A stretch of 44,868 nt of DNA from the NCBI GenBank assembly GCA_029866215.1, contig JARWZU010000034.1, positions 1 to 44,868 on the forward strand. The letters run 5' to 3'. A program made the position numbers and the translations under genes. The notes below the pieces were generated by a model that saw only the letters and a program-made list of their open reading frames with translations, had not been told where the DNA came from and did not search any database. Below, piece after piece: positions 1 to 44,868 of the stretch; position 1 is the first letter of the stretch, and each line of letters begins with the position of its first letter. Source of the DNA: Akkermansiaceae bacterium. Its GTDB lineage: Bacteria > Verrucomicrobiota > Verrucomicrobiia > Verrucomicrobiales > Akkermansiaceae.

Positions 1-2
1 GA

Positions 3-81
3 GCTGCTAGGAATTTGCTTTCTGCGGGAGGCCCCTGAAAGAGCCATTGGTCCGGGCCGGAGGGCGGGGAAATGGGGGTTG
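3..81 (+). repeat. 79-bp dispersed repeat, copy 1 (subtype A)
   Basis: This is the first of eight same-orientation copies. It begins GCTGCTAGGAATTTGC and ends AAATGGGGGTTG. It is identical over all 79 bases to copies 2, 3, 7 and 8. It contains a GGAGG eight bases before an ATG near its right edge. The bases to copy 2 (82-139) hold a small hairpin (ACACCC/GGGTGT, 99-115) and no gene. Confidence 0.95.
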
Positions 82-139
82 GCGAGGCGCCGCCGCCTAC
101 ACCCGAGGCGGGTGTGCTCCCCAACGAAAACCCGGTGTC

Positions 140-218
140 GCTGCTAGGAATTTGCTTTCTGCGGGAGGCCCCTGAAAGAGCCATTGGTCCGGGCCGGAGG
201 GCGGGGAAATGGGGGTTG
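140..218 (+). repeat. 79-bp dispersed repeat, copy 2 (subtype A)
   Basis: It is identical to copy 1 and lies 58 bp downstream of it. It sits just beyond the 3' end of the minus-strand GH43-like gene. With copy 3 it flanks that gene as a direct repeat. Confidence 0.95.
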
Positions 219-280
219 CATATCCGTGGCTCATGATGGCGGCTTGCGCAGCCCTTCATTCCCCATCCACGCAGAGGTGT

Positions 281-302
281 GGCACCCGCTACCGGGAGCG
301 CC
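281..302 (+). repeat. Second short repeat (22 bp), copy 1
   Basis: A 22-base sequence starting GGCACCCGCTACCGG and ending AGCGCC recurs at 1446-1467 with one mismatch. Here it overlaps the stop codon and last codons of the GH43-like gene, so it supplies that gene's terminus. Both copies lie shortly after a 79-bp repeat (62 and 12 bp). No function is recognised. Confidence 0.7.
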
Positions 303-1275
303 GCTCCGGAACAGGGTTAAGGGCTAGGGTGGCGGGTGGCTTGAGGACTGCGGAGGAAATTGAGTTCTGATCCCACGTTTCTGCTCGCGCCGCCCCATAG
401 AACAGCCGCCAGGACTTCCCGTCGATGAGGAGAAACGGCGTGACATGGCCGTGGGGCGACTCGTCGTCCTTTGGATGGAGCAGGCCCTCACCCTTCCAGC
501 CGATCCCGTCCTTGCTACTGGCCCATCGGGTGCCATCGCGCGACTCGATGACCATCACGAAAACCTCTCCTACCCTTGAAACGTGAATGCCCCCCGCATC
601 ATCCCCGAAAACGGGCTCCTGACGCCTCTTCCACTTCAATCCATCGGTTGATGTGGCATATCCCACGAAACGCCGCGAACTGTCCGATTTGGGGGCATCA
701 CGATCCGGGGCGCTCGGTGGCAAGTCCTTGCGCCCGTCATACCAGAGGTGGAAGCGCTCCCCATCGTGGGAAACACTCGGACGCCCCACCAAAAGGGAGT
801 CCCAGGCAGGTGCGGGTGAAGCTGAAAACACCGCTCCCCGGTCGTTCCATATCCGTCCGTCAGCGGAGGTTGCCAACCCGATGGCATCGGTGACGCCGGA
901 CCCGGCCAATGTGTAAAACATGAAAAGCCCGCCGGCTACGGCAATGACGGACGGATCGTTCACATGGTTGACTCCCTCGGGAGCGAAGACGACGCCTGCC
1001 TGCTTCCAATCCTCTCCGTCTTTTGATGTGGCGAGGTGGATTCGATCATGCCCGTCTTTGCCCTGCCCGCCGAAGAACATCAGGAATTCTCCCCGGTGCT
1101 TGAGAATCTCGGGAGCATACAGGTTGCCGCGGCCGTGGGGAGCTGCGGTTGACTCCGCGAATGAGGAAATCACCCTCTCGTCGGCATGGATTGTGCCGGC
1201 GAACGAGAGTGCGAGACACAGTGCCGGGAATACGGGGCTCATCGATTTTTTGAGAGAACGATTTAAGCCACCCAC
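289..1275 (-). CDS. Secreted GH43/GH32-like five-bladed beta-propeller protein
   Basis: The 328-residue protein has a signal peptide (positively charged start, hydrophobic stretch ALCLALSFAGTIHA) followed by repeated blade motifs of the type 'IHLATSKDGEDWK', 'IGLATSADGRIWN' and 'VGYATSTDGLKW'. These are typical of GH43/GH32/GH117/GH130-type five-bladed propellers acting on plant or algal glycans. Substrate cannot be told from sequence. The start is a GTG at 1275. The internal ATG at 1242 would give a signal peptide without positive charge, so GTG is preferred. The gene lies alone between 79-bp repeat copies 2 and 3, and its stop codon falls inside a second short repeat. The last blade appears complete, so the gene is probably intact. 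Confidence 0.75.
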   Translation of the reverse strand: MGGLNRSLKKSMSPVFPALCLALSFAGTIHADERVISSFAESTAAPHGRGNLYAPEILKHRGEFLMFFGGQGKDGHDRIHLATSKDGEDWKQAGVVFAPEGVNHVNDPSVIAVAGGLFMFYTLAGSGVTDAIGLATSADGRIWNDRGAVFSASPAPAWDSLLVGRPSVSHDGERFHLWYDGRKDLPPSAPDRDAPKSDSSRRFVGYATSTDGLKWKRRQEPVFGDDAGGIHVSRVGEVFVMVIESRDGTRWASSKDGIGWKGEGLLHPKDDESPHGHVTPFLLIDGKSWRLFYGAARAETWDQNSISSAVLKPPATLALNPVPERRSR

Positions 1276-1354
1276 ATCATGGACGGGAGGCAGTGAACGA
1301 CGGGGGAATCATACAAACTGCCGCCCTTGTCGATTCCAAACAGCAGCGTCTGTT

Positions 1355-1433
1355 GCTGCTAGGAATTTGCTTTCTGCGGGAGGCCCCTGAAAGAGCCATT
1401 GGTCCGGGCCGGAGGGCGGGGAAATGGGGGTTG
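1355..1433 (+). repeat. 79-bp dispersed repeat, copy 3 (subtype A)
   Basis: It is identical to copies 1, 2, 7 and 8. It lies about 80 bp upstream of the GH43-like start codon, in what should be that gene's promoter region. The 140 bp to copy 4 hold the second copy of the 22-bp repeat and a small inverted repeat (ACTCGCG/CGCGAGT near 1509-1529). I see no gene there. Confidence 0.95.
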
Positions 1434-1445
1434 GTCCGGGGCGCT

Positions 1446-1467
1446 GGCACCCGCTACCGGCAGCGCC
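1446..1467 (+). repeat. Second short repeat (22 bp), copy 2
   Basis: It matches 281-302 at 21 of 22 positions. Here it is extended to the left by GGCGCTG, which pairs with the CAGCGCC at its end, so it can fold as a hairpin with a 7-bp stem. Confidence 0.7.
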
Positions 1468-1573
1468 AGTCCGCTTCACGTAAAGGGGTTCTCATCACGG
1501 TTCAATCTCCGACTCGCGGCGGGGTCGCGAGTTGTCCAGCCCGCGCCTTCGCCTCGTTTCGTCCCGCCGTTTA

Positions 1574-1652
1574 GCTGCTAGGAATTTGCTTTGTGCGGGA
1601 GGCCCCTGAAAGAGCCATTGGGTCGGATCGGAGGGCGGGGAAATGGGGGTTG
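1574..1652 (+). repeat. 79-bp dispersed repeat, copy 4 (subtype B)
   Basis: It differs from subtype A at five positions: CTTTGT for CTTTCT, and GGGTCGGATCGG for GGTCCGGGCCGG in the core. It is identical to copy 5, and the two flank the PEP-CTERM gene as a direct repeat 2.5 kb apart. Confidence 0.95.
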
Positions 1653-1658
1653 TTAAAA

Positions 1659-1697
1659 GCACCCGATCCTCTTCACCGAGGATCGGGTGTTTTTTTG
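1659..1697 (+). terminator. Rho-independent terminator with no gene in front
   Basis: A perfect 11-bp stem (ACCCGATCCTC / GAGGATCGGGT) with a 6-base loop is followed by G and seven T. It points rightwards on the plus strand. It begins only 8 bp after repeat copy 4, and no plus-strand gene precedes it. It is probably the tail of a gene whose body was replaced by the repeat. The rest of 1653-1957 is an AT-rich leader for the PEP-CTERM gene in which I could not place a convincing promoter. Confidence 0.85.
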
Positions 1698-1957
1698 TGT
1701 CTATTTTGAGCAACGCGATTGGGTGAAATTCACCGCTGGATCGGTGCAGTCAAAAACCCGAAAACATTGCGTTCAAGAACTCCCAAAATGCCAGCGCTCA
1801 AGTGCGGTAATTTTCAGCCTGTTCCACCGTAGGCACGGGCGTCGGAAAGCAACGAAATTGTTACACAAGAAAAATATCCTCAAGAGAATTTTAGTCAAAG
1901 TATGCCATCGAATTTGTCACCAAAATCTTAATTTACCATCTCCTCACCTCCTCAAAA

Positions 1958-4072
1958 ATGAAACTTTCCCCATCCACTCTCCATTTCTGCTTGGCTTCTA
2001 TCAGAAACAAAAAACTTGCGATCGCAACATTCTCCACTCTTTTGTTAGCGGGGGCAAGCGCTCAGGCGCAGACTTCTTATACAGGGACGGCTTCCACAGG
2101 TACCTGGAATTCTAGTCGTTGGAACAACTCAGCCGACGCTTCTCCCTACACCTCGGCCTGGATAGCAAATGACGCAGCATCATTCGCAGCTGGCGCCTAC
2201 ACGTTCACTACCGCTGCCACGTCAGGTGTTACCGTCAATGTCGGGAATATTACTTTAGCCAGCGGCGCAACTGTTAATTTCTCAGGGGCATTGGGTACTT
2301 TTGGAACGGGTGGAGCTGTCAGGACTCTGGACATTGGAACGGGATCTCTTCTTAATTTTGGTACACAAGCCGCGTCAACGGCAGCTGGGACCGGATTCAT
2401 CAAGAACGGTGCAGGTGTTCTAGCCACAGCAGGAGCGGGATACTCGGGGGGATTTACCTTGAATGCCGGAACAGTCATCATGCGTGGCGTTGATGCCATG
2501 GGTGGGAGCGCGTCTAACGTGCTCACTCTCAATGGCGGAACTGTCGCCTCTAATGCCAGCCGTGCAATGGCAAATACCAAATATGGTGGTGGTATCGTCA
2601 TCGGTGGGAACGTGCAGTTTGGTGAGCTTGCAACTGTTAATACACTTGCTAGCAGCACAGCCAACCTGTCGTTTGCGAACAATGTTTCCCTTGGAAGTGC
2701 TGCGAGAACTTTCACCGGAGGAAACAGTGGAACGCAGACATTCAGCGGAGTCATTTCCAACACCGGATCGGGCGGCATCACTTTCGCCGCCAACGCGAAC
2801 ACTGATGGCCGGTTTGAAATTACCAACGCAGCCAACACCCTCACTGGTCCAATCAACATCACTGCCGGTGAAGTGCGCTTCACGGCGGACGGAAGCATGG
2901 GCGCCGCGGCGAATGACATCATCCTCGATGGCGGGCGGTTTGGTAAGGCGAGTGATGCCAATACGGTTACACTCGGGGCTGAAAGGGACATTTTTGTTGG
3001 AGACGGTCTGGGAACTTCAATCAGCTCTGCAGGCACGGGCATTCTGATCTATAACAAAGCCATCGCGAACAAAAGTGGTGAAACTGGTTCTTGGGCTAAG
3101 CAAGGTGGCGGGACCCTCTCCCTCGGCGGCGTGAGCACCTACAGCGGTGATACCGCGATCAACAACGGTATCCTCCTGCTCACCACCGGTAACGACCGCC
3201 TTCCCACCGGAACCGTCGTTTCCCTAGGCCAAGCAGCCAGCGCCAACGTCGGTACTCTCAATCTTAATGGTCTTAACCAGCAGATTGCAGGATTAGCATC
3301 GACCACTGGAATTAATTCATCTGCTAACAAGAACACGGTGACATCGACAGCGACCGCCACTCTCGATATCAATGTGGCTGCGGGAGCGACAAGCTCGTAC
3401 GGAGCAGGCACAGCGGCGAATTCTGGAGCGATCACGGGCGCTATTTCTCTCAATAAGAGTGGACTTGGAACTCAAATACTCGGCGACACCAACACCTACA
3501 CCGGCGCCACCACCGTCGATGCGGGAAAATTAGTGATCAACGGTAGTATTTCCACTAGCACCACCACTGTGAACAGCACCGGTACACTGGCTGGCTCAGG
3601 CACGGTCGGAGCGGTCACTGTCAAGGACGGAGGATTTATCGCCCCCGGTAACAGCCCAGGAATTCTTAACACGGGCAATATTACCCTAGAAGCGGGTTCC
3701 TCCCTCGGCATCGAGATCGACGGGGCAACCGTCGGTACCCAATACGACCGACTCAATGTCACCGGCTCTGTGAGTCTCGCGGGCTTAGTCTCGATGACGC
3801 TGAGCGACAGCTACGCTCCCGCGAATGGAACTTTGTTCTTCATCCTCGCCAACGACGGCGCAGATGCAATCACCGGCACCTTCAGCAATGCATCCGTGAA
3901 TGGTGGCACCTACACCTTCGGCAGTCAGCAGTTCCAAATCAGTTACGCGGGTAACACTGCTACTAGCACCTTTACGGGTGGCAACGACGTCGTGCTCCAA
4001 GCCGTGCCCGAGCCCGCCTCTCTCCTGCTAGGAGCTGTGGCCATTCTCACACTGCTGCGCCGCCGTCGCTAA
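1958..4072 (+). CDS. PEP-CTERM protein with autotransporter-associated beta-strand repeats
   Basis: The 704-residue exported protein has an N-terminal signal peptide (ATFSTLLLAGASAQA). It has a long Gly/Ala/Thr/Asn-rich body carrying autotransporter-associated beta-strand repeats, for example 'NGAGVLATAGAGYSGGFTLNAGTV', 'QGGGTLSLGGVSTYSGDTAI' and 'KSGLGTQILGDTNTYTGATT'. It ends in a PEP-CTERM sorting tag: VPEP, a hydrophobic helix and an RRRR tail. There is no outer-membrane barrel, so the repeats probably form a beta-helix on a protein processed by an exosortase-type system rather than a true autotransporter. No exosortase gene is in the window. No Shine-Dalgarno is visible before the ATG. 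The gene stands alone between identical repeat copies 4 and 5. Confidence 0.9.
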   Translation: MKLSPSTLHFCLASIRNKKLAIATFSTLLLAGASAQAQTSYTGTASTGTWNSSRWNNSADASPYTSAWIANDAASFAAGAYTFTTAATSGVTVNVGNITLASGATVNFSGALGTFGTGGAVRTLDIGTGSLLNFGTQAASTAAGTGFIKNGAGVLATAGAGYSGGFTLNAGTVIMRGVDAMGGSASNVLTLNGGTVASNASRAMANTKYGGGIVIGGNVQFGELATVNTLASSTANLSFANNVSLGSAARTFTGGNSGTQTFSGVISNTGSGGITFAANANTDGRFEITNAANTLTGPINITAGEVRFTADGSMGAAANDIILDGGRFGKASDANTVTLGAERDIFVGDGLGTSISSAGTGILIYNKAIANKSGETGSWAKQGGGTLSLGGVSTYSGDTAINNGILLLTTGNDRLPTGTVVSLGQAASANVGTLNLNGLNQQIAGLASTTGINSSANKNTVTSTATATLDINVAAGATSSYGAGTAANSGAITGAISLNKSGLGTQILGDTNTYTGATTVDAGKLVINGSISTSTTTVNSTGTLAGSGTVGAVTVKDGGFIAPGNSPGILNTGNITLEAGSSLGIEIDGATVGTQYDRLNVTGSVSLAGLVSMTLSDSYAPANGTLFFILANDGADAITGTFSNASVNGGTYTFGSQQFQISYAGNTATSTFTGGNDVVLQAVPEPASLLLGAVAILTLLRRRR

Positions 4073-4119
4073 ATTTTCTCCCTAGGTTATCGCACGATTG
4101 CATTTGGCGAATCACTTCG

Positions 4120-4198
4120 GCTGCTAGGAATTTGCTTTGTGCGGGAGGCCCCTGAAAGAGCCATTGGGTCGGATCGGAGGGCGGGGAAATGGGGGTTG
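4120..4198 (+). repeat. 79-bp dispersed repeat, copy 5 (subtype B)
   Basis: It is identical to copy 4. It begins 47 bp after the PEP-CTERM stop codon. The 51 bp after it (4199-4249) recur after copy 8 (10770-10820) at 50 of 51 positions, so these two copies share a longer 130-bp block. Confidence 0.95.
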
Positions 4199-4249
4199 CG
4201 GGGGAAAAGGGGACGGAAGAGGTGTTTCGGTGCTTCGGGTAACGGTGTT

Positions 4250-4328
4250 GCTGCTAGGAATTTGCTTTCTGCGGGAGGCCCCTGAAAGAGCCATTGGGAC
4301 GGACCGGAGGGCGAGGAAATGGGGGTTG
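4250..4328 (+). repeat. 79-bp dispersed repeat, copy 6 (subtype C)
   Basis: It differs from subtype A at four positions (core GGGACGGACCGG, and GCGAGG for GCGGGG). Its left edge interrupts the flank that copies 5 and 8 share. Its right edge interrupts an oxidoreductase gene in mid-codon sequence. Confidence 0.95.
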
Positions 4329-4578
4329 TCGCGGCTTTCTCGGCTCGTTCGGGAATGATGTCACAACAAGCCACCAACTCGACATGGGGCGAAGCGACCA
4401 GCGTCGGAAAATAGCTGCCCGAAACATTGCCACAGCCGATCACTGCCACCCGGACCTTGCGGCCTTGAATCAGCCCCGCGGCAACAGGCTGTGCTTGAGC
4501 GGATGAAATGTTGTTTGTTGGTAGGACAGCGACAGCGACTCCGGCGGCAAGGGTGTTTTTAATGAAATCGCGGCGCAT
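4329..4578 (-). pseudogene. Gfo/Idh/MocA oxidoreductase, N-terminal fragment with Tat signal
   Basis: About 83 residues remain of a family that is usually 350-450 long. They start MRRDFIKNTLAAGVAVAV, a twin-arginine export signal. A Rossmann segment follows, 'VRVAVIGCGNVSGSYFP', with the GxGxxxG-type NAD(P)-binding loop, then the first helix and second strand ('VELVACCDI'). Reading on the minus strand, the coding sequence runs straight into repeat copy 6 after 'ERAEKAA', and the frame then continues into repeat-encoded nonsense. An alternative ATG lies at 4599. The fragment shows no internal stops or frameshifts, so the break is recent or artificial. Secreted members of this family often act on sugars or cofactors, but the substrate is unknown. 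Confidence 0.8.
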
Positions 4579-4770
4579 GGAAATATCGGGATCGATCATG
4601 GGATTTTTTCTTGATTAATGGTAATATACGGCTCGTCACGGGCAATCTGTCTCGCACGTGAGGGAGATTCCTGGCCATGTTGGTATTTCATCAACAGGGA
4701 AGGTCATTCCGGCTTTGCGGCTTCATCGCGGTGGCCAATCACGCCGGTGCAACCAAGCTTCACCCTGCGC

Positions 4771-5068
4771 TCACAACATCATGATCGGCACTTCCGTCGG
4801 ACCGTCGCCGGAGATATGGAGAACCTTGTTAGCCGCATCGAGGATGACGATCCGGATTTTCTCGAACTGCATTCCTGAAGTAGCCTCCGCGGTAAAGTTC
4901 GCTGAAAAAATGAGTACCAGAGTGACCACATTGACATTCGCGAAGGTTTTGTCGTTGAGTTTGAACTCCTTGTGGAACTGTGCGATGGCGTGATAATCGA
5001 GTCGACTCGAAGGCATGGCATAGCTCTTGAATTGCTTTGTGGCATTCTTCGTAACAAGATCTGCGTAG
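4771..5068 (-). pseudogene. Unknown protein, C-terminal fragment cut by repeat copy 7
   Basis: About 98 residues run from the left edge of repeat copy 7 to a normal stop. They start YADLVTKNATKQFKSYAMP and include a hydrophobic patch 'VVTLVLIFSANFTAEA'. I do not recognise the family. Reading starts inside the repeat in an open frame, so any apparent start is repeat-derived. Composition looks like real coding sequence with no decay. The 192 bp between this fragment and the oxidoreductase fragment (4579-4770) hold no gene that I can support. Confidence 0.5.
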
Positions 5069-5147
5069 GCTGCTAGGAATTTGCTTTCTGCGGGAGGCCC
5101 CTGAAAGAGCCATTGGTCCGGGCCGGAGGGCGGGGAAATGGGGGTTG
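5069..5147 (+). repeat. 79-bp dispersed repeat, copy 7 (subtype A)
   Basis: It is identical to copies 1, 2, 3 and 8. It separates two divergently reading C-terminal gene fragments. Its internal ATG at 5138, with GGAGG at 5125-5129, is in frame with the guanylate kinase fragment to its right. Confidence 0.95.
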
Positions 5148-5455
5148 ACATCGTGATGGATCTCGATGTTCAAGGCGCAGCCCAAGTGCGTGCCTGCACA
5201 GATGCGGAGATCCGCCTCGCCGCTGTCGATCTCTTCGTCATGCCTCGCAATGAGGAAGAGCTTCTCGCCCGCCTCTCCGGCCGCGGCACCGATAGCGAGG
5301 AAGTCATCGCCCTGCGCATGAAAAATGCCCTCGGGGAAATGAGCCACTGGCCGGAATACACCTACCGCCTCCTCTCCGGCGACCGCGAGGAGGACTTCTC
5401 CCGCTTCAAGTCCCTCGTCATCGCCGAGCGCATGCGCGTCTGCCGCCTCCTCTAA
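5138..5455 (+). pseudogene. gmk: Guanylate kinase, C-terminal fragment fused to a repeat-borne start codon
   Basis: The gmk-derived part starts at 5148 and gives about 100 residues. Guanylate kinase landmarks are clear: 'DLDVQGAAQVR', 'LLARLSGRGTDSEEVI', 'MSHWPEYTYRL' and the end 'ERMRVCRLL'. The P-loop and GMP-binding N-terminal half (about 90 residues) is missing, so it cannot act as GMP kinase. An ATG inside repeat copy 7, preceded at 8 bp by GGAGG, opens an in-frame reading 'MGVDIVMDLDVQG', so a truncated protein could be made. gmk is normally essential, so a full copy should exist elsewhere. No decay is visible in the fragment. Confidence 0.8.
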
Positions 5456-5601
5456 GCATTTCAGGATCATAGGAGCCTCAAGCTCACCGGACAATGCAAA
5501 GGCGGCATTGTCGCTGCCTCCTGCCGAAATTTTGCCCTTCCCGTAACCCAGCGGGTGGATAGGCTAAAACGCATGATGATTTGTAAATTTTGGCGCAATA
5601 T

Positions 5602-5688
5602 GGAGAAGGGTTTTGCAACCCCTTTCACAACCCGAGCCGATACACAATAAGACCAGTCCTCCGTAAAGGGATTGCAAATCCCTTCTCC
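5602..5688. repeat. Inverted repeat, 24-bp arms, in an intergenic gap
   Basis: The left arm 5602-5625 (GGAGAAGGGTTTTGCAACCC...) and the right arm 5665-5688 (...GGGATTGCAAATCCCTTCTCC) match as inverted copies with two mismatches, around a 39-bp spacer. Each arm is itself nearly palindromic around TTGCAA. It lies between the gmk fragment and the 3' end of the export operon. It could be a small MITE/REP-like element or a bidirectional terminator. The rest of 5456-5725 shows no gene. Confidence 0.75.
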
Positions 5689-5725
5689 TTAATAGCTCTA
5701 CGCTTTGATAAGCTCGCCGTCGCGG

Positions 5726-6256
5726 CTACGGCTTCGTGACTTGGATCACTTTCGCATTCACTACGAGATTCTCCGCCGTCGAGCTTTGATCCACCGTACC
5801 GCTTACGGTGACGGCGCTGAGTTCCTTGAGGCCTTTCACTCCTTTGAGGCCACCGCTTAGGACTTTGCCTTCCGCATCGATGATTTGGATGGAGGCGATC
5901 CCTTCGCGCTTCGCTTCTTTGGAATCGCAGCAGCAGTCCCATGGAGTTTCACATTCGTCGCCAGGCATCTCGTTGCAGGGGGTGAGTTTTTCGCGGTCGC
6001 CGAGGAGAAAGGAGGCGCGGCCATCGACGAAAACTTTTCCGCGACCCATGATGAGACCGTGGATGACGATTTCGTCTCCAGGTTTCGCATCGGTGTGGGC
6101 TAGGTGGATCGCTTGCGGATCGGCGATGGGTTGGTCGGTGAAATGGGCATCGAACGCGGCGGCGGGCGGGGCGTTTTCGACGGCGGCGGTGGTTTCCTTT
6201 TTCTCGCAGGAAACGAGAGCGAGGACGGCGATGGCGAGCAGGTATTTGGTTTTCAT
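5726..6256 (-). CDS. Cys-rich lipoprotein at the end of an ABC export operon
   Basis: The 176-residue protein has a lipoprotein signal (LLAIAVLALVSC, lipid-modified Cys17). A strand-rich domain 'GDEIVIHGLIMGRGKVFVDGRASFLLGD' follows, resembling an OB fold. It is interrupted by a dense cysteine cluster, 'PCNEMPGDECETPWDCCCDS' (Cys94, 102, 108-110), then a second strand pair ending 'VTVSGTVDQSS'. From memory, similar 'PC..PGD.C.TPWD.CC' proteins occur next to MacB-like transporters in planctomycetes and verrucomicrobia; no function is established. The cysteines suggest metal binding or disulfides. It starts 4 bp after the upstream permease stop, so it is the last gene of the operon. Confidence 0.8.
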   Translation of the reverse strand: MKTKYLLAIAVLALVSCEKKETTAAVENAPPAAAFDAHFTDQPIADPQAIHLAHTDAKPGDEIVIHGLIMGRGKVFVDGRASFLLGDREKLTPCNEMPGDECETPWDCCCDSKEAKREGIASIQIIDAEGKVLSGGLKGVKGLKELSAVTVSGTVDQSSTAENLVVNAKVIQVTKP

Positions 6257-6260
6257 AGTT

Positions 6261-7409
6261 TTATGATCTGAGAGCTTTGGGAAGGGGCGGGCGGAGGCAG
6301 CGGATGGCGGGCGGCACGGCTCCGAGAATTCCTAATAGAATCCCGGTGACTAGCCCAGCGAGCGCCACTTGCGGTGTAACAGAAACCGTGAAGGCACCGA
6401 TGGAAAATGGAATCGTGCGACCATCGAGCAGAAATAATGCGACGGCGGAGGCGACCAATGTCCCGGCAAGGCAGGCGATTAGGCTTTCTTGGACGAGGCT
6501 GAGAAAAATCGCACCGCGCCCGAAACCAATGGCTTGAAGGGTGGCGAGTTCGCGGATGCGGGAGGCGAAGGCGGCGTAGAGCGTGTTGAATCCTCCAAAA
6601 ACCGCACCTGCCGCGATGAGGCCGGCGGTGATCCATGTCATCACGCGGAGAGGTTTAAAGAAGGAACTGAGCGCCGCGTAGTAATCGCTTTCACGCAGCG
6701 CGGTCAGCTCCAAATCGAGCCGCTGCTGGGCGAAAAGATCGGCATCGGGAAAATCTGCCGCCCTGGCCATGCGCAGGACGACACAGGAAACGGTCTGGCG
6801 CTGGGCGAGCATGTGGAGATCACCAAGGGCGGCCCAGACCTCGGACTCCATCACGGTGCCAGGCGCGGCGAATACGCCGGAGACGATCATCGGCGAGCGA
6901 TCGATGGTGACGGACGCGCCGGGTTTCAGGGAAGCCTCGGGAATGCCGAGCTTGCGCCATGCGAGCCTGCCTACCATTACCTCGCCGGAACGCGGGAACT
7001 CTCCTTCTAACAACCGCACCTCGGGATGCACGAGCAGCGCGCGCGGCGTAACTCCGCGGAACAGCCCCTGCCCTTTCCGACCCTCCTTGTCCGTCAGGTA
7101 GGACATGTAATGAATCTCCACCGAGGCGGCAGGGCGACCGAGAGTTTTGGTAACGCCTAGCACACCCGCCTCCGCAATGCCGCCGAGCAACGGGCTGACC
7201 TCGCTGCGCTGGATACTTTCCTCGCTGCCTGCGCCGAGTAGGATCACATTTTTCTCCGAACCCGATGCGGAAAGAACCTGCTTCATCCCGCCGTTGAGCG
7301 CGGTGGCAGCGATCACCAGCAATACCACCAACGCAGAGCCGCCAACCGTCTGCGCGAGGCGGGGCTTGTCGCGGAAGAGATTCCGCAGGGCGTAGGTTAG
7401 AGGGAGCAT
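6261..7409 (-). CDS. FtsX/MacB-type ABC permease (second of two)
   Basis: The 382-residue integral membrane protein begins MLPLTYALRNLFRDKPRLA. One N-terminal helix is followed by a large periplasmic MacB-like domain and three C-terminal helices containing the FtsX-type segment 'SRIRELATLQAIGFGRGAIF'. That segment is the cytoplasmic loop contacting the ATPase. The architecture fits type VII ABC exporters (MacB/LolCDE family), which use a mechanical stroke in the periplasm rather than pumping through the membrane. The gene follows the first permease after 93 bp. That gap carries a TTTAAAG tandem repeat that could fold, so expression of the last two genes may differ from the first three. Confidence 0.88.
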   Translation of the reverse strand: MLPLTYALRNLFRDKPRLAQTVGGSALVVLLVIAATALNGGMKQVLSASGSEKNVILLGAGSEESIQRSEVSPLLGGIAEAGVLGVTKTLGRPAASVEIHYMSYLTDKEGRKGQGLFRGVTPRALLVHPEVRLLEGEFPRSGEVMVGRLAWRKLGIPEASLKPGASVTIDRSPMIVSGVFAAPGTVMESEVWAALGDLHMLAQRQTVSCVVLRMARAADFPDADLFAQQRLDLELTALRESDYYAALSSFFKPLRVMTWITAGLIAAGAVFGGFNTLYAAFASRIRELATLQAIGFGRGAIFLSLVQESLIACLAGTLVASAVALFLLDGRTIPFSIGAFTVSVTPQVALAGLVTGILLGILGAVPPAIRCLRPPLPKALRS

Positions 7410-7504
7410 GAAACTTTAAATTTTAAACCCTAATTAAGAGTCGTTGTTAGATGCGCTTGGGTCTTTCTCTTCCTTGAGATTTAAAGTTTAAAGTTTAAAG
7501 TTTC
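7410..7504. repeat. Inverted and tandem AT-rich repeat between the two permease genes
   Basis: GAAACTTTAAA at 7410-7420 is mirrored by TTTAAAGTTTC at 7494-7504. The right side also contains three tandem TTTAAAG units (7480-7500). It fills the only real gap in the operon. It may form an mRNA hairpin that attenuates or protects the transcript. Confidence 0.7.
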
Positions 7505-8642
7505 AGGAACGCAGCGACTTCACGATGGGTTGGCGGATGGCAACGAGTGCGGGATGAATCGATGCGATGACCCCGAGGACGAGGGCAGCTACCGATGCGA
7601 AAATGGCGGTGGAGATTTCCGGGAGAATGGCGAGGGTGTGGCCTTCGCTACCCATGGTGAAACTCTGCCAGCGCAGGAATCCCCAAGCGAGGCCGGCACC
7701 GAAGACGCCGCCCGCGAGACCTAACAAGCCGCCTTCGCTAACGACGAGAAACATGATCGCGCGTGCCGGATATCCGAGGGTGCGGAGCACAGCATTTTCC
7801 TTCACGCGACTGCGTACCATCAGCAAAATCGCGTTAGCTACAAGCGCGACCACCGCGATTACTGCACCGAGACCAAGCCAGCGAGTGAAGCCGATTAGTT
7901 CAATGAGCTGTCCGGCAGTTTCCGCGAAGAAAGCTTTTTCAGGTTTCGTGTTTGTCGGGAGTTGGTCGGATTTGAAACGCGCGTCGATGGCGGCGGCGAC
8001 GGGCTTCAGATCGGCGGAGCGGTGAACGCGGACGTTGAACTGCGTGACCACGCCCAGCCCGGTGCGCGAGGCTTGCTGGAGAAAGGGTAGCTTCACGTAG
8101 GCAACGTTGTTATCCTGCGCAAAGGGCGAGCGGATAATTCCCGCGACATGCACGGTGATGCCCACAGCATCGAATTTATCGCCGGGTTTCAGGCCCCGTC
8201 GTTTCGCGAACTGCTCACCGAGCAGCGCACCATCGTCGCGCCGCGTCCACTCCGCATCGTCGCCCGCGATGATCTCAATCTCTGGTGCGAATTTCCGCAG
8301 CATCCCCTCCGGCACGCCGCGAAACGTGATCACATCGAGGCTAGCTCCGCAGTTATTTACAATGATCTGGATGGGGATCACCTCGCGCACACCGGGCATG
8401 CGGCGGATCTCATCCTGATAATGCTCGGGCAAGCGACTTGTCGCCGGGCAGAAGCGATTCTCTCGATATACTACGAGCGTAGTATCAGCGGCGGTCTCTT
8501 CCGTCGCCGCGCCAAGTGAACTCTGCAGCGTTTCCACCGAGGTAAAAAGAAACATGCCGGAGGCGACTCCGAGCACCGTCAGAGCTGTCCGCAGCCGGTG
8601 ACGTAGAAGTTGTTTCAGGGCGAGGGAAAGTAGGGCGGTCAT
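7503..8642 (-). CDS. FtsX/MacB-type ABC permease (first of two)
   Basis: The 379-residue protein begins [21 protein letters not shown]. It has an N-terminal helix, a periplasmic domain including '[20 protein letters not shown]', and a C-terminal three-helix FtsX core with '[20 protein letters not shown]'. The pairing with a second permease and a LolD/MacB-type ATPase predicts a heterodimeric transmembrane unit. Its ATG overlaps the ATPase stop codon (ATGA at 8639-8642), so the two are translationally coupled. The cysteines in the periplasmic domain are of interest because the operon also encodes a Cys-rich lipoprotein. Confidence 0.88.
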
Positions 8643-9328
8643 GCGCGTGCGAGGTTGGGATCTTCGGAAAGCAAAACGCCTTTCTCAAGGTGCAGCGTGC
8701 GGTGTGCAGCGGCGGCGGCGCGGGCATCATGTGTGACCATCACGATGGTTTTTCCACACTCACCAGAAAGCGATTGGAGCAGCGAAAGGATGCTGTTGGC
8801 GGACTCGCGGTCGAGGTCGCCGGTCGGTTCGTCGGCCACAAGCAGAGGCGGATCAGCGACCAGCGCACGGGCGATGGCTACCCGCTGCTCCTGCCCGCCG
8901 GAAAGCTCGGCCGGCGTGTGATGTGATCTATCCATGAGGCCGACGAGATCCAGCGCCTCCTCCACTTTTGCCCTGCGCTCGGCGCGGCTGATCGGCGTTA
9001 TAAGCAGGGGTAGTTCGACGTTTTCAAAAGCGGTTAGAACCGGGATGAGATGGTAGAGCTGGAAGATGTAGCCGACCTTTTGTGAGCGCCATTTTGTGAG
9101 CTGCTTTCTGGAGAAATCGGCGATGTTCTGGCCGTCGATCACGAGCGTGCCGGAAGACGGCGTATCGATGCCGGAAATGAGGTTGAGCAGCGTGGTTTTT
9201 CCCGAACCGGACGGCCCCATCAGCGCGAGGAACTCGCCGCGCGGGACTTCAAGGTTGAGGTTTTCCAGCGGGGTCACGACGTTTGCGCCCTTGCGGTAGG
9301 ATTTGCTAATGGATTTGCAGGAGATCAT
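8639..9328 (-). CDS. ABC exporter ATPase, LolD/MacB type
   Basis: The 229-residue ATPase carries all expected motifs: Walker A 'GPSGSGKTT', Q-loop 'IFQLYHLIP', signature '[15 protein letters not shown]', Walker B '[12 protein letters not shown]' and switch histidine 'VTHD'. The ATG at 9328 ([14 protein letters not shown]) was chosen over an upstream in-frame start inside the adaptor gene because it matches the family length and overlaps the adaptor stop as ATGA. The 'PTGDLD' form is typical of MacB/LolD/FtsE ATPases. It drives the two permeases encoded immediately downstream. Confidence 0.93.
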
Positions 9329-10683
9329 GGCTGTTCGGTGACGCGGGGTTTGAGGCGCTGGCCTTCGCGCAGGTCTGAGGGATCGGCGATGACCCACTCG
9401 CCGGGGCGAATCCCGGAATCGACGCGGATCAGGCCTTCTGAAACTTCTGAGGAAACAACATCGCGGCGTTCAGCGCGGAGCGAATCCACATCGCAGATCC
9501 AAGCCGTGCCATCGCGGAGGGCAGTGGCAGGGACATAGACAGCGACACCCATCGCACTTGCCACAACGGATGCGGCGCGCGGGGCCTCGAGGAATTCCAC
9601 GCGGCAGAGCATTTCCGGGCGGAGCTTTTCACTGGGTGCAGCGATGCGGACTTTTGCTTGAAGAGTGTTGCGCTGAAGATCTGCTGCGCCCTCGATGCGG
9701 GTGACAATTCCTTCAAAAACCTCGTCCGGCAAAAGGTTGCAGCGGATGCGGGCAGGTTGGCCAACGCTCAATCCAGCAGCATCCGCCAGCGGCACATCGA
9801 CTCGGACTTGCAGGTGCGCGGGATCGTATAGGATCGCGATGGTGGAGCTGTCCTCCTCGTCCATGCCAACCATCTTCTTCGCGCCCGGAGCGGCTTTGAG
9901 TGAAAGGATGCGCCCGTCCGCCGGCGCGTGGATGCGCGTGCGGCGGTGTGCTAGTTCCGCTTTATCAAGATCCAGCTCCGCGCCCTTTATCTGCGCCTGG
10001 ATGGCAAGGATTTCGTAAGCGATCTGGGTCAACTCCTCCGCGATCTCGCCGATGCGCGCCTTCGCGAGATCGACCTCGGCGAGCCTGCGTCGGTGGTTAA
10101 GTCTCACGGTGAGCCGCTCGTCGCCGGTGATCGCGCCCTTCGAGAGATCGCCATATCGACCCAACTTGTCAGCGGCCTCCTCGGCGTTCGCCTCCGCCAC
10201 TTCGAGCATCGCTTTCTCCGCGTCCATTTTGCGGATCGCAATTTGCGTTCCGACGCAATGCGCGCTGAAGGAGGCTTTCATATCGGCCAGCTTCGCGGCC
10301 ATCGCGTCGCGCTCTATGCGGGTGTCTTCGTCAATCAGAGTGGCAAGCAGGTCGCCCTTTTTCACCAAGGCACCTTCAAGCACATGCACCTCGTTGACGA
10401 TGCCGTCGGTGAGCGCGGTGGCCTTGGTCGGCAGTGGATCCGGCTCCACCCAGCCGGATGCTTGGAAGAGAATTTTACCCGTGGCTTTCGTGGTCTCCGT
10501 CGCAACAATGGTTTCCTCGATGCCGACCGCCGGGACGACATCCACCGCCTTGCCTGGCAGCAGGCGGTCGCGGAAAAGCAGGGCGAAAAGCAGCGCGAAG
10601 CCGAGGAAGATTCCGAGCGGCAAGAGCCATACGCCGAGCCTGCGTTTGGCGGGTCGAGAGAATGGTGGTTGTTGAGTAGGCAT
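9325..10683 (-). CDS. HlyD/MacA-type periplasmic adaptor of the ABC exporter
   Basis: The 452-residue membrane fusion protein starts MPTQQPPFSR. It has one N-terminal helix (VWLLPLGIFLGFALLFALLF), a first biotinyl-lipoyl half ('GIVNEVHVLEGALVKKGDLLATLID'), a long alpha-helical coiled-coil hairpin (about residues 130-270), the second lipoyl half ('IHAPADGRILSLKAAPGAKK') and C-terminal beta domains. It bridges the permease complex to an outer-membrane or periplasmic partner. No TolC-like gene is in the window. It is the first gene of the operon. Its ATG lies only 7 bp from repeat copy 8, so the natural leader and promoter are absent at this position. The frame stays open upstream through the repeat, but those codons are repeat-derived. 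Confidence 0.88.
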   Translation of the reverse strand: MPTQQPPFSRPAKRRLGVWLLPLGIFLGFALLFALLFRDRLLPGKAVDVVPAVGIEETIVATETTKATGKILFQASGWVEPDPLPTKATALTDGIVNEVHVLEGALVKKGDLLATLIDEDTRIERDAMAAKLADMKASFSAHCVGTQIAIRKMDAEKAMLEVAEANAEEAADKLGRYGDLSKGAITGDERLTVRLNHRRRLAEVDLAKARIGEIAEELTQIAYEILAIQAQIKGAELDLDKAELAHRRTRIHAPADGRILSLKAAPGAKKMVGMDEEDSSTIAILYDPAHLQVRVDVPLADAAGLSVGQPARIRCNLLPDEVFEGIVTRIEGAADLQRNTLQAKVRIAAPSEKLRPEMLCRVEFLEAPRAASVVASAMGVAVYVPATALRDGTAWICDVDSLRAERRDVVSSEVSEGLIRVDSGIRPGEWVIADPSDLREGQRLKPRVTEQP

Positions 10684-10690
10684 GGTGGTT

Positions 10691-10769
10691 GCTGCTAGGA
10701 ATTTGCTTTCTGCGGGAGGCCCCTGAAAGAGCCATTGGTCCGGGCCGGAGGGCGGGGAAATGGGGGTTG
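10691..10769 (+). repeat. 79-bp dispersed repeat, copy 8 (subtype A)
   Basis: It is identical to copies 1, 2, 3 and 7. It directly abuts the start of the export operon on its left. The next 51 bp (10770-10820) match the flank of copy 5. With copy 7 it brackets the gmk fragment and the whole operon. Confidence 0.95.
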
Positions 10770-10820
10770 CGGGGGAAAAGGGGACGGAAGAAGTGTTTCG
10801 GTGCTTCGGGTAACGGTGTT
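10770..10820 (+). repeat. 51-bp repeat-associated flank, second copy
   Basis: It matches 4199-4249 at 50 of 51 positions. It contains two GTGTTTCGG-type motifs (GTGTTTCGGTGCTTCGGG, then GGTGTTTCGG spilling past its end). At copy 5 the match is cut off by copy 6. Here it continues toward the IS91 3' end, so it may belong to a larger element. Confidence 0.8.
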
Positions 10821-10984
10821 TCGGTAAGAAAAAGTCTAAGTCCACAACGGTAATCGGAGGACTCGGGAGATTTCACGGCGGTTTTCATTCGCCGCGAGCG
10901 TAGCCTTCCAAACCGCTGTGCCAAGATTTCTTTTGGCGACGGTTTTTTGGATTGGAAAACAGGCGGGACGCCCGTGCCCCTTTC
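10821..10984 (-). other. Probable 3' (origin-side) flank of the IS91-family element
   Basis: This stretch lies downstream of the transposase stop codon and holds no gene. It contains GC-rich palindromes, for example GGCGGGACGCCCGTGCC near 10961-10980 and GGCG/CGCC near 10874-10892. IS91-type elements carry their replication origin on this side, but the exact end cannot be fixed from sequence alone. Confidence 0.35.
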
Positions 10985-12493
10985 TTAGGTGGATTCGAGA
11001 ACCAGGGTGCTGCCGTCGTCGAGTTGGATTTCCTCGGGTTCCCATGTGGGCCTTTGGTCGAATCCGTCGGAATCGGGATTTGAAGGATTCCGGGGACAGT
11101 TGAACCAATCGAGATCAGGCTCTTCGTCGGGGATCCATTCCTTGATCGCCTGCCAAGGTGGTTCGATGGGCTCCATGGTGTGGATGTCGAAGGGCGGAGG
11201 CGGCGGGCGCGGGAGCGTGACGATTCCCTCCCAGAGGCCGTGGAGGCGGAGAAAAAATTCAATTTCCTCGCGGCGGATGACTTTGCGGACGGGTTTCATG
11301 GTGCCCTTGCAGCAGGTGCACTGGAGCGGGTCGCCGCCCCAAACCTGGAGGATGAGGTCGCGCCAGAGGGGGCGCATGTCGCGGGCGGATTGTTTCGGTG
11401 GTGCGGGGATGAGGAGGATCTGGGCGGGCGGCGGTTTTTCGGGCAGAGGCTCGGGTTTGGGTAGTCGGATGATACGGTCGGGGATGAGCGGGGTTTGGCC
11501 GCGGGTTTTGTTGGAGTAGGTTCCGTAGTAGCGGACCGTTTGCTGGCCTTTGGGCGGGAGGTGAAGCAGCGCTGCGGCGATGAAGTCGGGGGCTTTGAAG
11601 ATCTCGAAGTTGCGCTTGGTGGTGTGGTGTCGCTTGGACCGGTAAATGACGGTCTGGGTGCTGGCGTTCCAGGTGATTTTCTGGAGGGAAAAGGGATGGC
11701 GCAAAAGATACTCGGCGAGGCGTTTGCGGCCGGCGCTGTCGTGGGCGGCGACGGTTTTTTCGCCGCCGTCGTGGATGTGAAAGCCGGAATGTTTCCAGGA
11801 GAGCATGTCGGCGAGTTTGCCGGGGCTGATGAGCTTGGCTTCGCGCAGGGCGTGGAGGAAACGGTGACGGAAGAGTTCAATGGCAGGCGCGAGGTCTTCA
11901 GCGGGCATGCAGTGGAAGCGGCCGTCGGGGGTGAAGAGGCCGTCGGCGGCGAGGACGTGGAGGTGGGGGTGGAAGATGAGGTAGTCGCCGAAGGTGTGGA
12001 CGGCGGCGATGGCTCCGAGTTTGCCGTCGGGGAGATCGAGGCGAGTGCGGAAGGCGTCGCGGAGGGTTTCGGTGGCGGTGTGGAAGAGATGGGCTAGGAG
12101 CTGGCGGCGTTTGCGGAAGATGCCGCGTAGGACTTTGGGAATGGTGAAGACAAATTGGCGGTGCGGGACTTCGTGGCAAACGGCGGTGGCGATCCAGTCG
12201 CTGGTGGAGCGGACGCGGCGCTGGTGACAGGATGGACAAAAGTGGCGGCCCTTGCAGGTGAAGGCGAGGAGGCGTTCGTGGCCGCACTCGGGGCACTGGA
12301 GGCGGGTGAAGCCTGAGGCGAGGTCGCCACAACGGAGGAAGGATTCGACGGTGGTAGTGGCTGCGTGGTGGAGCGGGCCGAGATCGTTGCGGTGTTTGCT
12401 TTCGTAGTTGGCAAGGAATTCGTCCCAGCCGTGGTGGACGAGTTGCCAGAGTGGCGAGGCGCGGGGGCGGCGGGGCTGGTAAATGGAGGGCAC
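10985..12493 (-). CDS. IS91-family HUH transposase
   Basis: The 502-residue transposase has an N-terminal zinc-binding domain (CPEC at 67-70, CPSCH at 86-90). It has the HUH metal-binding motif 'FHPHLHVLAADG' (His residues near 175-179) and the tyrosine region 'LAEYLLRHPFSLQKI' (Tyr262). The second tyrosine found in classical IS91 (YxxxY) is His here, as in single-tyrosine members. A C-terminal CxxC pair follows ('LQCTCCKGTMKPV'). Such enzymes move by rolling-circle transfer without target duplication and can carry neighbouring DNA through one-ended events. The reading frame is intact. It lies between repeat copy 8 and the integrase module. Confidence 0.9.
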   Translation of the reverse strand: MPSIYQPRRPRASPLWQLVHHGWDEFLANYESKHRNDLGPLHHAATTTVESFLRCGDLASGFTRLQCPECGHERLLAFTCKGRHFCPSCHQRRVRSTSDWIATAVCHEVPHRQFVFTIPKVLRGIFRKRRQLLAHLFHTATETLRDAFRTRLDLPDGKLGAIAAVHTFGDYLIFHPHLHVLAADGLFTPDGRFHCMPAEDLAPAIELFRHRFLHALREAKLISPGKLADMLSWKHSGFHIHDGGEKTVAAHDSAGRKRLAEYLLRHPFSLQKITWNASTQTVIYRSKRHHTTKRNFEIFKAPDFIAAALLHLPPKGQQTVRYYGTYSNKTRGQTPLIPDRIIRLPKPEPLPEKPPPAQILLIPAPPKQSARDMRPLWRDLILQVWGGDPLQCTCCKGTMKPVRKVIRREEIEFFLRLHGLWEGIVTLPRPPPPPFDIHTMEPIEPPWQAIKEWIPDEEPDLDWFNCPRNPSNPDSDGFDQRPTWEPEEIQLDDGSTLVLEST

Positions 12494-12778
12494 AAAGAGT
12501 GTTCATAAGAACATTTTTTGTGCGGGGCAAGATTTCGGGTGATGGATCGGTTTTGTGGAAGATCAGAGTGTGTGTATTTACGATGGGAGATTCGGACCTT
12601 GAGCGAGAGCGTCCGACTGAATGGCGGAAAACGAGCGGTAACTGATGAATGAATGGCGCAGCACGTTGCGGGGCCATTCCATTTTGAGGGCGCGGGCCAG
12701 TGCGCGCTCTTCGCGGTGCATTTAAGCGTGGCGGACGAGCCGAGTGGCTGGAATACACCACCCGGCAACTCATAATGG
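12494..12778 (-). other. Non-coding 5' flank of the IS91 element
   Basis: These 285 bp separate the transposase start from the excisionase-like gene. I see no convincing open frame or RNA gene. One terminus of the IS91 element should lie here, but no clear terminal repeat is visible, as is usual for this family. Confidence 0.3.
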
Positions 12779-13048
12779 CTACGCTCGGGCGTCCACCTGA
12801 TAATGCTTCTTCAGTGCGGCCAGCACCGCCTCAAACTCAAACAGGTAGAACCGCGGAGTGATTTGGATGTAGGCGATCACTCTTTTGGCGACCCAGGTAT
12901 CGATGGATCGAGTGCTCACCGACAGGCGCTTTGCCAGTTCCTTCTTCTTGATCAGGGTTGGATGATTGAAGCCCGAGCTTCCACCTCCTTCGAGCGGTTG
13001 GCTTGTGTTGGAGGTCCGGGCGGGATGTTTGAGGATTGTGGCTTTCAT
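12779..13048 (-). CDS. Excisionase-like helix-turn-helix protein
   Basis: The 89-residue protein carries a MerR/excisionase-type winged helix-turn-helix: 'LIKKKELAKRLSVSTRSIDTWVAKRVI', then 'TPRFYLFEFEAVLAAL' as the wing and following helix. Such proteins bend att-site DNA and set the direction of integrase reactions, or act as regulators. Its ATG overlaps the integrase stop as ATGA (13045-13048), so it is translated with the integrase. The first ~25 residues are low-complexity and may not all belong to the folded part. Confidence 0.75.
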   Translation of the reverse strand: MKATILKHPARTSNTSQPLEGGGSSGFNHPTLIKKKELAKRLSVSTRSIDTWVAKRVIAYIQITPRFYLFEFEAVLAALKKHYQVDARA

Positions 13049-14394
13049 GGTTGCGCATCGTTGGCTGTGTCAACGCATGGCTCGTCCTGACGACAGGACA
13101 GGCGCTCCAATCGCTGTTTGATCGACCATTTGAGTTCCGGAGGCACCCATCCTTCAGGCGGCCGGATCGACCACCACGCCTTCGCCGCCTCGCCGTCCAC
13201 GATCTCGCGGTAGTGGCGGAAGATCATTTTCGGGGAGTTACCAGCCTCCAGAGAGGTCCGTGCTACGTCGCCGGTCTCCGCTACCCGATAGCTGATGAAC
13301 GAGTGTCTGAGGGCATTCTGACGCCATCCGCCGGGAATCTTGGCTTTCACGGCAGTATCGCTCAGAGCGCCTGAGTAGTCGGTGATGGAGATGATCTTGC
13401 CAGTCTCGCCGCGCCAGGGGGCAAGCCATGCTTTCAGGTTGTCCGATAGCGGAACGAGTCGCCGCGCTGCTGTCTTCGCTTTCTTGCCTGCGATTTCGAT
13501 GTGGCCGCGATCCCACTTGATGTCTTGCCAGTTGAGGCGACATACCTCGGCTGATCGGATGCCGGCGAATCCACCAATGGCGATGAGCGGCAGGATGCGG
13601 GCGTGGGCGGTGAGCAGGAGACTCTGCATTTCCTCCGGAGTGAAAATCTTGATCTCGGTTTCCGGCTCCTTGTACAATTCGGTTTGCTCGGCAGCCGTCT
13701 TGCGGTCGGGATGGAGGTATCCCTGTTTTTTGGCAAACACGAACAGGGTGACGATGTTGCGGCGGATTCCGTTTTTGCTAACAGGGCCGAGCTTCTTGAG
13801 TCCATCGAGAAACCGGTTGATGTCGGCCACCGTGACGTCTGCGATATTCCCGGCCACCGCCTCCGTGAACCGCTTCAGGCTGGCGGTCGCGTTCCGGACA
13901 TAGATGTCGCTTACGCCTTTGCGCTTGAGCGACACGGAGAACTCAGCGGCGGCTTGGACATTGCTGCGAGAGGGGAACAGGTCAGCACGGTTTGCCGCGT
14001 AGAAGCGGACGGCATCCGAAAGCGGGACGTTGCCGGCAGTGCGCCGGGCGCTCGCCCATTCCTCGATGGCCGCCGCCAGCGTCACTCCGAATTCCGTGGC
14101 GGTGCGCTCGCAGTGGCGAAGGATGTCGAGGTCCCGGCGGGTCGCCTCGCAGGTATCGGTGAAACCATTGATGAGCCGAACGGTCACCTGCTGGGCGATC
14201 ATCCTGGCCTCGTCCATGCAGGATAAGCAGCGGGTCCGTCGGCTGCCGCCCTCCTTCCATGCGAGGGTGAACTGCTCGTATCCATCCTTTCGGTTGATCG
14301 TGTAGATCCGGACCTTGGTCGGACCTGTTCCAATTTCCACGATTGCACTGCGGCGTTTGCGTTTCTGGGTCATCGAACCCGGCTTCCGCGTCAA
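13045..14394 (-). CDS. Tyrosine recombinase/integrase beside tRNA-Ser
   Basis: The 449-residue protein has a SAM-like core-binding domain ('LSDAVRFYAANRADLF' through 'DINRFLDGLKKLG') and a C-terminal catalytic domain. The first catalytic Arg is in 'GGFAGIRSAEVCRL', the Lys in 'EIAGKKAKTAARR', the His-x-x-Arg-like box in 'NALRHSFISYRV' and the nucleophilic Tyr in 'FRHYREIV'. The usual second His before the Tyr ('LGH') appears as Asn ('EAGNSPKM'), a tolerated variation. A start at ATG 14373 is also possible. The gene ends about 275 bp from tRNA-Ser, with a duplicated tRNA 3' segment between them. This is the arrangement of a genomic island or of a prophage integrase. Confidence 0.88.
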   Translation of the reverse strand: MTRKPGSMTQKRKRRSAIVEIGTGPTKVRIYTINRKDGYEQFTLAWKEGGSRRTRCLSCMDEARMIAQQVTVRLINGFTDTCEATRRDLDILRHCERTATEFGVTLAAAIEEWASARRTAGNVPLSDAVRFYAANRADLFPSRSNVQAAAEFSVSLKRKGVSDIYVRNATASLKRFTEAVAGNIADVTVADINRFLDGLKKLGPVSKNGIRRNIVTLFVFAKKQGYLHPDRKTAAEQTELYKEPETEIKIFTPEEMQSLLLTAHARILPLIAIGGFAGIRSAEVCRLNWQDIKWDRGHIEIAGKKAKTAARRLVPLSDNLKAWLAPWRGETGKIISITDYSGALSDTAVKAKIPGGWRQNALRHSFISYRVAETGDVARTSLEAGNSPKMIFRHYREIVDGEAAKAWWSIRPPEGWVPPELKWSIKQRLERLSCRQDEPCVDTANDAQP

Positions 14395-14489
14395 CTTGTG
14401 TGGAATTGTATGTGGAAAACCTGTCGCGGTTTCCGTTGATGGCTCGCAATCCTTTGATTGATAAGGCTTTGCGGGGATCGTGCTAGACG

Positions 14490-14509
14490 ATGGCGGAGGG
14501 GGTGGGATT
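14490..14509 (+). repeat. Probable att scar: duplicated tRNA-Ser 3' end (copy)
   Basis: The 20 bases ATGGCGGAGGGGGTGGGATT repeat exactly at 14668-14687, which is the 3' end of the tRNA-Ser gene read from the other strand. Tyrosine integrases commonly use tRNA 3' ends as attachment sites and leave such duplicates. It lies 95 bp outside the integrase start. Confidence 0.75.
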
Positions 14510-14632
14510 GACTTCGCTTCGCTCCGTCCAAGCGTTTTGGCTTTGCCTCGTGATAACTGCTCGCGACCGCTCGCTCTGCGTTCAAACCCGACTCGCTAGC
14601 GCTCGGCAGTGTTCTCGGCCCACCCCAGAAAC

Positions 14633-14672
14633 GCCATGACCCCACCCCCGCGTGCGGGAGTGGGGTCATGGC
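14633..14672. other. Perfect-type hairpin overlapping the tRNA-Ser CCA end
   Basis: Positions 14633-14650 pair with 14655-14672 over 18 bp with one mismatch, around a 4-base loop. On the tRNA strand it begins within the GCCA end and could mark the 3' processing or termination point. It lacks a T run. Confidence 0.65.
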
Positions 14673-14687
14673 GGAGGGGGTGGGATT
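14668..14687 (+). repeat. Probable att site within tRNA-Ser 3' end
   Basis: This is the second copy of the 20-bp direct repeat. It includes the encoded CCA end and the acceptor/T-arm part of tRNA-Ser. A third copy marking the far end of an island was not found to the left within this window. Confidence 0.75.
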
Positions 14688-14756
14688 CGAACCCACGGAA
14701 CCTTTCGGCTCTCCAGTTTTCAAGACTGGCGCAATCGACCACTCTACCACCCCTCC
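14669..14756 (-). tRNA. tRNA-Ser (anticodon TGA)
   Basis: The 88-nt gene has encoded CCA. The acceptor stem GGAGGGG pairs with CCCCTCC. The anticodon stem CCAGT/ACTGG encloses loop CTTGAAA with anticodon TGA. The long class II variable arm (GAGAGCCGAAAGGTTCC) is typical of tRNA-Ser. The T arm is GTGGG-TTCGAAT-CCCAC. It serves as the likely integration site for the adjacent integrase module. Confidence 0.96.
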
Positions 14757-15000
14757 GGTGTTTGAATATCAACGATCTGAATCGCTGGGTTTCCTGATGT
14801 GCTGCGAGGCGAACGCCCTGCGGATAATCATCTCGCGAGAGCGTTGTAGGATGAACTTGGGGTAGATGGCAAGCGTTCTTGATGATTCTCGCTTGTTCTT
14901 TTTTACCACCGCCACCGGTGTGGTGGGTTCGGGATTCTCTTGGGATTTTCCTCGCAACTGCCGCGAGGCTCAGAGGTTATAGACAAGTAGCCATGCCATT

Positions 15001-16383
15001 ATGAAAAATCCTTGGATCTTCCCAGTTGCAACTTTGATCGTCGGTGCTGCCGTCGGCTACCTTTCCGGTAAAAACTCCGATTTTGCAGGGAATGCTGCTT
15101 CCCCGGAATCCTTCGCCCAGCGCACTCGCTCCAGCGAGCGTTCGTCGGCGGCCTCCGCGATCGGTGGTGCGAAGAAAAGCCGGATCGGCGGGGTAGCGGA
15201 CGTGGCTCGCTTGGCAGGGAACTCCAATCGGGTGCAGGCGTTGATGGATTTTTACGCGGGATTGACTGCGGAGCAATTGGCTGAGGAGGCGACCAAGCTC
15301 GATAATCTGCCGATGGGCGAACGGATGATGGCGTCGTTTTTGTTGTTTGGGCGCTGGGCAGAGGTGGACCCGACGGCCGCGATGGCATTTTCAAATACCA
15401 TGGGGATGGCGGGGGGCTTTGTGCGTCCGACCATTTTACAAAGTTGGGCGAGTGTGGATCCTGCGAATGCGGCGAAATACTTGAGCGTAAATCCCCGTGA
15501 ATTTGCGGTGATGGACATGATGGGTGGGTGGCGCGGCCGGGTGGGTGGACAGAGCGCTTCAGCGATCATCGCGACTGAGTGGGCGCGGCAAGATCCGGCA
15601 GCGGCCCTCGCGTGGGCGAGCTCACTGGAAAATGGTAAGGGTGATGCGATGAGCGCTGTGGTGGGTGAAGTGGCCAAGACTGATCCGCGGAAGGCTGCGG
15701 AGATGGTTGGCAAGATGGATGAGGGTGACCGTGCAGGCGCGTATCGGACGATCGCAGCGCAATACGGTGCCTTGAATTTCAATGAGGCTCAAGCGTGGGT
15801 CCGGACCTTACCGGCCGCGGATCAAGAGGCGGCGCTGGCTTCGGCGATCGGTGGGCTTTCTAATGGTGATCCCGCAGGTGCGGCCAAGCAGGTGAGTAGT
15901 CTGGCGGCAGGCGATGCCAAGGATCGTTTGATCGCGGATGTGGTGGGTCATCTTGCGCGGAAGGATCCGCAGGCGGCTGGGGATTTCTTGAAGGAGCAAG
16001 GCAGCAGCAAGGCGATGGGAGATGCTATGCGTCAGCTCATGCCCGCATGGACGCAGAAGAATCCGATTGCGGCGCTGGCGTTTGTGAATTCTTTCCAGCC
16101 GGGAACTGCGTATGACAGCGCGGCGCAAGCCTATGTGTGGAGCAATAACATTGGGTCACCAGCGGATCTGATCCAAGTGGCGGAGACCATCACCGACGAG
16201 GGAGATCGGAGCCGGACCATGGGGGTGGCGGCCATGAGATGGATGCGTGAAGATCCGACGGCGGCCAAGGCTTACATCGAAGCCTCGACGGCTCTGTCCG
16301 ACGAAGCGAAAAAATCGATCCTCGAAGGTCGTGGCATGTGGGGCGGCGGAGGTGGTAGCAGGAGACAAGGTGGGGGGAACTGA
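15001..16383 (+). CDS. Membrane-anchored helical-repeat protein with D-P-x-A-A motifs
   Basis: The 460-residue protein has an N-terminal signal anchor (WIFPVATLIVGAAVGYLSG), a linker, and then about eight units of 25-45 residues. Each is centred on a W-x-x-x-D-P-x-A-A motif: 'RWAEVDPTAAMAF', 'SWASVDPANAAKY', 'EWARQDPAAALAW', 'EVAKTDPRKAAEM', 'GLSNGDPAGAAKQ', 'HLARKDPQAAGDF', 'AWTQKNPIAALAF' and 'RWMREDPTAAKAY'. The pattern implies paired helices stacked into a solenoid. The C-terminus is a Gly/Arg-rich tail. I know of similar verrucomicrobial proteins only as uncharacterised. It stands alone, followed by a convergent gene. It probably acts as a protein-binding scaffold outside the inner membrane. 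Confidence 0.8.
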   Translation: MKNPWIFPVATLIVGAAVGYLSGKNSDFAGNAASPESFAQRTRSSERSSAASAIGGAKKSRIGGVADVARLAGNSNRVQALMDFYAGLTAEQLAEEATKLDNLPMGERMMASFLLFGRWAEVDPTAAMAFSNTMGMAGGFVRPTILQSWASVDPANAAKYLSVNPREFAVMDMMGGWRGRVGGQSASAIIATEWARQDPAAALAWASSLENGKGDAMSAVVGEVAKTDPRKAAEMVGKMDEGDRAGAYRTIAAQYGALNFNEAQAWVRTLPAADQEAALASAIGGLSNGDPAGAAKQVSSLAAGDAKDRLIADVVGHLARKDPQAAGDFLKEQGSSKAMGDAMRQLMPAWTQKNPIAALAFVNSFQPGTAYDSAAQAYVWSNNIGSPADLIQVAETITDEGDRSRTMGVAAMRWMREDPTAAKAYIEASTALSDEAKKSILEGRGMWGGGGGSRRQGGGN

Positions 16384-16420
16384 TTGATGTTCGTTTTTTG
16401 ATCGATAGGTTCGAATCATT

Positions 16421-17443
16421 TCAAACGGTGACTCTTGAGGGATTCACGGTTTGTTTTTTTGGGGGGGAGGATGATGGGTGTTGTTCGAGAACGAGGAATG
16501 CATCGCCCGCGCCGTGATGATCTGTGAGGAAATCGTGGGCTGCGTGGGGGGCGGTGGATTTTGATTTTGAGTGAGAGATGAGAAAATCACCGAAGGTCAT
16601 GAGGCGTTGTTGGGAGACCCATGGTTGGCTCCAATTTTGGAGGTCGGTGAAATTGACATCGGCGGTGAGGTCTTGGCGGCCGATGTTTTGATAGATGGCG
16701 AGACCCTCGAGTCGTTGTTGGAGGAGGTAGGCTCGGAGGGTTCCGTGGGGGCGGCGATGGTAGAGGGTTTCGGCCTCGGCCCCGTAGTCGATGGTGAGCA
16801 TTTTGCCCGACTTCCAGAGTGGCAGCCAGTCGGTGAGGTGACGGTGAAACGACTCGTGGACCTCGATGCGTTGGCCGATGGGATGCGAGGTTCGGAATCC
16901 GGATGATTCCGGCAGTGGGCCGAGCGGCATGAGCGACTCGCGCGGGACGTGTTGGTCCTCGAAGTGCACCGCGATTTCTTGCCAGCCTGTGGTGGTTTTT
17001 TCGAATCGGCGGACGGGGAAGGCATCGACCCATTCGTTTGAGTAGATCACTGCGTGTCCGTCGCAGGCGGTGAGGGCATCGTGGATCGTGTGGTGCCACG
17101 TTGCGCGGCTGCCGAGTCGGTGGCGTTGGATTTTGGTGAGTGGCTCGGAGGTTTCGACAAGGTGCAGGCGGGTTTTCCAGCGGGTGAGCGAGGGGAGCGA
17201 TTTCATCACGGCGGCAGCGAGTGCGCCAGTGCCGGGGCCGATTTCGATCAGGTTTCGGCAGCGGGATTCGCGGAGGGCTCGGTTGGCCCAAGTGGCGATC
17301 GCGAGGGCGGGGGTATTTGAAAGCATCGGTGCGGTGGTGAAGTCGCCGCCGTGGCCGATTGTTTGGATTTTGCGGGCGTAATAGCCGTGCTGGGGGTCGT
17401 GCAGGGCCTTGGCCATGAATTGCTCGAAGGGGATCGGTTTCAT
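16421..17443 (-). CDS. MidA/NDUFAF7-type SAM-dependent methyltransferase
   Basis: The 340-residue protein begins MKPIPFEQFMAKALHDPQHGYY, the family's typical opening. It contains the SAM-binding loop 'NLIEIGPGTGALAAAV', the conserved 'YSNEWVDAFPVRRF' segment, and the late motifs 'MLTIDYGAEAETLYH', 'GTLRAYLLQQR' and 'DLTADVNFTDL'. Mitochondrial NDUFAF7 methylates an arginine of complex I; bacterial substrates are largely undefined. It follows rpsP on the same strand, but a strong hairpin terminator lies between them. Confidence 0.88.
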   Translation of the reverse strand: MKPIPFEQFMAKALHDPQHGYYARKIQTIGHGGDFTTAPMLSNTPALAIATWANRALRESRCRNLIEIGPGTGALAAAVMKSLPSLTRWKTRLHLVETSEPLTKIQRHRLGSRATWHHTIHDALTACDGHAVIYSNEWVDAFPVRRFEKTTTGWQEIAVHFEDQHVPRESLMPLGPLPESSGFRTSHPIGQRIEVHESFHRHLTDWLPLWKSGKMLTIDYGAEAETLYHRRPHGTLRAYLLQQRLEGLAIYQNIGRQDLTADVNFTDLQNWSQPWVSQQRLMTFGDFLISHSKSKSTAPHAAHDFLTDHHGAGDAFLVLEQHPSSSPPKKQTVNPSRVTV

Positions 17444-17461
17444 GAGGGTGGGTGAGGCTCA

Positions 17462-17502
17462 AACAAAACAACCGCGATTCCTTGCGGAATGCGGTTGTTT
17501 GA
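17462..17502 (-). terminator. Terminator hairpin after rpsP
   Basis: Arms AAACAACCGC (17466-17475) and GCGGTTGTTT (17491-17500) enclose a second paired segment (ATTCC/GGAAT). On the minus strand the stem is followed by TTGTTTG. It lies about 25 bp past the rpsP stop and just before the MidA-type gene. Confidence 0.8.
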
Positions 17503-17525
17503 AAAGATGAAAATTGGAGGGCGAA

Positions 17526-17780
17526 TTAAGCCTTCGCAGCTGCGGTGCGGGCCTTGCGGATGATGCTGTTGACCGTTTCCGAAGGTTTTGCGCCGACGCC
17601 GAGCCATTTATCAGCGATGGCGAGGTCGATCGTGTAGTTCGTTCCTTCGAGAAGTGGGTCGTAGGTGCCGAGTTGCTCGATGAAACGTCCATCGCGACGT
17701 TTGCGGCTGTCAACAGCAACGATTTTATAGTAGGGGCGGTCTTTGGTTCCCTTGCGGTTGAGTCGGATGGATACGGACAT
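17526..17780 (-). CDS. rpsP: 30S ribosomal protein S16
   Basis: The 84-residue protein starts [21 protein letters not shown], the hallmark of bS16, with '[14 protein letters not shown]' and '[15 protein letters not shown]' also conserved. It helps assemble the 5' domain of 16S rRNA in the small subunit. The ATG at 17780 was chosen because it gives the exact family start; an upstream in-frame ATG at 17834 would add 18 unrelated residues. The common partners rimM, trmD and rplS are not adjacent. Upstream is glnD, 138 bp away, and downstream is its own terminator. Confidence 0.97.
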
Positions 17781-17918
17781 GATGGAATCGTCTATTTCGT
17801 TTGCCCGAGAAATGGGCGGGGGCGGAAATTGCAAGATCTGGCGGGGAATGCCAAGCAGAATCTTACTGAAATTGGGGATTGGGGCAGATTTCGAGAAATT
17901 TCCGGTGATTTGTGAGAA

Positions 17919-20675
17919 TTAACCAGCGGTTTCTGGGCGGGCGATCAAGGCGGAGAACTCGTTTTGAAGTTGTGCGAGAAGGTCGGCGTCCTCGATTTTT
18001 TTGCCATCGGGGGTGGTGATGTAGAGCGTGTCCATGGCCACCCCTTTGTCCGTGCAAATCCGGGCGTGTGCGGTGTTCAGGTGATGAGAGTTGATCGTTT
18101 GGAAGAGGTCGTGGAGCAGGCCGATGCGGTCGAGGCCTTGGATTTCCACGGTCGTGCAGGTGGGGTGGAGTGAATTGCTCACAAAGGCGCGGACGGGGAC
18201 CGTGATGCCGTGATCCGAGCGGGGCTTGAGGAAGTTCACCTTCCGGCGGAGGAATTTCTCGGGGTCGTAGGTCTCGGCGATGAGGATGGCTTCGAAGGTT
18301 GCGAGGAATCGCTTGCGGATTGAAGCGTCGGAGACGGGTTCGAAGTTCGTGGTGCACACGCGGAAGATGTTCACCACGATTCCGTCGGTTCGCGTGAAGA
18401 GGTCGGCGGAAAGGATGTTGATTTGTTCGGATGCGAGGGTGCAGCAGATCTTTTCTAACAGGAGTGGTTTGTCGCGGGTGGCGAGGACGAGCTCGGTGTA
18501 GCCCTTGTCGGTGTGGTCGATCCACTTGATGCAGGACGCGAAGGGGTCGGAGGTTTCTGATTCGCGTTTCAGGAAGTGGCGGACCGTGCGGACTTGGGTG
18601 ACGATGTGTGGGGCCTGCCTGAAGTGGAACGCGGCGGCGGGCATGGCCGTGAAGTGTTGGTCGACGTCTGGGTGGTAGTCATCGCGCATCAGGCCGATTA
18701 CTTCGGCGCGCAGAGCGATGCGATCCGTATCGAGTTTTATCGAATAATTTTCGCTGCCATTTTCGAGGAAGTTTCGGGTGGCCGAGTGGAGTTGGAGCAT
18801 CAGGCTTTCCTTCCAGCTGGTCCAGCTTTCGGCGGAGGTTGCGTTGGAGTCCGCGAAGGTGAAGAGGAAAAGTGCGTCGAGGTTTGAGGGGGTTTTCACG
18901 ATGGCGGCGAACTCAGCGATGACGGCGGGGTCATCGAGGTTGCGGGTGGTTGCGGTGCGCCAGAAGCTCAGGTGGTTATCGACCAAGAACATGATGAGCG
19001 AGCGGCGTGCACCTTGGATTTGCAGGCGATTGCAGAGGCGGGCGGCGAGCATCGCGGAGCCGTCGGTGTGTTCGCGGACGTTTTCAGCGCGGCCAGTGTC
19101 ATGGAGGATGACGGCAAGGTAGAGCGCGTATGAGTCTTCGATTGCGTGAAATAACCTGCGGTAGATTTCGCGGCGCGGGTCGGTTTCGGCAATCAGTTGG
19201 TCGAGTTGATCGACGCAGCGGAGCGTGTGTTCGTCGGCGGTGTAGCGGTGGAAAAACTCGTGTTGGACGAGACAGTCGAGAGCGCCGAATTCTGGGAGGT
19301 AGCGGCCGAGAAATCCGACGCGGTGCATCTGACGGAGGGTGCCGGCGACTTCGCCTTTGCGTTCGAGGATTGCTTGGAGCGTTTGGCGGTTGGCCTTTGA
19401 GTAGCGGAATGGGCGGTCGATGTCGGCCCAGTGAGAGGTCACGAGTTTACGGATCGGCGGGCTGAGTCGGAGGCTGCGGAGTTGGCAGTGTTGGAAGAGC
19501 CGCATCATCCGGTTCGGGTCGTCTTTGAAGATTTCGGGGTTGGCTGGATAGATGCGGCCTTCTTGAGCGATGAAGCCATCGAACTCCTCGCGCTTTTTTT
19601 TCCGGAAGGTGAGGAACGAACGGAGGCTGTTTTCTGAGAGGTTTTCGTGTTCGATTTGGAAGCTCTCCATGATTGAGCCCGTGTGCTGATAGATATTGCG
19701 CGTGTGTCGGTAGTAGTCGCGCATGAATGCTTCCGTGCTGCGAAGGATGCTTTTTTGCGGGTAGGAGAAAGCGGTGGCGACGACGCCTTGGAGTTGGAGT
19801 GTGAGTTGGTCGGTCGCCTTCTCCGCGTGGTAGTGGAGTTCGTTGCGGACGCGGTGGAGGAAATCGTAGCCTTCCTCGAGTTCGCGGAGGGCGGTTTCCG
19901 TCAGGAGTTTCGCGTTGACGAGGTCAATGAGAGAAGAGGTGCCGCGTTTCACGAGGGCGACCCAATGGATGTTTTGGTAATCGCGCATGCCGCCGCAGCT
20001 TTCCTTGACGTTCGGTTCTTGGAGGAAAACGGTGCGCGAGTATTTCTGGTGGCGGTTGCGCAGGTCTTGGCGGCGGAGCTCGAAGAAGGCGGCTTGGTCC
20101 TTGCCGATGCATTCCTTGGCGAAGCGGGTTTGGAATTGAGCGAACAGTTTTGCATCCCCGGCGATGAGGCGTGCGTCCATGAGCGAGGTTTTGTTTTCTT
20201 GATCCAGCCTTGCTTCTTCGATGCATTCAGGGATCGAGCGGCAGGCTTGACCGACCTTGAATCCGACATCCCACAGGAGGTAGAGCACATTTTGGACGAG
20301 CTCTTGGAGTGGGGGTGGCAGTTTCGTTGATGCGCGGGGAAGCAGGAAAAGGATGTCGATGTCCGAGCGCGGGTTGAGTGTGCTGCGGCCATATCCGCCG
20401 GTGGCGACGAGGGCGATGGGAAGTGGGGCGTCGTTACTGGTGCGGAGTGACGCTTCAAGGATCGAGCTGAGCACGAGATCGATCAGGGCGGCGCGGGCAC
20501 GTGCGATTTCGAGGCCGCCTGCTCCGGCGCGGTGTTGGAGTTTGATCCGGTGCTCCTCGACTTTGAGAAACTTCTTGTAGAGGTCGATGCGCTCGGAGGG
20601 CGAGAGTTGTACCTCCAACGCGGGTCTGAGGGCCTCCTTGGCGTGATCTTCCAAGGTCTTGAGGTGGGTGAGCAT
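17919..20675 (-). CDS. glnD: [Protein-PII] uridylyltransferase / uridylyl-removing enzyme
   Basis: The 918-residue protein has the nucleotidyltransferase motif 'GGYGRSTLNPRSDIDI' (residues 93-108) and the GlnD middle region ('YDFLHRVRNELHYHAEKATDQLTL'). An HD phosphohydrolase domain with 'LAVILHDTGRAENVREHTDGS' follows. Two C-terminal ACT domains begin near 'YTELVLATRDKPLLLEKIC' and 'CTTVEIQGLDRIGLLHDLF'. It adds UMP to PII under nitrogen limitation and removes it when glutamine binds the ACT domains. The start at 20675 (MLTHLKTLED) is preferred over 20870, since the upstream part overlaps psd and encodes unrelated sequence. psd ends 40 bp upstream, so they are probably co-transcribed. Confidence 0.92.
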   Translation of the reverse strand: MLTHLKTLEDHAKEALRPALEVQLSPSERIDLYKKFLKVEEHRIKLQHRAGAGGLEIARARAALIDLVLSSILEASLRTSNDAPLPIALVATGGYGRSTLNPRSDIDILFLLPRASTKLPPPLQELVQNVLYLLWDVGFKVGQACRSIPECIEEARLDQENKTSLMDARLIAGDAKLFAQFQTRFAKECIGKDQAAFFELRRQDLRNRHQKYSRTVFLQEPNVKESCGGMRDYQNIHWVALVKRGTSSLIDLVNAKLLTETALRELEEGYDFLHRVRNELHYHAEKATDQLTLQLQGVVATAFSYPQKSILRSTEAFMRDYYRHTRNIYQHTGSIMESFQIEHENLSENSLRSFLTFRKKKREEFDGFIAQEGRIYPANPEIFKDDPNRMMRLFQHCQLRSLRLSPPIRKLVTSHWADIDRPFRYSKANRQTLQAILERKGEVAGTLRQMHRVGFLGRYLPEFGALDCLVQHEFFHRYTADEHTLRCVDQLDQLIAETDPRREIYRRLFHAIEDSYALYLAVILHDTGRAENVREHTDGSAMLAARLCNRLQIQGARRSLIMFLVDNHLSFWRTATTRNLDDPAVIAEFAAIVKTPSNLDALFLFTFADSNATSAESWTSWKESLMLQLHSATRNFLENGSENYSIKLDTDRIALRAEVIGLMRDDYHPDVDQHFTAMPAAAFHFRQAPHIVTQVRTVRHFLKRESETSDPFASCIKWIDHTDKGYTELVLATRDKPLLLEKICCTLASEQINILSADLFTRTDGIVVNIFRVCTTNFEPVSDASIRKRFLATFEAILIAETYDPEKFLRRKVNFLKPRSDHGITVPVRAFVSNSLHPTCTTVEIQGLDRIGLLHDLFQTINSHHLNTAHARICTDKGVAMDTLYITTPDGKKIEDADLLAQLQNEFSALIARPETAG

Positions 20676-20715
20676 TTGGGAGTGAATGAGATTGAGGATT
20701 TGCCGCTGGCGGTGG

Positions 20716-21609
20716 TCAAGCGGAGCGGCCCATGCGGGTCCCGACGCGGGCGTAGAGTTCGACTTGCTGGGACGAATGTTCGAGGAGGTCGTTTTCCAAT
20801 TCGATGGCACCCGGTTCGAACAGCGTGAGGGTCGATGAGCCGCCAAAGGCAAAGTAACCTTTTTCGACACCCTTGGTCACGAATTCTCGGGGGGGGAACG
20901 TTTGTTGGATCGTGCCGACGCAAGTTGCGCCGATTTCCATGCAGAGAACCGTTCCGAACTGCTCGGTTTTGAGCTCGGTGATCGTGCGTTTGTTCGTCCA
21001 AAGGTAATCGAGACGTTGGCGAAGAGCGATGGGTGAAACCGAAAACAATGGGCCAGCGATCGTGCGCGTGGGGCCGGGGATTCCGGCAGCGGGAAAGTGG
21101 AAGCGGTGGTAATCGACCGGGCAAAGCCGTGAGAGGACCAAGGACCCATTGGCATAGCGGGCTGCTAGATCGGAGTCGCCCAGCAGGGTGGGCAGGTCGA
21201 ATCGTTGGCCTTTTACGAAGACGCCGCGGATTTCTGAAGCCTTTGTGAAGCCGAGGTGTCTGCCGTCTGCGGGGAACACCACGCTGTGTGGGTCGGGGTC
21301 GATCGGGCGGGCGGAGGGCTTGAGTTTTCGGAAGAAAAACTCGTTGAAGCTCTGGAATGAGTCGGGAGAATCGGCGAAATCGTTGGGGTCGAGGCCGTAG
21401 TGCGCGATGAATGGTGCCACGCGGGCGGCCGACTTCGCGGTGCTCATGCGGTGGCCATACCAGGAGGAAAAGAACGGGCGCTTCACGAAGGCATTGAGCG
21501 AGATCGCGCCGAGTGGGTGGCCGTAAGTCCAACGCAAGAACCCCTCGCCGTAGACTTGTTCGGTTTCGAGGTTACCGGTGTGTCGGTTGAAGTAGCGGAT
21601 AGGTTCCAC
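20716..21609 (-). CDS. psd: Phosphatidylserine decarboxylase
   Basis: The protein makes phosphatidylethanolamine from phosphatidylserine at the inner membrane. It is a pyruvoyl enzyme cleaved at Gly-Ser; here the site is 'FGGSSTLTLFEPG' near the C-terminus, giving a short alpha chain of about 40 residues. Other family segments are 'SFNEFFFRKLKP', 'VVFPADGR' and 'CPVDYHRFHFPAAG'. The GTG at 21609 gives 'VEPIRYFNRHTGNLETEQVYGE', which resembles the start of chlamydial Psd. An ATG at 21699 would add 30 residues and leave only 35 bp to the divergent gene. It is upstream of glnD on the same strand. Confidence 0.92.
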   Translation of the reverse strand: MEPIRYFNRHTGNLETEQVYGEGFLRWTYGHPLGAISLNAFVKRPFFSSWYGHRMSTAKSAARVAPFIAHYGLDPNDFADSPDSFQSFNEFFFRKLKPSARPIDPDPHSVVFPADGRHLGFTKASEIRGVFVKGQRFDLPTLLGDSDLAARYANGSLVLSRLCPVDYHRFHFPAAGIPGPTRTIAGPLFSVSPIALRQRLDYLWTNKRTITELKTEQFGTVLCMEIGATCVGTIQQTFPPREFVTKGVEKGYFAFGGSSTLTLFEPGAIELENDLLEHSSQQVELYARVGTRMGRSA

Positions 21610-21734
21610 GAGAGTGGTTGTAGTCGCGGGGCTGGCAAATCGCAACGGCGAATCAAAAAACCATCGGGCGGTAAATGCGAGCAATCTTGGCAATTTCACT
21701 TGCGCGGGGCAGGGGGCTGCCTTATCCGGATCTC

Positions 21735-22322
21735 ATGAATTTTCGTGCTGTCTGCCTTTTACTCGGCAGTCTGATTTTCATTTCCTGTGAGAAGCGAAGT
21801 GAAATTACCGTGACCGAAACTCGTGAAGTGACGACGCGGGACGTGGCCCCAAAGCTTTTCGCTACCAGTGATGAGCGGTTTCGTGACGCAAAGCCGAGTC
21901 CGGTCAAGGGCGATACCCCCGAGGGTTGGTTGGTGCTGCCAGCCTCACAATTTCGTTTACTGAACTATCGGTTTGGTGAGAGTGGCATGGGTGAGGTTTG
22001 GGTTTCCCTCGCCTCGGGGACCGTACTCGACAACGCCAACCGCTGGCTAAAACAATTCGAAGCGAGTCCACTGGACCAAGCTGCGTTGCGCCAGTTGCCG
22101 ACACTCAATCTCGCAGGGGCCAAGGGAGTTTTTGTGAAGGCTGAGGGCGACTACGCGGGTGGGATGGGAGCACCGGCCAAGCCTGGATTTGGCCTTGCGG
22201 GGGTCATTGCCTCGGTCAAGGGGCAGATCCTCACCGTCAAGATGGTCGGGCCAAAGGCTGAGGTTGACGCCGCGAAGCCCGTGCTTGAGCGCTTCACCCA
22301 AAGCCTTCGTATGGCTGAATGA
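21735..22322 (+). CDS. Uncharacterised lipoprotein upstream of ResB/CcsA genes
   Basis: The 195-residue protein has a lipoprotein signal (VCLLLGSLIFISC, lipid Cys18). The mature part contains 'PEGWLVLPASQFRLLNYRFG', 'GEVWVSLASGTVLDNANRWLKQF' and 'LTVKMVGPKAEVDAAKPVLERFTQSL', a layout like other small lipoproteins that report on membrane stress, but I recognise no named family. It precedes resB by 38 bp on the same strand and may belong to the cytochrome c maturation operon. The start ATG at 21735 is preferred over 21675 because it places the signal peptide at the N-terminus. Confidence 0.75.
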   Translation: MNFRAVCLLLGSLIFISCEKRSEITVTETREVTTRDVAPKLFATSDERFRDAKPSPVKGDTPEGWLVLPASQFRLLNYRFGESGMGEVWVSLASGTVLDNANRWLKQFEASPLDQAALRQLPTLNLAGAKGVFVKAEGDYAGGMGAPAKPGFGLAGVIASVKGQILTVKMVGPKAEVDAAKPVLERFTQSLRMAE

Positions 22323-22360
22323 TTCGCCGATCAACCCCGTATGATTTTTTGTAATTGACC

Positions 22361-23593
22361 ATGGATCTCACCAAAGCACCATCTCCCCAGAAATCCGCGA
22401 AACCTTTGTTCGAGGGGGTTTTTGATCTTCTTTCTGGGTTTGGACTTGCGACGGTCACGCTGCTTCTATTGGGGTTGTTGACTTGGTTTGCGACGCTCGA
22501 GCAAATCGACAACGGGCTCTATCCCACGCTCACGAAGTATTTCGACTGGAAGTCCATTTTCCTGTTTCCGGAGATCAATGGCAAGATGGTTCCACTGCCG
22601 TTGCCAGGAGGTTATTGGGTTTGTGCAGTTCTGTTAGTGAATCTGATCTTGGGCGGTGTCATCCGGATCCGCAAGGGATGGAGGCACTATGGCAACTTGA
22701 TTGCTCATTTCGGCATCATCTTCATGCTGGTGGGCGGCGGGGTGGCCCATCATTTTTCCGAACGTGGCAACATGGCGATCGGCGAGGGGGAGTCCTCAAA
22801 CGTCGCGGAAGATTATTTTGAATACGTCGTCGAAGTTTCCGAGATTAAGGACGGCAAGACTGGAAAAATCCATGTCATTCGTGGCAAGGACATTGATGAC
22901 CTTCAGGGTAAAGCATTCCGGACCTTTCGGTTGCCGGAGTTGCCGTTCGACCTGCAGCTCACCCATTATTTCAAGAATGCCGTGCCAGTTTCTGCCAACG
23001 AGCGTGCGCCTGACCATTCACAAGACATACCCGATGGCTACTATCTGATGGAAAAGCCGAAGCTGGCGAAGGCGGAGGAGGCTGAGCGTTACACCGCAGC
23101 TTGCTATGCGAGAATCCTTGGGCGCGACGGGGTGAAGTCTGACCCGTTTATTTTGGCGGGGGCAAGTTTCCATCCATTTACCTATCGCTGCCAAGATCGG
23201 GTTTTCACGGTGGACATGCGCAAGCGGCAGTGGGTGATGCCATTCACGCTGAAGCTCGACCGATTCACTGCGGCGTTTCATCCGGGGACGATGCGGCCCT
23301 CCAAGTTTGTGAGTAAGGTGACTCGCCTTGAAAACGGCAGCGAAGCCAAGGTAACGATCCAGATGAACGAGCCAATGCGCTATGAGGGCATGACATTTTT
23401 TCAGGCGAGTTATGGGCCACCAGGAGCAGGTCCCGAATCCAAGATGTATTCGGTCTTTGAAGTGGTGAAAAATCCTGCTGACAAGTGGCCGGAGTATAGC
23501 CTCTGGATTGTCGCTTTGGGAATGGCAGTCACCTTTCTTTTAAAGCTTGGCTCGTTCCTTGCCGCAAGCTCACGCAAAAATCGTCATGTCTAA
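22361..23593 (+). CDS. ResB-like cytochrome c biogenesis protein
   Basis: The 410-residue membrane protein has N-terminal helices ('FGLATVTLLLLGLLTWFATLEQ', 'YWVCAVLLVNLILGGVIRI', 'IAHFGIIFMLVGGGVAHHF'). A large periplasmic domain follows, with 'MRYEGMTFFQASYGPP', typical of ResB, and a final helix 'SLWIVALGMAVTFLL'. With CcsA it forms the system II haem-handling and apocytochrome ligation complex. The last 8 bases overlap the ccsA start. The ATG at 22361 was chosen over a TTG at 22355. Confidence 0.88.
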   Translation: MDLTKAPSPQKSAKPLFEGVFDLLSGFGLATVTLLLLGLLTWFATLEQIDNGLYPTLTKYFDWKSIFLFPEINGKMVPLPLPGGYWVCAVLLVNLILGGVIRIRKGWRHYGNLIAHFGIIFMLVGGGVAHHFSERGNMAIGEGESSNVAEDYFEYVVEVSEIKDGKTGKIHVIRGKDIDDLQGKAFRTFRLPELPFDLQLTHYFKNAVPVSANERAPDHSQDIPDGYYLMEKPKLAKAEEAERYTAACYARILGRDGVKSDPFILAGASFHPFTYRCQDRVFTVDMRKRQWVMPFTLKLDRFTAAFHPGTMRPSKFVSKVTRLENGSEAKVTIQMNEPMRYEGMTFFQASYGPPGAGPESKMYSVFEVVKNPADKWPEYSLWIVALGMAVTFLLKLGSFLAASSRKNRHV

Positions 23594-25571
23594 ATCATCA
23601 TCACGTGTCGGTCGTTGGATCGCTGCCGTACTTGCGGTGTCGGTGCTGGTCGCGATTTTCATCAATCTCGTCATTGACACCATGCCGAAGGGCGAGGTTC
23701 GTAAGATTGAGGGCTACGTTCCATGGAGTTCTCAAACCCTTGACGTCGCAAGTATGCTGCCGGTTCAAGATGGCGGACGCATCAAGCCGCTTTTGAGCTA
23801 CGCTGGTTTCACGATGCTCGGTCTTCACGGGGCAAGGTCGATGAAGGTCGAGGATGGTAGTGGCAAGCAAATCACCATCAAGCCCTTAGCATGGTTGATG
23901 GACTCCTTGTTCCGGCCGCAGTTGGCGATTCACCTGCCGACCTTCCGAGTCGACAACTCAGCGGTGATCGAGGGCATCGGCTTGAAGGCGCGTGGCAAGC
24001 GTGATCGCTACAGCTATGAAGAAATCGAGGCTGGAAGGGAGAAGCTCATCGAGCTCGCCAAGTCCTATGAGGCGATTGAAAAAGTAAAACGGGATCCGGT
24101 GCAAAGTCAGACCATCGATCTTGCGTACAACGTGCGGAGCTATGAGAGCCTGCTAAGTTATTTCGATTTCGCGCGTTACGGTGTGGTTCTTCGCGGAACG
24201 GGGAAAGACGGGGCTGCGGATCAGCATGCAGACATTAGTGCGGTGATGTTAACCGCACCGCAAATCCGAGAGCAGATTGCGAAGACAAAGGCACAGGGGT
24301 TACCGATGGAGCCGCATTTGCAGGAGTTGTTGGAGCAAGTGGTTGAAGCAGCGAATTTAGGCAAATTTTCACTTTTCATTTTGCCTCCTGCGGATCCCAA
24401 GGAGGCGGAGTGGGCAAGTGTGGGTGCGGCAATCATGACTGCGATCGGTGACCAAAAGATCGATCCTCAACTTGCGATTTCCGACATCAAGGTGCTCGAG
24501 AGCACCGCGCGGTCGGCGGCTGGTGATGAGTCGGAATTCCGATCCGAACTGAGTTTGCTCAGAGATCGATTGGTCAAGCGGGCAGAGGCGCGGAACGAAT
24601 ATCAACATGTTGCGATGGAGGCCAATTACTATCAGAAAAACTGGTTTCTCTATGCGTTGATTTTTTTCATTTTTGGGACAGTGACAGCACTTGCTATGTG
24701 GCTGTTGGGCAAGAGTAGGGTCGGGAAATTGGTTGCGTGGGTGACGCTGGCGACCACCGTCACGGGGTTGGTTTATTGCATTATTCCGATCGTCGAACGT
24801 TGTGTGATCATGCAGCGCCCGCCGGTGGGGAATCTCTACGACACCATCATCTTCATCGCGACCACTGCGGTTTTATTCTCGTTGGTGATTGAATGGATGA
24901 CGCGTCGCCGCTTCGCGTTGGGCATTGCGCCAATTCTTGGAACGCTGCTGATCATCCTCGCGCGTCGATTTGAGCTGGGTGATGCGAAAGATCACATGGA
25001 TCCGTTGGTGGCGGTGTTGAATTCCAACTACTGGCTGACCATTCATGTGTTGACGATTACCTTGGGCTACGCGGCGGGTCTGTTGAGTGCATTTCTTGCG
25101 TTCATCTATTTGTTGATGCGCGGGCTTCAGTTAGATAGGGGCGACAAGGAGATCCGGCGTTCATTGACGCGAGCGGTTTATGGGATGCTCTGCCTTACCT
25201 TGTTTCTTTCCTTGGTTGGAACAGTGTTAGGTGGAGTCTGGGCGAACGACTCTTGGGGGCGCTTCTGGGGATGGGATCCCAAGGAGAATGGCGCTTTGTT
25301 GATTGTGCTGTGGATGCTTGCCATTTTGCATGCTCGGTTGGGCGGGTACATCCGCGAGTGGGGGTTGCATTTAGCTTCGGTTTTTTCGGGTGCTGTGGTA
25401 GCCTTCTCATGGTGGCACGTCAACTTCCTTGGGGTAGGACTGCACAACTATGGGTTCACCGCCGGGAAAGAAACGATTTGGTTATTCTATCTCGTTATCC
25501 TCGCCATTTTGATCTTTGGTGTGGTGTCTCGTGCCATTGAGCAAAGCAGTAAGTCGACCCCGAACGATTAG
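23586..25571 (+). CDS. CcsA/ResC-like cytochrome c assembly protein with long N-terminal domain
   Basis: The 661-residue protein has one N-terminal helix and a soluble domain of roughly 300 residues ('MLPVQDGGRIKPLLSYAGFTML' onwards). A multi-helix CcsA core follows, with the tryptophan-rich WWD motif 'GVWANDSWGRFWGWDPKENGAL' and conserved His residues ('IHVLTITLGYAAG', 'SWWHVNFLGVGLHNYG'). It presents haem to apocytochromes on the outer face of the membrane. The long extracytoplasmic extension is more than a minimal CcsA carries. The start at 23586 overlaps the end of the ResB gene. The stop interlocks with the convergent membrane phosphatase-fold gene (TTAG, 25568-25571). Confidence 0.9.
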   Translation: MSKSSSRVGRWIAAVLAVSVLVAIFINLVIDTMPKGEVRKIEGYVPWSSQTLDVASMLPVQDGGRIKPLLSYAGFTMLGLHGARSMKVEDGSGKQITIKPLAWLMDSLFRPQLAIHLPTFRVDNSAVIEGIGLKARGKRDRYSYEEIEAGREKLIELAKSYEAIEKVKRDPVQSQTIDLAYNVRSYESLLSYFDFARYGVVLRGTGKDGAADQHADISAVMLTAPQIREQIAKTKAQGLPMEPHLQELLEQVVEAANLGKFSLFILPPADPKEAEWASVGAAIMTAIGDQKIDPQLAISDIKVLESTARSAAGDESEFRSELSLLRDRLVKRAEARNEYQHVAMEANYYQKNWFLYALIFFIFGTVTALAMWLLGKSRVGKLVAWVTLATTVTGLVYCIIPIVERCVIMQRPPVGNLYDTIIFIATTAVLFSLVIEWMTRRRFALGIAPILGTLLIILARRFELGDAKDHMDPLVAVLNSNYWLTIHVLTITLGYAAGLLSAFLAFIYLLMRGLQLDRGDKEIRRSLTRAVYGMLCLTLFLSLVGTVLGGVWANDSWGRFWGWDPKENGALLIVLWMLAILHARLGGYIREWGLHLASVFSGAVVAFSWWHVNFLGVGLHNYGFTAGKETIWLFYLVILAILIFGVVSRAIEQSSKSTPND

Positions 25572-27757
25572 GACGGTTCGCCGCTTGGGAAGATTTCGGC
25601 GATTGATGATTCGGTGTTCTCATCCATCCATCGTTCTAGAGCGGCCTGCATTGGTGCGAGCACTTCGGGTCGTTCCTTTGCGAGATCGATTTCACCGGTG
25701 GGGTCGTTTGCCATTTGAAAGAGCCCGAAATGGCGACTTTTTTGCGCAGTTGGCGTGCATACAATTTTCCAGTTTTGCGTTCTCAGGCAGCGTTGCTTGG
25801 CCTCGAGTAGTGGCGCAAGGTATTGCGGATTTAGAACGAACTGATAGTTATAGGATTTATCGATGAAGGTGCATTCATCCATCGGCGGGAGCTTGGGACG
25901 TTCAACACCCTTCACGCCGAATTGAATGAAAGGAAATCCAGTTTCACCATAGAACGGGCGTTCTACGGGTTTTTCAGTGCCGCGTATCCAACCCGCGAAG
26001 CTTTTGCCCTGCCAAGTGGGTGGTTTTTTCTGACCGACGAGATCGGCGAGGGTTGGAGCTACATCGATTAGACGCACGGTCTCAGGAATCACTTGAGGTT
26101 TGGTCCCTGGGACGTGGACGATCATGGGCACTCGGTTCGCTTGGAGGCCACCATTGAACGTGAGCCCATGTCCGAGGGTCACGCCGGGTTCGTAGTGGTC
26201 ATCGCCGTGGTCGGAAGTAATGATCACGATCGTATTCTCAGTGAGTCCGTTGCGCTCGATAGCGGCAATGATTTTTCCGACACAGTCGTCAAACTGGCGA
26301 GTACATCCATCATAGAGTGCTCGTATCTGGCTTACTTCCTTGGGTGGTAGGGCTTTCCATTTTGACTCGAGGTCGGTACCGCCGATGAATGAATCGATGT
26401 CGAAGTCGACCCCGCTGCGATTGCGGCCCTCATAGCCATGGGTGCTGAACATGCTCACGTAGGGTTCGGGGCTGCGGTAGGGCAGATGATTGCATGAAAA
26501 AAACACGTGCCAGAAAAAGGGTTGGCCATCGCTGGCGGCAGATGCGAGGCGTTGTTCGACGCGCTGGGTCACCACCTTGGGCGTGACAAACTGAGCGAAC
26601 GACTCGAGTTGAGGAAACAGGTGATAGCCAAGTGGATTGTCAAAATAGAGTGGCACCACAAAGTGCGCCATCACCACTGCTTGGCTCATGTAGATTTTAA
26701 AATTGTCGAAACTTGAGACTGAGATGTCCTCAAATCCGAGCGGAATCACGTCATAATAGCCGGCACACCAATCGCCGATGGCAGCGGTTTTGTAGCCGCG
26801 CTCGCGGAGCAATTGAGCTAGTGGGACGATACGTTGATTGGTTGCGTCCACGGTCGCACGGTCAGGATACATTTGGCGGATCCCATGGCTTTGCGGATAG
26901 AGAGACGACATCAACTGAACGCCGGATTCCATCGTTGATGCGATCGATGTATAGCATTGTTCAAATCGGGTTGAGCGGGAAGCGAAACGGTCAATTTGTG
27001 GAGAGACTCCCGCGGCAGCTAGACCATCGCCGCGCTGGGGGACGTAACCGGAGCAACCGATTCGGTCGCCGCGCAACGAATCCGAACCGATGATGATGAT
27101 ATTCATCGGCTTGTTAGAGTTGACGGTGGGAGGGGATTGGGGGTGGAAGGGAAAATGGATGCCGGAACTTAGCACCATGATTGGAGCTGCAATTGCGGCG
27201 GTCAGCCAGCCACGGCGATTGCTCCGGCGAATGTGCCAAATGAAGGCGATCGCAATACAAGCGATGGGCAGCGCAGTGAAAACACCCCAGAAAAACAAGG
27301 GTTTCGCAAGTTCTGGAACGAGTTCGAGGGAGCGGTAATACCATTGCCCGGACGCCTCTTCATTCAGGAAATAGGGTCGCGTCTTGGCAAGGCGGAGCAT
27401 GAAGTAGCCATGCATGAGAGCCGTGAGCGCTAGGCTGCGGAGAATGTTCGCCCGTGTCGATTTGCGCGTTGAGCGGTAGGACCATTCGTTGACCCAAGGC
27501 TGAATGATGAAGGCCGCGGCCACCGCCAAAACGATGTAGGCAAGGATCATTTGGAAATTCTGAAGAATCAGAAATCCCAGATGTTTGTCGCGTGCTAGGG
27601 CGCTGAATTTGTTTTTCATCTCACCCGATGAAGCAGTGAGGTTCCAGAGTGCGACGGCGTACTGATAGCCGAGGAAGCTGGCGGATCCTAGCAGAACCGT
27701 GGGGAAACGTGCGGCAACGACTCGCGGCCCGCTGTCTTTTTGCGAATCCAAATTCAT
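25568..27757 (-). CDS. Membrane sulfatase/LTA-synthase-fold protein without formylglycine motif
   Basis: The 729-residue protein has about four or five N-terminal membrane helices and then an alkaline-phosphatase-fold catalytic domain. Metal-ligand segments are present: 'IIIIGSDSLRGDRIGCSG', 'ITSDHGDDHYEPG' and 'LGHGLTFNGG'. The nucleophile region reads 'SIASTMESGVQLMSSLYP' and lacks the C/S-x-P-x-R signature of true sulfatases. The nucleophile is therefore probably Ser or Thr, as in phosphoglycerol or phosphoethanolamine transferases that modify envelope glycans and lipids. The gene is followed by ccsA in convergent orientation. A membrane protein gene lies 16 bp upstream on the same strand, probably in the same operon. 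Confidence 0.82.
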   Translation of the reverse strand: MNLDSQKDSGPRVVAARFPTVLLGSASFLGYQYAVALWNLTASSGEMKNKFSALARDKHLGFLILQNFQMILAYIVLAVAAAFIIQPWVNEWSYRSTRKSTRANILRSLALTALMHGYFMLRLAKTRPYFLNEEASGQWYYRSLELVPELAKPLFFWGVFTALPIACIAIAFIWHIRRSNRRGWLTAAIAAPIMVLSSGIHFPFHPQSPPTVNSNKPMNIIIIGSDSLRGDRIGCSGYVPQRGDGLAAAGVSPQIDRFASRSTRFEQCYTSIASTMESGVQLMSSLYPQSHGIRQMYPDRATVDATNQRIVPLAQLLRERGYKTAAIGDWCAGYYDVIPLGFEDISVSSFDNFKIYMSQAVVMAHFVVPLYFDNPLGYHLFPQLESFAQFVTPKVVTQRVEQRLASAASDGQPFFWHVFFSCNHLPYRSPEPYVSMFSTHGYEGRNRSGVDFDIDSFIGGTDLESKWKALPPKEVSQIRALYDGCTRQFDDCVGKIIAAIERNGLTENTIVIITSDHGDDHYEPGVTLGHGLTFNGGLQANRVPMIVHVPGTKPQVIPETVRLIDVAPTLADLVGQKKPPTWQGKSFAGWIRGTEKPVERPFYGETGFPFIQFGVKGVERPKLPPMDECTFIDKSYNYQFVLNPQYLAPLLEAKQRCLRTQNWKIVCTPTAQKSRHFGLFQMANDPTGEIDLAKERPEVLAPMQAALERWMDENTESSIAEIFPSGEPS

Positions 27758-27773
27758 TAGAATCTAAAGGGTC

Positions 27774-28889
27774 TCAATCGTCGGACACGGGCGAGTTCAG
27801 GAAAATCCAACGAGGTGCCATGACCTTTTCAATCACCACACCCATTTTGGATTCGATTCCAATGGGGACATGAATGCGGAGGGTTCCCGCCGCTTTTTGG
27901 TTTGAGTTTTCGGCGACCAATTTTGCGAGAGTTGCAGCGGTTTCGGTACCTGCCTTTGCGTAGCCAAAGAGGGTTTTCTCCTTCTCGAGGACAGTGAGCT
28001 TGTAGCAATTCCAGATGCTTGAGTTTTTGAATTCGTGACTGAAAAAATTGTCGGTTTCGATGTATACACGGAATTCGAACGTGGATCCAGCTGGGCGTTC
28101 TTTTGCAAAAACGTCCCAGTCCATTGGCTGGTAGTGTGCGTAGGTTTCCCAATCAATTTTCGCTTCACCGGTTTTGAGCGATTCTACGAGCAATGAGGTG
28201 ATTTTTTCCGGACCAGTCTCGAAGCTGACTTGCCAAAAAGTTGCGTGACTGTCGAGGGTGATAGGTTGGAGCTGGGTGAGTTTTTGCGCATGGAGGTGAT
28301 CCAGTGGATTGGACGCATAGAATGTCCGCATGAGTGGGGTAACGCGATCGGCGTGGCGAATGAATGGAATCATTTCATCGATCGAACTCGCTTTTAGGAA
28401 ATTTCGGGCGGCGCTCTCGATTTGGGAAATAAGTCTTTCCGCGTCCTGTTCTTCCGTTAGATTTTTTTGATAGATCAAGTTTGCGGCGTTTTGCTGTTCT
28501 TCGATCTTTGGAGAAGATGATTTGATGAGCGATAGCGACCAGGCGAGGCCTGTGGCAAGAATAAGTGCGATTAGGACAAACCATGCCCATGGGATGCTTT
28601 TTTCCTGATTGGATTCGGATGCCCACGATTTCTCAATCAAGCCAGAATCAGTGAGAATCTGTTCTTCCAGAGCCTCAACGCCGGGCTGGTGAGTACGCAA
28701 GTCATCTTGGTCCGAGTTGGCAGGCAGTTCGAGGCGTTGGCTTACCCCTTGTTCGGACTCTGGAACCTGAATGCGCAACGCCTTGGGCTGTTGCTGTGTC
28801 TCGCGATTCTCAATGCGAGTGACGGGAGTTGGCTGGACAATCGTCTCGTCCACTGTCCTCAGACTGAATTTCTTCCTCTCGCGTACCAT
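27774..28889 (-). CDS. Unknown single-span membrane protein
   Basis: The 371-residue protein starts MVRERKKFSLRTVDETI. It has a disordered, Gln/Glu-rich cytoplasmic part of about 100 residues, one membrane helix ('IPWAWFVLIALILATGLAWSLSLI') and an extracytoplasmic domain of about 220 residues with Trp-rich strands ('DSHATFWQVSFETGPEKI', 'TLRIHVPIGIESKMG'). I do not recognise the family. It is the first gene of a likely two-gene operon with the sulfatase-fold protein. The start at 28889 leaves 75 bp to the divergent glycosyltransferase gene; an upstream in-frame start at 28958 would almost abolish that gap. Confidence 0.7.
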   Translation of the reverse strand: MVRERKKFSLRTVDETIVQPTPVTRIENRETQQQPKALRIQVPESEQGVSQRLELPANSDQDDLRTHQPGVEALEEQILTDSGLIEKSWASESNQEKSIPWAWFVLIALILATGLAWSLSLIKSSSPKIEEQQNAANLIYQKNLTEEQDAERLISQIESAARNFLKASSIDEMIPFIRHADRVTPLMRTFYASNPLDHLHAQKLTQLQPITLDSHATFWQVSFETGPEKITSLLVESLKTGEAKIDWETYAHYQPMDWDVFAKERPAGSTFEFRVYIETDNFFSHEFKNSSIWNCYKLTVLEKEKTLFGYAKAGTETAATLAKLVAENSNQKAAGTLRIHVPIGIESKMGVVIEKVMAPRWIFLNSPVSDD

Positions 28890-28964
28890 CTGCGGATCAA
28901 ACAAAGCTGCAAATCTCAATCGACGCAATGCAACTCTCACTCTAAATAACCCCTGCAAGCCGAC

Positions 28965-30110
28965 ATGTCTACCGCACCACGCATTTTAATCGTCACCGCC
29001 GCCTTCGGCGAGGGGCACAACAGTGCTGCCCGTAACCTTGCCCTTGCGCTTGAAACCGCCGGGGCGGTCACTCAGGTCAGCGACCCGTGCATGCTTGGTG
29101 CGCCGCGGATGACTGGGATGGTCAACTGCGCCTACCGCTACGTGACGACGCATTTCCCGAACCTGTGGGCTTGGATCTATCGGTCCACCGATCGCTGCGA
29201 TTTGGGGCAGCAGCGCAATTTGCCATTCGAGCTCGCTGAGGCGGCACTCGAAAAGTTGGTGGCTGAGTTTCGGCCGACTGCGATTGTTAGCACCTACCCG
29301 CTTTATCCGTATTTTTTGAGTCGGATTTTTGCGGAAGGTCGGATCAAGCCCCCCATTTTTGTGGTGGTTACGGATTCGATTGAGATCAATGCTGCCTGGC
29401 TGCGGGCGCAGAGCGACTGGTGGCTGGTGACGGATGCTGCCACGCGCGGTGCGATGGTGGATAAGGGAATGGCTGCAGAAAAATTAGTGGATACAGGATT
29501 TCCGGTGAATCCGGTTTTTTCGGAGCTGGCACCTTTGGGCGACCGAGGAGAACGGGACGCATTTCAGGTTCTCTACTTTCCGACGGCCAAGTTGTCCTTG
29601 GTTGCGCGGCATGCGAGGGCCGTGCTGGATGCCTCACCGGCGGTTTGCCTCACGATGGTCATGGGCCGAAATGCGCGGCGTCTGTGCCCGCAAGCCATCA
29701 AGATTCGGACGGCCTACCCCGGACGGGTGCGGCTGGTCGGTTGGACCCGTCGAGTGCCTCAGTTGTTGAGCCACCATCACCTGGTGGTGGGAAAGGCGGG
29801 TGGAGCGACCGTCCATGAAGCCATTGCGGCGCGGTGCCCGATGTTGATCCATCATCTGGTACCTGGGCAGGAGGAGGGAAATCTGCGCCTGCTGGAAATG
29901 ATCGGTGGCGGTCATCTCGCGGACACTCCGGAGGCCCTTTCCGCCTGCATCCGTAGGCTTTTGGCAAACGATTCGGCTGCTTGGCGGGGCATGAAAATGG
30001 CATTGGCAGTTCATAACCGCAACGCCGGAGCGATCACCGCCGCACGATTTATTCTTGATCAGACCGAAAGGTCAGCTGTCACTGGTGGCCCGCATGACCT
30101 TTCTCTTTGA
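28965..30110 (+). CDS. MGDG-synthase/UgtP-like glycolipid glycosyltransferase
   Basis: The 381-residue GT28-type enzyme has N-terminal 'ILIVTAAFGEGHNSAARNLA', matching the 'GGGH' donor/acceptor loop of MGDG synthases and UgtP. The C-terminal UDP-sugar-binding region is 'VVGKAGGATVHEAIAARCPMLIHHLVPGQEEGN', which contains the typical GG-x-T-x-x-E pattern. It is predicted to transfer a hexose to diacylglycerol at the cytoplasmic membrane face. The acceptor is inferred from family only. Its last 17 bp overlap the HAD hydrolase gene. Confidence 0.88.
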   Translation: MSTAPRILIVTAAFGEGHNSAARNLALALETAGAVTQVSDPCMLGAPRMTGMVNCAYRYVTTHFPNLWAWIYRSTDRCDLGQQRNLPFELAEAALEKLVAEFRPTAIVSTYPLYPYFLSRIFAEGRIKPPIFVVVTDSIEINAAWLRAQSDWWLVTDAATRGAMVDKGMAAEKLVDTGFPVNPVFSELAPLGDRGERDAFQVLYFPTAKLSLVARHARAVLDASPAVCLTMVMGRNARRLCPQAIKIRTAYPGRVRLVGWTRRVPQLLSHHHLVVGKAGGATVHEAIAARCPMLIHHLVPGQEEGNLRLLEMIGGGHLADTPEALSACIRRLLANDSAAWRGMKMALAVHNRNAGAITAARFILDQTERSAVTGGPHDLSL

Positions 30111-30696
30111 TATCGGCCGAGTCCTCCTGGACTTTGACTTTGAATCCTCGCTGGTGCGACTTCTACCTGAGGGGACCGCAAACGCTGCCGAGCGACTGAG
30201 CCTTTTGCTCGAGCGCAAGGATGAGTTTGAAGCCGGCCTGATCGCGGTGGATGCCTATGTCGATTGGGCGCTTGAGGTCTTGGGGAGTGATGCCACTCCC
30301 GCAGCGTTTCAGCATGCATGGCAGCAGATCTTCACGCCTAACCTGCCGATGTGGGACTGTGTTCGTAAGCTCGCGGCGGCCGGTCATCGATTGATTCTTT
30401 TTTCCAATATCAATGGGATTCATTGTCCGTGGATCTTCACCCAATTCCCAGATTTCTCACTGTTTGACGCGGGGGTTCTTTCGTTTGAGGTGGGGGCGAT
30501 TAAGCCGCATGCTGCAATCTATCAGCACGCGATCGATCATCATGGGCTCGTTCCAAGTCAGACGCTTTACATTGATGATTTACCACAAAATATCGCTGCG
30601 GGGCGCGAATTTGGGTTCCGCTGCTGGCAGTATGACCTTGCAGCCCACGACCAGTTCGAGGTCTGGCTCGATTCACAAACGAGCTCTCAAATTTAA
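30094..30696 (+). CDS. HAD-superfamily hydrolase, YihX-like
   Basis: The 200-residue protein has HAD motif I 'FLFDIGRVLLDFD' (nucleophile Asp6). The DxG form is seen in YihX-type phosphatases rather than DxD. Motif II is 'ILFSNINGIH', the Lys region 'GAIKPHAAIYQHAI' and motif IV 'TLYIDDLPQNIAAG'. It probably dephosphorylates a small sugar or nucleotide; the substrate is unknown. The start at 30094 overlaps the glycosyltransferase end, and thiG begins 9 bp after the stop, so the three genes form one transcript. Confidence 0.87.
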   Translation: MTFLFDIGRVLLDFDFESSLVRLLPEGTANAAERLSLLLERKDEFEAGLIAVDAYVDWALEVLGSDATPAAFQHAWQQIFTPNLPMWDCVRKLAAAGHRLILFSNINGIHCPWIFTQFPDFSLFDAGVLSFEVGAIKPHAAIYQHAIDHHGLVPSQTLYIDDLPQNIAAGREFGFRCWQYDLAAHDQFEVWLDSQTSSQI

Positions 30697-30705
30697 TTTT
30701 CCGCT

Positions 30706-31482
30706 ATGTCAATTCTCACCATCGCTAACCGCCAATTCAATTCGCGTCTATTCCTCGGCACCGGCAAGTTCCCGTCTAATGAATCCATGCGCGACGCCTT
30801 GGTCGCAAGTGGCACGGAAATCGTGACGGTCGCTTTACGGCGTGTAGATCTAACAGGTAGCCGTGATCCATACGCTAACATCCTCGAATTCATCGACTCG
30901 AAAAAATACCTGCTACTGCCTAACACGAGCGGTGCCATGAATGCCGACGAGGCGGTGCGACTTGCGAGGCTTGCTGCCGCCGCTGGATTGCCAAAGTGGG
31001 TGAAACTTGAGATCCACCCCGATCCCACCTACCTGCTGCCCGATCCCATCGAAACCTTGAAGGCCGCTGAAATCCTTGTCAAAGAGGGCTTCACGGTCTT
31101 GCCTTACATCAATGCCGATCCCGTGCTGGCCAAGCGTCTTCAAGAGGTGGGTACAGCAACCGTCATGCCGCTGGGTGCACCGATTGGATCCAATCGTGGC
31201 TTGGTCACCCGCGATCAAATTCGTATCATCATCGAGCAAGCGATTGTACCGGTGATCGTCGATGCCGGGCTGGGGGCTCCCAGTCACGCTGCCGAAGCGA
31301 TGGAACTTGGGGCTGACGCGGTGCTGGTCAACACCGCCATTGCGATCGCGAGTGACCCAGTGCGGATGGCGATGGCCTTCAATCTGGCCGTCCAAGCGGG
31401 CAGGGAGGCCTACGAACTCGGGCTGCCTGAACCGCTTGATCACGCAAGCGCGACAAGCCCTCTGACTGGATTTCTCCAATAG
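30706..31482 (+). CDS. thiG: Thiazole synthase
   Basis: The 258-residue TIM-barrel enzyme makes the thiazole part of thiamine from deoxyxylulose phosphate, dehydroglycine and ThiS thiocarboxylate. The Schiff-base lysine lies in 'WVKLEIHPD' (Lys100). Phosphate-binding and conserved segments include 'LFLGTGKF', '[13 protein letters not shown]' and '[32 protein letters not shown]'. It is full length. No thiS, thiH/thiO or thiF lies nearby, and no thi-box riboswitch fits into the 9-bp gap upstream, so it is probably expressed with the preceding HAD gene. Confidence 0.95.
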
Positions 31483-31621
31483 CGGCGAAATTTTCTAGTG
31501 ATTTTTCCAAGTCTGGACAGAGTGATGGGCTAAAGGTAAGTTCGCACCTTCGGCTGGGCAGGCTGAGCATTTTCTTGAAACTGCGGCGTAGGCTGCAATC
31601 TCAATCCCGAATCTACCTTTC

Positions 31622-32200
31622 ATGAGTCTATTGTTTTTTAAGCGCGTTCTCGCGAATCCGATTCAAGTCGGGTATCTTGTCCCGAGTTCGGGGTTTCTAA
31701 CGCGCAGGACCGCGAGGCGGCTTGATTTTTCAAAGCCGAGGGTCATCGTGGAACTCGGGCCGGGTGAAGGCTGTCACACGCGCCAAATCGTTCGGTGCAT
31801 GAACCCCGAGTCACGGTTGATTTTGATTGAGCTGGATCACCAATTCGCAGCTCACTTGGAAGAGCAATTCAAGTACGACCCGCGGGTGACGGTGGTAAAT
31901 TCCGATGCCTTGCATCTATCAGAAGTGCTCAACCGCCTCGGTGTGTCCAATCCCGACTACATTGTCTCGGGCATTCCGTTTACGATCATGGAGCGTGACC
32001 TGCGCGAGAAGCTTCTGGCGAGCATTGCCGACAGCATGGGGCCTGAGAGTGTTTTTATCACCTATCAGTTTTCCATGCAAATTTCTGAGCATGGGCTTTT
32101 TGAACTGCTTCGGAGCGATCTCTGCTTGCTCAATTTCCCGCCACTGCGGGTGATGGAACTGCGTAAGTCACTGCCAGCGATCGCGCGCCAACACCCCTAG
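31622..32200 (+). CDS. Small SAM methyltransferase of phospholipid/rRNA-methylase type
   Basis: The 192-residue protein begins MSLLFFKRVLANPIQVGYLVPSS, similar to bacterial phospholipid N-methyltransferases of the PmtA kind. It has the SAM motif I 'VIVELGPGEGCHTRQIV', acidic motif II 'LILIELDHQFAAHL', 'VVNSDALHL' and a motif IV 'DYIVSGIPFTIM'. The same fold occurs in KsgA-type rRNA methylases. The early 'PSS' segment and the nearby psd and glycolipid genes make phosphatidylethanolamine methylation a reasonable guess, not a proof. The 139 bp upstream hold no gene. Confidence 0.72.
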   Translation: MSLLFFKRVLANPIQVGYLVPSSGFLTRRTARRLDFSKPRVIVELGPGEGCHTRQIVRCMNPESRLILIELDHQFAAHLEEQFKYDPRVTVVNSDALHLSEVLNRLGVSNPDYIVSGIPFTIMERDLREKLLASIADSMGPESVFITYQFSMQISEHGLFELLRSDLCLLNFPPLRVMELRKSLPAIARQHP

Positions 32201-32388
32201 TTGGATCGTCTTGCTGACAGCTCGGGACCGGTGTCAGTTTCTGCCGATGGTCGACGCTGGAGAAAATTGGCAGTTAGGTGAAATTCGGTTGATTCGGTGT
32301 GCCGGTGGCGGATTATCTTGGTATCGGGCTGAGGGAAGGTTAGTTTCTCCGTCGTTCGGTGGTAACTGTCGGCGAGCGCCTTTTAGGA

Positions 32389-34119
32389 ATGTCATCTCAC
32401 GAAAATATCCAAGTCATCCGGCTCACATGGAGGCGATTGCGTGGAGCGTTGCAGCAGTTGATCGGTTCAGAAAAAGGGCCAAAGGCAATGCTGTTTGTGG
32501 GGACCCTGCTGCTACTGATGCTTGGGATCAATGGACTGAATGTGGTGAATAGCTACGTGGGTCGTGATTTTATGTCGGCGATTGAAAATCGGGACATGGG
32601 GATCTTCCGGCAGCAGGCAATTTTTTATGCAGGCGTGTTCATCGCATCGACGGTGGTGGTCGCCTTGTATCGCTTCACCGAGGAACGATTGGGTATTCTC
32701 TGGCGTGAACAACTTACCCGTGGGCTCACCGATTCGTACCTAAAGGACCGAACCTACTACCATTTGGGTTCTGCAACGGGGATCGCAAATCCAGACCAAA
32801 GAATCGCGGACGATGTTCGTGCATTCACCACGACTACACTTTCGTTTTTGTTGCTGATCGTCAATGGCACTCTAACAGCGCTCTCATTTTCAGGCGTCTT
32901 GTGGACGATTAGCCCAGTGCTCTTTGCGGTGGCAGTGACTTATGCGGTTTGTGGGTCGGCGATGACCATTTTTCTCGGAAAGCCTTTGATTCGTTTGAAC
33001 TACGACCAGCTCGACATGGAGGCAGATTTTCGGGCGGATTTGATTCACGTGAGAGAAAATTCGGAGTCCATCGCATTGGCGCATCGAGAAGGGCGCTTCA
33101 AGGCGCGTTTGGGCAAGCACCTTGATGCTCTCACTGCAAATTTTCGTGGCCTCATCCGGATTAATCGAAATCTTGGCTTTTTCACGAATGGCTACAACTA
33201 TTTCATTCAGATTATTCCCGCGTTGATCATCGCGCCGCTCTTCATCCAAGGCCATCGAGAGTTCGGGGTGATCACCCAGTCGACCATGGCTTTCGCCACC
33301 TTGCTAGGCGCGTTCTCTTTGATCGTCACGCAGTTCCAATCAATCTCTGCATTCACTGCAGTGGTTTCTCGACTGCATTCTCTAACTGATGCAATCGAAA
33401 AGGCTCAGGAAGCGACGACCTGTACCATCGCGGTCGAGGAATCCCCAGATGTGGTGGCTTATCGGAATGTGACCTTGCGCTCAGCGGATCAGTCGCGCCT
33501 GTTGATTGAGAATCTTAGCCTTGAGATTGTTCGTGGGACACGATGGCTAGTGATTGGCAAGGATGATGCTCCGAAGGTGGCTTTGTTCCGAGCCACGGCC
33601 GGGGTTTGGGAATGCGGTGGCGGTAGCATCGTCCGCCCTAGCCTCGATGAGATTCTATTTCTTCCGGAGAGGCCCTATCTGCCTCCTGGTACGTTGCGCG
33701 AGGCGTTGTTGCGCACCGGCATGGAGTGGGTCACCCCGGATTCGGAAATCATGGAGGTGCTCGGCAAGCTCGGACTCGAGGATGTGGTCAGCCATGCAAA
33801 TGGCTTGGACACGGATCACGACTGGGACAATTTGTTATCGATCGGCGAGCAACACTTGCTTTCGGTTTCACGCATTTTCTTAGCTAAGCCCGCGTTTGTT
33901 TTTTTGGATCGCCCAGGAAGTTCACTGCCGAAAAACCAAATCTCAAGCATCCTCGACATGCTGACGGAGCAAGAGATCGGGGTGGTCGTATTGTCGAAAA
34001 ACGGGGAGTCGCGCCTTCGTTATGATGCAACGATGGAAATCAAGGTGAACGGCCAGTGGGATGTCCGCTACGAGCAAGTTCTAGACGAAGATAAGGAGCT
34101 GCGTGACCTGAGTTGTTAG
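32389..34119 (+). CDS. SbmA/YddA-type ABC protein with degenerate nucleotide-binding domain
   Basis: The 576-residue fused membrane and ATPase protein has a membrane part of the ABC_membrane_2 type ('MLFVGTLLLLMLGINGLNVVNSYVGRDFM', 'LYRFTEERLGILWREQLTRGL', 'ENSESIALAHREGRFK'), like SbmA/YddA/ABCD. The C-terminal ATPase fold is damaged at key sites. The P-loop reads 'GKDDAPKVAL' instead of GxxGxGK(S/T), Walker B reads 'FVFLDRPGSSL' with Arg where the catalytic Glu should be, and the switch His is absent ('VVLSKNGESRL'). The signature survives partly as 'LSIGEQHLL'. It may work as a proton-driven carrier like SbmA or as a half-transporter paired with an active partner. The ATG at 32389 is chosen over a GTG at 32359. 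The stop interlocks with the convergent GH94 gene. Confidence 0.85.
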   Translation: MSSHENIQVIRLTWRRLRGALQQLIGSEKGPKAMLFVGTLLLLMLGINGLNVVNSYVGRDFMSAIENRDMGIFRQQAIFYAGVFIASTVVVALYRFTEERLGILWREQLTRGLTDSYLKDRTYYHLGSATGIANPDQRIADDVRAFTTTTLSFLLLIVNGTLTALSFSGVLWTISPVLFAVAVTYAVCGSAMTIFLGKPLIRLNYDQLDMEADFRADLIHVRENSESIALAHREGRFKARLGKHLDALTANFRGLIRINRNLGFFTNGYNYFIQIIPALIIAPLFIQGHREFGVITQSTMAFATLLGAFSLIVTQFQSISAFTAVVSRLHSLTDAIEKAQEATTCTIAVEESPDVVAYRNVTLRSADQSRLLIENLSLEIVRGTRWLVIGKDDAPKVALFRATAGVWECGGGSIVRPSLDEILFLPERPYLPPGTLREALLRTGMEWVTPDSEIMEVLGKLGLEDVVSHANGLDTDHDWDNLLSIGEQHLLSVSRIFLAKPAFVFLDRPGSSLPKNQISSILDMLTEQEIGVVVLSKNGESRLRYDATMEIKVNGQWDVRYEQVLDEDKELRDLSC

Positions 34120-37100
34120 TCGGGAATTCCTGCGCCTAACACGATGGTAACGGCATGATTCTTCCCATCATCGAGCATCGGCCAGCGGGCGATTGAATCC
34201 ACTACAGGCATGGCCACACCGTCAACGGTTAGGGTGAAGACTTTTTCGGAATTTCCGTAAGGATTGGTGACTTGGATTTGATAGAGCGTCTGGCCAGATG
34301 GAGTTTTGAAATCGATGGAAAACCCGGGCCATGAGTCCGGCACACGGGGATCAAGAACGAGGGAATCGCCATTCTCCATGCGGAGTCCTAGGATGGATTC
34401 CACCGTGACGCGGAACATCCAACCCGCAGATCCTGTGTACCATGTCCAACCGCCACGACCGATGTGAGGGGTGGTACCATAGATATCGGCCGCCACGACG
34501 TAGGGCTCGACTTGGTAGCGCGCCACCGCATCGGCATCCCGTGAATGCCAGATCGGGCTGAGTCTTTGAAGCAATTCAGCCGCTTCATCTTTCCGGCCTG
34601 CCTCTGCCATCGCACGAATCACCCAGCAGGCAGCGTGGGTGTATTGTCCTCCATTTTCGCGGACTCCTGCCACATAGCCCTTGATGTAGCCAGGGTCATG
34701 GGCGGTATTCACGAATGGCGGATGCAGTAAGCGGATGATGTCATGATCGCGATCAATCAGCTCAAGATTTAAGGAATCTAACGATTTTTTAGCACGGTCG
34801 GCGGGTGCTGCTTTAGAAATCACCGCCCATGCCTGGGCAAGTGCGTCGATCCGGCATTCATCATCGGTGTGTGTGCCAAGGGGTGTCCCGTCGTCGTAGT
34901 AAGCCCGCCGATACCACTCTCCGTCCCACCCAGCATCGTTGATTGCAGTTAGAAGCTCGTCGCGGTATTCGCGGTAGGCATTGGCACGAATCAATTCGCC
35001 CCGTGCTTCGCAGAGTGGAATCCAGCGGTTGAGAATCGTGAAGAGGAAAAATCCCATCCAGACACTTTCTCCTCGGCCTTCGCGGCCGATCCGGCTCATG
35101 CCGTCATTCCAGTCGCCAATCCCCATCAACGGCAGCCCGTGAGCACCGCGGGTCAATGATTTGTCGATGGCGAGGCAGCAGTGCTCGAAGATACTGGCCT
35201 GTTTCGCTGAAATCCTGGGCTTTAAGTATTCCTCGTCCTCATTTTCAGAGAGCAACGGGCCTTCGATGAAATGACGAGTCTCTTCTAACAAATGATAGTC
35301 GCCGGTGACCTGCAAGTAGTGATCGGTTAGATACGGGAGCCAGAGTAAGTCGTCGGCAAACTTCGTCCGCATGCCTCGTCCCATCGGTTCGGGATGCCAC
35401 CAGTGGGTGACATCGCCTTCGGGAAATTGTTGTGCAGCGTGCAAGAGGATTTGCTTTCGCATCAGTTCAGGATGCAAGGCGACCATTGCGCCCGAATCCT
35501 GCAATTGGTCGCGGAATCCGTATGCACCGCCCGATTGATAGAACGCGCTTCTCCCCCAAATCCGACAGGTTAAATTTTGATAGATTAGCCAGCCGTTGAC
35601 CATGAGATCTACTTCCGGCAGCGGGGTACGGACATGGATATTGCCGATCCATTGCTGCCATGTTTTGGCGACCTCAGCCTCGAGGGAATCGATGGCGCCT
35701 GCGAGTTGATAGCGATCCGCCAATGATCGGATATCCACGTCGTTCATGACTTCTCCAAGGGCCACCACGATCTCGACCTCGGTCCTCGGTGGAAGCGTGA
35801 AGGAGATTTTACGCGCAAAACAAGCATCGTGGCCAAAGCCAGGTTGCTCATTCCATGGGATATTAGAATTCAGTGCAAGCGGCTCAGCCATGTCTCCCGC
35901 GCCGAGAAATGCAGCGGTCGAGTGCATCGTTTCATCCGTCATCGAGAACGCTCCATGGAGTTTCACAAACGAGAAGATTCTGCCGCCGGCAAAGTCCCCG
36001 GCGCGTGGGTTTACTGCGTGCTGGATTTTGTTCGGAGCAGTCCAAGCAAATGCTGCGTGATGCCGATCGGGGTTCGACCCCATCTCCAGCGCTTGATAGG
36101 CGGCGAATGCAAGATGGCGGGGTCGGGATGAATCATTTCTAATGCGGACTGTGATCAATTTGATTGGATCCGCAGGTGGCACGAGAAATTTCACCGATTG
36201 AGTGAGGCCTGAGTGTGAGGAAAGGAAGCGTGTCATGCCGAACCCGTGGCGCACCACGAATGCCGACCGTGCGGCGCAAGGGCCTGGTAGAGGAGACCAC
36301 ACGTCTCCCGATTCGCTATCCATGAGATAGAGTGCCTCAACGTGAGGGTCACGGATTGGATCGTTTGACCATGGGGTCAGTCGGTTGGCTTGGCTATTGC
36401 GCGACCAAGTGTATCCAGCGCCACGATCGGTTACAATGCAACCGAAGTTCGGGTTGGCGAGGACATTCACCCATGGCATTGGAGGGAGGTGGAGTCGGCC
36501 ATTTTCGAGGGCCATTGGGATCACATATTCGCGACCACTTTGTGAGAATCCACCATAGCCATTGAAGTGCTGCAGCGTTTCGTCAAGATCTGGTTGGGAA
36601 TCCGGTGCTTGCTTGGTGGTAGGCGGTATTTCGTTAGTTTTTGATAGGATTTCCTGAGTGATCTCAGAGCCCACGACAAGTTGCGCCGATGCGAGCCACC
36701 ACGATCGTTCTGCATCAGTGAATGTGGTTGGGTCGGTGAGGGTGATTTCATCGGGTAGGTCGGAACCTTGTGCCTGATCCATGATGAATCCTTTGATCTT
36801 AAGGCCGAGTGCTTTCCAGAATGGCAAGGCTGCCAAAAAGTCTTGAGTGCCTGGGCTGGTTAGGCCCGCAGTGGCCACCACGCGGATTTCATCCCATGCC
36901 AGTGGAAAACGATGAACGACATCTGATCCATCAAGTGTCTTGGGTGCCTTCGAGTGGCGTGTTCCAATCAGCATCTGAATGGAGAGGGCTTCGTATCGCG
37001 AGGCAGTCTCTGTGGGTAATCCAAACGAATTCAATCGCGCTGCGTCAGTGGCTTTTGCATCGTCTAGCAGATGCGAAGCATCCATCGCGCATGAGACACG

Positions 37101-37799
37101 GTGGAGGATTTCGGTCACGGAGGCTTCATCCTCAGCGGCTGCGGTGAGTAGCCAGATGTGTTGTGATTCGTGAGGACCTAATGAAACATGAGTTCTCCAC
37201 GCCATGATCGGATCGAGAACATTTCCCGTCTCGCCCGAAAGTGGATCATTCGAATCCATGGCGGCGGGTTCGAGCCGTGTGTTGCCACGACCGAGGAAGG
37301 TAGCGCGGTTGGTTTCCCATGATGGGGTTTTTCCTGGGGTGATCAATTTCTGTGCCACCCACGGCCAGCGCTCGTTGAGCCCACGCGGGCGACGACGTGC
37401 AAGCAGCATGGATGTATCCTGCGAAGTGGAAGTCTGAACGAATAACTTTGAAAATGCCGGGTGCCCTGCATCGCCGAGCGGATGATTCAAACTGATCTCA
37501 GAGTAGGTGGTGAGCTCGATCTCGCGCGTGTGTGACGCATGGTTCGTGAGCGTGATTTTACGGAGCTCGAGGTTGAAGGTCGGATGGATCCCTGCATCAA
37601 GGGTTGTGCTGAGGCGGGTGGGATTACGTTCGGTGCCCTCGCGGACATAAATCATCGGGCCGCAGGATTCATGTGCGGTTTCCGAGAATCGGGTCAGTGC
37701 CACCCAATCGAAAAATAATCCACCTTGGCCGCCTGGGAGGAGGAGGCTTCGGAGGGTTCCATTGCTGAGAATTCGCGCGCGGTTGGAGCAGAGCATCAT
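34116..37799 (-). CDS. GH94 phosphorylase, beta-1,2-oligoglucan phosphorylase / NdvB C-module type
   Basis: The 1227-residue protein corresponds to the C-terminal GH94 half of cyclic beta-1,2-glucan synthase. It begins with the beta-sandwich region ('LFFDWVALTRFSETAHESCG', 'EIELTTYSEISLNHPLGDAGHPAFSKLF') and continues with 'NGYGGFSQSGREYVI', 'PWVNVLANPNFGCIV' and 'GAGYTWSRNSQANRLTPWSNDP'. The (alpha/alpha)6 barrel contains 'GAYGFRDQLQDSGAMV', 'GDVTHWWHPEPMGRGMRT' and the catalytic 'GIGDWNDGMSRIG' (general-acid Asp). The GT84 synthase module is absent, so it resembles stand-alone 1,2-beta-oligoglucan phosphorylases, which release glucose-1-phosphate. No signal peptide is seen. Its ATG overlaps the upstream glycosidase stop (ATGA). 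Confidence 0.88.
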   Translation of the reverse strand: MMLCSNRARILSNGTLRSLLLPGGQGGLFFDWVALTRFSETAHESCGPMIYVREGTERNPTRLSTTLDAGIHPTFNLELRKITLTNHASHTREIELTTYSEISLNHPLGDAGHPAFSKLFVQTSTSQDTSMLLARRRPRGLNERWPWVAQKLITPGKTPSWETNRATFLGRGNTRLEPAAMDSNDPLSGETGNVLDPIMAWRTHVSLGPHESQHIWLLTAAAEDEASVTEILHRVSCAMDASHLLDDAKATDAARLNSFGLPTETASRYEALSIQMLIGTRHSKAPKTLDGSDVVHRFPLAWDEIRVVATAGLTSPGTQDFLAALPFWKALGLKIKGFIMDQAQGSDLPDEITLTDPTTFTDAERSWWLASAQLVVGSEITQEILSKTNEIPPTTKQAPDSQPDLDETLQHFNGYGGFSQSGREYVIPMALENGRLHLPPMPWVNVLANPNFGCIVTDRGAGYTWSRNSQANRLTPWSNDPIRDPHVEALYLMDSESGDVWSPLPGPCAARSAFVVRHGFGMTRFLSSHSGLTQSVKFLVPPADPIKLITVRIRNDSSRPRHLAFAAYQALEMGSNPDRHHAAFAWTAPNKIQHAVNPRAGDFAGGRIFSFVKLHGAFSMTDETMHSTAAFLGAGDMAEPLALNSNIPWNEQPGFGHDACFARKISFTLPPRTEVEIVVALGEVMNDVDIRSLADRYQLAGAIDSLEAEVAKTWQQWIGNIHVRTPLPEVDLMVNGWLIYQNLTCRIWGRSAFYQSGGAYGFRDQLQDSGAMVALHPELMRKQILLHAAQQFPEGDVTHWWHPEPMGRGMRTKFADDLLWLPYLTDHYLQVTGDYHLLEETRHFIEGPLLSENEDEEYLKPRISAKQASIFEHCCLAIDKSLTRGAHGLPLMGIGDWNDGMSRIGREGRGESVWMGFFLFTILNRWIPLCEARGELIRANAYREYRDELLTAINDAGWDGEWYRRAYYDDGTPLGTHTDDECRIDALAQAWAVISKAAPADRAKKSLDSLNLELIDRDHDIIRLLHPPFVNTAHDPGYIKGYVAGVRENGGQYTHAACWVIRAMAEAGRKDEAAELLQRLSPIWHSRDADAVARYQVEPYVVAADIYGTTPHIGRGGWTWYTGSAGWMFRVTVESILGLRMENGDSLVLDPRVPDSWPGFSIDFKTPSGQTLYQIQVTNPYGNSEKVFTLTVDGVAMPVVDSIARWPMLDDGKNHAVTIVLGAGIPD

Positions 37800-40700
37800 G
37801 GGGTGGACAGGCCGAGGCTGAGGGTTGCGGTGACGGGGAGGGACTTAATTGAAATTGATTTGCCATCGGCGCTGATTCCTAATGGTTTTCCATCATCGGC
37901 GTTGGCGGTGAGGATTTGCACTCCAGTTGGCATCGGTGGCGCGACGGATAAGCCGCCGTGTGGCAATGAAATCCGTTCACTGATTGCGATGGAAATCTGG
38001 TTTGAATCGGGTGCGTGGATGGCGAAATCCAGTGGGCCGTAGCGCGTGAGGAGGCCAGTGACTGCGAAGCCATTTTCCTCAGCGATCCATGCCCATGGCA
38101 GGCCAGACGCAAGTACCATCTCGCCTGATGCTTCGCGTTCGCTCGCGACCATCGATGTGAGAGCGAGCATGTATTCTGCGGCGATCCACGTGTGTGGAAC
38201 ATCGCCTAGGTGGCCCGGTGCATGTGGGTCCCTCCACGAGATTTCTGGCCATTGGTTCCACTCGATGGGTCTACGGTCGGACAGGAAAAAATCCAATAAC
38301 TCGTGTGCTTCGTCGCGCATGCCAACTCGGACGAATGCACCGATGATGCGAATTTCGTAGGCAGTGTATTTGAACCATGGAATTTCATCGCGATGCTTGC
38401 GGCGGAAATTTGTGAGGTAGGTATCTAACATCTGATAGAGCGGCCCAGCGGGAAGATCGTCGGCGAAATCGAGTTGGCCGATGGCATTTGCAGTCGCAGT
38501 GGGATCGAAATCTGCCCATTCCATTGAGCCAGGAATGTAGTTTAGCTTACGGTCGGCGATGACGTGGCGTATCGATTTTAGAACGTCTTGCAGGAAGTCC
38601 TGAGCGTTAGTCCGCCAGAGCTGAGCGTCCTCTTGATGGTCGAGGGCATCGGCGAGTTCTGCGGCGGCTTCCAAGCCACGGACGCCCCAGAAGTCGTCCC
38701 AATACGAGTGAACCGGATGGGCGAGGTAGCCCTCATGGCTCGCCGACTCTGGCAGGAGTCCATAGCACGCCGATCGAGCAGGCTCGCGGTAACTCGGAGT
38801 CATTCGTTGCGCCCGTAGATGGTTGAGGTAAGTGGCGGCCGATCGAACTGATTTCCAAAGCGACGAGGCGAAATCGATGTCACCATCGTTGCGCAGATTT
38901 TCGCAGATTCCCCAGAGAAACTGGCCATGGCTGTCGTGTTCGACGAGCCAGTCGACTCCGGTGCGATCGACCACACATGGGACGAATCCATCGTCGCGCT
39001 GGAATTCAGTGTACCATGTTAGAAAATCGCGTAGCACATGGGGTTGGCCCGCCTTCGCCATTGCGGCTCCCATGATCACGCTGTCGCGGATCCACGAACG
39101 TGTGTAGCGGCGGGGGCCTGGCTGGATCGCTGGTCCGTCGCGGTTGATGAGAATGTGGCTCGCCGCACTGCGAAAGCTGGCGATCGCATCACGCGCGATG
39201 GCTGGAACCCGCCAATCCGGCAATGCGAGTGTGGCCTGCCAATGAGCCGCTGCGTTGGCAAGGCTGTTAGGGGATGGCTTCTCGGCATCATCGAAAAATG
39301 GCACGGTGAGCGTCACCTCAAATACATCGCTGCTGGGTGGTACCGACCATGCCATGACGGCGGATGCGAGGCCTGCTGGGTCGGTGATTCGATCGCGTGG
39401 AGGCATTTGTCCCAGTGCGATAAATCCCATCACGCCGTTCTCTTCGAAGGCTGCAGCGCCCCATGCATCGGCGGGGTGGTTTGAGCTAACATATCTTTGA
39501 TCTACCCTCATTTCATCTGCGGTGCAGGTGATCGAGTGGATTGGGCTGATGCCCCCGAGTTTACCAAACTTCTGCCACGGAGGATTGACTTGGAATGGGC
39601 GGACCGCCACTGCGAGGCGCAAGGCGTCGGGGGTTCGATTTTCGATTCGGTAATTCACTCGCAGGGCCAGTGAGTTGCCCGTGCCATCGACCCACGGCTG
39701 AATGGTGAGCGCTGCATGATCCGTCTCCCAAGTGATGAATGGAAATGGAGCGCCATCGGCTGGGAGGTGGCGAGTTATTTTCGCATCTGCCCAACTGATC
39801 ATTGCTGATTTTGTTAGAATAAATGGTTCTAACGAGAAACCTGCCTCATCGACCTCCACCATGCCTTCCTCATTGAGTAGGCCACGACGCGTGCCTTCTG
39901 GGGAGCCAATCGGAGTCCAGTAGGATTGCTCGCGATGCCAATACCGAGGAAACCAACTGCGCGGGAAGTCAGTGGCCACCGAGTGAATGAATTCATCTGG
40001 CGTACTTGAAAATGCATCGGGTCGCATGGTGATCGATCTGATCCCCGCGCATTCGTTGCTTGCAAATTTGAATTTGAGGAAGCGAGCTTCCGCGCCTGGT
40101 GTCGGGATGTGGCTGCGGCTGCCAGAAGCGTGGGTGGCTCGGTGCAGGGTGGTCCAAGCGGTTCCATCTGCCGATTGCTCAAGATCGTAGGCGCGTGATG
40201 CGACAGACGATGGCCAGTCGATCACTAGACCGCCAAAACGGAGGATGCCGCCGAAATCCACCGACCACCATGGTGCGGGGTCATTGGGCGCAGCTTGCCA
40301 TCCGCCGGATGGTGACAACTCCAAAACCGCGTTGGGCGGATGATTAGGGATTTGGCTCGATGCCGCAGCGGAGCGCGTCAAATGAAGCGTGGGATCTTCT
40401 AGTGATATATTAGAAAACGAGACACTGCCTTTTCCGCCAGGGCCAGCAACGATGACGAGCTCGATTGCACCGACGACTGAGGGTGCGCCGCCGCCGGCAG
40501 GGCCCCATGCGAATGGGAGATCGCGCTCATGGATCTTGAGTTGCGTCCAGTCCGCTGGCATCTGGAAACATTCTCGCAGATACCGCCATGCGTTTGATCC
40601 GCTGGGATCGATGAGTTTGAATTCAAAATGGTTCTGCGGACCTTCACCCCGAATGGACAGTATCAGATCGAAGATCTCTGTTAGATTAAACTCGATCTCC

Positions 40701-40870
40701 TTGCGTGCGACGATGAATCCGGCACCTCCGCGAAAATCATAGTCGAGCTGCAGTCCGATTTTGCCATCGGGGGCCTTCACGCTTGTAAGTGTGCCCACGG
40801 CCAAGCCTGAGGGGATCACTCGCCAAGTAGCGGGGTCATTGAAGCAATCGGCAAGGGATGAGGAGGCCAT
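37796..40870 (-). CDS. Carbohydrate-binding, discoidin and (alpha/alpha)6-glycosidase protein
   Basis: The 1024-residue protein appears to have three parts. Residues about 1-165 form a carbohydrate-binding-like beta sandwich ('GLQLDYDFRGGAGFIVARKEIEF'). Residues about 170-290 form a discoidin/F5-8C domain ('WWSVDFGGILRFGGLVIDW', 'RAYDLEQSADGTAWTTLH'). The rest is an (alpha/alpha)6 barrel with 'YTRSWIRDSVIMGAAMAKAG', 'QRDDGFVPCVVDRTG' and 'HDSHGQFLWGI', like amylo-1,6-glucosidase and related glycosidases. The acidic residues in 'WIRDS' and 'EHDS' are candidate catalytic sites. The exact GH family is not clear. There is no signal peptide. It is the middle gene of a three-gene cluster with a GH63-like and a GH94 enzyme. 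Confidence 0.8.
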   Translation of the reverse strand: MASSSLADCFNDPATWRVIPSGLAVGTLTSVKAPDGKIGLQLDYDFRGGAGFIVARKEIEFNLTEIFDLILSIRGEGPQNHFEFKLIDPSGSNAWRYLRECFQMPADWTQLKIHERDLPFAWGPAGGGAPSVVGAIELVIVAGPGGKGSVSFSNISLEDPTLHLTRSAAASSQIPNHPPNAVLELSPSGGWQAAPNDPAPWWSVDFGGILRFGGLVIDWPSSVASRAYDLEQSADGTAWTTLHRATHASGSRSHIPTPGAEARFLKFKFASNECAGIRSITMRPDAFSSTPDEFIHSVATDFPRSWFPRYWHREQSYWTPIGSPEGTRRGLLNEEGMVEVDEAGFSLEPFILTKSAMISWADAKITRHLPADGAPFPFITWETDHAALTIQPWVDGTGNSLALRVNYRIENRTPDALRLAVAVRPFQVNPPWQKFGKLGGISPIHSITCTADEMRVDQRYVSSNHPADAWGAAAFEENGVMGFIALGQMPPRDRITDPAGLASAVMAWSVPPSSDVFEVTLTVPFFDDAEKPSPNSLANAAAHWQATLALPDWRVPAIARDAIASFRSAASHILINRDGPAIQPGPRRYTRSWIRDSVIMGAAMAKAGQPHVLRDFLTWYTEFQRDDGFVPCVVDRTGVDWLVEHDSHGQFLWGICENLRNDGDIDFASSLWKSVRSAATYLNHLRAQRMTPSYREPARSACYGLLPESASHEGYLAHPVHSYWDDFWGVRGLEAAAELADALDHQEDAQLWRTNAQDFLQDVLKSIRHVIADRKLNYIPGSMEWADFDPTATANAIGQLDFADDLPAGPLYQMLDTYLTNFRRKHRDEIPWFKYTAYEIRIIGAFVRVGMRDEAHELLDFFLSDRRPIEWNQWPEISWRDPHAPGHLGDVPHTWIAAEYMLALTSMVASEREASGEMVLASGLPWAWIAEENGFAVTGLLTRYGPLDFAIHAPDSNQISIAISERISLPHGGLSVAPPMPTGVQILTANADDGKPLGISADGKSISIKSLPVTATLSLGLSTP

Positions 40871-40936
40871 AAGGATCTAAATTTCAAACAAATCTACCCG
40901 ATCCGCTGGCCCATGCCAGAGCCGATTTTTACGATT

Positions 40937-43648
40937 TCACTCCGCAGAAGTTTGCTTCGGATGATGGCGCTCCGATGAGTCCGCCGGATGCATGAGTTTT
41001 TCGCGGCGCTCGCGCACCAATCGGACGACGAGTGCGGTCCATCCCGTTTGGTGCGAGGCACCGAGTCCCTCCCCGGTCTCCGCATGGAAATACTCGTGAA
41101 ACAGCAGGAGGTCCTGCCAGTGGCTGACCTTAGCGTAATGCTCTGCCTCACCGAAACAGGGCCGATAACCTTCGGCATTCGGCAAGAAAAGCGAAATCAA
41201 GCGATCACAAAGGTCGATGGCGACCTCCCGAAGCGTCGCAAGGTGGCCTGATCCCGTGGGATACTCGATCTTGAAGGTGTCGCCATAAAAATAATCGTAG
41301 CGTTCGAGTGCTTCGATGATCAGGAAATTGATCGGGAACCAGATCGGGCCGCGCCAATTTGAATTGCCTCCGAACATGTCGGTGGTGGCGTCGCCGGGAG
41401 TGTAGGGGACCTCGTGGCGTTGGTGCCCGTGCTCGAAAACAAAGGGTTTTTCGCCGTGCGCCTTGCTCAGCGAGCGAATGCCAAAGTTGGATAGAAATTC
41501 GTTAGGGTCAAGCATGTAGGTGAGACACTTGCGAAGGCGTGCCTCAGAGGGAATAGCTAACAAACAGCGACCAGGATTTTTATCTCCTGTGACGCGGCGC
41601 ACGGTGATGTATTTCAGGAGGTCGGGCCGATTGGTTAGAAACCAGTCCATGCGCCTACGGAAGCTCGGGAGTGCATCGATCGTTTTCTGTTTGAGAACCG
41701 TGACGGCGCACATCGGCAAGAGTCCCACGAGCGAGCGAATGCGGAGTGGGATCGGATCCTTGTGGTTGATGATCAGTTGGTCGTAGTAGAAGCCGTCGTG
41801 CTTATCCCAGAGGCCCGTGCCGCCGAGTGAGTTAATGGCATCGGAGATGTTGACGAAGTGCTCAAAGAATTTTGAGGCGATGTCTTCATAGACCGGTTTT
41901 TCTAGTGCCAATTCCAATGAGATGGCGAGCATGGTGAGGCAGAATGAAGCCATCCATGCCGTGCCGTCCGCTTGGTTGAGTCGGCCGCCGCCTGGCAGTG
42001 CATGCGAGCGGTCGAAGACTCCGATGTTGTCGAGTCCGAGGAAGCCCCCACCGAACACGTGGCGCCCCTCGACATCCTTGCGGTTGACCCACCAGGTGAA
42101 GTTGAGCAGGAGTTTTTGAAAGGCGCGTTCGAGAAACAATAAATCGCGGTTGCCCTTTTGGTCGGAGATTTTATAGACACGCCAAACTGCCCATGCATGG
42201 ACTGGCGGGTTTACATCGGAAAAGTTCCACTCGTAGGCGGGCAGTTGTCCATTTGGGTGCATGTACCACTCGCGGAGGAGGAGGAGGAGCTGGTTCTTCG
42301 TGAATTCTGGGTCAACTGCGGAGAATGGGATCATGTGGAATGCTGTGTCCCACGCGGCGAACCACGGGTACTCCCACTTGTCCGGCATCGACAGGATGTC
42401 GCGGGCGAAGAAATTTTGCCAATCGGCATTGCGGCCCTTAAGGCGCGCCTCGGAGGGGTCACCCTTGGAGTCGCCCTTCAGCCAGTCGTCCACGACGTAG
42501 TAGAAAAACTGCTTGGTCCAGAGCAGGCCGGCGTAGCCTTGGCGGCAGATCATGCGTTCGTCTGCGGAAATTCCGGGCGTGATGACTTCATCGTAAAAGG
42601 CATCGCACTCTTCGATGCGCTGGGCGAAGGTTTCGTCGAACTCCTCGAAGCTGGGAAATCCATTTGATTCCTGGCGCGCATGCAATCGACAGCGCACGGT
42701 GATCGATTTTCCGGCAGGGATGATGAAGGAGAGATGTGCAGCGGCCTTGGTGCCGGAAGGGGTGGGGGAGATCGCTTTTTGATCGCCGTGGATCAGGTGT
42801 CGGTGAAAGGCATCCTTGACGTAGGGTGACCGATTTTCGGTGCCGAACACGCTGTGGTTGTTGGTTTCATTTTCGGTGAAGAGCCATGGCACGCGTCTCA
42901 CAAAATCGGGGGAGTCGACGAGAAATCGGAATTCACCTAGCGATTCGTGGCGCGCGTTGAGTGCGTGGCCATCGCCGACGATTTCGGGCTTGGTCAGCGG
43001 GGTTTCCCGATTGTTTTCCCAGCTCCAAGTGTTGCGGAACCACAGCGTGGGAAGCACATGAATCGGTGCAGCAATCGGGCCGTGGTTGGTGATGGTGAGC
43101 CGCCAGAGGATGTCTTCTGGGCTGCGTTTGGCGACCTCTTGCAGCACGTCAAAGTAGCGGCCCTCCTCAAAGATCCCCATGTCCGCCAGCTCCAACTCGG
43201 GTCCGGTGCGGCCGAGTGCCTGGTTTTTCTCGCGGATGGCGGTGTAGGGGAAGGTGGCGTGGGGGTACTTGTAGAGCGCTTTAGTGTATGAGTGGGTCGG
43301 GCTGGAGTCGAGGTAGTAGTAACATTCCTTGACGTCCTCACCATGGTTTCCTTCATTGCCACCAAGACCGAAGAGGCGTTCCTTGAGGATCGTGTCGGTT
43401 CCATTCCACAAGGCGGGCGCGAAGCACATGCGGCACTGGCGGTCGGTCCAACCTTGCAATCCGTCCTCGCCCCAACGGTAGGCGCGGCGGCGTGAGTGGT
43501 CGTGAGGGAAGCTTGCCCAGCTGTTTCCGTGGTCCGAATAGTCCTCACGCACGGTGCCCCACTGGCGCTCGCTTAGGAACGGTCCCCATCGCCTCCACTT
43601 TTTCACTCCAGCCTTATCTTGGGCCAGTCGTTGTTTTTCCGAATGCAT
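40937..43648 (-). CDS. GH63-like glucosidase (MGH1 type)
   Basis: The 903-residue cytoplasmic enzyme has the N-terminal motifs 'LSERQWGTVREDYSDHGNSWASFPHDHSRRRAYRW' (split here only for recognition), then 'DVKECYYYLDSSPTHSYTKALYKYPH'. The (alpha/alpha)6 barrel holds 'WEYPWFAAWDTAFHMIPFS' and 'NGQLPAYEWNFSDVNPPVHAWA', where an Asp and a Glu are candidate catalytic acid and base, and 'GNSNWRGPIWFPINFLII'. The family relates to mannosyl-oligosaccharide and mannosylglycerate/glucosylglycerate hydrolases. It is the first gene of the cluster, with 66 bp to the next gene. Confidence 0.85.
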   Translation of the reverse strand: MHSEKQRLAQDKAGVKKWRRWGPFLSERQWGTVREDYSDHGNSWASFPHDHSRRRAYRWGEDGLQGWTDRQCRMCFAPALWNGTDTILKERLFGLGGNEGNHGEDVKECYYYLDSSPTHSYTKALYKYPHATFPYTAIREKNQALGRTGPELELADMGIFEEGRYFDVLQEVAKRSPEDILWRLTITNHGPIAAPIHVLPTLWFRNTWSWENNRETPLTKPEIVGDGHALNARHESLGEFRFLVDSPDFVRRVPWLFTENETNNHSVFGTENRSPYVKDAFHRHLIHGDQKAISPTPSGTKAAAHLSFIIPAGKSITVRCRLHARQESNGFPSFEEFDETFAQRIEECDAFYDEVITPGISADERMICRQGYAGLLWTKQFFYYVVDDWLKGDSKGDPSEARLKGRNADWQNFFARDILSMPDKWEYPWFAAWDTAFHMIPFSAVDPEFTKNQLLLLLREWYMHPNGQLPAYEWNFSDVNPPVHAWAVWRVYKISDQKGNRDLLFLERAFQKLLLNFTWWVNRKDVEGRHVFGGGFLGLDNIGVFDRSHALPGGGRLNQADGTAWMASFCLTMLAISLELALEKPVYEDIASKFFEHFVNISDAINSLGGTGLWDKHDGFYYDQLIINHKDPIPLRIRSLVGLLPMCAVTVLKQKTIDALPSFRRRMDWFLTNRPDLLKYITVRRVTGDKNPGRCLLAIPSEARLRKCLTYMLDPNEFLSNFGIRSLSKAHGEKPFVFEHGHQRHEVPYTPGDATTDMFGGNSNWRGPIWFPINFLIIEALERYDYFYGDTFKIEYPTGSGHLATLREVAIDLCDRLISLFLPNAEGYRPCFGEAEHYAKVSHWQDLLLFHEYFHAETGEGLGASHQTGWTALVVRLVRERREKLMHPADSSERHHPKQTSAE

Positions 43649-44043
43649 TTACACGCGGTTGTAGCAGAAACCGTGCTGAGCTGCCAGCGAACAAGCCGAT
43701 CGTCAAAAAGTTGCAGGAAATTGATGGCTTCTGGCAAAGAAAAAAGCTTTTGCTTCGATCCCCAGCACTTGGGTGAATTGTTTCTGTCCCACTTGGGTTT
43801 TCCGGTTCGTTCGGCTTTGAACATCAGGAGTATAGTGCTCGGCTTGAAGCATTGGCGGGGGACACAATCGAGTGCTCGACAAAAATTAGGCAATCTCTCC
43901 GCGCAGTGGTACCGCTTTTGCCGATGTGGTGCGAAAATAAGGTTTGCCAAGCAGGTCGCAAATGCTAGAACGCATTTCGTTCGCCCAGCAGTTTTGAGTA
44001 ATCAGTGACTTGCAGCGATTGGAATTCAGTGGTTCCACTTAAC
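43649..44043. other. Intergenic region without recognised genes
   Basis: These 395 bp lie between the GH63-like start codon and tRNA-Lys. They should contain the promoters of both. Short open frames on both strands lack any protein-like pattern. I could not assign a promoter with confidence. Confidence 0.4.
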
Positions 44044-44119
44044 GCCTCGGTAGCTCAGTCGGTAGAGCAGTTGACTCTTAATCAATTGGTCCTTGGTTCG
44101 AATCCAAGCCGGGGTACCA
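44044..44119 (+). tRNA. tRNA-Lys (anticodon CTT)
   Basis: The 76-nt gene has encoded CCA. The acceptor GCCTCGG pairs with CCGGGGT through two G-T pairs. The D arm is GCTCAGTCGGTAGAGC. The anticodon loop CTCTTAA sits on stem GTTGA/TCAAT with anticodon CTT. The T arm is CTTGG-TTCGAAT-CCAAG. Confidence 0.95.
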
Positions 44120-44504
44120 ACTCTTAAACGCCTAGCTCACAATGGGGCGGGTCTACACCAACGGTCGTAAAGGGGGTCCTCTTTGAGGTCAGTGAGGCTG
44201 CTTGGAAGAGGTTTGTAGGTGATTTTCATCGTTTGCGGATTGTAACGATTGGATTTGGCTAAGCAGTCCAGTGCCTCGGAAAGGGTTATGGAGTGAATGC
44301 CGCAGCGGAGGATTTGGTCTCTGGGTTTGGGTGCGAGTTTCGGCGGGATTTGAGAGCACCACAGGGTTTTCCGATGCATGGGCGATTTTCGGGTCGGAAT
44401 AGATCGCCATCATCGTCGCGTGCACTTTCATGCGCGCTAAGGCGGGTTTGAAGTTGGCTGAGGTGAGCTAGATTTTTGGACTACCATCTCCATAATCAGC
44501 CCAG
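44120..44504 (-). other. Gap between tRNA-Lys and an IS3 element; possible gene remnant
   Basis: No intact gene is visible. The minus strand carries two overlapping open frames (44137-44379 and 44189-44431) whose text, for example 'GIHSITLSEALDCLAKSN', looks partly protein-like. They may be a frameshifted remnant, but I recognise no family. The left end of the IS3 element should lie shortly before 44505; no terminal repeat could be confirmed without the other end. Confidence 0.3.
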
Positions 44505-44819
44505 ATGAATCCCAAACCACGCAAACGCTACACCCCAGAGTTCAAAGCCCAAGCCGTTGAACTCATCAACACCGGAAAGCCCGTGCCCCAAATCGCCGAA
44601 GAACTCTGCATCGGGAGCAGCCTACTCTATAAATGGAAGCTGGACTCGCAGGGTGCGCAGGTCGGGAGCGAAGGACTGCGAGCCGTAGGCGAGAAGTCCG
44701 AAGCGGACGAGCTGCGCACCCTGCGACGCGAAAACTCCCTCCTCAAACAGGAGAATGACATTTTAAAAAAAGCCGCAGTCATCCTCGGCACCAGACCCCA
44801 ACTCAACTCCGGCAAATGA
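44505..44819 (+). CDS. IS3-family transposase OrfA
   Basis: The 104-residue protein starts MNPKPRKRYTPEFKAQAVEL. It has a helix-turn-helix ('VPQIAEELCIGSSLLYKWK') and a leucine-zipper-like C-terminus ('ELRTLRRENSLLKQENDILKKAAVIL'), as in IS3/IS911 OrfA. It binds the insertion sequence ends. Seven adenines at 44765-44771, read as A-AAA-AAA in frame, form a slippery site. A -1 slip there enters an open frame that continues into OrfB, so an OrfAB fusion transposase is expected. The stop overlaps the OrfB ATG. Confidence 0.92.
   Translation: MNPKPRKRYTPEFKAQAVELINTGKPVPQIAEELCIGSSLLYKWKLDSQGAQVGSEGLRAVGEKSEADELRTLRRENSLLKQENDILKKAAVILGTRPQLNSGK
44765..44771 (+). promoter_or_regulatory. Probable -1 ribosomal frameshift site of the IS3 element
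   Basis: Seven consecutive A lie within codons TTA-AAA-AAA-GCC of orfA. The -1 frame from here to the orfB ATG at 44816 contains no stop codon, which fits programmed fusion of OrfA and OrfB. Confidence 0.7.
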
Positions 44820-44868
44820 TCGATGACATCCACCAAACCACCGGCCATGGCATCCGACCGATCTGCAC
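44816..44868 (+). CDS. IS3-family transposase OrfB, 5' end (cut by window)
   Basis: An open frame starts MIDDIHQTTGHGIRPIC and runs off the window. It is in the -1 frame relative to OrfA and overlaps its stop codon by ATGA. By position it should encode the DDE (rve) catalytic subunit; the visible part is too short to show any catalytic motif. Confidence 0.7.
   Translation, partial: MIDDIHQTTGHGIRPIC

What the first reader, a model, noticed from the sequence alone, without database searches (positions are those of the whole stretch)
4250..5455. Repeat edges cut cleanly through three genes with no decay in the remaining pieces
Copy 6 truncates a Tat-exported Gfo/Idh/MocA oxidoreductase after about 83 residues. 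Copy 7 removes the N-termini of both an unknown protein on its left and guanylate kinase on its right. All three fragments are free of stops and frameshifts. Either recombination between repeats recently rearranged the chromosome, or the contig was mis-joined at repeat copies. gmk is normally essential, so the missing half should be found elsewhere.
Basis: partly seen in the sequence, partly recalled or inferred. Interest (0 to 1): 0.7.

Follow-up and report, generated by a model that had tools for sequence, protein, structure and literature searches.

The report
Transposon-end array of captured gene pieces
A 79-base repeat that cuts through genes here is the loose end of a rolling-circle (IS91-type) transposon, and the pieces between its copies closely match intact DNA of different related bacteria, so the cut genes look like imported fragments strung together by a transposon rather than broken resident genes.

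Summary
Eight same-direction copies of a 79-bp repeat lie at 3-10769, and copies 6 and 7 cut three open frames cleanly. The interpretation needs replacing. The repeat is the 3' (ori-side) end of an IS91-family rolling-circle transposon, and copy 8 is the end of a full element (about 10691-12570). In 15 of 17 loci fetched by transposase match, a repeat lies 173-261 bp past the transposase's C-terminal end. It is found in 33 of 35 genomes with the transposase, against 68 of 225 without.

The fragments look imported. Segment 4329-5068 is 86% identical to another genus, where both genes are intact. 5147-10690 is about 98% identical to a congener with an intact gmk, apart from a 148-bp gap. 219-1354 is 99% identical to a third genome. 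These relatives have no repeat at the cut. A complete, divergent gmk is elsewhere in this genome.

Best explanation: repeated one-ended rolling-circle capture beside a resident IS91 copy in a tRNA-Ser island. Recombination between already inserted solo ends is the main rival. Misassembly is not excluded, but cannot alone create repeat edges that the relatives lack.

The parts
3..81 (+). repeat copy 1 (79-bp IS91-type ori end), at the contig start
140..218 (+). repeat copy 2
219..1354 (.). captured segment with a weakly glycosidase-like gene (289-1275 -; best Pfam scores below cut-off); 99% identical to G137:C178:23136-24270
1355..1433 (+). repeat copy 3
1574..1652 (+). repeat copy 4
1653..4119 (.). 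segment with a gene holding passenger-associated (PATR) repeats (1958-4072 +); right part (3524 on) 94-95% identical to G113:C447, which lacks the repeat at the right edge and whose contig ends at 3524; no relative found for the left edge
4120..4198 (+). repeat copy 5
4199..4249 (+). 51 bp continuing the IS91 3' end (98% identical to 10770-10820), so copy 5 is a 130-bp end fragment
4250..4328 (+). repeat copy 6
4329..5068 (.). captured segment: 5' part of a Gfo/Idh/MocA gene (4330-4599 -) and 3' part of a gene of unknown function (4774-5067 -); 86% identical over its whole length to G250:C1:43037-43776
5069..5147 (+). repeat copy 7
5148..10690 (.). captured segment: 3' part of gmk (to 5455 +), then genes that read as a lipoprotein, ABC transporter and membrane fusion protein (named by reading, not scanned); about 98% identical to G165:C17 except 5496-5643, 93-97% to G162:C16, 81% to G119:C5 (these two with a gap after gmk), all ending at 10690
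10691..10769 (+). repeat copy 8, the ori-side end of the full IS91-family element
10691..12570 (-). full IS91-family element; far (ter) end approximate, 12564-12574
10985..12493 (-). IS91-type transposase (Y2_Tnp and Zn_Tnp_IS91); only match in this assembly at E 0.001
13045..14373 (-). tyrosine recombinase (Phage_integrase)
14669..14756 (-). tRNA-Ser (tga), taken as the island's edge

Best explanation
The 79-bp repeat is the 3', origin-side terminus of an IS91-family HUH (rolling-circle) transposon, found here mostly as solo ends. Shown: the repeat is the end of IS91 copies in many genomes; array segments match different species and stop at or within a few bases of the repeat edges, apart from short chance-like similarities; the relatives read have no repeat there. 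Inferred: a solo end inserts at a short T-rich target in a host genome. The transposase, acting in trans, starts rolling-circle copying at its left edge, reads past the short end into neighbouring DNA, stops at a chance terminator-like short sequence, and pastes end plus passenger next to the origin end of a resident copy. Repeating this in DNA moving between related species gives a same-direction array, repeat-fragment-repeat-fragment, leading to the full IS91 at 10691. The cut genes are by-products of where insertion and termination happened. They were not cut in this chromosome.
For: Repeat = IS91 end: copies in other genomes align from the repeat's first bases through the transposase to about 12564-12574. 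Of 17 loci fetched by transposase match, 15 have a repeat 173-261 bp past the transposase's C-terminal end in the same relative orientation; three of these are weak (E 0.007-0.03) and several are partial. Co-occurrence in 260 genomes (repeat at E 0.001, transposase at E 1e-60): 33 of 35 with the transposase against 68 of 225 without, Fisher p 2e-13 (lists). Foreign pieces with edges at the repeat; intact genes in relatives. Target preference: the four bases before CTGC fit NT[TG][GA] in 47 of 96 copies against 6.6% nearby; the motif was chosen after seeing the base counts and the copies are related, so its p 6e-30 overstates. The bases just before the captured stretch in relatives are CTG (G165), CTG (G137), TTT (G250) and ATC (uvrC-like relatives); three of four fit. 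Direction: neighbouring copies within 3 kb are 32 same, 2 opposite, in loci mostly chosen for having several copies. Another array in G162 has a GIY-YIG (uvrC-like) piece starting at a repeat edge. Precedent: in PMC3189936 (passages) 26.3% of IS801 (IS91 family) insertions were right-end fragments of 229, 360 or 679 nt, and about 0.7% of insertions were IS801 that had recruited neighbouring DNA (290, 1017 or 1431 nt). The Helraiser Helitron captures flanks by read-through (PMC4778049, passages).
Against: No relative was found with the repeat inserted at the left edge of a captured segment, the intermediate that the model needs. No empty-site pair for a simple solo insertion was found. PMC3189936 holds that its miniature IS801 pieces came from partial transposition of full elements, not from movement of pre-existing short ones, and that most genomic IS801 fragments come from reorganisations. 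Two of the 17 transposase loci lack the repeat: L196, whose contig ends 218 bp on, and L192 (58% identical transposase). Segment right ends in the window fit the motif loosely: 3 of 7 end GTT before G, the others GTC, TTA, TCG, TAG. The likeness between the repeat's right end and the true ter end is weak. The repeat's first base equals the relative's base at 2 of 4 right edges only. G165 lacks 5496-5643. No movement was observed; this genome and most relatives used are drafts in many contigs.
Confidence: 0.7

Rival explanations
1. Solo IS91 ends inserted independently at many places in several species. Homologous recombination between copies, during DNA uptake or through excised circles, then joined fragments at the shared 79 bp in a cassette-like way.
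For: Copies are up to 100% identical in the window and up to 96% identical to the window's copy in other species, so they could recombine. Tandem copies exist (G170:C98; G000:C67 start). PMC3189936 (abstract passage) concludes that most IS801 fragments in P. syringae genomes probably come from reorganisations.
Against: It needs two insertions per captured segment, one at each edge in the source. The matched relatives have none at the edges that were read: both edges of three segments and the right edge of a fourth. It does not by itself explain array growth beside a full IS91 copy.
Confidence: 0.22
2. Assembly or binning artefact: reads of several species joined at a shared repeat.
For: The contig begins inside a repeat copy, and the assembly is 88 contigs. 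The sources are related species that could live together.
Against: The relatives read have no repeat at the cut sites, so the repeat-fragment edges must exist in some genome. Similar arrays are seen in another assembly (G162: C25, C11), and an IS91-linked copy in a single-contig genome (G118). The repeat is only 79 bp. Estimated contamination of the bin is 0.34%.
Confidence: 0.07
3. Integron-like cassette array with the repeat as an attC site.
For: Same-direction repeats separate gene pieces, and a tyrosine recombinase lies nearby.
Against: No attC core motif at the ends by inspection and no folding beyond shuffles. Some genes between repeats are cut. The repeat is an IS91 end.
Confidence: 0.01

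Closest known systems
IS801 / IS91 one-ended transposition (Pseudomonas syringae; PMC3189936)
   Same: Transposase family; fragments of the ori-side end move alone; neighbouring host DNA is recruited; short target and terminator motif.
   Different: Here a 79-bp end recurs, matched in 101 of 260 genomes of a family, and stands between fragments from several species in one array. Movement is not shown.
ISCR elements and complex class 1 integrons (recalled; only a search listing seen)
   Same: IS91 relatives with tandem element-plus-passenger units gathered from different sources.
   Different: ISCR units carry a whole transposase gene and mostly whole resistance genes (recalled). Here the unit is a 79-bp end, and the passengers are ordinary chromosomal genes, some truncated.
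Eukaryotic Helitrons (Helraiser; PMC4778049)
   Same: HUH rolling-circle elements; capture of gene fragments by read-through; short non-autonomous copies (abstracts).
   Different: Bacterial IS91 transposase; no helicase domain was matched in the window's transposase.

Membership tests
IS91 family (full element at 10691-12570) | HUH Y2-type transposase with IS91 zinc-binding domain | tested here: met
   PF04986 88.1 bits and PF14319 65.2 bits, both over cut-off
IS91 family (full element at 10691-12570) | no terminal inverted repeats | tested here: met
   of 4 inverted pairs of 12 bases or more found in 10660-12620, none is at the two ends
IS91 family (full element at 10691-12570) | conserved origin end downstream of the transposase gene | tested here: met
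   15 of 17 loci fetched by transposase, 173-261 bp past the C-terminal end, three of them weak
IS91 family (full element at 10691-12570) | insertion beside GAAC/CAAG-like tetranucleotide | tested here: inconclusive
   NT[TG][GA] before CTGC in 47 of 96 copies; includes CTTG = CAAG on the other strand but is looser. The IS801 targets GAAC, GGAC, CAAG, CGAC are from PMC3189936
IS91 family (full element at 10691-12570) | no target duplication on insertion (recalled) | tested here: inconclusive
   no empty site of a simple insertion was found
IS91 family (full element at 10691-12570) | rolling-circle transposition | not testable with these tools
   needs an experiment
Integron attC array | attC core sites and foldable hairpin (core motif recalled) | tested here: not met
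   two copies folded on both strands as DNA, no better than shuffles: z -0.09, -0.39, 0.98, 1.66; ends do not match RYYYAAC/GTTRRRY by inspection
REP/MITE-type palindromic repeat | palindrome or terminal inverted repeats | tested here: not met
   same four folds, no terminal pairing
Helitron | Rep-helicase protein | tested here: not met
   only Y2_Tnp and Zn_Tnp_IS91 matched

The most novel reading that the evidence does not exclude
Across one bacterial family, 79-bp solo ends of an IS91 element, served in trans by rare full copies, work as a gene-fragment capture and shuffling system. It builds same-direction arrays of DNA from several species at the origin end of a resident copy in tRNA islands: a rolling-circle counterpart of an integron that needs neither integrase nor attC.
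Probability: 0.35. Interest if true: 0.8.

Novelty: new variant of a known kind. Interest (0 to 1): 0.6.

Why it matters
PMC4778049 (passage) says that evidence for a transduction mechanism by bacterial IS91-like elements remains circumstantial. Here several junctions in one contig can be read against intact relatives, which shows transposon-end edges and fragments resembling at least three different species side by side. If confirmed by reads and an assay, it would show bacterial gene fragments being gathered across species much as Helitrons do it in eukaryotes. It would also explain apparently broken essential genes in draft genomes.

Tried and rejected
Rfam scan of 1-16000 at gathering thresholds: only a tRNA. 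Folding of two repeat copies as DNA, both strands: nothing above shuffles. An attC or REP-type element was rejected on that ground, and a known structured RNA on both. NCBIfam scans were abandoned after two coordinate errors. Pfam on ten open frames beside repeats in other genomes (10 of 20 frames located): 5 of 10 gave a family, and one (GIY-YIG piece, L080) is clearly cut at the repeat edge; the others are not clear cases. For G118 (one contig) the frame beside a solo repeat is an MBOAT_2 protein whose domain lies well inside, so it is no evidence of a cut. No relative was found for the left edge of 1653-4119; the short pieces 82-139 and 1434-1573 were compared only with fetched stretches of this genome. 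An array in G162:C11 was searched in the genus: the flank q1-1018 matches many congeners, the piece between copies 1 and 2 matches G132 and G151 at 77-78% (and others at 67-69%) but not from the repeat edge, matches of the uvrC-like piece start at or next to the end of copy 2, and an integrase piece follows copy 3. Only the best few candidates per genome are scored in the wide searches, so absences there are not firm. Paper searches listed no paper on such arrays in this group, but for five of the eight only the top of the list was seen. Only PMC3189936 and PMC4778049 were opened, as passages.

Full report
What is there. The window is contig C22 of a 3.03-Mb, 88-contig draft genome. Eight copies of a 79-bp repeat, all on the + strand, lie at 3 to 10769. 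The search of this genome listed 17 matches. In a family-wide search 101 of 260 genomes had a match at E 0.001, with at most about three candidates scored per genome.

The cut genes. Copy 6 ends the reading frame of a Gfo/Idh/MocA gene. Copy 7 separates a gene of unknown function, missing its start, from gmk, missing its first half. Pfam sees gmk only from profile position 93 on. A complete gmk is on contig C69, 73% nt and 68% aa identical to the fragment. The fragment is therefore an additional gmk and the cell has not lost gmk.

Where the pieces come from. DNA searches of 260 family genomes found near relatives of the segments. Segment 4329-5068 matches G250 (another genus) at 86% over all 740 bases; there the Gfo/Idh gene (409 aa) and the unknown gene (236 aa) are intact. 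The stretch 5147-10690 matches G165 at about 98% except 5496-5643, which G165 lacks there; G162 at 97% (gmk) and 93-95%; and G119 at 81%, the last two with a gap after gmk. All three stop at 10690. gmk is intact in G165 (198 aa). Segment 219-1354 matches G137 at 99% over all but its first base. The right 617 bases up to 4140 match G113 at 94%. At each edge read base by base, the relative continues with other sequence and has no repeat: both edges in G250, G137, and G165 with G162 and G119; the right edge only in G113, whose contig ends at the other side of the match. Two edges carry small similarities to the repeat inside the relative: GGGAAATGG before the G165 gmk edge, and ATTTGCTTTGT after the G113 edge, which is why that match runs 21 bases into the repeat. 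They may be chance or may have guided the event.

What the repeat is. The window's transposase at 10985-12493 has the IS91 zinc-binding and Y2 transposase domains and is the only match in this assembly. Its element aligns with copies in G094, G119, G118 and others from the repeat's first bases to about 12564-12574. Of 17 loci fetched by transposase match, 15 have a repeat 173-261 bp past the transposase's C-terminal end in the right orientation. Three of the 15 are weak (E 0.007-0.03), some are partial, and six of the 17 hold only a C-terminal part of the transposase. L196 has too little sequence and L192 has no repeat. The 17 are not all such places, and some already showed in the repeat listings. 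In loci fetched mainly by the repeat, which are biased, 24 of 25 rows give 187-254 bp, with places counted more than once; the last row (L056) caught another copy. Genomes with the transposase have the repeat in 33 of 35 cases against 68 of 225 others. The 51 bp after copy 5 continue the IS91 end (98%), so that copy is a longer end fragment.

How copies join. Among 115 non-redundant copies, 97 start at consensus position 1-3 and 77 end at position 78. The four bases ending at position 1 fit NT[TG][GA] in 47 of 96 against 6.6% nearby; the motif was chosen from the same data. Neighbouring copies within 3 kb point the same way in 32 of 34 pairs. In the relatives the three bases just before a captured stretch are CTG, CTG, TTT and ATC; three of four fit the same preference. 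This suits insertion of a solo end at a short target, then capture of the DNA to its right. The right ends of segments fit less well (3 of 7 end GTT).

Mechanism. In the IS801 study, 26.3% of IS801 insertions were right-end fragments and about 0.7% of insertions had recruited neighbouring DNA (PMC3189936, passages). The Helraiser study describes read-through capture for Helitrons and calls the evidence for IS91-like elements circumstantial (PMC4778049, passages). I propose that repeated one-ended rolling-circle events, with the transposase in trans, built the array beside the resident element. The IS801 paper also holds that most genomic IS801 fragments come from reorganisations, which is the main rival here.

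Surroundings. A tyrosine recombinase (13045-14373) and tRNA-Ser lie to the right. G119:C16 has matching IS91, recombinase and tRNA in the same order. The two G162 arrays compared (C25, C11) have a match to the start of the recombinase nearby, C25 also to the tRNA. That arrays tend to sit in such islands rests on these few cases.

Limits. There are no reads, no closed genome of this species, no intermediate state in a relative, and no movement assay.

Noticed in passing
L103, L110, L089, L106, L111, L100 (other genomes): Several repeat copies are interrupted at consensus position 57-58 by CCTGCCTGTCGTAGCC-type DNA, which looks like a second dispersed repeat nested in the first.
   Followed up: partly
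window 274-323 and 1445-1473: Another dispersed sequence (GTGGCACCCGCTACCGGGAGCGCC-like) that matches many family genomes on its own.
   Followed up: no
L163 about 4330-4500 (G137:C178): Tandem repeats of TTGCTTGGGGGTAAATGGTCG type just beyond the right edge of the captured segment in the relative.
   Followed up: no
window 10985-14756: IS91, tyrosine recombinase and tRNA-Ser occur in the same order in G119:C16.
   Followed up: partly
L020 76-217 (G000:C67): Two tandem repeat copies near the start of another contig of this genome; with C22 this makes two contigs whose first bases hold repeat copies.
   Followed up: no
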